Source of the DNA: Antitrichia curtipendula
Taxonomy: Eukaryota > Streptophyta > Bryopsida > Hypnales > Leucodontaceae
Length of the DNA stretch: 64,000 bases
Assembly: GCA_951230915.1 (NCBI GenBank)
Contig: OX579635.1
Coordinates: forward strand, 18,538,001-18,602,000
Direction: 5' to 3'
A model generated the notes under the pieces. That model saw only the letters and a list, made by a program, of their open reading frames with translations. It did no database searches and was not told the DNA's origin. A program made the position numbers and the translations under genes. Shown in pieces: positions 1 through 64,000 of the stretch. Position 1 is the stretch's first letter; each line of letters begins with the position of its first letter.

Positions 1-808
1 CAAAACGAGAGGTGAAAAAATACAAAAATACTTGGCACAAAATAGTGGACATTTTTAACATTTATCCTTGGTTGGGGCAATGAAGGATCAATCCTCCTTG
101 ATTGTTGAGGACAACCTTAAGCCTAAAACATAACATTGTTAGTCAACCACCAATACCCCCCCCATGGAAGTATAATCCTCTCCTAGATACATGGGGAAGG
201 GAGAATTATAATATAATATAAAGTTAGCCATTGGTTGGGCAAACTAAAAGGTATTGTAAATCTCGTTGAGTTGTCAATCAATGTTGATTGTTGAGCTCCA
301 TTCCTAGACCCTCATCTAAGCTACCCATGGTACACTCAATATGCCAGAGATCTAAATTTTTTGGTAAGTTTCATTATTGGGAGGATCTTGCTTTTTGGAG
401 GGAGTGGAAGGGAGGCCAAGGAGGATTAAACCACGTATTGCCCCATCAAAGGATAAATGTAAAAATTTCCCCTTGTTTTGTGCTACTTAAAATTTGTATT
501 TCTTCATGTCTCATAGCTAATTTGGGGCCTCCTATTGCAAATATGAATTCAAAATTTGAAAATTTAATGATATGTAGCAAATAAAAAATTCCAGTGTTAT
601 CTGTAGGGATAAACCATAGGACAATACAAGGGTCAATCCTCCCCAAGTACACCTAGGCACCCTTGTTAGCATTGAGGATCTAACATGTTCAATATTAGAA
701 AATAGAAAAAGTGTTCCTATTGGCAAATGCTACCCTATGGGCTAGCAAAATCATGTCCCACGATACATATGCATTTTGAAAACCTTGTTGTAACTAGCAA
801 AAAATGTT

Positions 809-962
809 CACAAAATAGTGAAATTGGGTTGCAATTATGTACCAATCCATGCAACACTCATGTTTTATGCATTATTGCATCCTTTTATAGTAACAATATA
901 TATTTATATAAAGTAGAATGTCAAGAAATTAGTGAGGGACAACCTAATTTCACTATTTTGTG
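809..962. repeat. Small MITE with 23-bp inverted termini
   Basis: The left end (809-831) and right end (940-962) are near-perfect inverted repeats starting CACAAAATAGTGAAATT. A related copy starts near 25,135 and ends at 27,017, where it is interrupted by the long inverted repeat around the assembly gap. There is no coding capacity, and I could not settle a target-site duplication. The surrounding 1-1,100 is AT-rich and holds no gene I recognise. Confidence 0.6.
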
Positions 963-1512
963 TTGTCCCAATGTCAATTTTTTTAACCCCAAACATACGA
1001 GGTCCATAAAATGTTCATTTAATCCTTAAATGTTGGGCTGATCACTGTGGGAGAAAGTAGGTTGTGAATAGTACAAGGCGTCAGTGTTGACCGCAGGAGA
1101 ACGCACTATTCATGAGCTATGAACAATGTTACAGAAATGGTGCAATTGCGCAGCTTGGGGGAACAATAGGCCCACACACATGGGGCGCAAGAACTCCGTG
1201 TGATGTCGCAGGTGAGGGTGCGGAAACGCGGGTTAGCCCTTACCCTCCCCTGCAGAGCGAACCAAAACTGAGACCCAACCCTTACGGTGGGTTTACTGCG
1301 CCGAAGTTACTCGAAAGGAGGAAGACCCCTCCTGGATGAACACTATAGCAGTTGACAGCGAGAAGCTCCCCAGCAGCTGCGCAACCTCCTTTCTCCTCCT
1401 TCGGCAGCGGCTCTCTTCTCCTGCGGCCCTTTCTCCTGCGCCAGGCCGTATGCTCCAGGGAGTGTGTTTTAAACTTAAGGAGAGTGAGTTAGGGTTTTGG
1501 GGGGGGGGCATT

Positions 1513-2253
1513 ATGGAGGTTTCAAAAGGGGGTCTACTAGCACTTATGCTTGGTGACGAGGGAGGGGTGGATTTTCAAGGAACTCAAGAGAGAGGGAAAG
1601 GTTTAGGATCATCAAATTTGAAGAGAGAGTGGACGGAGGGAGCTTTGACGTTCCTTCTAGATATGTGTGAGGAGAAATATTGAAAGTACAATCGGAAGCC
1701 GTTCAAGCAAGCGAATTGGGAGACTTTTGCGAGGAAGTTGAATGCACAATTTCCTAATGACGCTCAGAGAACGTGGAGCCAAACTCGTGACAAGTGGAAC
1801 AAGATGAAGAGTACTTACCAAGAGGAGAAGGCCAAGCAAGAAGAGATGAGAGCTCCACCATCTTCTTGGACTCCATGGTATGGAATTTTTTATAATATTT
1901 TTGGTGGTACAACTAGAATAAATGGGGTTCCTCACGGTGTTGACCAAGGTGTACGTCTTCAACATTCTGAGATTCATATTGTGAGTGATGATGAGGAGAA
2001 CACTTTGCCTACCACTCCTCCTATTCCTCCCCCTACATGTGCTACTTCTGCACAGTCTCCTTGCACACAAGCGGTTAATCAACCAGGATGTGAGGGACAG
2101 GTCAACAGAAGTGCTGGAAAAAGAAAGAAAAAATTGGCTATGGCGGAGGATTCTGTTGCCTCCGCCATTACCAATTTCTCAAAAGGTATTCTCGAGGTGG
2201 AGAAAATGAAAATGTCTATTGCAGAAAAAATGATAGACAGTGAGAGAGAGTAG
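1513..2253 (+). pseudogene. PIF/Harbinger ORF1: Myb/SANT-like DNA-binding protein, broken
   Basis: This is the accessory DNA-binding protein that PIF/Harbinger transposons encode beside their transposase. The frame opens at an ATG at 1513 and shows a Myb/SANT-like trihelix pattern: WTEGALTFLLDMCEEKY, then KYNRKPFKQANWETFARKL, then a W-S-Q-T-R-DKWNKMK helix. A Pro/Ser/Thr-rich linker, a basic GKRKKK stretch and a C-terminal helical segment follow. An in-frame TGA at 1681-1683 splits the domain, so this copy is a pseudogene. It converges on the Harbinger transposase fragment at 2,616-2,993, and the two genes would have formed one element before E1 inserted. The upstream start is a guess, because an upstream exon is possible. 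The family call rests on the Myb-like pattern plus the neighbouring transposase. Confidence 0.7.
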
Positions 2254-2615
2254 AGAGATGGCAATGAAGGGCCAATTACAAATGGCCGCTTTGTTTGTTG
2301 AAGTTCTAAAGGGCAAGGACTCTTCTAGTTCTTCTAAGTAGAAACTCCCTCTATGTGTTTGGGTGTTCTAAGACTTTAGAGTATTGGATTGAATTTCCAA
2401 ACTTATATGGAATTTGTTTGGATTTGTTTGGATTTGTTCCAAATTCCACTACATTGAATAAAAGACTTTTTTCCAACTTCTCCTCTATGTACATGTACAG
2501 AAGTATCAATTTTTTGAATCTTGAGAAAATGCAAGCGCAATGTACTCATAATCAATCATCATTAGGGTTTTCCAAAACCCATTCTCTAAACAATTTCTCC
2601 CTCAATCTCTCTCCC

Positions 2616-2993
2616 TCACGGCTCACGCTTTGATGCTTCCCCATCCCTAGCCACTGGTAATCTTGCATTTCCAAATCCAACTAGTGGATCACCTCTCAAA
2701 CGTGCATTAGCCACGTGAGGCTTCGGTTCGTTTAGCAACTCACAATAATTGTGGAGCCAACAACATGCCACGGTGACCCTAGCGGCCCTATCCACTCTAG
2801 AATTGAAATGTTTAAGAATCCTCCACCTGTTCTTCAAAGTGCCAAATGCTTGTTTAATGACAACTCTCCCAGAGTTCATTGAATTGTCAAATCTTTTCTT
2901 CTCGAAGTCGTTCGAGGCTTTCCAATTCTTCATCAAATAAGTGCGGATGGGATATGCAGCATCTCCAATCAAATAAGGAGTACAACGAACATC
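2616..2993 (-). pseudogene. PIF/Harbinger (HARBI1-like) transposase, C-terminal fragment
   Basis: This is the C-terminal half of a HARBI1-type DDE nuclease. It reads DVRCTPYLIGDAAYPI (second catalytic Asp in GDAAYP), then a KNW...FN..RV segment, then QAFGTLKNRWRIL, and ends VTVACCWLHNYCELLNEP, which matches the usual family terminus. The expected third acidic residue (E in V-E-x-AFGxLK) is Lys here (VIKQAFGTLK). The frame is abruptly replaced upstream by E1 sequence at 3,003, and the missing N-terminal half resumes at 16,491. Before E1 inserted, the two parts formed one gene joined at the sequence coding for VLVE/DVRC. Confidence 0.88.
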
Positions 2994-3002
2994 TTCCACC
3001 AG
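2994..3002. repeat. Left target-site duplication of E1
   Basis: TTCCACCAG directly precedes the left terminus of E1. TTCCACTAG follows the right terminus at 16,482-16,490. These are nine bases with one mismatch, inside the interrupted Harbinger transposase reading frame. The exact register is uncertain by about one base. Confidence 0.8.
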
Positions 3003-3181
3003 GGGGATTGCTATTTTGTGTGCGTAGAGATGCAAGCGTAGAGCGTAGAGCATAGATTTGCGAGCATAGAGCGTTAAAAGGTAGTTAATTTTTGGAATGC
3101 GAGCGATAAAGTAAAAGTCATAGAACATTTTAAGGGTGAATACTTTTAAAATCTTTAATAATCACAGACCTATGACCGTGG
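3003..3181. promoter_or_regulatory. E1 left terminal and subterminal region
   Basis: The inverted terminus is followed by tandem GCGTAGAGC-like words (about 3,020-3,075) and then by GACCTATGACCGTGG at 3,167-3,181. The same 15-mer lies about 190 bp inside E2 (42,314-42,328), and its reverse complement is near the right end of E2 (54,108-54,122). Conserved subterminal words of this kind are usual transposase-binding sites. That role is inferred here. Confidence 0.6.
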
Positions 3182-3878
3182 AATGAATTGCAGGAATGTA
3201 GTGCAGAGGGGTTTTATTTTGTCAGTACACGTACCATCAAGAAGATGACAGACGCAAGTATCGGAAACAAGGTTCTATAACCGTGCTGATAAGGATTGTA
3301 AGAGGTGAGAAGATATGATATCTGTGGTTCTGGATTGAGGCAAGAAGAAGAATAGAAGGGAAGCCGAGTGGGAGTGAGGAGATATTGTTTAGGAGATTGT
3401 AAGAGTTAGGGAGAGTACATGATGGAGAATGGGCGCGAAAGAGTGAGGAAGAGCACCTACCGTGGTGATAGACGAACAAATTTTTGTGTGGTTTAGCTTA
3501 TGGGTAGGGTTTAGAAGGGGGAAGCAAACAATTTACGGTGCGAAGACATGGTGGGTTTGTTGTTTAGGGTGATTCCGAAACACTTGGAAGATAGACGTAG
3601 TCGGCCGCAACAGCGGAAATGTGTTTAGGGATTCAGAAAACGAGGAAGGCTTAGATATGAGACAGACATTTAATGAATAGGGTAGAAATTCATGTCATGC
3701 ACTTACAGGATTAGTTGGAAATACTCCAAGAACTTCTACTGGATTTGATTATGGAGCAAGTTTAAAACAACAACAACTCCTTGTGCAGAAACTCTGGCGG
3801 TGGTCCTTCAAGTCTCACCGCCTTTTCTTTAAAGTAGGGGAGAGGATCACATTGTGATAATAGGACTATTCATACTCA

Positions 3879-6800
3879 CTATGCACCGTAGTGTTTAAGT
3901 AGCAGAATCTGTAGAACTTGTTTTACTTCATTCCAGCTGAAACTAGGAGCGTGCGTAAAGATATGTACCTCGGGATCTAACTTACAAACTATGATGAATA
4001 TGTAGTACAAGTGCTTACAGTACGTCCATGCTCCTCGCTTGCCAAGTGACTTTTGTGACATGTCTTTGAATGATGGGCAGTCGCAGCTTGGGAATTGACC
4101 AATCGTCAGCAAATACCTAGAGACCTTAGAAATATTTCTAGACTCTAATGTAACAATGCAGCCGAGAGCTGGAGGAGGAACCATCAGAATACTGCAGATC
4201 TCCCCAACAATAGACAAAGCAGAGGCGCAGTTGTTGTGGTGCTTCGTTGTTGGAGCGGTAGGGTTCCTTCGAATGTTTTTCCCGTATTGCTTGGTGGGGT
4301 GATCTGAAGGATTTGGAGGAGAAGGATAGTTGCTGAGGTTTATAGAAATCCCTTCTGCAAACAACTTTCGAGGGGATAGCTCCACGCGCTCCATGAAGTT
4401 AAATCCGGCATTTTCGAGAGTTAGAATCTCTTTCCTTGTCAAGTTTGTGCCCATTTTAACAGGCCAAACATCAGGAACTATAGGTTTAGAAACTACCCAT
4501 TTTCGCCGAGTTCCATTGACACAGCGATTGATGTCATCATTGCAAAAAAAAAAACTGCATATTTTCCAATCTGACCTTCTTGTAATTGTCCATCAAGTCG
4601 GTGTAAGTTGGGGCAGGTGTACTTCGATTGTCTTGCACAATCCTTGCCACGCATTTCTTTTTAGTCTTGGCCTGCAGAGCAAAGCAAGCTTTCGTAGATG
4701 TCCTCGGGAGTCTTGCAATATGCCACTGCCGCTCATCGCAAACGGTCTCCTGAACTGATTTGACATGCTGTGTTGGAGAATGAGTCAATGGTGACTTGAG
4801 TGGGGGAGTAGTGCCTTCTCCTGGTCGAAGTTCGAATTCTGACTGAGGTTCCTCAGCAGTGAGATCAATAATCTCCGGATTGAGCCGTTGGGCCTTGCGC
4901 CTTGGGCGGGAGACACTAATCTTGTCGGGGCGGTGCGAGTCGAATTTTGATCCGGGAGGGAGATCTGCCTTTCCCTTCAAGGAAACAAAAATTTCCTCCC
5001 CTTCTAGATGAGGATCACGTGTGCAGAAGACGTTAGCACCAGGCATATTGGCGAAGGCGGCATGAAGAACCTTTGAATTTCCGGATCGTTGAGCAGTGCG
5101 TTGAGCAGCACGAAGACGAATTTCTTCTTTCCCCAGACCAGTACCTGGCTTTTCACCCTTCAGGAATTGATAGTAGGCAACAACCTACATGAATGCTCTG
5201 ACCATGTCATCGACAGAAGCAACATACAAGTCACTGCCTCTTTTGCCAAACTGTTGCAGCCACTTGTTGTGAATTGACTCTACCAAATTACATGAGGGCA
5301 TCTCTGCCAATTCGGTTGGTGACAGGTCCTGCACGCAATCCTACATGATGAGTGTTGAAACAAGGAATATGAACTCAAAGCATTTGGTGAATAGAAAGGA
5401 AGAGACTAAAGAACCAGCACTACTGAGGAGTAGTGCCGATATCGGCATCCTGAGTGCACGGTGAACGAAAGGAAGAGACTAAAGAACTAGCACTACTGAG
5501 GAGTAGTGCCAATATCGGCATCCTGAGTGCACGGTGAACGAAAGGAAGAGACTAAAGAACCAGCACTACTAAGGAGTAGTGCCGATATCGGCATCCTGAG
5601 TGCACGGTGTGCAAAACGAAGAGAAGAAACGAGTGAAGGCCGCACTTACCAATTCCATGAATCCTCCCCATTAACGGTAACGAAAATGCCAGAATGCTAG
5701 CCATAAGTCGAGTCTTGGAAGTCCTTCATCAGTTGAAGCGCCAGATGATAACCACCATGCACGGATGGCCAAATACCTACTTTGAACTTCTTCCAATGAT
5801 ACCGAGTTCTTGTATTGTTTACAAAGGCGTCGATGTTGATCCTGTAGGTCTGCCCTGATATCTGCCTTGGTGTGTTTCTCCAGTGATTGCGTCCAATGAA
5901 AAAGGCAAGTCCTCTCGCGGTTGATCATAGGGATTGCTGAGTCACCAGAACCGTACACAATACGTACCGCATTCCAATTTGCCTATGCACTGTCAGCCAT
6001 GAATCCTTTGAAATTTGGATTAGTAACATCATGCCTAGCAGACACAGCATTCAGATTTTTCCAAAACACTTGTTGAGCTGCCACATCTTCAGATTGCATG
6101 TTGCAAACAGCAATCGTCATGACGCGGCAGTATGTGGAGTCATAGACATGACAAGCCATTGTGGTCCAAGACTTCACCTGTTTGACATGGTCGAACATCA
6201 TCCACGCGTTTTCCAAATCACCTCCGGGTTGCATACGCCTCACCAAGTCGACTCCACTTCCAGAGCCCAACTCCGCCATCTTAAAAATGAAGACCTTGTC
6301 AGAATCCGTGCCTTATCCCGGAAACCTGTTCTCCTGGATGAAGGCCAATTGCTGACCCCTCTCAGTTTGGTGATGCTATCAAGAACTCCAAAACGACGGG
6401 GGTATCGAAAAGTGGTTACCTTGTTTCTGATACTGGGAGATGACATTTGCTTAAATTTGTCCAGGACAGGGATCAGTTCCTCTATTGCTAGAGTCTTTTG
6501 AGACACACCTTCCGGACATAAAAGTAGTTCGCCAAGGTACTCCTTACTCGCCTCAAGGACAATGGCAGAGTTTGTTGCTGATGGAGTCTTTTCTACATGT
6601 TCACCAATAAGACTACGAAGTTTGGCAGTTGACTCTCGATAATTTCCTTGTTTCACTGGATGTGAATGGAATCCGAGATGGATACAAGCACGGGTCATGT
6701 GACTGGGGCCGTAAACGTAATATATCTTAGCAAGGCAACTATCTAGGCAAGTAGGCTTAACCAGGCAGAGGGCACAGACGACGGTAGAATTAGAGGGGGG

Positions 6801-7757
6801 ATCAGATCCGGGAACGAAGGCAGAGGAAGCAAGACCGTCCCACTCAGTTTCATTTGACGTAGACAAACGGTTGGGCCGACTTATATATTCGCAAGCGGTA
6901 TTCGTGCATCGTAGATGTCCCAGGCAATTGGACAATCTGAAAGAAAGTTGAGATGCTGACTGAATATGCGTAGTAGCTGTTCGATTCCAAGCGTGTCCGT
7001 CATCCTTTTTATCCATGCCATGCAGTTGTCCGGCCTTGGTGGATAGCGGATACTTCCGCATCGGTGGGAGCTCAAAGATAATATCACCATTAAAATCCGG
7101 GGCAGATATTCTACCTTCTCTATTGTAATTGAATTGTAATTTAACTTGCTAAGAATTGACCTAGCGCCCTTGGTTGTATTCAACTGGCGTAGGCAGGAGA
7201 CGATACTTTCAGCATGTGGCAAGGGAGGCTTGGAAGTGGATGGACCTAAGCGACGGGAGGAACCAGACTCAAGAACGGAAGGTGCATGTACGAGCGTGGG
7301 TCCTATAAGGTTGGGAGTAGTAAAGTCTGGCTTTGAAGGGACGCAATCACTATCATAATCATCAGTAAGAAGCAGGACTGGACCATCGCCATGCTCTAAT
7401 TTGACATTCCAAAGCATTGGAGTGACTACTGATGTTGTGGAAGAACGTCTCGCTGAAGAATCGACTGCATTGTCCTTCATTCCATACACGTGGTAGTTTC
7501 CAGGTGACAAAGACCAGACCTCACCGCCAAGAGTCACACGACATCTGCGCTACAGTGTGAGTGACTTGCCTCGAACCTGGGTCAATAATGTCCAAATCCA
7601 AATGCAAAGTACCTTCCACAATCTGGAACCTAGAAGCCAAACGAGAACCTGTAATTCTAGCGAGGCCATCCTCCTCTACAACAAAAGAAATCGGCACTGC
7701 CAATCCATCTCCTCAAATTAGAACCGTATTGAGGATGGCATCCTCCAAAGTAGACAT
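3879..7757 (-). pseudogene. E1 Mutator-like transposase (WRKY/GCM zinc finger, DDE, SWIM), degraded
   Basis: Two exons are visible, 7757-5650 and 5338-3879, separated by a GT-AG intron (5,339-5,649). Aligned by eye with the E2 copy, the order is as follows. First comes an N-terminal region, then a Cys/His-rich finger (C-x3-H-x2-C...C-x2-C, ending HLGFHSHP) that resembles WRKY/GCM fingers. The DDE core follows, with Asp in MMFDHVKQ, Asp in GFMADSA, CLFHW, and Glu in PSCNLVESIHNKWL. A C-terminal SWIM finger (CDCPSF...YCKH) ends the protein. Disruptions are TGA at 7,713-7,715, frame changes near 7,530, 7,098 and 6,330, an in-frame TAG near 5,982 where E2 has Gln, a TAA at 5,671-5,673 where E2 has Gln, and a frameshift in an A/T homopolymer at about 4,546-4,556. 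The gene is almost certainly inactive. The family call is firm from domain order and from the 9-bp duplication. Confidence 0.82.
5392..5610. repeat. Three 73-bp tandem repeats with palindrome, in transposase intron
   Basis: Three copies of a 73-bp unit lie wholly within the intron of the E1 transposase gene. Each holds a hairpin (AGCACTACT...AGTAGTGC) that runs directly into TGCCGATATCGGCA. The palindrome lies at 5,434-5,447, 5,507-5,520 (one base changed) and 5,580-5,593. The same palindrome recurs in two introns of the methyltransferase gene on the other arm of E1. Confidence 0.9.
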
Positions 7758-8578
7758 GGCAATCCTAAATCTGAAGGAGGGAATACAACAGACATGCAGA
7801 ACAAGGAAATGAAAAATGTCGCTACCGAATTCCTTGAATAAGAAACGTAGTGCTTGAGGACTACGTCAATTTAGTCATTTCATTTAATAACCAAAGACAT
7901 GTCACCATTTAGTAGTACAAGAAAGCATTGTATTACTGAACCGAATTTGGTGGTACACGTTCCATTCAAATAGTATCCGTTCCTAGTTACAAAGGACATT
8001 GTTGGATCTGCAGCCAGTTGGAACCGGCAGCATATCTGTAGATCCTGCACAGACAACAGAGTGTCTCATTAGACTAAATTCTCTAAGTATGCGTGGTTAT
8101 AAAAGCAGTCCTTGAAATTATTATTAAAAAGGCAATTAGTCTCTGAACAGCTACAACTACTGCACACGTAATTAGAAGCAAGTAGGCTCTTAACTAGTAA
8201 ATCTTCCATAAATTGACCTCCCTCCAGACAACCGTCAATTGAAGTGTCAGAATATTCAAACCGCGAATTGGTAGCGGGACCAACTCTTAAGAACGGCAAC
8301 TGCCTTTACGATATTCATTTTTATAATAAATCAGTCATGACGGCGCCATGGGATTGAATATACCAAATTGTCATCAGTGGACATTGGCTCGTGAGAATGG
8401 CGACATGCCATTGGTGTTTCTAACATGATCCCTAACATCCCGTTGGGCTGTAGAACTAAGTCATTATGGCGCAAGCACTTGAAATAATACCAACATAGGT
8501 ATTATGATACATATATAGAACTAGGGTAATAAGTATTGCGGGGAGTGGAGCAGACAATCAATTCCTACGTCCTTCAGA
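7758..8578. other. E1 central spacer between divergent genes
   Basis: This stretch separates the leftward transposase start from the rightward small ORF and presumably holds divergent promoters. I see no clear coding sequence or conserved core promoter to name. The short open frame on the minus strand at 8,069-8,299 shows no recognisable domain. Confidence 0.5.
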
Positions 8579-9007
8579 ATGCCGAAGAGACGAAAACGAC
8601 AAGCTTTGTATTTTACAGACCAGAAGCGTTTGAAGAAGTCTCGGATTATGAGGGAGTTGCGGTCACATTGTCGCATAGCTGATGTAGGAGAGACAGTTAG
8701 AGTCCTTCAATTTGGTAGCGAAGAACCATTAGATAGCGAATTGCAGGGTCTTCCATCAGCTAGCCTTACAGAAATTGCAGAGGAGACGATGGGGGCAGAA
8801 CTTCCAGAGAAGTCCTCCCCAGCTAGCAGCGCAAGTGGAAGCTCTCCTGATGAGTGTGTCTTGGATCGTGGCAAGCGATCGAGTAGAAAGGGCATTAGAG
8901 AGCAAGGTATTGTGACAATGAAATTTTTGGTTGGTTTCCTCTCATCATTGTTGGTGATTTTTAAGGTGTTATCACAAGCATCTTCTGCAAACGCATTGCA
9001 AGCGTGA
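8579..9007 (+). CDS. Small basic ORF or 5' exon upstream of E1 methyltransferase gene
   Basis: This is a 142-residue frame. It starts with a strongly basic segment (MPKRRKRQALYF, then QKRLKKSRIMRELRS) that could be a nuclear localisation or DNA-contacting region. A Ser/Glu-rich middle and a hydrophobic tail (FLVGFLSSLLVIFKVL) follow. A consensus splice donor, GTGAGT at 9,004, falls just before the stop, so this may be a 5' exon. E2 has a basic ORF in the same position (47,187-47,399) that also ends at a donor and joins the downstream gene in frame. For E1 I found no acceptor that keeps the frame into the exon at 10,676. No domain family is recognised. Confidence 0.4.
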   Translation: MPKRRKRQALYFTDQKRLKKSRIMRELRSHCRIADVGETVRVLQFGSEEPLDSELQGLPSASLTEIAEETMGAELPEKSSPASSASGSSPDECVLDRGKRSSRKGIREQGIVTMKFLVGFLSSLLVIFKVLSQASSANALQA

Positions 9008-9737
9008 GTTGCTAGAGGGTTTACCACTTCGGGAAGACAACCCGCGTCATATTTGAAGTAGTAAGGACATTTAGCAATATTTGACAGCTTTGTAGGATCT
9101 CAAACGCTAAAGATGGTTGCTGGAGAAGTAACTTCTAATTCAAAATGCTAGTACAAGAGAGGCCGAGAGAGTGATCAATGACATTGGAAGTTTCAGGAGT
9201 TGAGTAATTAGTGGGATTGTGAATTAAGTGGAGTTGAGTTTCTTGTCTATCGGGAGACGTCGGAATTTATTCTAGAGTTCGCCAATCCTGGTCTTATTGG
9301 CCCGTAAGTACTAACCAAAAAGGAAAGAATGTTATTCGCGGGGCTTCATAAATGATTTGCGTATAGACACGCATGGAGAATTGAATTAATTCATGATAGA
9401 CACGCTTCCAGTGAAAATATCAACAAGGAAAGAAAAAACGAAAACTAGTGGGAATAAATTTTTGGTTTGTTGTCCGGAGTGATTTCACATGGCTAGTTCC
9501 TATGGAAGCAACACCGTCTACGAAAAAACTCGTATCTGTCCAGGAGCCACAATCTGAGTAAGGCATCAGGGTTCCGTTTAGCGGCAGGTTGAACTAGTCG
9601 GCCAGGGCATGTGATTCTCGGACGGCGTTGACGATTGGGTTCGGGATTCGATTTGGCAACACTCGCTAGGGTTTCGGTACTCGTCTTTGCTGTCGACCTC
9701 GGTACTCTTTTGCTCTTGGACGCCGCACTAGTTCATG
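9008..9737. other. E1 spacer with no gene seen
   Basis: AT-rich non-coding sequence lies between the small basic ORF and the minisatellite. I see no domain-bearing frame or structured repeat in it. It could be intron or 5' leader of the rightward gene. Confidence 0.5.
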
Positions 9738-10345
9738 CTTGGACACACAGCCAGGGATCGGGACTCCTTAGCTTTCGGGTCTTGAAGTTGTTCATGCTTT
9801 GAACACCGGTAGGGTTTCAGTAGTCTTCTGCTCTCGGATCCGGTACTGTTAATGCTTGGACACACCCAGAGTCTCGGAATTCTTTAGCTCTCGGATGTCG
9901 CAAATGTTAGTGCTTGCACACAAGCCAGGGATCAGTGGTCTTGAATTCTTATCTCCGCGACTTGTTCAAGCTTGGAAACACGCTAGGGTCTCGGTACTCG
10001 TTTGCTCTTCGTTTCCTTACTTCTTTTTTCTTGGACACACGCCAGGGTCTCGGTACTCTCTTGCTCTTGGATCCAGTACTTTATTATGCTTGGACACACA
10101 CCAGGTTCTCGGTACTCCTTTGCTCTCGGATCCAGTACTTCATTCTGTTTTTTATGTTTGGACACACGCCAGATCCTGGTACTCTTTTGCCCGCGGGTCC
10201 GTTTCTTCTTTATGCTTGGATGCAAGCCAGGGACAGGTTCTCTATTGCTATCGGACCCGGTCCCGTTTCATGCTTTGACAAATCCCAGGGATAAATCCTC
10301 CCTTGCTCTCAGATCGGGTACTTGTCAACGCTTGGATACTAGTCA
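9738..10345. repeat. Degenerate ~60-bp minisatellite, about 11 units
   Basis: A unit resembling TGCTTGGACACACGCCAGGG followed by a TCTCGGTACTC...TTGCTCTCGGATCC segment recurs about every 55-67 bases, with anchors near 9,738, 9,798, 9,853, 9,913, 9,968, 10,030, 10,088, 10,155, 10,213, 10,270 and 10,330. The array keeps all three forward frames open and creates overlapping spurious ORFs. It lies 330 bp upstream of the first ATG of the ParB-methyltransferase gene, where it could be leader or promoter sequence. E2 has no counterpart. Confidence 0.85.
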
Positions 10346-10874
10346 GGAAGTTCACCAGATTCTAATACTCCGCAACATCCCGAGTTGGGATAATCGAAAG
10401 ATTTACGTTTCTCCAGTCCTGTTTAGGGTGCTCGCGAGAATTTCGTCCAATTTGCTAGAAATTCACTTTAGGGATTTCAATCTTCATTCGCAAGCCTTTG
10501 ATTTTATTGAAGGAGTCAACCAGGGCGATACATTTGGCTCGTTTCATACTACTCAGTCAAGTTTGCAGTTACGATTCACTATTTTCTTTATTAATTTGTT
10601 GTCCGTTCCACCGTTCACTTTCATGAATTCACTGAAGCCTCACGAGAATGTTGGATTCCAGCAGGTTCTGCCAAGATGGACAGTGAAGGCGCAAATCCGT
10701 CACCAACCAGCACAGACAAAGCGGAACTGGAGTGGCAGAAAAAGCGCAACGAGGAGGAAGGAACGGACACCACATGAGGTAAAATTCCCAAGCTTGGTGC
10801 ATGTTTTGTCAACACTCATATGTGCAATGAATTGCATTTGTACTCATAAAAACGAAGCACCGCCTTAGAGGGTT

Positions 10875-11024
10875 GGAGGTAGTGCCGATGTCGGCACCAC
10901 CTCCAAGGGGGGGCTTTACAAATCCGCAGCGCCCCCTTGGAGGCACTGCCGATGTCGGCAGCGCCTCCATGGCGGGGCTGCGGTTTTGCAAAGCAACCTT
11001 GTGGAGGTGGTGCCGACGTCTGCA
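10875..11024. repeat. Three palindromes at exact 64-bp spacing, methyltransferase intron 1
   Basis: TGCCGATGTCGGCA occurs at 10,883-10,896 and 10,947-10,960, and a variant at 11,011-11,024. They are spaced exactly 64 bp apart inside the first intron (10,779-11,091). The first two are cores of larger GGAGG...CCTCC palindromes (10,875-10,904 and 10,939-10,968) that could extrude as 30-base hairpins. They share their core with the repeats in the transposase intron at 5,392-5,610. Confidence 0.9.
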
Positions 11025-12237
11025 TTGTCTCGATGGGGACTTCACAGAGCGAGCTCTTCTCAAATTCGCTGTTTTTTTGTCCTTGGTGCAGCACAATCCG
11101 CGAACATGACCGATCCTGGAAGGGAGTCGGTACGAGATAGGCTGCAATCCTCGTCGCAGCCAGAAATTCACGAGTCGGGTGCGAATCCTAAACCTGGTTT
11201 TGTGAGGTTATGTGTTTTCTTCGCCTTTGGCTAACGGTAATTGTTTCGCAGAGGAAGTGGGTGACGAGGATGTTGAGGCATCCCAACATACTGATGAAGC
11301 AGAAAAAACGTCAATGGAGATGACCGCCGAGGAGCTTGGGAGGGAAATGGACAAGATGATTGTTCGGGAGTCGGTGAATACGAACGTTGTCTTGGACAGG
11401 CTGCGATTCACACCAAGGGAGAAGTCTAAGCTCAACATCCCGCTCTGTCGAATGAAAGCTCTGGTTGCTGTTCGACCCTACCTGAAGAATGACGTGATGG
11501 CACTGGGTGCACATTTTGTAAGTACAGGATACATGGACGGGCACGGTGTTTTCTATGTCGCCTTGCAGGACAACGAGGGCAAAACACTGGACGTGACAGA
11601 CAAGGATTTGGCTAGTTGGAGTCCGTTATGGGTTGAGGCAAATGAGAATTTCGAGAAGGAGCTTCAGAAGGAAGACGCCTGGAAGCAATTCTCGGGAAAG
11701 ATGTTCTTCGTCTAGGATGGCAACCATCGGCTCGCGGCCTGGCTGCCAATAATTAACAGAGACCATGGAGACGACCCGTCATGGCATTATGCGGTTGAAT
11801 CAATTGTTCTGGAGGTGGAAGGCCAGATTGGGCCACTCCTCACCGCGTTGCACCAAGTGAATTGGTAATCCACGAGCCCGGCCCTTTTCTCTTGCTCGTT
11901 TACTGTGAAGTATGTGTGCTCTTGTGTTCTTACTCTCAACTGCTGAAACAGGAGAAACCAGACCTGCCATGTGAAGTTAAACCTTGTACACAAACTCTAC
12001 CGGCTTCAGAGTATAGCTGGCCAGCCATTGTCCTATTACGAGAATCTAGTTACCACTAAAGAGCTAGCTGACGCCGAAAAGAAGCAGAGGTCAAAGACCC
12101 GAACATGGTACACGTTAACGCTTGACGGGCTCATAAGCGTTCTCTATCAGGTACGGCCCTTTATCATGCTTGATGATTTGAGACTTTTTCGCTGTTTGGT
12201 GATGTCTTTTTCTTGGCGTGAGACTCTTAAAATGGAG

Positions 12238-12317
12238 TGCCGATATCGACACCCCTCTCAGTGGTTCACTATGCTCAGCTGTCTGGGACACCACTGAAGG
12301 GGCTGCCGATGTCGGCA
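12238..12317. repeat. Palindrome pair in methyltransferase intron 4
   Basis: TGCCGATATCGACA (12,238-12,251) and TGCCGATGTCGGCA (12,304-12,317) lie 66 bp apart in the intron 12,151-12,457. Flanking GGAG/CTCC and GAGGGG bases extend the symmetry. With the other two arrays, this makes eight copies of the motif in E1, all intronic. Confidence 0.88.
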
Positions 12318-15311
12318 CTCCAAATCCAGTACACTTGTTGCCTTCTGCTTCGTACTACCACTGCAATAGACGGGTTGAGGATTTCAATGTTTTGCAACAT
12401 AATTCTTACACTTCTCCAAAATTTACTCTTTCTGTCGCCTTGTCCGTTGTCTTGCAGCAAGAGTTAGGTGAGGCAGTAGCTTACGCCACCAGGAAATTCA
12501 AGGAAAAGTATCCGGAGAAATCAAGTGAATGGACTACGGGGAAGTTGTACGATGTCATTGGGAAGGCCGTGGATAAAGTGAAGAAGGATATGTCATCTGA
12601 TGTGAAGAAACAACTCCCCATTGCTGACCCAAGGCAAACTCCGCAGTTCCTGGAACAAGTTAGGATTCATTATGAGAACCGAGAAGACGACCCGGAGATG
12701 TCCCAAGAGAAGTTGTGGTATCTTTCTACCTCGGTCATGGACACGGCAGTGAAGGTCAAATGGCTGGAGCGGTGGAACAAACTTGCCTCGCTTCGTGAAG
12801 CAATGAGGTTCCCGAAAAGCAAGTTCCCGGATCATGCATTTCCCGACTGGCTTCACAAGGCCACCTGGTGGGCTCAGGTACAATGTCTCCCTATTCTGTT
12901 ATTTTCATTGACTTGATGCTGTCGTCTAGGAGTTATCACTAATTCCCTGTTGTAGTTGGCAAGTGCGGTGCAGGAATTGTTCGATGCGACTCTTTCTGAG
13001 CTGGATGTCACAATCAATTATCAACCGCCTGGGGAAAGTCCAATTCCTAGCATTGCTGATTATGTGGAGCAAAATCGTATCTAGCTTTGGGATACAGCAT
13101 TCTCCCATGTCTTTGATGGCAAAGGAGTTCACAAGAATCATCCTCCTGAGTTTCAGGTTGGTCTTGACAAGGCTGTTGCGAGGGTTCTCTATCGGTGTTT
13201 CAAGTTCGTGTTGTATGCAAAGAACGCCACATCAAAGACGTCGTCATTCTTCCCAAGCTACTTGGACAAGCGTGCCGAGAATTGTATGATCTCGGATGAT
13301 ATCGCGAGAAAGTGGAAGAAAGAGCACTGGGAAGTCTGTGGTTGGTATATTGACTGCCCCTTGAACAATCCTTCGCACTTTGAGATTGATTTGAGGAACA
13401 CGGTGCAACCCGATTTGGCTGGGCTGAAGACGGTTCACGATACTCCGCGTAAAGATGCGCCTGCTAAGAAGACAAGGGGCTCAAAGAGGAAAGCAGAGGA
13501 AGAAGCAAAGAAGAAGGCTGCCTCAGATGCTGCAGCCGCTCTGGAGAGTGATGTTATGGCTTCGGGGAGTGCCAAGAAGACTGCGGTTCCATCCCTGGGT
13601 GAAGATACGGAAATGGAGGCGATGGAGGTTGTTCTTCCCAAGCCTTCGCAGCTCACTCCTAGTGGTGCTCGTAATCCGCATGTTCCTTCTCTTCCTGGCC
13701 TCTTTAGCCCGCTGTCGTTTGTAATGCACAAGCTCAAGAGCGCAGTCGCCTCTCGGGTATTGGCTTCGGCGTCAGGATCTTCTGTCAAATCCAGTGTCTG
13801 TGTACAGAATACCAGCCTCTCTCAAATTATGGAGGCTCTCCCGGAGGTGCACATTTGCCTTGACGCGGTGAACAAGTTTGTTCTCAAGGTTTGTCTTTAT
13901 ACTCACCACATTTCTTTCACTAATTCCTGTGCGTTTAGAGGCAGACGGGATTCTATGGTACTTCTGTTAAGTATGAATTAATCAAATCCACCTTCTGTAA
14001 TCTCCAGGTCAAGGAAGAAGTTGGTGAAAAGGCTTTGAATAAGTCTTGTCCGCACAGTGGCTTTGATTTGATTCATGTCGATATCAAGGATGGCCTCTGG
14101 GTTCCGTCCATTTCGGTAAACCCCGGCGATGTCCCTGCCTGGAATGCGTACTCGGAGCAACACACTGAAAGTCTTTTTGAGTTTGCGGAACACTTTCTTC
14201 ACGATGCGGGTGCAATTCTGTTGTTTGTGCCAAATGTTCCAAAGATCCGAACCGATGTGCTGTCCTATGCACATGGCTACAACTTCATTCTGTATCGAGA
14301 GTGGTGGGAAATTAATGACCTGCCCTCTGCGTCGTTTTACAATTCAACGTATAAGGTAACTACTGTTTCAAATCAATACTTCATTTCACTGCATTCTACA
14401 GTTTCTCCTGGTTCTAATTCAATTCCACTATAATGTCCATTTTCAGAGCAGAGGATTCCGTATTCAGCTCTTTATTCACCGTGCCATGGATGCTAGCAAA
14501 TTCATGATTGCGACCGACCAAGCATTAGTGGAGTTCGGAATGGGAGTTGCTGAAACTGACGTGTTGTTCAATTTCACTACGGCGGTCACTCAATCCATGA
14601 ATGGATCTATTCCGTGGAGAGGCGCCCGTGAGAAGGACCCAGTTTTCCTTCAAATGTTGATCGAGGCTTTTACGATGCCTGGATCCGTCATCCTGGATGC
14701 ATCCGCTTCTCTTGGTGAGTAGTCTTTTCTATCGTGATGCTTCTCCTGGTAAATAGTCTTTCCTCTCATTTTTCGAGTCATTTCTAAATGTAAATTGTTT
14801 CATCCGAATTCAGATAACTCTGTTCGAGCTTGCAAAGCTATTGGACGACACATTGTGGCCCTCGAAGACGATATTGAGATCTTTCGGGCTAAGTTGGAGC
14901 ACTTAGACCAGGTTGAAGCTATACCTCCAATTCCACTTGAAGCTTCCGAGACTCCAGCAGAGATTGCACTGGACGTCCCTATTCGGCATATCACGAAAAA
15001 GAACAGATTCAGTAAGTACGTTTTCTACTTGATTCTAATTTGTTTCATTTTCTTGTTTGTGATCAGTTCACTAACATAAACTCGTTTGTCTCAGAGTGAT
15101 TTCCTTACTACATTCTCCGGACAGAGACTATTTTATGGTGCCGTGGGACGCAGAAGTTGCTGTGTTGCAAGCGGCAGGATCTTCTCCGACCTCCACGTCC
15201 ACTGGTAGATGTTCTGGTAGACCCGTCCGTCTTTTTATTGATGACGAGGCCGATGTTGATATGGAACCAAGACCAGTATCATCTGGCAGTTTTTCCACTT
15301 TCTCATTTTGA

Positions 15312-16481
15312 TAATTTCATTGTCTGCCGGATTTATTGTTATAATTCTTTTTACACGCATTCATTTTGTGCTTTCGTTTGTAATGTTCAAAGTGTGTATA
15401 TATCAGTGAATGGTTTATCTTAACATCCATTCGTTGTGTATTTGAATGTGGTTGTCTAACTGATCAGCTTAAATACATCAATTCTCCGAAGTATTTGTGG
15501 CTTGGACTACACTCTCAATGACTGGGGAATAGATAGACATATTAAGCACTAAACCTCGAACCCTCTTAAATTTGAGGAAGTTCTACATGCGAAGTCTCCC
15601 TAATTTCATTCGTAACCTGTTTATTAATCAATTTGTTCATAAACTTGTTGCAGTCTGTTTGCTCTATCATTGTTGAATGCATTCAGATTATAATTTTCAT
15701 GAATGGATGTTTTTTTAGTACATTTGTTTCATCTCTATGACGTGAATAAATCCTCGATAGTTTCCATTTTTTTCTTCAACTGTTGGAGACACACTCCATA
15801 AAGGCCTAAACTTATTTCTACTTCAAAAGTGGAAATCCCAGAAAATATACAAATGTTGATGCCCTCAATGTGATTGCTTGTTCCTAACTGGGAATCCAAA
15901 AAAATATTGAATTGGTTAGCTGACGAAGTTGTTTCTGTTTCAAAATTGGGAATCCAAAAAAATACACAACTGTTGAAGCCCCCCAAAGTGTTTTCTGGTT
16001 TCAATATGGATTTCTACAATAATTTCCAAATTTCTCCTTCAACTATTGGAGGCACACTCATGTTTGCAGTTTTTTTAAGGAATATGAAATGTTCTATTTT
16101 TGTTAATGGTGTGATTATATCCAAAGATAACTTACTTTCTTTTAAGGAACTCTTCCCATGGCCTCAGGGTAACAATGGCCATAGGGTGTCTACGGCCATA
16201 GGGCACCTACGCAATTCCAAAAATAAACCGTCTCTATTTGCCATTTGATCACCCTGTGCCGCCTATTACCGTGGTCAATTGTTTCTCACATTCGACTAAC
16301 CTCACGGCTATAGGGCCCTACTTTTGTACAACTATTTTTATTTTTACTTTGTGTTTAACTTAGAATCTATCTTTTACTTTTACTTTTATAGAATATGCCC
16401 ATTTTAGGGGACCCTAGGCTCGCAAAACTACGCTCACCGCTCTATGCTCTACGCTCACCGCACGCAAAATAGCATCGTCCC
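15312..16481. other. E1 right non-coding arm and terminus
   Basis: No gene is seen. About 15,775-16,060 holds three to four degenerate copies of a roughly 70-bp unit containing GGGAATCCAAAAAAATA. CACGGCTATAGGGCCC at 16,303-16,318 is a diverged inverted counterpart of the left subterminal motif. The last 70 bases are short repeats of CTCACCG, CTCTACG and CTATG leading into the right inverted terminus, which ends at 16,481. Confidence 0.6.
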
Positions 16482-16490
16482 TTCCACTAG
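16482..16490. repeat. Right target-site duplication of E1
   Basis: TTCCACTAG matches the left duplication TTCCACCAG (2,994-3,002) at 8 of 9 positions. Immediately beyond it the Harbinger transposase frame resumes. Confidence 0.8.
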
Positions 16491-17321
16491 AACCACCAGT
16501 TCTTGAAGAATCTCCCGCTTTCTCAAACTCTTGTACAAACTTGAGACTTTGAATTGACCACCATCATGCACTCCTCCAGGCTGACCGGCACACACATTCC
16601 AGAAAATATTCTGTGAATCACATACCGCTTGTAGAATAATGGAATGAAATTCTTTCCTATTGAAAAAATCACTAGCAGCTAATGTTACTCTTCTACTAGG
16701 ATTCTCTGCTAACGGTATATGAGTCCCATTGATAGCTCCACAAATGTTTGGCAATCCCGTTATGTCTTCGTAATCGGAGATTATGCTTTGAAGGCGTTCT
16801 CCACTAGGAATACTAATATAATGACCAAATAATTTGTCTTTGTCTGTAAGTATGTCGCAAATTATGTCTACATACTTCCTAATGGTTGAAGCTCCAATCT
16901 TAAAACGATATGCTATGTGCTCTGGACTATGACCATGTGCAAATCTATAAATCACACACGCCACAATTTTTATTTATTTCCATTTGTGGCCTCACTTGAT
17001 TAACACACCTACTTCTCAAGAAAGGAGTCAACATGTTCAACAATTCTCAAATGCACCAAAACTCATTCTATAAAACTTCTTAAATTTGTTGTGGTGCATT
17101 TCATTACTTGATCTCCACACTATCCTCTCTACATAATTCCAATGTGTCGCTTGACGAGGCTCTACCCAAAAAAGACGGAGACCATGTGATTTTTTCCTCT
17201 TGCTAAGCAACAACAACAAGGAGAGAAAATGAAACCCCATTGAAGTCCCTCCACTAGAATTTAAAACCTCCCAAGCCCGAGATTTGAAGCTCAAGGAGTT
17301 GCTCATTGTCATAGACAACAT
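16491..17321 (-). pseudogene. PIF/Harbinger (HARBI1-like) transposase, N-terminal part
   Basis: This is the N-terminal part of the gene whose C-terminal end is at 2,616-2,993. From the 5' end it shows FWVEPRQATHWNYVERIVWRSS, then KFKKFYRMSF. After one or more frame breaks near 17,000-17,040 it continues YRFAHGHSPEHIAYRFKIG, STIRKYVDIICD and NICGAINGTHIPL. It ends near VLVE at the E1 insertion point. The HTH-like SPEHIA...STIRKY segment and the GAI-x-GTHI block are family hallmarks. The first catalytic residue, Asp in GAIDGTHI, is Asn here. With the E-to-K change in the C-terminal part, two of three catalytic acids are lost, each explainable by a G-to-A transition. Confidence 0.87.
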
Positions 17322-17984
17322 GATCTACATGAGCACCACTTGAGCACAAAAAGAGGGCTCCATATCCACTTAAAATACTCTCTCAAATTGTTTGCATACA
17401 AGAATTTGACACTCAAAACCTAAGAAGAAAAAGACACTTAAAACTTTTACCCCAAACAAAAAATGTAACTCAAAAACAAGAAAGAAACATTCCCCACCCC
17501 ATGTACTACCATTTGCAAAAAGAATAATCAAAAAAAGAAATATACATACCAAGAAAATTAGAGCCAAAGTTCAAGCTCTCCAAGGTCTCCCAAGCTTCGA
17601 CAAAAAAATACCTCACAGTGTTTGAGTCTGCTCAGTAGAGAGAGAAAGAAATTCCTTCTCTCTCCTTTGCGCACTAAATGTGCTGACAGGGGGGAGGAGT
17701 TACTGGCCGAATTCCCCGCGGCAGGGAGGCGGCAGGGAATTACCTCCCGAATCCCTCCAGCAGCTGCCAGGGGCGAGCTGGACCCTGTCGGGGTGGGGGC
17801 CCGCCTGCGGCTGTGCGACGTTGCACAACGGGCTTACCCATCCGCATGTAATGCGCCGCTCTAATGGAATGACCCGACAATGTACTTGTCTCTCTGGAAG
17901 CAAAGCAACAACTTCCTATAGTATTGAGTTCAATAGAAGTAGTACCAATGCGACAGTCTTCCTCTAAACGCTATTGATTTTATA

Positions 17985-18342
17985 CTCCCTCCGTCCCAAA
18001 ATGATCTTCCTATTGGCCTTTATTTAGTGTCCCAAAATGATCTTCTTGTTGGAGGAGGAAGGGAGCTAGTGACACTTGCACATAGTCCAAAAGCATGGGC
18101 ATGCTAACCAATCCCATGCTATCAAGTGAGTGGCCACCGGTGCTCTTCAAAAATGCCTCAAAAATTCAATTTTCAAGCACTTTGAAACCACACTTTGAAA
18201 ACTAATTTGAAACCCAAATTTCAGATCAATAGGAGGACATCAAACTCTATTCATAGGTCAAAAAAAGTTTCAAAAATGGTTCTTTTCAAGCTTAAACTAT
18301 AACGTTTTGTGTTACAGGAAGATAATTTTGGGACGGAGGGAG
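17985..18342. mobile_element. Stowaway-type MITE (Tc1/mariner derivative)
   Basis: The termini are CTCCCTCCGTCCCAAAATGA and its inverted match ending TTTTGGGACGGAGGGAG, flanked by TA on both sides (17,983-17,984 and 18,343-18,344). The CTCCCTCCGTCC end sequence and TA target are diagnostic of plant Stowaway elements. There is no coding capacity. Confidence 0.93.
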
Positions 18343-18389
18343 TAATAGCCTATATGAGAAGGTTATACTTGTGATTGAATATGCCATTT

Positions 18390-18712
18390 AACCCCTAAAG
18401 TTCTAAGACCTTTTTTTCCATAAAAAACCAATCAAAATTGCCAGTTCATTACAAAAAATAAAACTAATTTTTAATGTTTAGTTTTTTTGAGGATTATTTT
18501 CTGCCCATCGAACTAAAAAAAAAGGTCTTTTTGCACCATAATTTTTGCTCCTGGGCACCGATTGAAATAAAAATGATATTTTCTAGAAGCTAGTGTTTTT
18601 TTCTATCTTCACAAAAGAAATTCAGAAAATCACGACAAATATTGAGACTGTAGAAACCTACTCGAAATCCATTTTGTCCTCCGAGGGGACAATGGAACTT
18701 TAGAGGTTACAC
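18390..18712. repeat. MITE-like repeat with TAACCYCTAAAG termini
   Basis: It starts TTTAACCCCTAAAGTTC and ends GAACTTTAGAGGTTAC, so the ends are inverted repeats. The interior phrase ATTTTGTCCTCCGAGGGGAC also appears in the copies at about 22,900 and 41,760. It is a short member of the family whose long, 1.8-kb form lies at 21,150-22,942. Confidence 0.55.
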
Positions 18713-19189
18713 AAATACGTATTTCGGTTTTCGCAAAAATAGTGAGGGCAGTTGATGTTTGTATCTCCCACTGAACTTGAGCATCCATTGTCCCGTGAAT
18801 TGAGCATTCACAAAGCCAAAACATCGATCATCAAGTCTTTCAAAACAGAGGAGGTAGTGATACATTCACATTGTTTGGAATGGTTGGGGTGAACTAACCT
18901 CTTCGCTCGTCCCCGCAAAGTCGTTCAAGGGGTGTAGGTAAAATAAAAGACCCCCTATTTTGTGCTTGATAAATGTATCTTCTACACTTCTCCATGTTAA
19001 TTTGAGGCCTCTGATTGCAAATATGAATTCAAAATTTGCAAATTTTATTATGCGTGAGAAATAAAAAAATTCAAGGTTTTACAGGGGGATGAGCGAGGGG
19101 TCAGTTTACCCCAGCCATTTGGAATGTACTTGTACGAAAACTACATCAACAATTTGGCCCAGACTTTATACATCATGAAAGCCAGAATA

Positions 19190-19339
19190 TGTCAATATGG
19201 TGCCAATATGGTGCCTTGAAACGCTATCAAGCTAATTTGGTGCAACCTTCATGCAAACTCAATATCAAACATAACATGAAAGTTGGTACCAAATTAGCTT
19301 GATAGTATTTCAATGCACCGTATTGGCACCATATTGACA
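19190..19339. repeat. Hairpin-forming inverted repeat
   Basis: The arms are about 55-60 bases, starting TGTCAATATGGTGCCAATA and ending TATTGGCACCATATTGACA, with a loop near 19,255-19,275. The arms differ at a few positions, including two sites within GCTATCAAGCTAATTTGGTG. It is probably a fold-back MITE remnant. The transcript would fold into a long stem, so a small-RNA source cannot be excluded. Confidence 0.65.
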
Positions 19340-19610
19340 TGCACTGAATTTTGTGATGCAGTGCTTTCAAGGCGTCATCAAGGCATCATCAGTATTGTTG
19401 ATGTCCTCCCATGCAGTGTTTTCTTCCTCTCACTAAAAACAACCTGATAAAATAGCTTGCTACAGTGCAAGGGCAACATGATAACATATTATAATGGGAT
19501 TGTCAAAACTTGTATAACTTCTCGTTGCACGTTGCTGTAATAGATTGTGAAAAAGGCAACATCGATGTATCACCATCTGTATGTAAGGCAAAACTACACA
19601 TAATCAATCA

Positions 19611-19758
19611 AATAAGCAACTACAGACATGGTCTGGAGTAGTGCAAGGCAAAACAAATATTTTCAAAGGTGCATTGATAGAAATAATAAGCAACTACAGA
19701 CATGGTCTGGAGTAGTGCAAGGCAAAACAAATATTTTCAAAGGTGCATTGATAGAAAT
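19611..19758. repeat. Perfect 74-bp tandem duplication
   Basis: Two adjacent copies starting AATAAGCAACTACAGACATG are identical over 74 bases. No function is suggested. Identity implies a recent duplication or an assembly effect. Confidence 0.85.
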
Positions 19759-21149
19759 AACGAGGATTGCAAAAAAATTGAAAATTCTATTGCTTGAACT
19801 GAAATTACTCTGAATTTTGGGAGGCATAAAGTGTGCTGGACCCATAGCCAATGTCTAGACTCTTTCAATTCCGATCATTAAAGAATTAATTTTTTATTCA
19901 TTATTTCCTAATTTCTTCTTCACTATTTTGGGACATATGTTATGAACCTATTAGTTCCAACCTTGACTAGTTAAAAAAAAAACATTCCAAACTTCAAAAA
20001 ATGTGATCGGAAATAACTGCACCTATAGATTGGGAATGGGTCATTGATCAAGAATGGGTGGCTCTACCTTGTATATCTCTGTGACATCTTCTAACAATCT
20101 TGGCTGCCTAAAAATATTAATATAGTCAATGATGTTATTTTTGAGCTTGAATGATTGAGCAAGTCTCCGTAATCGATGTTCCAGAAAAATGAATGAAAAA
20201 AAAAATCTCCTACATCCACCACATTGTTTTTTTGTCACTTATCGGATGCTAAATGTCCGCGTTGACACTTAAGGGTTAAGAGCTGAAACGGAATTTTGGG
20301 AAGGTGGACCTTCTTGAAATATTTTTCAGTAAAATTTCCTTAAAAGACAAGTGGAATTGGCATCTAATCCAAGTCGTTTTATACTTTTTGGAGCTTTGTG
20401 GAATTAGTTATAAAATTTTGAAGTTGAAATAGCATAAGGCTCTAAAATTGCCTACCTCCTCAAATGTACATTGTTTGTAAATTGCTGAAGGCTTAAAAAA
20501 CCATGTACAAATAGAGTAGATTTGAAGAGGTGGGCAATTTTAGATCTTGTGCACTTTTAGAAACTCGTACCTTAAAAGAATAGAGGTATTATTCAAGAGA
20601 CATTGTCAAAAACTGTCATTTTTGCTTTGTTGACCAAAATATTTATTTTCTTGAACTTCAACTATATAAAAAGGTAGTAGGTTATCATAAGAACATGTGG
20701 AAAAAACTTCAACCCGTATGACTACATGGATTGAAAGATTCTAACAATTGAAGACTCCTTTGGCAACCAAAGCCTAGAGCCAAATTTCCCTAGATAGTAT
20801 TTTTCCTAATCCGCCCACCTCGTACCTTGTATTGTCCAATCTATTGTCCAACATACCTGGTTGCTTTTTTGGCATGATAATTTTTTATCTACACTTGGGA
20901 TTGATCTAATTCTCCCCTCCAAGAGAATGAAGAATCCCCCTCCTTTGGTCAAAATTTCACAAACATTTGTTCATAAATGGCTTCAAAATATCCTACCCAA
21001 ATTCCCAATGTCCTCTGAACAAACATTTGGTCTTGGAGAAGTTAATGTTATGGATTTTTTTAATTGGAAAATTACTTAATGTTTTATTTATTTATTTTAT
21101 TACTATATTTCTAATCATCAATAACAATACATTGCTTTTGGTAACCATT

Positions 21150-22942
21150 TACCCCTAAAGAACCAAAGGCCTATTTTTTTTTGTCAAAACTTGTTCAAAA
21201 TTGCCATTTTCAGTGCAAAGAGCAAAAGACTTAAAATGATATTTTTTTAAATTCTAACCATAGGATCTTGTAGTAGAATAGTATGAAATAGTGTGCAATT
21301 TTTTTGGATACTTTAACCATGTAGATTGCAAGATAATTCATTCCAAGGGAAAAAATCATGTTTTATGGTACTATAGCACACTAGTTTATAAGACTTTGAA
21401 TCTTCTTAACTTAAAATTTTTGCACTATAGATATGATTTAAAAAATGTATCTTAAAAGGATTGAATTGATAACATGGAAAAAAATAGAAATTCATTCTTT
21501 AAAAAATTATTAAGTAGGAAAAGGTATGTGAGAAGGAAAACTAAATCATTAATAGCTTTAAGATGAGAGTAAAACACACTAATTCCAATGATGAGATTGT
21601 TCTAACAAATAATGTTAACTTCTAAAGGACCAAACAATGTTCTTTAGCAACATAGCAATTTTGGGTAGCTCACTACAAATGAGATTTTTAGTTTTTTCTT
21701 TGAAATTTTTACACAACATATAGACAATTTTTTTCTTTTAAGGCCCAAGAATTTTCATAAATTTTGATTACATAGTTAAAAAGATATTGGATGATATGTT
21801 TTTTTTTCTCTTAGCCGAGCAATCTAGGCAGGTTAGAAAAAATCACTTTTTTCATAAACAAAAATTTGAGATTGATTTACTAGATTTATATATATGTGGA
21901 AAGATTTTAATCATTTCAATTTTTTTTAATGAGATGAAAGTTATGAGGAATTTTAGTTTGTGGGCACTTACGGAATCTCTATTCTAAAAATAAACTTCAA
22001 AGTCCTTTATTTAACTCAATTTTTAAAAAATTTGGAAAAAACTAATATTATAGGATGTAGATTGTTTATTACAGAATTGCAACTATTGGAATCGACTTTT
22101 TTCAGCTCCATCCTTAAATTCTTAACAATTTAGTATTTTGAATCATTTTCTACTTCTTTCTATTTACTATCTTTTTCCTATATGCTATACAATTCCAAAT
22201 GATCTGAAAATTTTCAAGCATGTAGCCAACTTGCTTTGAAAAGTGAATTTAAAAAAGAACCACCAATATGGACATTTTTTCATACAAATCTAACCTTGTG
22301 AAGTGCAACTGCCCGATTTTTTGCAAGCCCCCAAAATGATTTTTGTCACTTCAAATGCTAATATCTTGCAATCTACATGATGGAAGTTTTTTTTTTAAAA
22401 TTCCACATCTTTTCAAACTAGTGTACTAAAAGCTCATATGATTATATGTGTCCAAAAATGTTTTTTTTCTAAAATTTGGTACTTGTATTAGAAATGGCAG
22501 TTTTGGAGCCTTTTGGATGAAAACATAGTCAAAGAACTTTAGAGATTAACTCTATGGAACTTTTATTTTGGAAAAAATGTGAAAATTGAGCTTAAAATGA
22601 ATCCTAAACATTATTTTTTCGAAAGATGCTATGATTGCTTGCAAAATAAGATGCTCCATAACTTTCTCATCACAAATCCAAATAGAATCAATCAAAGCTT
22701 TCCACAAAGACAAAAATACAATCTATGAGAAAAATATCATTTTTATTTCAAGCTCAATTCTAGGCTTATTTTGGTGTAACTTTTTCTCCCAAGAACCAAA
22801 TGAAAATTATATTTTCAAAAATCTAATAAATTTTTCTATCTTTTGAGAAAGTTTCAAAAAGTTGAACAGAAAATTGAGCTAGTAGGAACCTACATAAAAT
22901 CCATTTTGTCCCTTGTGGAAGCATTGGTCCTTTAGAGGTCAA
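21150..22942. repeat. 1.8-kb dispersed TIR repeat, uninterrupted copy
   Basis: This AT-rich non-coding unit has ends resembling TTACCCCTAAAG...CCAAAGGCC and GGTCCTTTAGAGGTCAAA. In reverse orientation, its 22,020-22,310 segment matches both flanks of E2 (42,060-42,126 and 54,203-54,440), so it serves as a paralogous empty site for that insertion. No open frame in it carries a recognisable domain. Confidence 0.55.
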
Positions 22943-23414
22943 ATGTTCAACTACGCACTTGAAGGATACATAATGATTATTTTGAATCATATGGTCTTCA
23001 TCCAATTAATATTCAATAAAGACAATTCAAGATAAATTATGGATTATACCATAAAAATTATATATTGCACCACATGAATGAATGACATCAATATAGTAGA
23101 AGATTTATAATGATTTAATATTTAGTTTTACAAATACTATTGCTACTTCTAATTTTAAGAATATTGCTATATTTTATTAATCAATTCAGTGTGGTTTGGA
23201 AGTTTTTGTCAATTTTAATTTCATTAGATTATATATTTGCTTTTTATGAATTCCATTTGAAAAATACCTTTCCAATAGTATATAACACATCCCCAAATAC
23301 ACAAAATTGTAATTGCTAAACGTAAAAGAAATAATTCTAGTCGTTTAGGGACATTACTAAACAATGGTCAAAAGAACAATGCCCAATTTTGAGTGCATTA
23401 TTATACTAGGTTTT

Positions 23415-23905
23415 GTTATAGTGCTTGATGCCTACAAAATTTTACAACAACCCAAGTCATGGGTTAAAGTTATGCCTCAAAAGGACATTTTTTTGAAGTT
23501 TTGGGCATCCATGATAGATAGATCCAATTGGTCTAATTTTTTTATACATACATTCTACAAGCTTATTAACATAACCTCCAAAGTTGAAAGTCATACAAGC
23601 ACATGATTTTGACCTACAAGCCTTTGAAATAAGTTTTTTAAATTCTTGAAGGCAATGTTCAAAATTTAGAGGTCCAATTTTAAAGGCTTGTAAGTCAAAA
23701 TCATGTGCTTGTATGCCCTTTCAACTTTTAGTTTTCTATCAATAAGCTTGTTGAAATTATGTATAAAATTTTTCAAACCAATTGGACCTATCTATAATAT
23801 GGTTGCTCGAAACTCTCCCTATATATTTCCAAAACAATATCCATTTGAGGCATAATTTTTTAACCCCGGGTTCAATTGTCGTAAAATTTTGTAGTGCATT
23901 AAGCT
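23415..23905. repeat. Fold-back element, ~210-bp arms
   Basis: The left arm (about 23,415-23,625) and right arm (about 23,690-23,905) are inverted copies. Matched blocks include CAAGCACATGATTTTGAC versus GTCAAAATCATGTGCTTG, and GAGGCATAA with its complement. It is a non-coding fold-back MITE-type repeat. Sequence from 23,906 to 25,130 is AT-rich with no gene seen. Confidence 0.65.
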
Positions 23906-25190
23906 TGTAGTAAAAAACACCTCTCAATTAAATTTTTGGGCAGGAATCCAACAAACATTGCATCGGAAAGGGCTTGCTCAAATGTAAAAAATGACCTTAA
24001 ATCATGCCGCGTAGCTTAAAAAATTAATTGATATTTACATTGTTATTTATATGAATTGCCTTTGTTTATAAAAACATTGCAAATTAGAAATTGCTTCCGC
24101 ATTTCTAAGTTCATTATTTCTTGATATACTTATTCTAATAACATTTCATGTTTATATTCAATTTAGACTTGAATTTATTTATTCAACATATCTTGTAAAA
24201 AATTGAAAAGCTTAGTAATTATTTGGATTTATTGCAATATATTTAGCAAATTCTCATTGTATATATTGAAGTGGAACAACTTATTAGGAATGCAATTTTT
24301 AACAATTATATTCCTACGTTTTTATTTGACTAAAATAATCATAATAACAAGTTTTACTAAAATAAAACCCTTCAAACATGAACAATTAAATTTTTTTCAC
24401 AAATAAGATCTAATAAAGATATAACAAATATAATGGTACTTTTTAATAATGCTATCATAAATTTCCTTTAAAGTGGATAAAAACAAAATTTCTTGTTTGA
24501 ACCATCTAAAATATTATGAAATAAAATAAAATAATTAAAAATAATAAATAATAAAATTAAAAATCCAAATATTTAAGGCTGAAATATAAAAATTAAAGAA
24601 TTCAAGTAAATTTAAAGAATATAAATTAATTAAATTTCATTCACTATAAAATAAAATAAAATATGTAAATCCACTTATCAATGTCACAATCCAATCAAAA
24701 TTTTAAGTGAATATTTAAATATTATATTTGAAAATTTCCACACGTTCAAGGAATATTTTGATTGTAAATAGTCATGCTTTGTACTTGTTTTCTGTATAGA
24801 AAACCATAAAACCATTCATTGTAGTTGTTGCACATTGATAAAGTGGAAATCTAGAAATATGGGTTCACTTTAACTCATAGACACTTGAAAATTTTAAGAT
24901 TTTAAAACAAACTAGCATTTTTTAGAGAATTTTGTAACTTTTACTTTACATATTTGGAAAGTTTGTTATGGTTGTGAGAGAGGATGTATTGTACCTTCTT
25001 TAAAAAATTCTTTTGAAATAAAGTTATAGAATTCCAAAATAGGGTATATATTGGGACAGGTCAATCTACATTTTAGTTTTTGCTTAGTGATGTGAAAATT
25101 GTACAAGGACAAAATATCAGTTTTTTTAATGCTACATAAAAATAGTGAAATTGGGTTGCTTTAACAATTAGATTGCCTTACATCACAAAG

Positions 25191-26902
25191 TTCCTTTGTC
25201 ACGAATTGTCACTAGTAATCGTACGATTATCGTCGGGCATTGCTTTCATGTTACATTCGTTCATTAAAAAATATTATTACAACACGATATTTCCATTCAA
25301 GACTACAATGTGGTTCAAGCATGTTATTCATATTTGAATTTGAAATGTTGAAGTTGTACGATAACTATGTGTAACAAAATCTGTATGACTTTAGTGTTTT
25401 AGCGATGGGTGACTGATATCGTGCAACATTAGCGCTTATTTTAGACATATAAAATTAGTGCAATAATCATACAACATCATGTCTGTGCATAGTTATTGTA
25501 CTAGCATTGCATTTTTTTATCTTTCACGATTTTAGTACTAAGTCAATTGAAAAGCAGGAATTGTGTTCAAAGTAAAAAATCAGACCTCATTTAGGCATAG
25601 TAGAATAAATATTTAAGAAAAACTTTGAACTAAAACAAGTTGTAAAATTAAGTTGAGTTTCATTTCCAAAAATCCGTTTGACATTTCAATATTCCACTCA
25701 AAAGTTATGGACAAGTTTCAACGAGGATGTTTAAAAATGTCAAAAACAATTCCTTTCAAATGCCTCTCTGAAATTTGTCTGATATAATTTTTGATTGGAG
25801 GCTTGAAATCTCAAACCGATTTTTAGAGATGAAACTTAACCTGATTTACCAACTTTTTTTAGTTTGAAGTTTTTTCCAAAAAACTAATATACTATGCCTA
25901 AATGAGGTCTGAAATTTTAGTCTTAACTCAATTCCTACGTTTCGACAATGAGCGGTGCAACTCTCATTTTCTAAGTATCCCATATCGTTTGAGTGCTCAC
26001 TGGATGGATTTCAAAATAAAACAGATCTCCCCACTCACACTTCTCACCAATTTCCAGTCAAGTGGTTCCTTCACTACGTCTCCAAGTTTCTTGGCGGCCT
26101 ACTAATGGATNNNNNNNNNNNNNNNNNNNNNNNNNNNNNNNNNNNNNNNNNNNNNNNNNNNNNNNNNNNNNNNNNNNNNNNNNNNNNNNNNNNNNNNNNN
26201 NNNNNNNNNNNNNNNNNNNNNNNNNNNNNNNNNNNNNNNNNNNNNNNNNNNNNNNNNNNNNNNNNNNNNNNNNNNNNNNNNNNNNNNNNNNNNNNNNNNN
26301 NNNNNNNNNNTTCAGAGAGGCGTTTGAAAGGAATTGTTTTTGACATTTTTAAACATCCTCGTTGAAACTTGTCCATAACTTTTGAGTGGAATATTGAAAT
26401 GTCAAACGGATTTTTGGAAATGAAACTCAACTTAATTTTACAACTTGTTTTAGTTCAAAGTTTTTCTTAAATATTTATTCTACTATGCCTAAATGAGGTC
26501 TGATTTTTTACTTTGAACACAATTCCTGCTTTTCAATTGACTTAGTACTAAAATCGTGAAAGATAAAAAAATGCAATGCTAGTACAATAACTATGCACAG
26601 ACATGATGTTGTATGATTATTGCACTAATTTTATATGTCTAAAATAAGCGCTAATGTTGCACGATATCAGTCACCCATCGCTAAAACACTAAAGTCATAC
26701 AGATTTTGTTACACATAGTTATCGTACAACTTCAACATTTCAAATTCAAATATGAATAACATGCTTGAACCACATTGTAGTCTTGAATGGAAATATCGTG
26801 TTGTAATAATATTTTTTAATGAACGAATGTAACATGAAAGCAATGCCCGACGATAATCGTACGATTACTAGTGACAATTCGTGACAAAGGAACTTTGTGA
26901 TG
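25191..26902. repeat. Long inverted repeat flanking the assembly gap
   Basis: The left arm 25,191-25,772 and right arm 26,311-26,902 are near-identical inverted copies of about 585 bases. The loop contains 338 bases of sequence and then the 200-base N run. The left half also has an internal inverted repeat (about 25,575-25,690 against 25,818-25,915). A diverged copy lies at 62,585-63,060. The whole block interrupts a MITE of the 809-962 family. This may be a real fold-back transposon or an assembly join of two copies at the gap. Confidence 0.75.
26111..26310. other. Assembly gap (200 N)
   Basis: Exactly 200 undetermined bases sit here, probably a placeholder of nominal size. Reading frames drawn across it are meaningless. 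Its place inside a long inverted repeat explains why assembly failed. Confidence 0.99.
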
Positions 26903-27871
26903 CATGCAACAAACATGGTTTTTTCAGTACTGCATTCTTCTATAGTAACAACATATATTTATATAGTATAGAATGTTGTGAAATTAGTAAGGGGCAACCT
27001 AATTGCACTATTTTGTGTAGAAGAAGAACAAGTACCTTTGTTGTACCTTGCTTTTGTTAACCTCTAAATGCCAAAGGCCTTTTTTGAGCTTTTAGAAATT
27101 TGTTCTAAATTGCACAAAAAGTCAACATTTTGTTAAGTTGTATCAATTTTTTTTTAAATTGTAACCATACAAATTCAAACTAGACATGTTAGAAATCATA
27201 GTGGAAAAGAAAACACAACAACATCACTTATGCATTGAAAGATTATAATGTTTGATCATGAAGGTGTTTAAACTACAAAAGTGATTTGAAGTCATTCAAT
27301 CCTCTTTTCACATGTCAAATCTAAAAATTTGGTCACAAAAGAATACGAGGATAAAGGGCCTAGCATGCATAACTCCAATCAATTTATGGATTCTCAAAAT
27401 CTACTCTACAATTGTTTAAAATGAATTTATAATGTGATTTCTTCTTCAAAATCAAGTGTATTTGAGTCTCATTTTCAAGAGCCCTCAACACTATAAAAAG
27501 CCAAGATTGCAATGGACACCCTTGCACAAAATCTTGAATAGAAAAATCATAATCAATCATTTTCAAAATTGAATTTTTGATGCTAAAACTAGACTTCTAA
27601 AAGAATTTAAAAAAATATATAAACTACTAAAAATAGCAATTTGATTAGGCTGTATTTAACTTCAAGTTATTATTGACACCCAAATTGGATGCGTAAGATA
27701 TTTAGTGATTAAACTTAGCAAGTATTAATGCATTTATATGATCACGTTACAATGAATATAAGTCTAAATGTGCAGTTCTATTGATTAAAAACTCAAGAAG
27801 AAATGGATAGGATATAAGCTTATGTATAGTGGGACACCCCACCACGAGGGCGTCCCGCTGCGTTAAGCACT

Positions 27872-28107
27872 CACTATAAGAAACCTATGTTTTAGGTGCC
27901 GTTTTGAAAAAATTTCAGACGGATTTTAGGTAATGTCAAAAAAAACAAATTGTATTTTTTTGTCAATAATCATGTCCAATATAACATCCAGATGTTATAT
28001 TGGACATGATTATTGACAAAAAAACACAATTTGTTTTTTTTGACATCACCTAAAATTCGTCTGAAAAAATTTCAAAACGGCACCTAAAACGCGGGTTTTT
28101 TATAGTG
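27872..28107. mobile_element. CACTA-type fold-back MITE, 236 bp
   Basis: The element starts CACTATAAGAAACC and ends with the inverted TTTTTTATAGTG. It is almost fully palindromic, with arms of about 115 bases (core TTTTAGGTGCCGTTTTG). ACT is duplicated at 27,869-27,871 and 28,108-28,110. CACTA ends and a 3-bp duplication identify a CACTA/En-Spm derivative. It interrupts the left terminus of the TTAA-flanked element, so it is the younger insertion. Confidence 0.88.
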
Positions 28108-28284
28108 ACTATCGGGGCAGCCCTGCCCGTAAATTATTTTTTTTAAATTATTTTTTTGCTTTGCGCGTGCGCTTTACGATTTCTAGGAGCTTTGCTTTAG
28201 GGTTTCAGGAACGTTCTTATCTACTTATTCTAAGCGATCTAGTTGCTCCTGTGCATCTTGTTTCTTGATCACTGTTTACGTTGT

Positions 28285-28520
28285 TTCTCCACTGCATTGC
28301 TCCTCCTCCGCCGCATTGCCACTCCTTCGTCGCATTGTCGCTCCTCCGTCACATTGTAGCTCTGCGTTGTTGTATCTCTCCCGTGTTGCTGGATCGCTTC
28401 TACGTCGTTGTATCGCTCCCACCGCTCTGCATCGCTTCCACGTCGTTGCATCGCTCTTCGGTTTAGCTCCTCAATCTTCTCTTGACTCGCTCCCGCGTCG
28501 TTGCATCACTACCTATACAT
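28285..28520. repeat. Degenerate ~18-bp tandem repeats
   Basis: Variants of GCATTGTCGCTCCTCCGTC recur about a dozen times and keep several frames open on both strands. The translations are low-complexity and unlike any protein family, so I treat this as leader or intron sequence of the recombinase-like gene rather than coding. Confidence 0.65.
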
Positions 28521-29434
28521 CTGTTGCATTGCTTGTTTGTTGTGCATTGTGCGCTTATCATTCTGCCATTTTGCTACTAATAGCATTGATATGTTACGTG
28601 TTATGGTTGTTACAATTGGTGCTGCAACATCTAACACTTTGCTGGTAATTTCCTAACTTTTTCATTGCCTATTTAGTTAGTTTTTTGTTGATTTTTAATT
28701 TTGTTTGTTGAGTCTTTGGACCTTCTTTGATTATCTAATATTGTAATGCAGGGATACCTTTGTGCCATGGCTCGATTCAACAAACGATGGGAACTCTTGC
28801 AACGCTATATCAGATTAGCTTCTAACCTTCATTTTTGCCATAGAGATTGGTGGTGGTTCTTGCAAGAGGTTTCACAGTTCAAGTCCTGAGGTCCTATGTG
28901 TAGAGAGGTCGTTGGTCCAACCTAACTTGTTTGATCTCCGTCCGTTTTTGCGAGTTAGTGAGCCTCCTGTCATCTCTCTGAAGGTTGAGACAATCCCTCT
29001 GTATGGTTTTGAAGACATCATCAGTTCTACCACGATAATGGCTGGTTCTTCCATCATTGGCTATTCTTTGCAGGACCTGTTATAGGTGCATTTTGTAGAT
29101 TCCGTGTCTGCTTTGGTGGTTCTTAATTCTGAGGGTTTGTCTCTTCAGGTTTCATCGCCTAATGTCGCAATCTAATGTCGTAGTGTCGCGATCTGATGTT
29201 GCAATGTCGCAATCTGATGTTGTTGAATCCGTGTTTGCTCCGGCGGTTCTTGACGCTTTGGGGTTAATTCATGAGGTTTCACAACCTAATACGTCTAAAC
29301 CAGAGGTTTCAGGACCTAGGGATTCAGCGGTTGACTTTTAGCTTAATGTTTCTCTACCTGATGTTGCACGATCCGAGGTTCTTGTTTCTGACGTTGTCAG
29401 ACTAGGTACCGATGACAAAACTGGAGGTTACAGT

Positions 29435-31556
29435 ATGGGGCTCACGGACTTGGATCATGTTCCTTGTGACTTAGAGTCATCAGATTATGACGTTCATATG
29501 ATTGTTCGTGCTTCCAGTCCAGATTTCATTGTCGCCTATTCTATTGATGACGATGTTGTACTGGCCGCGTTTGGTGACATTGCATGCCTTGTTACTTTGG
29601 ATCTTGATGCTCCGCTAGAATCTTCTGATGAAGGCACTGACGATGAGTTTGCTACTGACTCTGTTGGCAATGCTCTTTTGCCATTGCCAAATTGCTTTCA
29701 AAATGTTGATGAGACGGAATTGCGAAATGTCATGAGTGGAGGCCGACGACGTAGTCTACATTCCGAAAACTGGGCGCAGAGAGCATTTGATGAATTTCGT
29801 TCTTTTAAAGGCTATTGTATCGATTCCAGCATTGAAGACTTGTCAGACGCACAAGATTTGGTTCTCCTTGTTGACATGCTACAATTGTTTATGCTTCAAG
29901 TAGCAAAGAGAAATGGAGAGCTATATCCTCCAGGAACTTAAGTCTCTTAACTTCTAATTTAATTGATGTTTTGTTTTTGATGTGTAATATTTTTGTGAGC
30001 TTTGACTGTAGGGTTGCAAACATGCTCCCTGCAATTGGTCGAATCATCCAAGCTCGTCAGGAGTAGCGATATGTAGAGTCGTCAAAGAAGCCGGCGCTGC
30101 CATTTAACATTCTTACCGATCCTAGATTTCACCGGGTCAAGCTGGCTACTGATGAAGTAGTTATTCGCACTGTTCAAGAGGATTTGGGTAAGGACACTCT
30201 AAAGAGTGATGTACTCTCTAGAGGCGAGGAAAAGGAAATGGTCAATTCGAATGAGGCTTCTGTAAAGCATCCTTCTGGCTTGAATCGGCGGTTTGCTTAT
30301 TTCTGTACGAGGAATTTTTTCATTAGAGGCGGGAGGGAGCTTCGTGAATATAAGACCAATTTGTTCGAGATCTGCCGAGATCAATTCGGTGATGAGTGTT
30401 CGAGGCATGTTTCTTTTATTATTGATTTATTGTAATGAATTTGTTAGTTGAAGTTGTCAGTCATAGTCTCATATTTTTTAAATTTAGTTGACATATTAGT
30501 CCCTTAATATGTTTGACATTTCAGTTTTAGGTGATAGTTGTAGCTGCTTTGATTCTCAAGGAGTTATAGCTGTACTTGCAATTAAGCGTGAATGATGGAA
30601 TCTGGCTACTAAAAAGTGACGACAAGTGGTTATTGGTGAAACTGACGAAAGCAGTCAAAAGTATTTCTAGCAATCTTCTTAGAGGCCTTCTATATCCTCT
30701 TTTCAATTATTTTGCGAGTATGTAGCAGTGACAAGTGAATGGAGTCCGATAAGTGATCTATTTTTGTTTCTCCAGATTCTCGCTTGGTTTATGCAAAAAT
30801 TGGAAAGTTGATGAATGCCACTGCAGTTTGGATAGTTTGAGGAAACCTGTCAACTGCTATGACGTTGATGTGATCAATACTTACAAGTCTCTCCTCGCTC
30901 ATTGGCCTGTGTTTAGTCCAGCGGATCTTGTACATCCCTTGTTCTTGACTCCGAAATCACGATTAAAACATCTGTATCTAAGGGTTTTAATCGTTCTGCA
31001 ACGTGTGATAGCTCCACGAGTAAACTTCTTCCATCAATGTTTATGCAGATGAGATTTTGCGGAGATCTGAAACTAAGGTTTGTTCATCTGAGATTTGGTT
31101 GTGTAGATCATGTCCTGCTAACAAGGTGCTCCAACTGGGTTTTATTAGACTCTATATTAGGATCTTTATTTTTGCTACCCTAACGTCTTGTTTTATTAAT
31201 TGAAGGTACATGTTGCTGTCGAGATCGGAGATGATAAGAGTGTTCCGCATGTGCAGGTCGGCACTGGCAATACCAAGGCTTCGGAGTTGCCGCCATGCGA
31301 CAGTAAGATTAGACGAATTTCGGCCAGCAATGAGAAGGTGGAGGCTGCCAAACGTGATGAGATGAAACCAGGACATATTTTCAAGGACAACAACAACTGC
31401 CAGATTATCAATTTGGTTATCAATGGTATAGATTCTAAGAGTACAACAGCTGAGATTCTGAAGAATTTGGACCTGTCCCATTTCTTTTGGTTTAGAAATA
31501 GGTCATTGTCTTTAGAGGTGTTTTTTTGCATGTTAGTTAAGCTTTTCTTAATGTAG
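29435..31556 (+). pseudogene. Tyrosine-recombinase-like (DUF3504/Crypton-type) gene remnant
   Basis: The readable blocks are in family order. 29,435-29,941 holds an acidic N-terminus, then WAQRAFDEFRSFKGYC and LLVDMLQLFMLQVAKRNGELYPP, the helical core-binding part. After a short intron with a damaged donor, about 30,007-30,405 reads LPAIGRIIQARQ, stop, LPFNILTDPRFHRVK and SGLNRRFAYFCTRNFFIRGG, matching the DUF3504 pattern seen in ZMYM and QRICH1 proteins and Cryptons. 30,840-30,960 reads NTYKSLLAHWP...PLFLTPKS. The 31,200-31,480 segment ends near HIFKDNNNCQIINLVI, a plausible C-terminal block. A TAG at about 30,064-30,066 and broken splice sites make it non-functional. I did not locate the catalytic Tyr. 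Confidence 0.6.
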
Positions 31557-32102
31557 TTTTTTCCACAGGGTTTTCTATGTTGAATTTTTAATGTTGACTA
31601 CAATTTTAAACTTTGGATTTTACACCACATGCAAATGGAGAAGTGTTTCAAAATTTTTACTACTTTCTCTAGTTTCATTTTCACTACTTTCTCCAGTTTT
31701 TAGTTTTTCTCTACTTTAATGACATCTTTGGTTTAAAAATTAGCCTTACAGAAATTGCTTTGAATGGCATTAATTTTTTATAATTTTTAAATTGTTGAAT
31801 TTTATATGGTTTTAATCTCTAATGAAAAACTTAAACGTTTGAATTTTGCACTATTTTGTTCAATCTGAGAGTTTCCCAAAATAACTTTATAACATAATTT
31901 TGTTGTAGTCAAAATCTGTCCAAAATATTTTTATTAAAAAATTTAAACTACTCTTTAAAATTTTTTTTAAAACTATTGAATCTGCCCGAGTTTCATGAGT
32001 AATAGTGCCAAGCATTGTCACCAGTGCCTGGCACTATTACGCGGGCTTTATGGCATATAATGAAGGCAACTTTCTTAAAGACCCTGCCTCGATAGTGCTT
32101 AA

Positions 32103-35100
32103 CGGTAGACTTCATACCCAATTTTGTCCATCATAAATAGAACAAAATACATACTATTGAGTATTATGTTTTCTTTTGAATGTATCTTAATCCCTAAAAT
32201 AATTTTTTGATTTTAGGCCCAAAACTACTTTCAACTAAGGTACTCAAACACAAAGTAAGACTAAAATTTTCATCTATATTTATTCATTGACAAATCCAAC
32301 CATAGGATCCTTTAGTACAATCTCCTAAAATTTTAGAGTAAGAAACCTTATCAATTGCAAGATCATGACACTTGGATTTCAAAAAGAAGTACTATCAATT
32401 CTTTCCAAATGGTTAGATTTCATCTTTCAAAAAATTTATACAAAAATGTGTATATTGTACAACTTGTTATTTTCCATAACATGCTGAAGATATAAGTTAG
32501 AAATACATATAAATTTTTTTCATATTTTTTTTTTTTCATATTTTTGCTTGAAAAAAATAGCAAGTAGAAAGAAGTAGAGCCCAAAAAATAGAACCCATGA
32601 AGGAGTCCCTCAAGCAAGCCTTTACTATGTCCCAATTATCAAAAGAGAAGGATCGAGCAACATTAGAAGATTTAGAACTTCCACCTCAGTCACCAACTAC
32701 ATGCAGACGACCATGTGATGAGGTAGAGCAGCCTCGCCATGAATTTTCATTAAAGATAAACCCTCCAAATCTAGAAGGTAGAGAGCCATGGCCACCACGT
32801 CCTAGATCATTGATGATTCTTTTAGGGAATTATGAGGTTTTCTGACCAAACTACAATATCATGTTGAAAGGCCAATTTTCAAACAATGAAAACATCTTCA
32901 ACATCACAAGGACGTAGAATGTATACCATGTACTTACCCTACACGATCCACAACTATGTCTTTTTGATAGAAAACAACAACAATCTTACATCATTGAGGT
33001 AGTGGACTAGCTAAGTATATTATTTGGAATATAGATGGTTTTATCCACTATGAGCCTCCTTGTACATAGTGTATATAAAAAAAATACAAGTGTACTCATA
33101 GGGATACTTATACTTTCTAGCCATTTCATTGGACGTTTCTAGTCATAAAGATTTGGTGGCAACAATTACAAGTCACCATATTATTTCCTCAACAACAATG
33201 ATTCAATACCGAGGTTGGTTGGCATTACCCCCTAAGCTAGTGATAAGGCAAGAAAGTCACCTACAACCACAACTACAAACACTTTTAAAGTGAGTTCCTA
33301 AGTAGTCAGGTCTTGAATTACTTTCTCCTCTTTTTAAATTTTTTTTATAGTGTTTTTATATATTTCGAAGTCCAAACTCACTTCGTTGAGGAAGGTGGTT
33401 TGGTAATATTTTTTGGCTATAGATCTAAATTTGTTCCATCAAAGGAGGACAAGGGTTTCTCTTCTATTTTTTCTGTCTCCTCTTTTTAGTTCCAAGCTCA
33501 CTCTGTTGAGGGCAAAATGATATTTTTTTATAATTTATTCTCTATATATCTAAGTCAATTCTAATTGAGGTGGATGGAAAAAATAAAAAACTAGAAAATG
33601 AAAAAAAAATAGTATTACTAAGTTCGATGCAAGATTAAGATTTTATCTTGTCTTCATCAAAATCTTTTCAGTTGCGGAGTCAATTTCGATAAAAAAATCT
33701 TTGTCACTATGTAGGGTCATAGGAGATGTTCAAACCGATTCTTTTGTGAGGAATACAGGTCACATAACCAATATCATATATAATGGCAGTCTTAAGAATA
33801 TATATATATAAATAGAAAAAATAGACTTACCAAGATATTTGTATAATAGACAATTTAGATCCCTAGTATGATCGTTGTTGTTACAGGTTGTATTGTGAGA
33901 ATTGACCATGCCCAAGGATAAATATTGTCAAGGACAAACTCTAAACAAGAACGAGAATGCTTCAAGAAACTCAACAAGGCGCTAGATGGTGTTTTACTAG
34001 AAACGCGATATGTATTCAAGAGAACAAGAGTACAAAGATCCGAAGTATAGAGAACAAAGCTTCTGATTTAGAACTAAAGCTAAGAACTATTAACTGGATA
34101 TTAGAATGAGTTGCAGAGATTGAAGAGCCTTTCAATCTTGGCTCCTATATATACTAGAGGAGCCTAAGCTACTAGGAAGCTGCTTGAGGAGCTTCCACCA
34201 ACTTCTATGAACTAAAAAATTGCTTGAGAAGCTTCTAGCAACTTGAAAGCCGCTTAAGAAGCTTCTACGAGCTTGGATGTTGCTGAAAAAATTTCTACAA
34301 GTTTGGATGCTATTTGAGCTGCTTCTACAAAGGGGAAGCTTTTAGAGAAGCTTCCACTTTCTTTTGCATATGTGACAAGTATAACAAGAAAGTTCTAGGT
34401 CCCATGATTTCCAATTATATTACAGAAGGCCACCAAATGTAAGTCCTCATTTTGTCACTTAGGACTCATGAATTTTTTTTGGATTTTTACAATTTTGAAT
34501 GTAGTTTTATATACAAAAGCCCTCTCCAAAAGTATAAAACCAAAATAAATATGTGACATGCCAATATAGCATTTGGTCTTAAATAGAGTATTTTCCTTTA
34601 ATTTTAACCAAATCATGCATGTAAACAGAGTAGAAATCTATAATTTGTACAAAATAAGTGCGTTAAGTAGAAATTCTCCAAATTATCTAATCTTGTTATG
34701 CATGTGATAAATAGTAGCTAAATTGGTCCAAGGGAACTATGTGAAAACTCAAAGTTGATTCCTGGAGAGAGATTTCAGTTTCCCATTCCGTTTAGTAAAA
34801 TAGTAGAAATCCCAATTATTAGTTTATAGGTGATGAAAACTCAAGATGGATCAGTGGAGGGCATCTATGACCAAATTATGGTGGTCTAAGGTGAAATTAA
34901 TGCTAGGAATCCGATGGTGCAATTGGTTTGCCAAGATTTCCTTCTGTATGAAAGAGACCATGTTCACTGAAAATTAAAAGAGATAGCAGAATTTGATTAT
35001 CTTTATTTGCATGTGAAAAATAAAAATATGAGCTTTCATATCTTATGCAAAATTCCATGAGAGGTTCTTCAAAAAGTTTCATAATTTTTTGATAGCCAAA

Positions 35101-37999
35101 AAATATTTTTCCAAGCAGTCAACCACCCAAATTTACGATGAGAAATTTGTAGAAATTAATTGGGGTGTAGAAAGATCTCACTAAAAATTAGCATAATCTA
35201 AAAATAATAGTAAGATGTTTCAACAAGTTTCAAGACATTTTGATAGTCAGAAGTACCCGAACCAAGAAGATTTTTCAAAACTAGTGAAATTGACAAAAGA
35301 TTGTGGTGTTGATTGAATTTTCAGGGGCATATAAAGTTAGAATGAGGTTGGAGCGGGGGTCTTTTTTTACTTCCTTATAGCTACTAAAGAGCCTAGGTTA
35401 GTTACCTTTCATAGAAATGTCAAATTCCAAAAGTTGGATTTTAAATCCTTTTTGGTGTTAAATTGTCGCTCAATTTTATTGTTTTTTTGCTGAGGAAAAG
35501 AAGTGGACTTTTTAAAAATAGCCTTCTAAACCTATAGTGCAATGCATTTGTGATTTGGAGTCTTTTTCCAAAATTTAGGATTTTGACCAATGTAGAAAGT
35601 CAAAAATTAAAAATTATAATGAAAATCTAAGATGATAAGATTACCATTAGGAAATGAGAGGAGGTGGGTGCCCTTGGAAGAGTATATAAGGGCACTCCTT
35701 TTCCTCTCAAAACACCCCTTCTTACCTCCTTTTGTAGCCATTTTTTGGCATTTGTACTTTGTTGGGTTCATTTAGTTGGTATTTGATAAGGAGTCTTTCT
35801 CCAAATTTTGGCCATTTTTGAACCAAATTACCTCGCAAATTACTTAAACAATTATTTTAGAAGCCTTTCATGTTCCATTTTTTTTTAAGGTTTCCTTCAA
35901 AGGACATTGGAGTCCCTTCAAAGTTTGTTATTATATGCAATTGTTGCAAGTTCTTGTTACTAACTTCTTTGTGTTTATTTGAGTTTTTATTTTGAATCTT
36001 GTTGTTGTACTAATCCTAGAGCACATCCTCCACTATTGCCGCTTTGGGAGGCCTCTAACGTATGTTGTTAAATTTTGCACACTTTTAAGTGGAAACTTTT
36101 TAAGGTGAAAATTTCCCTTGAAGTTGTGTATGAGGATGTATCAACAAAGTTATGTTGATGTTGATGTTTATTTTTTTGTATATACACATTTTATTTGAGA
36201 GTTGGTTATTGCACTAACAAGTCTACTAACTTTATCTTGTCCAAATTTATCTAATACTTCCTATATTTCTTCTCATATAGCAAAGCTTTGAAATTAAACA
36301 TTATAGGAATTGTTAGAATTTGAAAGTTGGCTCAAGAGACGGCAGAACTTTGACTTAAAATGTTTTAGAAGTATCTAAAAATTTAGCAATCACCAAAGAG
36401 ACTATGAAGCTTTGACTAAGAATGTTTTAGGAGTGTCTAAAACTTTGGCAAATATCCAAGAGACGGTGAAGCTTTGCCTTAGAAAACACTTAGTGAAGGG
36501 AGGAGGAAGATTAGAGCGAAGTTGAAGCTCAATTAGAAGCCCAAAACTTACAAATAGTTCAAATAGAAGCACATTTCTCTCAATTTTACTACCATGTGAA
36601 GCTCTCTAACATTTTGAAAACAAGAAGAAGAATGAAAAGATGTTTAAAGAGTGAAGAGTTTAGAAAGAGCCTAGATTGGAGATACATCAAGGAAGTCTTT
36701 TGATTCATTAGAAGGTAAACATTGACAACGGGAAGAATGCCCAAATTGCCAAATTAATGGCAAATTTTTTTATTGTAATCAAAGTCAACTAATGGAAAAA
36801 TCAAGACAAGATAGATTAATCTTCAAAAAAAAAGTTAAAAGAAAGAGTTTAGAAAGAAATAGAATAGTTGAGCGAAAGATTTCCCATTGCATGTAAAAAA
36901 CAAACAATGGCAAGTGGTACTTCAAATTGGGGAGTTATTATGGCCCAAGAGGAGTTTGAAGGTGTCTTTGACCACCTAATCAACGAAGTGCAATCCTAGG
37001 TACGTTTCTAAACATTCCTTCTCTTAAATCAATGAAATTAGTGGAAATTGCAATTGAGGCAAGACCTAGAGCTTTAGAACCAAGAGTTAGGTCACATTTG
37101 AAGATAGAATCTTAAATTAAGAGTTTAGAGCTTTCTGAAAAGATATAAAATGATAAAGTTTAGGAGTAAAATTGGATGAAACTTAGTAAAATCATCAACT
37201 TAGAACAAGAATAGAAATTTAGAATTTAGCAAAAACTCAGAAGTCAAAAGTAGAATTAAAATTTAATTTCAAATTATAAATTGATAGAAAATAGTGGATG
37301 AAGTTCAGAAGACTGATTAGCGATAAGTCTTCATCCATTAATAACTTTTGCTAAGAAAATCCTAATTACAAGTGATTTAGCAATTTGAAAAGCTAGTATT
37401 AAATTCTATCCATAAAAAAATTTAATTCTAAAAATAATAAGTTTTTAGAAGTAACACCAAAGCTTAGAGTAAAAAAGAATTAGAATAAAGAACATAAGGA
37501 ATAGGTCAAAAGAAGAACTTAGAATGTTAACCTTTTGGAAGAATTCCAGAGGAGTCCAAACATCAAACAAACTCTACAAAATACCAAAAAACTCACAAGA
37601 TATAAAGGATGAAGATTTAGAGAAGAATTGGATGAAAGTTGTAAAGAAGTGTCCAAATAAGTTTAAACTTTAGAATTAGAAAGTACTTTACCATCTAAGG
37701 AGTTAGTAAAAAATTCAAAATGAACTTAAAGTAGGAGCTAAAGCAAAATAGTGGATGAAAATTACATAGTCTTTAAAAGAGTAGTACTTCATTCAGCCAT
37801 AACTTTTCCTTAGAAGGTTGGATTGGATTAAATTTTACATTTTTGGAAATGGCCTGACCTAATCTGTGACTTAGAACTTTTAGAATGGAACCAAAAAAAT
37901 TGTTGCCCAAAACTATAGAAGCTTTGTTAGCTTAGCCATTTATAGAGAAATTAGAGATTTGAGTTGGAACTTGAGAATCTTAGACATTTGCTAGTCAGT
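32103..37999. other. AT-rich non-genic stretch with local repeats
   Basis: I see no protein-coding gene. 34,165-34,365 has five to six degenerate ~35-bp units around GCTTGAGGAGCTTCYACNAACTT. 36,328-36,490 has three ~60-bp units around CAAGAGACGGTGAAGCTTTG. Either could be transposon debris such as an LTR fragment, but no ends or coding parts confirm that. The short frame at 32,597-32,845 has no recognisable domain. Confidence 0.5.
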
Positions 38000-38009
38000 T
38001 AGAATCACA

Positions 38010-39792
38010 CTACAAAATATCCATTGCTTGGAAGGTACAAAGGACTAACGTTAGGCACCCAATAGAGTGAATATTACAATCAAAGCATAGAGCCTGGTTG
38101 AGTTCTGCTTGTATATCAAGGGTAGACATAAAAGCACCCACAAAAATCTGATAGATTGTGCAAAACTGCACATTTTTCTTTGACCGTGCCATTGAAGTGC
38201 TAGTATTCACCTGTTGAAGAACAAATGCATGTTGTCTAGTTGTAAAGTGCCTCAAATTGATTTGATGCCGACTAGTCTTTGAAATATACCATTCGCCTTT
38301 TTCACATTGTATTGGCGCATATCATCATGTTTTTGTAGTGTGTCCCATTTCAGGCCTAAATTTTTTGGCTTTTTGTCAAACATGGAGAAAATTGTGCACT
38401 TCATCAAGTAAACATGGTTGTCAAAGCCTCAAATTGGTTCTACCTACACAAGCTTGGCTGCCTACTTGTTTTGGAATCGTCAAATTCGATCATAGTTCAT
38501 CTTTGGCTTTTTAGGCAAAATCTCTTAGACGTCATCGTCAAACTCCAAGTCTTCTTCTCCATTAGAGATTTGTACCATATTTTGCCTTAGTTGGCGGTGG
38601 ATTTCATGAGCTTCCATTTTTGCTATTGTTGCCTTTAATAGAACATTGTTGCTCTTTTTTTGTAATTGGTTCAGAGGTTCACCCACTACTAGAAAATTCA
38701 ATTTTTTTGTTGTTTTGGTCGCGTTGATCCGGTCAAAATCTGACAAAAATTTGTTGATTTCAACAAATTTTTGTCAAATTTTGACCGGATCAACGCGACC
38801 AAAACAACAAAAAAATTGAATTTTTTAGTAGTGACCTTCCAACAGATTTGTGTCTTAAAATACAATGTTGAAAAAGATGGTTTTTGAAGCACATTGAGAA
38901 TTGGCTAACCATGAAACCAAAGGGGTCAAAACATTGACAATACGTAGAAGTTTGGAATTACTAAAGTTTTGTAAATTGGTGAAATACTTTGCAATTGTCA
39001 TTGTCCCCCTCGTGCTGTATTTCCCTTTATTGCCTTGTTCACAAACCACCTTTTCCTTCAATTGTAGATGACAGAGAGTAGCCTTTTTTTGCCTTGCAAG
39101 CAATGACACAAGTTGTTCTTGCTGCGGCATGGTTAGGTACTTTGTAGATATTGGTACAATAGCCTTGCTAATATCTTAGACATTTGGCCTTGCGGATATG
39201 TCTTTTTGGCAATCCATTGCAGAAGAATGCTACAAACTTAGCAACCACAAATGCACAGAAATAAAAAGCTAAGAATCAAACACAACCATCGATGATGAGC
39301 TTGTCAAACCATGATGTTGCCTAAAACATAATCACAACAATATTCACAACGACCTTTGGTAAATCTTTATCAAACCATGGAATTGTTGACAAAATGTACA
39401 ACCAGAAACAAAATTCATACAATAAACAAAGAGCAATGCATATCTAACAAATACTAGAACTCATTGCAACCAACAAAAGACAAGAATATGAACGATAAAG
39501 ATAAAGAATTGCTCATACACTATTGTAATCCACCAATGCTTGCATCCTGCCATCTATAATCAACTAAGAAGTAACTATCTCTAGTCTCCATCGTAGTAAT
39601 GTCTACGTGGAGTGGAAAGAAATGTGCCTCCCCTATATCAATTGGAGTGCTGAAGCCCATCACGAAATCTAATGCAAGACACAAAATGGTGATTGACACA
39701 AGAGGAGTGGAGTAGTGGACATGAAAGCAACGACAAAGTAGAATGACATATACAAGATCTAGCAATTGGGCTTTAGATACCTTGTACAACAC
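38010..39792 (-). other. Short minus-strand open frames, unrecognised
   Basis: Four short frames (38,010-38,255, 38,525-38,746, 38,855-39,130 and 39,520-39,792) could be fragments of one decayed transposon gene. None shows a domain I recognise. One ends in an acidic GEEDLEFDDDV. A CACTA MITE is inserted at 38,684-38,833. They are listed only so that the stretch is not left blank. Confidence 0.2.
38684..38833. mobile_element. CACTA-type fold-back MITE, 150 bp
   Basis: The ends are CACTACTAGAAAATTCAA and its inverted match ending TTTTTTAGTAGTG, with an almost perfect palindrome across the whole unit (core GGTCGCGTTGATCCGGTCAA). ACC is duplicated on both sides (38,681-38,683 and 38,834-38,836). 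It is a different family from the MITE at 27,872 but has the same superfamily features. Confidence 0.9.
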
Positions 39793-40825
39793 TGGTAATG
39801 AATATATTTGTGGCTCAGCTCAAGAGGCAATGAAAACAGAGTTGTGCATCCATTACATGTTTTTCAGCCCATGTGGAGGGCTACGAGTTTCCTAGGGTTC
39901 CTAGACTCAAGAACTATCTGGAACTGTGCCGCAGCAGCTGTATGATGTGGCAGAGGGACTGCCACGTCATATAAAAAAATTCTTTCAAAAAAATAAATAA
40001 TATTTTTTGTTCATCTTCTTTTTTCATTTTAAGATTTTTTTTTTTTTTTTTTTTTTTCAATTTTTTTTTCTGACAACGGCCGTTCTTTTATTGCTAGGGG
40101 AACGACATCGGAAACAAGCCTGAAACGGCCCTCCGGACCCCTCAAAAAACATCTAATGGTAGGACGGGCAACGAAAGTGGCAGGCTCACGACAATAAGGC
40201 CCACAGTTTGAAAAGTACAATGTTGTAGAGGAAGGGAATTGGGCAACTAGGCTAGCTTAGATTGAGGCTTTCAGGCCACTTTAGTTGCGTTATGCTATCC
40301 AAAAACTTTTTAAAAAATCTTTAATTCCTTTTTTGCCAACTTTTTTAGAATTAGTAGTACTTTCTAGGACCGCCATTTCGCCAGAAAAAAAAGGTTGGAT
40401 TGATCCATGAATGAAGGAGCTCAATTTTGGGGTTGCAATCACCGAGGAGGCCATTCACTTGTACAATAAAACTTCTCTAACGTGAACTTCTATAAAGCAA
40501 TGACCTTTCTAAAGTAATGGAATATTGATTGCATGGTCCTATAGTAGGCCCAATTCCAAACATATACATCAAAGAAGTTCTTTGAGATTTGTGAGCATAG
40601 GGACTTGAGCCCAATTCCAAAGCTATTACTTTAGAGAAGTTCTACTATAATTGGCAGGATTGTATAGCATAATAAGTCAATTTTGACTTTCTTCCTTTAT
40701 AATAATTTATAATAAATATTTATTAATAGAACCAAGTTTTTAAATAAATTTTTTTATTGTGATTTATTATAAGTTGTACAAATCAAAAGTATAGTAAAGT
40801 GTATCATAGAAATGATGGAAATTTA

Positions 40826-42126
40826 ACCCATGAATTCCCAAGGCGTCTTTTCATTCAAAAACCACTCAACATTGCCATTTCTATAGCAAAGAGGAAAAAA
40901 TTAATTATTTAATTTTTTAAGAATATCTAATTGTAGGATCTTGTACTAGACTAATATGAAAATGTGTGGAAGAAATTTCAGAAACTTTGACCATGCAAAT
41001 TGCAAGATATTTGCATTTAAAGTGAAAGAAACAACGTTTTTTGCACATTGCTCAACTACATTTTTTTGGCTTTGAACCTTTTTAACTTAAGATCTTTGCT
41101 CTACTGATTTTTAATATTTAATTTTATATAATAAGTAATTGAGTTGAGTCTAGAAAAATAAACTCAAAAAAGCACACTTAGTTTCCACACATAAAAAAAT
41201 TGTTAAGTAGAAGTGGATTCAAGATTGAAGGAAAATCTAAATTGTTAATAGCTCTAAGATGGAATTGAAATACACTAGTATCAATAGTGAGATTGTTCTA
41301 GCAAGAAAGATTAACCTTGTGTAACTTCTTTTTTTTTAATTGTGAAAATTGAGGTTAGAAATGAATCCTATAAGTTATTTTTTCAAGAAGATACTTTGAT
41401 TGCTTGAAAAACAAGATTGTCCATAACTTTCACTTAACAAATCCAAATGGAATGAATTAAAGCTTTCCATATACACAAAAATATAATCATACAAAAAAAA
41501 TTAAATCTTTTTTACTTTTAAAGTTTTTAAATTCTTTTTTGAAGGTTTGTATTTAAAGTGAAAGAAATAAGTTTTTTTGAAGGATTTTTTCTACCTGCTG
41601 AACTAAAAAAGGGCTTTTAGTGCCATAACTTTTGCTCACGGTCTCTAACTAAAATTTAAAAAATTATATTTTTGAAAAACTAAGGTATTTTTCTATCTTA
41701 ACAAAAAAATTAAAAAAATCATGACAAATATTGAGACCACAAGAGGTTGCCAAAATATATTTTGTCCCTCGAGGGGATAATTGGACTTTAGGGGTTAAAG
41801 TGTATGTATTTATGACCATTTTATATAATTCCTACTGTTGACTATATTTTTACCATAACTGCTTCAAAATTGCCATTTCTAGTACAAGTACCAAAGTTTA
41901 AAAAAACCCATCTTTTGACATATGTAATTGTAGTATCTTTTAATATGCTAGTTTGAGAAGATGTGGAAAAAAATTCAGAAATTTCCACCATATAGATTGC
42001 AAGATATAAGCATTTGAAGTGACAAAAATCATTTTTGAGGTCTTTAAAAAATTGGGGAGCTGTACTTTACAAGGTCACATTTGTATGAAAAATGTCTATG
42101 TTGTTGTTGCTTCTTTGGATTTATTC
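40826..42126. repeat. Left part of the 1.8-kb dispersed repeat split by E2
   Basis: AT-rich, non-coding. It matches the reverse complement of the unit at 21,150-22,942 up to the E2 insertion point. The remainder continues at 54,203-54,770. An inner terminus-like phrase (CCCTCGAGGGGATAATTGGACTTTAGGGGTTAA, here named by its 41,766-41,798 position) suggests a smaller copy nested within it. Confidence 0.5.
42118..42126. repeat. Left target-site duplication of E2
   Basis: GATTTATTC directly precedes CAGCGGTGCTATTTTG. The identical nonamer follows the right end at 54,203-54,211. Confidence 0.88.
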
Positions 42127-42328
42127 CAGCGGTGCTATTTTGTGAGCCTGTGAGCGGCGAGCGGGAATACTGTGAGCAGGGAGCACTGGAATTAGAAAAA
42201 ATAGTATAGACATCAATAATATTGGAAAATAAAAGGAGAATCCAAACATTTTAGGCTAAATTTGAAGTTCATTATAAATTTCAAGGTGATAGGTCCTCAG
42301 ACCTATCACCGTGGACCTATGACCGTGG
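42127..42328. promoter_or_regulatory. E2 left terminal and subterminal region
   Basis: The terminus runs into repeated GTGAGC words (42,140-42,185). A hairpin AAGGTGATAGGTC...GACCTATCACCGT lies at 42,283-42,313, and GACCTATGACCGTGG follows at 42,314-42,328. The latter matches E1 3,167-3,181 exactly, and its inverse sits near the right end of E2. Transposase binding is the likely role, by inference. Confidence 0.6.
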
Positions 42329-42569
42329 ATAAGTATTATTTGTATTAGGGGTGTTGTTTATCATAATAGCATATAATGATGAGAGTATACATTGTAAAGA
42401 CAAGGTGAAAGATGTGAAAGATGAACCTGACGAGGTGGAAGGGTGTATAAAATATAACCTTCAATTACAAGATTTTTCCAAAGAATAATTTATACTTCTG
42501 TCCACAAGTGTAACTTCAGTCAGAAGTAATTTACATTCAGATCTCAGGCACTCTCAGGCTCTAGGGTTC

Positions 42570-45500
42570 CTAAGTATCAAACAGAACCTCGTTTGGAACG
42601 TTGATGATACCAGCCCGAATGAGGAGGTGCTTGACCTCATTAAAGCTGAAGCTTGGAGAATGGATGAACTTGTCATCTACTAGGTTCATTTTGCAAAAGT
42701 AACGAAATAAGTAATAGAGATGTTTGCAATTAACATATTGATGGCGTCCACCAATTGCTGAAACAGCCATGTCCACAAAATCAGGACAAGTACACTCCGA
42801 GTACATGCCCAGTGTGATTCGGTAAACTTTGTGTGCAGGCTCCGTTCCAGATTGAAGGGAGATTATGGCTCCAAGTCCAGGAAAGGGAAGCATAGTGACT
42901 CCTAAGATTGTTCCTTTGACGTTCCCAACACTCTCCCACTTATTGCGATGCTCTGTAGTAGGAGCATTTGCAATACGTCTAATAGGCTTGTTTCGGCGAG
43001 TTGTTGGATAGGTGTCTGCATGCACAGGGATAGGCTGATCATACATGACCGCCTCAAAAACATTTGACATCGTGAATAATCGTCGAGGTGACATAGGTGG
43101 TCGGTCTTGGAGCTGAAATCCAGCTTCCTGCAGCAGAAGTGTTTCCTGACGAGATAAACTAGTGCCTGTCAATACAGGCCAGATATCTGGTACTTCAGGC
43201 CAATCAATTACCCAAGCACGTTTAGAGCCTCGCACGCAACGGTGAACATCATCTGGGCAGAACCAAAAATCTGTCACGATCTCCTTATTTCCTCCGTACT
43301 ATTTTTTGCGTCCGCGGTATGTAGGAGCTGGAGTGCCTTTGATTCCTCTTGCAATTTTGGCAACGCAACGGATGTTTGATCCTCGCTGCTGGGCATGACA
43401 TTTGCAGCTAGACTTGTGGGATAACCTCGCAATATACCATTGAGAAGTGTCACAGTCACTTTCTAACGCAGTAGTGATATGTGGCACATGCTCACAGTTA
43501 GCCACTTCGTTCCTATCCCTGATAGACTCCGTGGGTGTGCGTGTAGATCGAGTCATGACTCTTGGCTGAGAAAAGTTCACCTTGTCCGGCCGATGAGAAT
43601 CACCATCCGACCCAATAGGGAGGTCTAGTTTGCGCTAACTGCTGCCAAACACCTCTTCACCCTCCAAATGCGGAACACGTGTTGCAACCTCAGCTGCTCC
43701 AGGAATGACATTCAACGCCTCCGCGATCTTTTTGGGGTCGCCGCTGCGTCTAGCGCCTCTTAACTTTAGCTCTTCTTTCGATGGACCCGACCTTGACGTT
43801 GTGCCGTTCAAGAAAGACCGGTAATTTGTCATTTGCATGAAGGCTCGAATACAATCATCACAGGTGGCGGCAAATAAGTCATTACTGCGATTACTCGACT
43901 GCTGCAACCATTTGTTGTGGACTGTTTCAAATAAGTTGCATGATGGCATGTCTGCAATTTCGTGAACACTCAATCCCTGGAAAAAAAATATTCTAGTTAG
44001 TCCTATAATGGTTTAGGCTGAAAAGGCTCAAACTTCAGCTTCCCTAGGCATGGCGAAGCATTCATGATTTTGATCTCGTAAGTAGGCTGTGAAGGCACCT
44101 CTCGGCTCCGAGAGGTATGGCTTCCTATTGCTGGTTTGATCACAATCATAGTTCTCTGTACTAATAATTTTGTAACAAAGAAAGCCATCTCAAAGTGGTA
44201 GTGCAAAAGAACAAAAGCAACACAACTGAAGGAGGAGACTAAATATACCATTTGCATAAAGCCTCCCCATTGGCGATATCGAAAGTGCCAAAAGGCAAGC
44301 CACAACTCCAGTTCACGCATAGCATCTTCTGAGGCTGCCCCGGATGATAACCACCAAGATCGAATGGCCAAATACCTTGTCTCAGCTTCCTCCATACTGA
44401 TTGAGTCTTTATATTGCTTGCATAGACGTATATGCTGGTGTTGCATATCCGGCTTGATGAGCTTCTGGGTATGCCGGTGCAACGAAGTACTCCAATGCAA
44501 AAGACATGTTCGTTCGCGATTGACCATCTCCATTTTGGGGTTCCCCGTACCGTATACAATTCGAACGGCATTCCAATTTGCTTGCACGCTATCTGCCATG
44601 AAGCCCTTGAAGTTTGTATTCTCTACACCGTTGCGTCTCATGACATCATTTAGTAACCTCCACATAATGCACTAGATCTCAGTATCTTCAGATTGCATGT
44701 CACAAACAGCGATTGTCATCACCTTTCTACATCCTGTGTCATAGACATGACAGGCTATGGTGGTCCAATCCTTTACTCGTTTTACGTGATCAAACATGAG
44801 CCACGCGTTCTCCAAATCTCCTCCCACTTGCATACGCTTCACCATGTCAACCCCACTACCAGGTCCATCGACCAACATCTTAAACAAGTACACTTTTTCT
44901 TTTCCCTGTCCAAGAAAAATGCTCTCATGAATGTATTCGAACTTTAGATTGCGTTTCATATTCATAATGCTATCTATGACCCCACCTTTTCCAATGCTAC
45001 GAAATGAAGAAATAGTATTACGGATGTTCGGGGAACTAAGGATCTGGAACCTATCCATGACATCTTTCAGCGACTTCCCCCGTAGCATCTCCTTTTGACC
45101 TTCACCATTGTGTATGAGGTAGTTGTCCAAAAATTGCTTACTAGCTGCAAGGGCTATGGCTGAGTTAGTGGCACTAGGGGTTTTTAAGACTTCACCTGCA
45201 ATGAGCTCCGAAATGGTGTCTAACGACTCTCTACAGGTTCCAGAAGCAACAGGATGCAAGTGATTACCCAAATGAATGCACGCTCTCGTCATCCCTGGAG
45301 TACTACCATAAACGTAATAAACTCTAGCATCACAAGTACTGACACAGTGCGGTGAACTTTTGCATATTTTGCAAAGAACAGTAGAATCTTTTGGAGAGAT
45401 TGCACCAACATAGAATGGAATAGGAGTATATCCACACCATTCGGTCTCATTCCTCTTGGAAGATCGCTTGAGATAGTCACAATCAGAATTGTTACAAACC

Positions 45501-46429
45501 AAATGACCTGCACAAGACGATTTCCGGAATTTCAAGCTATCTTGGTTATGGATATTGGATGTAATGGTCCGACACCATGTGTGACCATCGTATCGTTTAT
45601 CCATACCGTGTAAGTTCCCAGCAACGGACGATGAAGACGGAGCACGAAGACAAGGCAACTCAAATACTACGTTTCCATCAAAGTCTGCAGGAAGGTACTG
45701 CACCTTTTGATGGTCGAGCAAATCATAATCTAATGCAGCAACTTCGTTCCTAGATCCGCGAATAGATGCTAGTTTCCGAAGGCATCCAACGATACTATGT
45801 CCGGCTGAACTATTTGGATCAGTTGGTGGTCTTGAGTGAGTGGACAAAGCAGGACTAGTAGTAGGCGTGGAGTACCTACCGGATGTTGTTTCCAGGACGT
45901 CATTACAGACACGTCTAGAAAGCGTTGCTGGAAGACCTGGTTGACTTGGCGACTCTCCCTCCGATTCACTAGATAAATCTATCACAGGGACTTGAACTTC
46001 TTGCTTCACTCGGACAAGTTGAACCGGAGTCGTAGCAATTGTAATGCGTTCACTGTCTATTGAATTTCCTATATTTTGGCCTACAAACGGCATGTTAACA
46101 GTGGAGTGGTCTGACTGCCGTGGCAACCTCTCAGTAGAAGTATCCCGCATGATAGAAGGCAAACCATATACCCTATAACGCCCTTGACGGAGGTGCCAGC
46201 AATGACCATCGTCTAGTACTAACTTTGGGATATGGATAGACTCTTTTAAGTGTCCCAAATCAGACATGACTTCTTCCTCAACATAAATACTAGATTGGAG
46301 AAATCCGAAACGAACATAAAGGAGGTGAGAAGACACAATAGCATACCCTGTTTCTCCTAAAGGCATAACTAATGGAATTTCATGGCCATCCGCTCTAATG
46401 GTGGCCATTGAGGAAGCAAACATGGACAC
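42570..46429 (-). pseudogene. E2 Mutator-like transposase (WRKY/GCM zinc finger, DDE, SWIM)
   Basis: Two exons (46429-44249 and 43976-42570; intron 43,977-44,248) give one 1,195-residue frame with three in-frame TAGs (44,672-44,674, 43,635-43,637, 43,299-43,301) and no frameshift. A Ser/Pro-rich N-terminal region precedes LHGMDKRYDGHTW. The zinc finger has CAGHLVCNNSDC, CKIC, C-x4-C and HLGNHLHP, resembling the WRKY/GCM fingers of many MULE transposases. The DDE residues are D547 (LMFDHVK), D613 (FMADSV) and E744 (CNLFETVHNKWL), with CLLHW after the second Asp. A SWIM finger (CTC...NCKH) lies at about residues 1118-1146. It would cut and rejoin the element ends in the nucleus. The stops suggest an inactive copy. 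Confidence 0.85.
44097..44116. repeat. E2-type palindrome in transposase intron
   Basis: ACCTCTCGG-CT-CCGAGAGGT is a near-perfect 20-bp palindrome in the only intron of the E2 transposase gene. The same core appears in the methyltransferase gene intron (48,389 and 48,516) and near the right end (53,249). Confidence 0.85.
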
Positions 46430-47186
46430 ACTTGAAATGAGAACAGTTTTACAACAACCGGAAGGAACAAAAACTCCTAGTGAAGGAAGTGGATCAAGCG
46501 TAGAAGATATGAGGGCATATAATTGTCCTGCAACGGGAACTTAAGAAGATAGGAATAATGTATCGTCATCGCGTATAATGATGCAGTGCTGTCAGTAGCC
46601 CCCAATTTGGATGTCTAAAATCGCCGCCCAAATGTATATTAGGAGTGAGTACTTTTAAAGCGAGACAGTATTTAATCTAAGTCATAAATGAAAGTAATTC
46701 AAAATTCAAGGACCATGTGAATTGTCTGTAGATTTAGGATACATGTAGAGAGGAGCCCACAAGGACAGCTCCTACTCTGCTACTAAAATGCAAGTACAGG
46801 ACCTTTGCTCCCCATCCCAAGATACATCACGACGTCTTTGCATAGATGTCCTTTAAAATCATAAGAAATTTAGGTGACCTATATAATTGATGACATATAG
46901 ATTTTGGAGACGGGCTAAATCTAGGGTGACAGATTTCAACAGCTCTTTGAAATGGCTGCCACTACCAACTAACACACTAGTATTAGAAATAACATGTGAA
47001 CTCAGTTGTGGTTGCCATAGTTCAAGTTCATAGTTGTGGGATTCTGTTCAGAGGCGTTGAGTCTAAATGAAATTACAGCAAGAGAGTAGGAGTTCCAAAT
47101 GGGTCATGAGGATATGTATGGACATCTTAGTTAGAGGATTTAGGAAGGGTCATTACTTTCCGAAAGTAATATGAACTATTAGTCTC
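46430..47186. other. E2 central spacer between divergent genes
   Basis: This 757-bp non-coding stretch separates the two divergent start codons and should hold both promoters. I see no gene and no motif shared with the E1 spacer. Confidence 0.5.
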
Positions 47187-47740
47187 ATGCCTTTAGCACT
47201 ACACATATCCGACTGTGGTGAAGGGAGTAAAGCAAGAAAACGCAAAAAGAGAAGAAGGTCCCATTTCTCATCGCGAAAGGAGTTGACCCGTGCACGATTG
47301 AGAAGGCAAAGTACTGAGACCAAGAAGAGAGAAACCTTGCTCTGTGGGATATCCTACATCGGAGACTTCAAAGCCTTCAAAGACTTCGGCGATCATTCTG
47401 TAAGTCCTGCATAATCGCATAACCATAATTTGCTTCATAAATTACTTTTACATTTGGAATTATTAATGAACTAAGTGATTCTCCCATGATCATTAACATG
47501 CATTTATAAAAGTGGAAATTCAATACAGATTCGACGATATCTACATTAGGAAATCGATGGCCCATTAATTAATCTCAATTTTAAAACTTGGGGCAATTCA
47601 CACATTGTGTAGTAGTTCATAGAATCGGGATTAACAGCATCTCCACCAGGGAGTTCTCATTTCCTAAACACGAGACCTCAATCCTGTCAATCTTGACTAT
47701 ATACGGATATGACCTGGCGTGTTCTGTATATGAGCTTGAA

Positions 47741-47779
47741 TATAGAGAACTCGGCCCAAGTTTTACCGAGTTCTCTATA
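47741..47779. repeat. 14-bp-arm perfect hairpin in first intron of E2 cargo gene
   Basis: TATAGAGAACTCGG and CCGAGTTCTCTATA are perfect complements separated by 11 bases. It lies in the proposed intron 47,400-48,125. Function unknown. Confidence 0.8.
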
Positions 47780-48386
47780 CATTGTTTCGAGATTGGTGTG
47801 CGCAAGCTTTTTTATCGCCAGCCCCATCTGAGGTCCTCTCCCTTGAATGTTAGGGATACAGAACTCACTGGTGGGATTGTTCTAAGCAACGATCATTTTG
47901 CCTTTTCTACCAGCTGAGGTACCTAGAATCGGAAAAACTCTACGTGCACATGGAACTTACTGGAATCCCTAATTCTAAGAGGTTCGTCCAAAAAGACGAA
48001 GGAAGCAGACCCGATGCGTGTCTGGTTCGCTTCTGCGCGGATAGGGTCTAGGGGCTTGTATTATCATTGCCGCGATTTCCAGCAACCCGAAAAATATTAA
48101 CACTCTTCTTTGCTCGCAATACCAGGAGCCCGAGTCGATGGCGAGGAAGGCGGCAACCAAAAATGCCGCTCCAAGAGGACGCAGTCGCGACGGCGATCGA
48201 GTGAACGAGGAGAAGGACAGAGATCGCGAGAACGATGAGCGGGCCAGTGACAGAATCAGCCCTGAGAAGGCGCTTGAAGAAGAGCTAGCGACCGACGATG
48301 GAGCTACCCCGAGTGTCCAGGGCAAGAAGGTAAGAATCTCAAGCTTCCTCCCCGTTGTCGTTTTGCTTGTGCATGCTGCGCCTAAA

Positions 48387-48640
48387 TCCCTCTCGACGCC
48401 GAGAGGAGCCCTTGCCCTCCCCCGACATGATCCCCAGTTGGAAGGGTGATCGGGGATGCTTCTATATTTTTTTTTCCTCCCTGCTTTAGTGCTCCCGATC
48501 TTGTTGTCCCTGTGCCGTCTCGACGTCGAGAGGAGCCCTTGCCCTCCCCCGATATGATCCCCAGTTGGAGGGGTGATCGGGGATGCTTCTATATTTTTTT
48601 TTCCTCCCTGCTCTTGGTTTTCCAGATCTTGTTGTCCCTG
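48387..48640. repeat. 127-bp tandem duplication with palindromes, in E2 cargo-gene intron
   Basis: Two copies of a 127-bp unit occupy most of the intron 48,330-48,754. Each begins with the E2-type palindrome (48,389-48,406, CCTCTCGACGCCGAGAGG; 48,516-48,533, core TCTCGACGTCGAGA) and continues with CCCCGAYATGATCCCC...GGGGATGC, itself a weaker inverted repeat. The arrangement parallels the tandem palindrome arrays in E1 introns although the sequence differs. Confidence 0.9.
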
Positions 48641-51600
48641 TGCCCTCTTGCTCTTTTGCCGATGCTGAGGGCAGCCGACTTCACCCCACGACGTGATTGA
48701 GTATTTCCTGATGTTGGGTTCAACCTCAAATTTGACTGGTGTTTTGTTTTACAGGTTTTACCCGAGGTATCTCTTGCTCCTGAGGTCAACATGGACCCTG
48801 AAAATATTGAATCGTATGCCCCTGATCAACCGGCCATTTCAACGGCTGAAGACATGGATTATGACGGTTCCGAGGCCGATGAAATAGAGCCAGTGGATGA
48901 CTTTATGTCAGAGGATGCTCTACGTAGATCCCAGAAAGTCAATTCGGTGTCGTCCATCTCCAGTCTCCGAGTGAAGCCCCATTCGGTATCTCTAATCCGA
49001 ATTCCGTTGTGCCGCCTGTCTGCAATGCCTATGGTTAAACCAGCATTGAAGTCTGACTTGACTAGGCTAGCTGAAGAATATGTTTTTGGGTACAGGGATG
49101 GGTCGGCCGTCTTCTATGTTTCAGTTACAAATGAACAGGGGGAGGAGGAGCACGTCAAAGAAAGTGAAAAGGTTGCTTGGGGACCTCTTTGGAATGCAGA
49201 GAATGATGTTTTCAATGCAATTCTGAATACGATGCCGGAATTGAAGCATCTCCAGAACTCTAAGTTCTTTGTATGCGATGGTAACCATCGCCTTCTGGCT
49301 TGGTCATCATATATTACTCTACACCATGAGACTGACCGAGATTGGCATGTTTCCGTTGACTCAATTTTATTAGAGACAAAGGGGCGGATTGGAGAAGTCA
49401 TGCATGTTATGCACGACATAAATAAGTACGTGCACAAAGCTCTTCTTTTGTTTTGTGATTCTTTCGTTATTTTTTCCTATGAGCCACGAGATTCTGACGA
49501 ATTGTTTGACTTGTGATTACAGACACACTGAGAATTCATTCATCCGGACAAGCTTGGTGCACACCTTGTATCGGGTCCGCAAATACGGAGTCATGGCTTT
49601 GGATAAGTTTGCCAATCACTTGAGTACCTCTGAGATGTTACAATGCACTCAAAATTTGAGGAAGTCATGGTACAGCATGTCGTTAGAGGTGTTCACGGCG
49701 TTCATTTATCATGTAAGCGTCAACTTTGGCTTGAAGTACATTTCAGTTACATTTATTCTCCAGTTCTCATTGTTTTCTCATCTCACATGTCTTACCCATT
49801 TTCCGTTGCAGTATGAGATAGCTGCCGCAACAGATACTGCAGTGAGGTTGTATAAGGAAGACACGCCAATGGAGAAGCAGACAGAGAATGGAGTTTTGGC
49901 TGCGATGAGACTGGGAACGAAGGAGAAGACAGTTGTCTTGACCAAGAAGTTGGGGAAGCTCACTGCCGTGGCTAATCCAAGTCTAGGGAAGGAGTGGCTT
50001 GATGAGGTGACTTCTCTATATAACAGATTTTACTATTTCTCAGTGTTGTTGCCTGTATTTGTCATTCTAATTTGTCCAATGATTCTATGAAGATTGAGCG
50101 TCACTGGTGTACAAACACTATTCCGGAGATGACTCTCGACAAGTTGCAGATGATTGCCACGTGCAATGTAAAGTCAGAGCATAAAGTCATGTGGTTACGT
50201 TGGTGGAACTCGTCCACCCCAACTAGAGAGGCGCGTCGATTTCCTATGAAGCCCGTGGGAGAAAATGATTTAAGAGCCTTCTTAGTCAAGGCGTGTTGGT
50301 ACGCAGGGGTGAGTGACTCTAATTGGTGTTTGACTAGTCCCTCGTCCCCTACATTATTTGAATTCATAATTTATATCTATCTACAGGTGTTCACTTGCAT
50401 GGTTATACTTAGTTCTCACCGCTTTGATCTCTTGAATGTTCAGATAGAGGATGCAACAACAGAAATGTTTGACAATATCGTCAAGAAGGATAATCTGGAT
50501 TTGGCCATGGACTCGCCTCAAGAGCCCGAGGTTTTAGCTGAATACATCGAGGGCTGGAGAATCCGATTGTGGGATCATTCATTCCTTTCTCACTTCAGAG
50601 GCCACGATGTCTTCAAAAAGTCTGATTTGTTTTCGAAGCACAAGGGTTCTGACCTCGTGGTCAAGCGAGTAATATTCAGGTATTTTTTGATTTGAACTGA
50701 TTTTTGTCAAGTGCAACCAAATTTCGTTTTCTGGAGATCTCTTTTATATCACAGCTCAGAGATGCATCTACCTTGTCAGGTACTTCAAGTACGAGCTACT
50801 TCCAAAAGCAGCAATTGCAAAGCGCGACCTGCCTCCATTTCTAAGTACATGGCTAGACGTTTCCACCAAACATTGCATGTTTTCTCCTTCACAGTTGCGG
50901 TGGTGGACAAGTGCTCACTTGAAGTCTGGAGCATGGTATTTGGACTGCCCTCCTGAGTTCACACCTCTAACGGAGGAGCGACTGAAACGTTCCATTGACT
51001 CCCAAGAACTTGTGCCTGAGTATGACGAGTTCAATGGCTTGGACGAGGATGCTAGAACAAAGGCAATGAAGAGGAGGGAGGAGGCCGATAAGAAGATTGC
51101 CGTGAAGAACTCCGAGGCAGTCGACAAGGCGCTTCAACGAGTGATGAAGAAGAAGTTCAAAATTGTTGAGAAGGTGAAGGTGATGTCTAAGGAGAAGAAT
51201 GTGGAGCAGACTCCAAAGCAACCGATAGCCGGTTCATCTGTAGTGGATCAGGGTTCTCAATTGCAAACATCAGTTTCTAGAGGCTCGAAGCGTGGATCGG
51301 AGTGATTAGCTCTCACGGAAGCAGGCTTAGTTCGTGGACCCACTGTCATTGACTTGGTCAATGACACTGACGTCTCCATTGATGAATTCATTTGCAACTC
51401 GTCTCTAACAGCAGTTCTTGCTGATCCATTGCCTTCGCTTTACTATGACATACTGAAATTCATGGAAAAGGTGCGGCCCTCCCCTCTCATCTATATTGTC
51501 ATTTTCACTCACATGTTATCTATTTTGTGTAATTTACTGAATTTCCTCTTAATTGCAGCACGCAGCGGATAAAGATCGATCCTTCAAAGGAGTTCGGAGT

Positions 51601-52953
51601 ACGTCGCCACGGGTAGACCTCATCATCGCCGACATGCCTGAAGGGCTACCTGTTCCTACTGTGTCCAAGCCTCCTTCTGCCATTCCAAAGTGGAATCAGG
51701 GCTCCGATTCTTGGCTTGAATCTCTTTTTGAATTCGCCGATGGACATTTACAGCCGGATGATGGGGCACTACTTATTATTTATCCTTATAGGGCCCAAGC
51801 CCAAGCTGACATCCGTAGCTATGCAGATCCCTATGCTTTCAAATTACGGAAGGAATGGTGGGGGGCAAACCGCTTGCACTTAATGTCGCCCTTGGATCGT
51901 TCATTGACGGTAATGTCCCCTCTCATGTCAAGTTCTTTGCTTCACTTCAATATTTTTGCATTATGGTATGAGCTGTAGTGACATTGATCACTTTTGTTCT
52001 GCAGACGTTGCATTTTGGAATCCAGTTGTTTGTGAGGAACTTGCCGAACGTCGGTCCTTCAAAGTTTGCATTCCAGCCCTGTCCGACATTGCTTGCACTC
52101 GGGGTGGATGTTGAGCGTGACGACATTATCCAGAACTTCACTACCTCGGATACCATGGCCATGGACAAGGGTATACCGTGGAGAGGGGCGCGTGAGAAGG
52201 ACCCTCGATTTATGGCCATGTTCATTGAAGCGTCATCTATCCCGGGTGACATGGTTCTGGATTGTACGGCTTCAACGGGTATATTGTAGAACCAACCCTT
52301 CACGTGTTAATGATGCAAATTACATTTCAAAGTTGTTGCACTTGATGTAGTCATATTTTAATTTCAATTCAATGTTCATGTTTCAGGGGCCTCCATTCAC
52401 GCTTGTAGGCTTCTAGACAGGCACGTTATAGCCCTAGAAGAAGACAAGGCCATCTTTGATGCAATGTTGGCTCCTCTCATTCGTTCAGTTCAAGTTGTTC
52501 CTGTAACACTTGCACCTGTGACATTGGCCTCTGACGATCCAGATGCAGAGGAGGTTGTGGTTCAACATATTATCAAGAAATCTCGATTCAGTAAGTAAGT
52601 CCTTTTTTAATTTGCATTTTCTCATGTTCATTTCACCTTAGCCTATCTTCAGACATTTATAACTCTCCTTTTGTCCATGCAGCATGATTAGTAATGAGGC
52701 GCAACACTGGCCATTCTACTCATCGCCCAGATTTTTTCCTAGTCCGGAGAAACCGTACATACTACCCCTCTATGCCGAGGCGTTAGCAGTTGAATTTGCA
52801 TTCCACCGCCTTCTTCCTACACGGAATAAGGCTACTCCTTTAGACCCTAGGGTGTTGGAATTTGTAGATGTGGAAGCTGAAGAAGAAGATGAGGAGACCT
52901 CTAGCAGTGATAGCAGTGTTCATTCTCACTCAATGTCTTCTTCGTCTACGTGA

Positions 52954-53665
52954 TCTTGTTTTGAGATAGATCATTCTTGTTTGATCTATGTCTCCATCTT
53001 CGACACCTTATTTTATGTATTTGGATAATGATGGCAATATAGGTACTAGCTCATGGTCCTCAGATCTGAATTTCTATTGTCAATATCTTGTCATGGTTTT
53101 GATTGTGGTATCCATGCTATAGATACAATCATTTACTACTTGTTTTAGGAGGAGCGAACCTTGATTTGCCTAAATTGATTAGAAACAAAAAGAGCTTTGT
53201 TGCTTTTAATTTTAGGGGAAGTGATCAATGTTCTAAACCATCGTGGGACCTCTCGGCGCCGAGAGGGTTATCAGACATGTGCTTGGTAATCTGCAACCGA
53301 GACCCTAAACCTCTAATTTGATAACCATTACAGAACAATATAAGTTCCATAGTCATTTATTAATGTACAAGCTAAATTATCCTACAGTTAGTACTTTTAA
53401 GTGTTATTAAGCTTATACAATACAATGCAACTCCAATTATGTACTTCTTACTTTTCACCCTAAACCCCTATCGATTGGGATCTCTAACATCCCCTCATGT
53501 AAGAGGACTTTTATGGAATGAGTATCTGAAGATCAGATGGAATTGTATACCATACATCATTGTGGTAGACATTTCACTCTAATCATCAAGTTTTGTATCT
53601 AATAAAATTTGGAAAGGGATCCAAATTAATTTAGTTCATATGATGTACTTCCACCTTTTAGGTAA
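52954..53665. other. E2 right arm, non-coding
   Basis: This is 3' flanking sequence of the cargo gene. It contains the perfect palindrome CCTCTCGGCGCCGAGAGG at 53,249-53,266, the fourth copy of the E2 motif and the only one outside an intron. I see no gene. Confidence 0.6.
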
Positions 53666-53676
53666 ATGTGAGATTT

Positions 53677-53873
53677 TTTATTTTTATTTTTTTGGAGACA
53701 AGCGTGTTGAGGAAACACATTGCAAAGGGTCTGTTAGGAAGAGAGGCTAATTTCACGCAAGGTAGAGAAACTACTGCCACCAGGTTTCAAACCCGCAACC
53801 ACAACATTTGGTTTAGGTACCTCACGACCATCCTCCGGTAGTTTAGGGTCATCGCGGATCGACATGTGAGATT
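53677..53873 (-). mobile_element. tRNA-derived SINE, ~197 bp
   Basis: On the minus strand it has an A-box-like TGGTCGTGAGGT, then a B-box-like GGGTTTGAAACC at tRNA-like spacing. It ends in an A/T-rich tail (AAAAAAATAAAAATAAAAAA). It is flanked by perfect 11-bp duplications ATGTGAGATTT (53,666-53,676 and 53,874-53,884). It was copied into the right arm of E2 after E2 existed. Pol III promoter boxes, tail and duplication together support a SINE. The family is not identified. Confidence 0.8.
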
Positions 53874-53938
53874 TAGGCCATCTTCAAATCCTATAATTTT
53901 CTAAATCTACTATAGAATTCCAAAGAGGCGCAATTCAT

Positions 53939-53955
53939 AAACCCTAAACCCTAAA
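53939..53955. repeat. Short plant-telomere-like repeat
   Basis: About two and a half units of CCCTAAA lie near the right end of E2. They are too short for a telomere and are probably incidental. Confidence 0.6.
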
Positions 53956-54107
53956 CCAAATTAGTTCATCATTTTATAACTTCAAGTATAGTGAAATTCG
54001 ATAATATTTAGCCATAGAATTTCCCTCAAGGGTTAAAATCATTTTAGGTATACAAAATCCAAACATTATTTTAGAATTTCTATCCTACTGCTGTATTTTC
54101 CATAAAC

Positions 54108-54202
54108 ACGGTCATAGGTCCCACCCTAGAATTCAGTCTAAGAAACTATATGCTCACAGGCTCACAAGCTCACGCTCGTAGGCTCACAGAATAGCAACCC
54201 TG
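54108..54202. promoter_or_regulatory. E2 right subterminal and terminal region
   Basis: CACGGTCATAGGTCCC (54,108-54,123) is the inverted counterpart of the left subterminal motif. Repeated GCTCAC words (54,150-54,188) then lead to the inverted terminus ending ATAGCAACCCTG. Confidence 0.6.
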
Positions 54203-54211
54203 GATTTATTC
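54203..54211. repeat. Right target-site duplication of E2
   Basis: GATTTATTC is identical to the left copy at 42,118-42,126. The dispersed repeat resumes beyond it to about 54,770. Confidence 0.88.
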
Positions 54212-55492
54212 TTCAAAGCAAGATGCTAAAAAGACAAGCTGCGCTTCGCACCTTTGCCCAATCTGACTACATGTATGAAAATTTTAGATCATTCAGAATT
54301 GTACAATATATAGAAAAAAAATAGTAAATAGAAAGAAGTAGAAAATGATGCAAAATACTAAATTGATGAAGAAATTAGTTATGAAATTGAAAAATGTCAA
54401 TCCCAATGGTTGTAATGTGGTACCTTAATAAATAATCTACATCCTATGATTTTATTTTAACCAATATTGTAAATTAAATTAAATTAAGGACTTTAAAGTT
54501 TATTTTTGAATAGGAAATCCATAATTGCCCACAAACTAAAACTCCTCATAACTTTCATTGTATTAATCAAAATGGAATGATTCAAAGCTTTATATATATA
54601 TATATAAAATCCGAAAATTATTGGTCCTTAAAGCTACTTCTCATCCACATGTTGTGTGAAAAATTTTAAGAAAAAATATAAAAATTCCATTTGTAGTGAG
54701 TTGCCCAGATTCACTTTGTTGCTCCAAAATGCAGTTTGGTCCTTTAAAGGTTAAAATAAAGATTAACAATGCAACTATATTGAAACAAATCTAAAGTCAC
54801 CACTAGAGAAATTGATGTCCATTCCAACATAGATTTAGCATAGTTTTGTTAATAAACAAGGTTGGTTAGGACGTCCTAATTCAAATACTTTTTAATATAG
54901 TCATGTACAATAGTCCCTTGTGTATTTTGGCTATCTCTTGCTATTCACTATTGATGCAAACTTTAACCCAAAGAATGATATTTTTTGAATTTGAGTCTAC
55001 CTAATGAAATGAAGCTTATCAAGTACAATTTCAACTACAATTAGAAATTTTGAAAATTTTACAACTTTCAATATTTTATAGGAGTAAGAACTTTGGGCCT
55101 ATAACCATAGTTTGATGATTTTCTAATTTTAGAGTGACATCATAACTTCAGTGTATACCATGATGTTGTGAACAACAATATGCATGAAAATTTCAAAATT
55201 TTCAAGTACATTTTGGATTTGATACAATTTTCTTCATTATTTTCTTGAAAAATTCACAGTAATTTCAAATTTTCCCAAGAAGAGTTTGAAAAGTTCATGA
55301 CTTGTAGCATACATATAAGTTCATCTCTGAAAAATAGATATAAATTTTTTCATTCATATCTAGATGCAAAATGGCAGCAATCAAAGTGATGGACAGTGAG
55401 GCTTGAAATCAGTGCTCTAAATTAGGGTTAAATGTGACTTCACAATATCTTACTTTCTAAAAAGGACGCTCCTAAATCATCGGCAAAACTGT
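54212..55492. other. Resumed dispersed repeat, then intergenic AT-rich DNA
   Basis: 54,212-54,770 is the second part of the 1.8-kb repeat and ends near GGTCCTTTAAAGGTTAAA. The remainder up to the GTPase stop codon is non-coding and presumably includes the gene's 3' region. No gene is seen. Confidence 0.55.
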
Positions 55493-58400
55493 TCAATACA
55501 CCATTTCCTCCATGGGTTTCGTCTGCTTTGGCTTTTGATCTTTGGGCTTCTTGTTTCCTTTGCTAGGAGACTTCATTGCTGTGAAACCAGGCTTTTCAAA
55601 GATAGCAGCCATGTCATACACCATGGCTTCATGAGTCGTCACAGCCACTCCCTCATAGGTCCAAGCTTGCAGAACTGCAGTGCCCTTCACACCAATGCCC
55701 ACCCATCCCAACCCGGCCACCGCCACGTCCACACTGCTTTGCTCCCAGGAGTCTCCCGTCACTGTCACCCTCCGAGGTACCCACCGGCCTATCTCCGCAG
55801 CTCGATCCTTGTCCGCTGGTGGCTGGAGAAACGTGGAAAGTCATATAAGCTCCAGGAAAAAGTGCATACAAAATGACTTCAGGAAACTAGACCAACTTAT
55901 CCAAAATGCATGGTCCATCGACTAATGTTCAAAACATTCTTGAGTAGTAGTGGCATTGCACCTTTTGAGAACATAGTTATTCAGAGTGAAGTAATGCCAG
56001 ATGAGAGAAAATCAAGTAAAATGAAGCTCTGACATACTCTCACTATGTGAAGACAATGGCTCATTGGCTTGAGGAGCTCTCACTTCAAATTGAGCTCAAA
56101 TTTCCAAAACAAGCTGTGAGGGTTCCTTTTCATGCAATTCCGAAGCTCCAGATTGTAATATTCACTCATAGCTCTGACAAATTCGTCAGTGATAGAAATT
56201 GTTCTAGGGGAGGCGCTGCAAGTGGAAGGGCAGATGAAAACTAACACTCGCCTAATTGCTTCACGTATCAGAGCAGAACAAGATGGAGTGAAATTACCGT
56301 CAATCGATCGCCAAGGTGCTTCTCGAAAAGCTCATCAGCTTTCTCAGACTTCCCCATGTGCAAGGGAAGCTGCGCAGATGCCCAAACTGTCACATAGATG
56401 CTCTCAGACGGGGCTTCCACCACATCTAATCTAAGTAGTCCTCCTACGTGCACGGTACTGCCTATCTGTTTCAAGTCCAACATCCAACCCAATAAGCCTT
56501 CGCAGGAGGATAACGCTGCAAACTCTACTGAAGAGTAATGCCGTCCTTAAGGAATGAATCAGGTCAGCAAGACTCAGAAATCAAGACGTCAGATATGGCA
56601 AGCACTGTAAGGAAGGACGATAGCTGGCAACACAGTTTACCCGAACGAAAGACGTGAATGTAACGTACAGGATCCTAAAACCGAAAAAGCCCTGATCCCG
56701 TCCCCTATACCGACCCCTGCTAGCAACAGCAATTCATCTATTCATACAGTTATTAGCAAGTGGTGCACGCATCACGAGGCTAAATATGTCTATGGTCAAT
56801 GATTCTTTGTCAGGAAATGGGGTTGTCTAATACATTGAATAATTGCATAGGAAATTCATACAATGAGTGATTATTTTTTTATCTCAAAAAAGTTTGACTC
56901 ATATATACGACGGGATCTCTTCACCGCTTCATAGTGATCTCTAAAAAGAGCACACTCCTACACATTGCTTAAAATGCATAAATAGTACTCCATATCCTCT
57001 TCCTTAATTGAGGGTAAAATTGGTGAAGACGACGGAATCTCACCTTCACACGAAAGGTTCTCGGCTTGAGCTCCTTCCGCACTTCGACCAGCTTTTGCTC
57101 CTCCCGGTTCAGCTTGGAGCTCAGTTGATGCGGGTGGATCAGACCAGGAGTGTCGAACAGCCGTGCGCGAGCTGGCAAGATGCCCTCCAACTTGAGAACT
57201 CCGAGAGTCGTCCCTGGGACAGCTGCCTCCGTCAACACCGTCTTCTTCCGCTTCTCGCCTGCAAACTTCGCCAAGGAGTTGATGAGAGAAGATTTACCAG
57301 CATTCTGCGCACCGACGACCCAGCAATCTCCCCTTGGACCAGCAAGCTGCTTGATGTGCTCGGCCAGTTGCTCTACCCCCCAGCCTTTGAATGCACTCAC
57401 GAGGTGCACGCCCGCAATTCGCGTCACGCCCCCAGATTTGGACCTCCGACGCACCCATTGCTCCAGACGATTGGCAGAGATTTGCTTAGGAAGCAGGTCG
57501 ATCTTGTTCATGACCACCACCAACCTGGCCCAGCAGTGAATTTGATTTCCACGAATTTTAGCCAAACGACTAGAAGCGAAAATTCTTAGCCAGTTTCATT
57601 CCAGGATCTAAGCCAAACGTCTAGAATTCACATTGAAAATCGTTACAATGAGTACCAAACAGAGTTAATCGCTGCAAAAGCTATTGAAGAACCCAGAACA
57701 TTCTACCAAGAATGGCTATCAAAAGTTAACCCCTGAACCCCTCAAGGACCAAGAGATCCTCATGTTTCTTTGAGCAGTTTTGGTATGTCATATGGGAACT
57801 TTCTTTTGTTCAATTTTATTTAGTTTTTGACAAATAAATGCAACGTCTTCATAAATACCGACGATATAAACCTTGACCGCATCAGAATTACATTTTCACA
57901 ATATGATCAATCCAATTGGTCATGAATCTTGATCCTTTCAGGGTTTAAAGGCATTACTAATTTTGAAAAAACATGACAACATCACTAAACCTGGGGGTGT
58001 TTCCGGCTTTGCCTTCTTGCCAGGCGGTGCCAAGTTCTTCGTCGGCCTCTGCCAGAACCTCCGCAGCTTTGCGTGGAAACGAGCCATCGAAGTCCGACCC
58101 GTCTACGACCATCAATACCACGGCTCTCCTTCCATACGCCTTCTTCAACCGCGCACCGACAACACGCTCGAAGTCGAAATCAGGCAGAAGATTCTCGGCA
58201 CTCTCGTCCTTGATCTTTCCGTAGTTCCGGAGTGCATGACAACGCGCGCACACCACCACTTTCTCTGCTTCCTCTTCTTCCTCATCGACTGCGTCCCGCT
58301 TACTCATCCGGTGCTTCCCACCGAGAATCTCAGCCCAGGCATCCTTCCCTGCCTGTCTGCTATCAGCCCCAACCTCATTCCACTCCGTCGCAACGCTCAG

Positions 58401-59021
58401 TCGAGTGTCCATGTCCATATTCTCTTCGTCCTCGTCCTCGTCAATATCAAAATCCGAATCGTCTAATTCGGCTCTTCCTGCATCGAACTCTTCCAACTCC
58501 TCTCCATCTTCCTCCAATTCGTCGTCTGATTTCCCCAGAATGGCAGGCATTTTGAAGTACCCGGGTCGGCTTGGGTCCTTGTCTTGCATGTACACACCGC
58601 AACCAGGACAAGCCAACTTTTCCAAATACTTTTGTCGTCGTCTCTCAAAAGACGCATCCGCTGAGGCTGGTTTCATGCATTCTAGGGTTTTGAGCTCCTT
58701 ACGTCTGTCACCGCCCTCGGAACTAGAACTGAAGCTAAGCAAGCCAGAAAATTGGACATTACTTGGAGACGCCCTGAACCTATCTGCCAATCCCAATGCA
58801 GAAACCACGACCGAATTTCCATTTCGTGATCCAACGAAGCAGTACTTCGAGTTCACGGATTGACCCAAAGCGCATAACCTAATCGAAGAAGGAGAGACAA
58901 GACTCCCATGGGCCCATTGCAGTGTCCTCGCAGCGTGGCAGGATGTGCACCCCGAAACCGTGCGAGCCAAACAGGCCATTGGAGCTGCCCCAAAATCCTG
59001 CACAACTCCTGAATTCACCAC
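55493..59021 (-). CDS. BPG2: BPG2/YqeH-type circularly permuted GTPase, plastid ribosome biogenesis
   Basis: Four exons with GT-AG junctions (59021-57991, 57524-57044, 56465-56298, 55822-55493) join into 670 codons, close to the family length of about 660. An N-terminal Ser/Arg-rich region fits a plastid transit peptide, and Met-15 (58,979) is an alternative start. A zinc finger pairs CPGCGVYMQ with CARCHALRNYG. The GTPase motifs are in the permuted order: VVMNKIDLLP (G4), SAFKG (G5), GAQNAGKSSLINSL (P-loop), then FDTPGL (G3). The C-terminal part has VHVGGLLRLDVVEA and VTVWASAQLPLHMGK, typical of plant BPG2. In plants this protein acts in chloroplast rRNA processing and ribosome assembly. All motifs and frames are intact, so it is a working host gene. 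It could be a close NOA1/RIF1-family paralogue, but the C-terminal block favours BPG2. Confidence 0.9.
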
Positions 59022-59145
59022 ACTCTTGAATTCATTCCTCCGAGCTGATACTCCGCAGCAGTGACATTACACAAGGGCCTAAGAAAATTCGCAGACCAGT
59101 GCACCCACAACCCTCCACCTTTCTTGCCAACAAATTGAAGTACGA

Positions 59146-59234
59146 AAACCCTAAGCCTTCAGAGCCTCGAGCTTCGAGAGCTAAAGAATCCTAAAACTGC
59201 AGCACCTCAAACATGAGCACTAAACCCTAAACCC
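59146..59234. promoter_or_regulatory. Two telo-boxes upstream of the GTPase gene
   Basis: AAACCCTAA occurs at 59,146-59,154, and AAACCCTAAACCC at 59,222-59,234, 125 and 200 bp upstream of the start codon. Such telo-boxes are common in promoters of plant translation and ribosome-biogenesis genes, which fits the product. Promoter function is inferred from position. Confidence 0.5.
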
Positions 59235-59249
59235 AGAGGAGGTGAAGAC

Positions 59250-62200
59250 TGATTGTGGATAAGGGTATTGCAGAAACGATAATCGTCGTCTGAACGATTA
59301 ATCACAAAATTCAAATCCTTCTCCTCATAAATATAAAGACTTGCATGTTTTAAAATTTGGCGTGATTATTAAATGTTGTGTTAAGATTCACCTTTGAAAA
59401 ACAAAATGCAAAAGAAAATCTTCCTACAAATTTTATTGTAATTTGAAGGCAATGCACCTGAAATTTAGTTAAAAATTCCTTGCAATCCTTCATTGCAAAA
59501 TGTGCAATCATTGGGCAATGATACAAAATTTTGTTCCCATTACAATTGAACTAGTAGATAAATCGTGCGGTTAATGTACAGTAATTGACAATGGTTGTTG
59601 TTTGGTTATTGGAAGTGAGCGGTAACTGGCCGGTTTACTCTAACCAACAAAGGAATCTAAGCTTTGCATGAGGATGTATGGTCGATTTTTTTTTTCCTGA
59701 TTACTGAATCTCAAAACATACATAGTCTTGCTTTGGTACTATCTAATGACTTGATAACTTACTTGTTCTAAATCTAGATGACAATGACAATGATAAGTTA
59801 ATAGAATTTTCAAGAGTAACAAGAAGAATTCGTTGGCATCTGTTGCAGCATAGTTTTTATCATTGTCAAAACTATGATCATTGAGATTTGAAGCAAAGGA
59901 TTTTCCTAGACTTCTATGAAGTAATCGCTTGTGCATTCTTTTCAAATTGATATTGAGGCTTCTAGGGTTTTGACGATCCAAATTAGTAACTCTAAGTTTG
60001 AAACTATTGTACTTTTTAGTCCTAAAAAGTAATTAAAAGTTGGATAACAACTTTAAAACAATTGATTGGGTATATAAGGGGTATTTCCTTTATGCATAGT
60101 CCAAATGTAGAGCGCAAAATAATATGATATAAACAATATAAATTCCACAACATTTGGAAAGCTTTCATAAAATAAGATGGGATTGCCAATATTTTGGAAA
60201 TATTCTTACTACCAAAAATTTGAAAATATTCTAAGATTATTTTGTATAAATGTTTGAATCATTTGGCCTTGAGAATTGATGAAAGTACAAATTTTGGTTT
60301 TAATATTTGAAGTTTTTATGAATGGCTAAGCTTATTCTTGCATCAATTTGTGAATAATGACTAAACACTTATTTGATGGTGAAAAGATCAATACTTTCTT
60401 AATAGTAAATGTTTTAAAAGTAGTCAAACTTACAAAGAACATCATTAAATTATGCCAAATTGACAATTGTTGCATTTGTACCAATGACACTAATCTAATA
60501 TGGTCCTAATCCTAAAGACCCAATCAACTCTTTAGTAGCCATTGCTTACTTTGGACAACAATTTTAGGAAGAATTTTATTTTCTTTCAAAAACTAATATT
60601 ATTTATACAAACAAAATTGGGTTGTCTTTCTATTTCTATATTAAAAATAAGATCATTGCAAGCAAAAAAAACTAGTAAGGATAATAGCTCAAAGTGCTTG
60701 GTATTTTGCCTAGTGTAAGAAAGTTTACCATCCAGAGAAAGTGATGATGTTTTCATGACAAAACCTTATGTGTTTTTTTCACAAATCAATTGAAATTAGA
60801 AGTTAACTTTGACCAACCATAGACATTTTCAAATTCTAAAGATCAAAATTGTATAATTTTTGGTAATTATTGGAAGTTAAATTTTCAAAATTTATTTTTA
60901 AAATCTATAAATAGATTTGTTTTTTTTACCCCACAGATAGGTTCTATTGTTCATGCTCTATTTTGTCTTTTTTGATGTAAACTTCAAAAAATTATGAAAC
61001 TTATATTTAATAACATCTTCGCGTTTTGTCCCAAATCCTTAGGTCTTTTATTAGTTGGTTATTGGTTAAGACTCAATTGTTGACTTGATTTCAAAATCAC
61101 CAAAATCAACCAGTATGCTAGAGTATTTAGATCATTAAATTGGGCCATTAACTTGATCTAAAGGCTTTATTTTGAAAACCAAACCAAATCTTTCACATCC
61201 AATAGCTACTTATGATTCACTTATATAGTGGTATTTGGGCACCAAAAAAATTGGGCCTAAGTGCTAATACTTGGATGACTATTATCTTTGATCTAATTTT
61301 AAACTTGAGCTGACATTGTAAATTGGGCCAACTTTGAATCACATTCAAGCCATAACCCCTTTAGAATGTGAAAAGCATGCATGGGCCTCAATTTCTAGTA
61401 TTTAATATTTTGTATTGGTTTCTTATATAAGTAAAATAAAAGGGTAGAAACTACACCTAAGTAAAGAATATGTTCTACGTATTCACAATGAATACAAGCC
61501 CTTTTGTGTAGAAGGCTTCATGTCAAGTATATTTTACTTGGAAAGTACACATACATCTTTGGCTATTGGCAAGAGCAATTAGAAAACAATTAACCTACAT
61601 GCTCCTTTGAGTTGTAGAGTGTGTATATTGGTAGGCGAGTTTCCACTAGCTTGAATTTTATAATAAACATTTGCAACAATGAAGCAGAGCAATTTTGTGA
61701 TGAGGATTCTTTGAGAATTCATACAGTCATGAGCAACCAAGATTTAGGAAGACAATTTAAGCATAGCTCCTTTAGGTCCGCTTGGCTAGAATTGGCCTAT
61801 GATTGACTAAATATTGGGATTTTAGCTCTAAAGTTATTTTCCTACTTCAAATGATATAAATTGCAACATTATTGTCAAGATCACAAATAAACATGCTATC
61901 GTTTGAAACTAAAAACAACTTTGCTAATTTTGACATTTCATTTTTTAAAGTGTTTGTATTGTCACTGTTGTTGGAGGATGACTTTTTAATATCAATTCTT
62001 GGTGCTCTATTTGAAACGATTTCTAAAAGTCAAAAACAGCCAAAATATATATATCTCTTTTCAAAGTTTGATGGTTTATTTCAACATAAAAATGGATTTT
62101 TTATAAAGTATTAGAAATTTGAAAAGGAAGATATTTCATCTAGTCACATACTTATTTTTAATTCACATACATGGTTCACTCAATTGAAACCTAACGATAT

Positions 62201-62580
62201 GTTTGTGGACATCGTGAACCACAATATTGGTTTATATTTTAGAAAATGGAAATTATAAACAATGTGCGTGAATTTACAGATCCAGCAGTATTAGTATTGT
62301 GGATTAAACCACAACTATCAATTAGGGATTTTTTCGTTAGATAATGATGGAAATGTTGGGAGTTTAAGGGATTTAAAATTTTAAAGGGAAAAATAGAGAT
62401 TTTAAACTAAAATGACTTCAAGCAAGATTTGATAAAGTTATTAAATTAGGCAAACAATAAAATGGTAAAAAAATGAAAACCAAAATACAACAAAGTAGAA
62501 AAATTTAATTAGAATTAAATAAAATTCAAAAAGATAACATACACAAAAAATATAAAACCAAAATGAAAACAAAATACTTT
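59250..62580. other. AT-rich intergenic stretch
   Basis: I see no gene, RNA gene or clear transposon boundary here. Open frames are short and without recognisable domains. Confidence 0.5.
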
Positions 62581-62584
62581 AGAT

Positions 62585-63060
62585 AGGAATTGTGCTCAAT
62601 GTGTAATTTTAGATCTCATTTTGGCATAATAGAATATTTTTTTCGAAAAAAATTTGAACTAAAAGAATTTGGAAAATTACACTTAATTTCATTTTCAAAA
62701 ATCTATTTGAGATTTAAAGCTTTTAATCAAAAGTTTTGGACAAAATTCATGTTCACAACATTTTCTTTGACAACATCCTCTTTGAATTTTGTCTACAAAT
62801 TTTGATTGGAGGCTCAATCTCACAAACGGATTTTTGAAGATGAAATTTTACTTGATTTCCCAACTTTTCTTAGTTCAAATCTTCTTGGAAAGAGTTATTC
62901 TACTATGCAAAAATGAAGTGTGAAGTTCTAAATTGAACACGATTCATTTGTTTTGACAATGAGCAGTCAAGCTTTCATCTTTAAAAATTTGTGACGAACA
63001 ATGGATTTCATTATAAAAATGAATTTTCCATCCCACACCTTACAATTGGATTTCCTTAAA
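62585..63060. repeat. Diverged copy of the gap-flanking repeat
   Basis: It aligns collinearly by eye with 25,554-26,070, with shared phrases including TTTTTGATTGGAGGCT and TTTTGACAATGAGC. This shows that the repeat beside the assembly gap is dispersed and that the order left arm then loop is real there. The rest of the window to 64,000 is AT-rich with no gene seen. Confidence 0.6.
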
Positions 63061-64000
63061 TGTTGTGCTTTGCATTTTCTCTTGAAGGGTATTGTTGATT
63101 CCATTGAAAATGAATTCAACCATGCCAGAAAAAAAACATGAAAACTTCAACATTATATGCCAATTAGCAATGAGGATTTAATTTTTTGGAGACCAAGATA
63201 GTGTCTTTAATTAATTTTGTATTTTGGTAACAAGCTAGGTTTAGGTTGTTTTTTTACAACCTAGGTTTTGAATTTTTTCTCTCAAAACAAGGCAGTATTT
63301 GGATTTATTTTGTAATTTCATAACAAGCTAGGTTTTAGATTATTTTTTCATAATAAGGTAGATTTGGAAATCTTTCATTTTTTTGTAACAAATTGTATCT
63401 ATATTCTTTTCCTATTTTTGCAGCAAGCACATTCTTGATTTGTTATTTTTTGTTACAAGCTTTGTCTTTGCCAAAAAAAATCCCAAAGGATTGAATGCAA
63501 ATTAAACATGTGCCTTTACAGATTCTCAATTTCAAAATGAATTAGCATTAAACTTCTCATGAAGATTTCAAAATTCTCCTAGGTAAAGAACCTTGTTGCA
63601 TAAGTTGGTATCATAGTCATAGTCACCCAAGCCACATTTTTCTTGGCCACTGGTATTTCCAATCCATACTCAACTTGCAACTGATGTAGACATGTCATAC
63701 CAAGCTTGTGAAGTATTTCAATGGATGATCTACTATTGATTTCTCCTTCTTCTCTAGTGTGGTTCAATACAGTCTTTGTATATAGAGAACCCAAAACCTA
63801 TTGATAGTCACAAATTTCTTGCCGGAGTTTGTTTCCCTCAAAACCACTTTTGATTGAAGAAGTGTGCAGTACACTTGTAAGTGGTTGTTGTCTAAAAATT
63901 CCACCTATAAAAGACATGATGCAAGGTTACAAAACAATGTTTGTACATCATTTTTCTCAAAATACACTGAAATTTGCTCATGTGTGCCATTTAGAACATT

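What the first reader, a model, noticed from the sequence alone, without database searches (positions are those of the whole stretch)
42127..54202. Giant MULE-type transposons carrying a ParB-domain / DNA-methyltransferase-like fusion protein
Two independent elements (E1 3,003-16,481 and E2 42,127-54,202) pair a MULE transposase with a divergent gene that fuses a ParB/Srx-like DGNHR domain to a permuted methyltransferase-like domain. ParB-methyltransferase fusions are known to me from bacteria and phages, not as cargo of plant Mutator elements. Repeated association in two diverged elements, with shared exon phases, argues for a stable two-gene system. By analogy with MULEs that carry anti-silencing proteins (VANDAL/VANC), the cargo might counter host silencing or mark element DNA. 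That role is inference.
Basis: partly seen in the sequence, partly recalled or inferred. Interest (0 to 1): 0.95.

Follow-up and report, generated by a model that had tools for sequence, protein, structure and literature searches.

The report
Plant transposon with ParB-methylase-like partner gene
Two large jumping genes in a plant genome pair their moving enzyme with a second gene that resembles a bacterial DNA-marking protein, and each family also carries its own repeated mirror-image DNA sign, which suggests that the second protein recognises the jumping gene's own DNA.

Summary
The observation largely holds. E1 (3003-16481) and E2 (42127-54202) are real insertions with about 9-bp target duplications. 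Each has a transposase gene and a divergent, intron-rich cargo gene (about 1100-1180 aa). The cargo's C-terminal half resembles permuted beta-class amino-methyltransferases (CcrM E=8e-5), with substituted motifs IV and I. Its DGNHR motif is strongly conserved, but no profile or fold test showed ParB membership. LEAFY marks the host as a streptophyte.

New: each cargo subfamily examined has its own CG-containing palindrome, repeated in non-coding parts, often in tandem arrays. Totals far exceed reversed-pattern controls (183 v 0 and 262 v 0 sites; 104 v 0 and 339 v 2 strand matches). Listed sites segregate with their own subfamily (contig C1: 40/40 v 0/40 and 47/50 v 0/50). A palindrome looked for in one further subfamily was found. 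In one element pair the cargo changes two to four times faster than the transposase.

Best reading: a sequence-specific self-recognition protein, working like Arabidopsis VANC. ParB-methyltransferase accessory proteins are already published in algal transposons, so this is a new variant. Binding and anti-silencing are untested.

The parts
42127..54202 (.). E2: complete two-gene element (Mutator-type by target duplication and ends)
   Evidence: 9-bp (up to 11-bp) target duplication and inverted repeats
42118..42126 (.). left target-site duplication of E2, GATTTATTC
54203..54211 (.). right target-site duplication of E2, GATTTATTC
42127..42178 (+). left terminal inverted repeat of E2 (CAGCGGTGCTATTTTGTGAGCC...), imperfect
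54151..54202 (-). right terminal inverted repeat of E2 (read on minus: CAGGGTTGCTATTCTGTGAGCC...), imperfect
42570..46540 (-). E2 transposase gene, several exons, not fully modelled; core 44252-45541 with one in-frame TAG; C-terminal CxC...CxH SWIM-like stretch encoded in 42570-43298 (motif name recalled)
48138..52953 (+). E2 cargo gene, 11 exons: 48138-48329, 48755-49425, 49523-49712, 49812-50006, 50093-50308, 50387-50679, 50780-51470 (in-frame TGA at 51303), 51559-51909, 52005-52278, 52387-52594, 52683-52953
   Evidence: splice model; matching exons 2-10 in L069
48755..49425 (+). exon 2: DGNHR (ParB/Srx-like by motif order only) domain
   Evidence: alignments A2 and A8
51559..52594 (+). exons 8-10: permuted methyltransferase-like domain; motif IV DMPEGLPVP in exon 8, motif I DCTASTG at the exon 9/10 junction
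44099..44114 (.). E2 palindrome CTCTCGGCTCCGAGAG (one mismatch), in a presumed intron between homologous coding blocks of the transposase gene
   Evidence: position relative to coding blocks read
48390..48405 (.). E2 palindrome CTCTCGACGCCGAGAG in cargo intron 1
48517..48532 (.). E2 palindrome GTCTCGACGTCGAGAG (one mismatch) in cargo intron 1
53250..53265 (.). E2 palindrome CTCTCGGCGCCGAGAG downstream of the cargo gene
3003..16481 (.). E1: diverged two-gene element inside a Harbinger transposase gene; duplications TTCCACCAG 2994-3002 and TTCCACTAG 16482-16490
10676..15312 (+). E1 cargo gene (broken copy), 9 modelled exons, last one probably mis-phased
   Evidence: local matches to the E2 cargo 29-36% identical
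5434..5593 (.). E1 palindromes TGCCGATATCGGCA at 5434 and 5580 and a one-mismatch copy at 5507 (73-bp repeat, presumed transposase intron)
10883..11024 (.). E1 palindromes, one mismatch each, at 10883, 10947, 11011 in cargo intron 1
12238..12317 (.). E1 palindromes, one mismatch each, at 12238 and 12304 in a cargo intron

Best explanation
E1 and E2 belong to a large streptophyte family of Mutator-type two-gene transposons. One gene encodes the transposase. The divergent gene encodes a fast-evolving DNA-binding accessory protein made of a DGNHR domain, a long middle region and a methyltransferase-like domain with substituted catalytic motifs. The protein most likely binds a 14-18-bp palindrome specific to its own subfamily, repeated in the introns and flanks of the same element, and so marks the element's own DNA. 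The likeliest use is to keep the element's promoters and introns free of host silencing, as VANC does for VANDAL elements, or to raise expression or transposition of its own kind only. Shown: gene pair, linkage, methyltransferase-like homology, palindromes, their specificity to subfamilies, faster cargo evolution in the pair compared. Inferred: that the cargo binds the palindromes, that the domain acts as a reader rather than a methylase, and the anti-silencing output.
For: Divergent linkage in 23 of 23 loci where a transposase was listed. Palindromes: E2 type 183 sites v 0 for the reversed control; type of the 80-85% transposase group 262 sites v 0; E1 type 55+49 strand matches v 0; L075 type 139+200 v 2. 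The idea of a different palindrome in other subfamilies was written down first (note); in the one further subfamily I could fetch, L075, 8 copies (6 exact to the pattern) stand before cargo exon 2. Segregation of listed sites: on contig C1, 40 of 40 E2-type sites lie within 12 kb of E2-type genes and 0 near the other group, against 0 of 50 and 47 of 50 for the second type; E1-type 57 of 73 within 2.5 kb of E1-like cargo exons, L075-type 70 of 88 near their own group and 0 near E1-like. All 12 window sites avoid the modelled cargo exons; the separate E1 clusters, and the E2 sites at 44099, 48390 and 53250, share little beyond the palindrome (9-17 of 40 flank bases; random mean 10, 99.9th percentile 20). 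For E2 v the C1:1378x element, transposase dN is 0.095 and cargo dN 0.22-0.39 by exon. Published VANC21 motifs likewise sit in non-coding tandem repeats and change between related elements, while the transposase is more conserved (PMC5735166).
Against: No binding, methylation or expression data. The palindromes could be bound by a host protein or by the transposase. The E2 type and the second type share the core TCGGCGCCGA and differ by about one base per half-site, so that pair is a small step; in L069 the outer bases are not symmetric. In 12 of 35 cargo loci no listed transposase lay within 20 kb. No DNA-binding fold was recognised in the cargo (weak HTH_metalloreg matches in 9 of 60 exon-2 relatives, best E 0.029 are no proof); both structure models are poor (mean pLDDT 43 and 48.5). 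The cargo showed no VANC domain. Of the listed sites, 15 of 73 E1-type and 18 of 88 L075-type were not within 2.5 kb of a listed cargo exon.
Confidence: 0.5

Rival explanations
1. The cargo is an active N4-cytosine or N6-adenine DNA methylase that writes a bacterial-type mark at or near its own palindromes, which host machinery reads or which blocks 5mC silencing.
For: Similarity to beta-class amino-methyltransferases (CcrM, DpnA). The D, G, L and VP around motif IV are kept in all four aligned relatives. The four palindromes contain CG. The authors of PMC12477816 propose epigenetic self-modification for the Ectocarpus protein.
Against: Motif IV is D-M/I-P-E instead of D/S/N-P-P-aromatic, and the motif I glycine pattern is altered (canonical motifs recalled). 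E1 has DIKDG. The best PF01555 score stays just below its cut-off (26.0 of 26.7 bits).
Confidence: 0.25
2. The cargo is an accessory factor of transposition or a self-repressor: it binds palindromes near the shared promoter region and in introns to set transposase level or to pair element ends.
For: Many palindromes lie between the two divergent genes or in the stretch before cargo exon 2. Some MULEs carry a second gene needed for integration or with a DNA-binding role (passages of PMC6446971).
Against: Copy number varies from a few sites to 25 listed in one element, more than an operator needs; many sites lie far from the ends.
Confidence: 0.2
3. The palindromes are ordinary minisatellites that spread with each subfamily and have no bound protein.
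For: Many copies are in tandem arrays with regular units of about 140, 107, 73 or 64 bp, which slippage could multiply; subfamily specificity alone follows from shared descent.
Against: Within E1 and within E2 the palindrome recurs in unrelated flanks at three separate places, and the E2, E1 and L075 types each centre on a different palindrome, perfect in its best copies.
Confidence: 0.12

Closest known systems
[quoted passage not shown] its references 50 and 51 not read)
   Same: About 1100-aa fusion of the same two domain types in a giant DNA transposon, transcribed opposite to the transposase
   Different: Here in a streptophyte element with 9-bp duplications, not Sola1; substituted methylase motifs; palindromes specific to each subfamily. 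No sequence comparison could be made, so homology is not shown
VANC of Arabidopsis VANDAL MULEs (PMC5735166: abstract, Results part 1 and section 9 read)
   Same: Second gene of a MULE-type element, evolving faster than the transposase; short motifs in non-coding tandem repeats that change between related families
   Different: VANC has DUF1985 and DUF287 domains per the paper, none found here; the VANC21 motif YAGTATTAY is no perfect palindrome and lacks CG; VANC action is shown by experiment, here nothing is
Phage and bacterial ParB-N6_N4_Mtase fusions (PMC12704722, passages only)
   Same: A DGxHR-type domain combined with an amino-methyltransferase; often on mobile elements
   Different: No ParB profile match here; about 500 aa between the domains; introns; no relative by pattern scans of GTDB genomes and IMG/VR with exon 2
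CcrM / DpnA, beta-class DNA methyltransferases
   Same: Permuted order and C-terminal motif X-I block; E=8e-5 and 1e-4
   Different: Catalytic motif IV and glycine loop substituted
ParB-parS
   Same: Repeated palindromes on the same molecule as the gene
   Different: No ParA gene noticed, no recognised ParB domain, integrated transposon

Membership tests
Mutator-like element (MULE) | 8-11-bp target-site duplication (recalled) | tested here: met
   E2 9-11 bp exact, E1 9 bp with one mismatch
Mutator-like element (MULE) | MULE/Transposase_mut profile match of the transposase | tested here: not met
   no MULE family among matches; Transposase_mut in 2 of 48 relatives, best E 0.034
Mutator-like element (MULE) | long terminal inverted repeats | tested here: met
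   about 52 (E2) and 61 (E1) aligned bp, imperfect
beta-class amino-methyltransferase (PF01555) | sequence profile match | tested here: inconclusive
   4 of 4 aligned relatives match at E up to 10, best E 1e-5, 0.7 bits under the cut-off; CcrM E 8e-5 with a 4-sequence profile; no exon-wise match in the genome at E 0.001, 127 candidates scored
beta-class amino-methyltransferase (PF01555) | catalytic D/S/N-P-P-Y/W/F and SAM-binding FxGxG (recalled) | tested here: not met
   D-M/I-PEG and TASTG-like
ParB/Srx superfamily | ParB_N profile match | tested here: not met
   PF02195: 0 matches in the own genome at E<=1, while 11 of 14 controls ring; 60 relatives give 16 weak Pfam families, among them DndB 0.0059 (1), DUF1015 0.061 (5), DUF6551 0.18 (1), ParB_N not among them; consensus 0; PDB best hit ribosomal eL24 at 0.011
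ParB/Srx superfamily | fold | tested here: inconclusive
   model pLDDT 43; Foldseek shows no E<=0.001 match
ParB/Srx superfamily | DGxHR motif (recalled) | tested here: met
   D, G, N, R invariant and H at least 90% in 60 sequences
VANC | short motif in non-coding tandem repeats, specific to each family | tested here: met
VANC | DUF1985/DUF287 domains | tested here: not met
   no such family among Pfam matches of the spliced E2 cargo at E up to 10
VANC | binds the motif and causes loss of methylation | not testable with these tools
   needs ChIP-seq, gel shift and bisulfite data

The most novel reading that the evidence does not exclude
Plant transposons carry a self-recognition system built from a phage-type ParB-methylase protein whose methylase half has become a reader: protein and palindrome co-diverge, so that each subfamily frees only its own copies from silencing. 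It would be a second, unrelated origin of VANC-type anti-silencing, with a parS-like array as address label.
Probability: 0.35. Interest if true: 0.9.

Novelty: new variant of a known kind. Interest (0 to 1): 0.75.

Why it matters
ParB-methyltransferase proteins have been noted in algal transposons with only a suggested target. Here a candidate target is visible in the sequence: one palindrome for each subfamily examined, often in arrays, segregating with the cargo gene. That turns a guess (binds and modifies its own transposon) into direct binding and methylation tests, and suggests that self-recognition by transposons evolved more than once. It may also offer sequence-specific epigenome tools.

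Tried and rejected
Rejected or set aside: 'cargo only in two elements' - there are many copies. 'ParB shown by fold' - both AlphaFold models are poor. Foldseek's top hits for the methylase model include several methyltransferases (MTA1c, CcrM, METTL3-14, MboIIA) mixed with unrelated folds, all with E>0.2, so not used as proof; the DGNHR model gave nothing. 'Prokaryotic or viral relatives' - pattern scans with exon 2 found none in GTDB genomes (52 stretches checked) or IMG/VR (30 checked); phage tblastn gave one weak match for exon 2 and weak ordinary methylases for the methylase half. A first search with the single E2 cargo found one relative only; the exon-2 profile found 340. A ParB profile for comparison could not be built (led nowhere). 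dN/dS is saturated for most pairs; the values obtained run from 0.10 to 0.41 for the cargo and 0.05 to 0.06 for the transposase.

Literature: searches listed no paper that I recognised as being on palindromes in ParB-methyltransferase transposons; the library holds open-licence PMC papers only, and I read only the parts named.
Full report
What is there. The window is bases 18,538,001-18,602,000 of contig C3 of a 400-Mb genome in 303 contigs. The genome has a LEAFY C-terminal domain in two neighbouring matches (best E 2.9e-51; 0 of 14 controls); LEAFY is, as I recall, confined to streptophytes, so I take the host for one. The species is not known to me. E2 runs from 42127 to 54202 between copies of GATTTATTC, and E1 from 3003 to 16481 between TTCCACCAG and TTCCACTAG; the inverted ends align imperfectly over about 52 and 61 bp. 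E1 splits a Harbinger transposase gene (profile positions 76-158 on one side and 1-79 on the other), and the joined empty site is one open frame of about 290 aa.

Genes. The E2 transposase core (430 aa) has 98 matches in this genome (98 of 1666 first-look candidates were scored), and a four-sequence profile has 320 relatives in public assemblies (120 listed). Pfam does not recognise it as MULE; Transposase_mut appears in 2 of 48 relatives at best E 0.034. The Mutator label therefore rests on the 9-bp duplication and the long ends. The divergent cargo gene was spliced by hand and checked against L069, a copy of about 60% identity, in which GT-AG exons were found at matching positions for exons 2-10; the automatic model shortened exons 4 and 6. 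The window copies are broken: TGA in cargo exon 7 and TAG in the transposase core of E2, several stops in the E1 cargo. Other copies lack these stops, and 23 of the 24 rows from C1:24872424 to C1:29239060 have no stop in exon 2.

Linkage. Of 35 cargo loci read, 23 have a listed transposase within 20 kb and all 23 are divergent; 12 have none, two of these with one at 24-25 kb. itself scored 43 of 3949 candidates and did not list all matches.

Protein domains. The C-terminal half matches PF01555 in 4 of 4 aligned relatives at E up to 10 (best E 1e-5, 26.0 bits against a cut-off of 26.7), and a four-sequence profile finds CcrM (E 8e-5) and DpnA (E 1e-4) among PDB chains. An exon-wise search of the genome with PF01555 gave nothing at E 0.001. 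Motif IV reads DMPEG or DIPEG in E2, L069 and P0001 and DIKDG in E1; motif I reads like DCTASTG. Among 23 E2-type loci, 17 keep DMPEG and 6 do not. Compared with the canonical D/S/N-P-P-aromatic and FxGxG (recalled), both motifs are substituted, so a reader or scaffold role seems to me more likely than ordinary catalysis, though not certain. In the N-terminal domain D, G, N and R of DGNHR are invariant and H is kept in at least 90% of 60 sequences, but no ParB profile matches. Among 16 weak Pfam families of those 60 are DndB, DUF1015 and DUF6551, which I recall as DGxHR-type; PMC12704722 (passages) treats SerK and sulfiredoxin as having the ParB-CTPase fold. Against it, the best PDB match is ribosomal eL24 (E 0.011), and NCBIfam gives HTH_metalloreg weakly in 9 of 60 (best 0.029). 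Both structure models are poor.

Palindromes. E2 has four copies of CTCTCGRCGYCGAGAG within 3 mismatches (0 of 100 shuffles reach four). E1 has eight TGCCGATRTCGGCA-like copies; six match an 18-base form within 3 mismatches, and 0 of 100 shuffles reach six. None lies in a modelled cargo exon; the ones at 44099 and 5434-5593 lie in presumed transposase introns, which I did not model. Flanks of the separate clusters are hardly more alike than random stretches (9-17 of 40; random mean 10, 95th percentile 15, 99.9th 20). Genome-wide, with the pattern read backwards as control: 183 sites v 0, CCTCGGCGCCGAGG 262 v 0, GTGCCGATRYCGGCAC 55+49 strand matches v 0. I then fetched the stretch before exon 2 of a cargo gene 61.5% identical to E1 (L075) to look for a further palindrome, and found eight copies, six of them exact to AGCCGTTRACGGCY; genome-wide 139+200 v 2. 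Two more groups could not be fetched. In one element 25 listed E2-type sites stand mostly at 140-bp steps or multiples of it.

Segregation. On C1, 40 of 40 listed E2-type sites lie within 12 kb of E2-type genes and 0 near the 80-85% group; for the second type 0 of 50 and 47 of 50. Over the whole list, 48 of 50 listed sites lie in or within 4 kb of elements I had listed. Of 73 listed E1-type sites, 57 are within 2.5 kb of an E1-like cargo exon 2 and one near my second list; that one lies by an 84% E1-like fragment that I had put on the wrong list. At 10 kb it is 67 and 1. Of 88 listed L075-type sites, 70 are near the second list and 0 near E1-like, at both distances. These 2.5-kb zones make up 0.15% of the genome. 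For this count I used 120 of the 150 matches; weaker fragments and the 38-44% groups were left out, and two further borderline rows (71% and 78%) sit on the second list. Only the first 100 rows of each pattern search are listed, so these are partial samples. The E2 type and the second type share TCGGCGCCGA and differ by about one base per half-site; E1 and L075 types differ from them and from each other more.

Evolution. For E2 against the C1:1378x element the transposase core differs by dN 0.095, cargo exon 2 by 0.29 and exons 8-10 by 0.39, 0.31 and 0.22. Silent sites are saturated in most cargo pairs; where a ratio could be had, cargo dN/dS is 0.10 (L069 v L074, exon 2), 0.41 (E2 v the broken E1, exon 2) and 0.20-0.29 (exon 10), transposase 0.05-0.06. 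The cargo is thus constrained but changes faster. Related cargos have related palindromes: E2, L074 and L069 share TCGGCGCCGA, and E1 and L075 share GCCG(A/T)T half-sites.

Reading. A faster-evolving second gene, a more conserved transposase, and family-specific motifs in non-coding tandem repeats are what Hosaka and colleagues describe for VANC and VANDAL (PMC5735166; abstract, Results part 1 and section 9 read). That is how I think this works, but it is not a VANC: no DUF1985/DUF287 and a different domain make-up. ParB-methyltransferase accessory proteins are already published in algal transposons (PMC12477816, second part of section 5; of the works it cites for green and red algae one was not held, and neither was read). 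The searches listed nothing that I recognised as describing such palindromes. Binding of the cargo to its palindrome is inferred, not shown; a host protein or the transposase could bind instead, although the transposase changes less between families whose palindromes differ.

Noticed in passing
window 2619-3161 and 16458-16973, minus strand: A PIF/Harbinger transposase gene split by E1; next to it at 1684-2250 (+) an ORF with weak Myb/SANT-like matches, perhaps the Harbinger partner gene.
   Followed up: partly
window 56972-57595, minus strand: ORF with GTPase matches (MMR_HSR1, Dynamin_N, RsgA).
   Followed up: no
G000 C1:41.4-42.1 Mb: A block with 16 listed, nearly identical copies of the transposase carrying one TGA and one TAG each, often 40-48 kb apart: probably a segmental duplication.
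   Followed up: no
window 3170, 3275, 16192, 16263, 16304, 42317, 54108: Repeats like CTATGACCGT near both ends of E1 and E2; 7 of the 8 window matches lie there, one at 29032 outside. Possible transposase-binding sites.
   Followed up: no
window 53938-53960: Short run of plant-type telomere repeat (CCCTAAA) in the right part of E2.
   Followed up: no
L001-L008: The eight fetched TGCTATTYTG sites carry sub-terminal sequences unlike those of E1 and E2, so many small non-autonomous relatives may exist.
   Followed up: no
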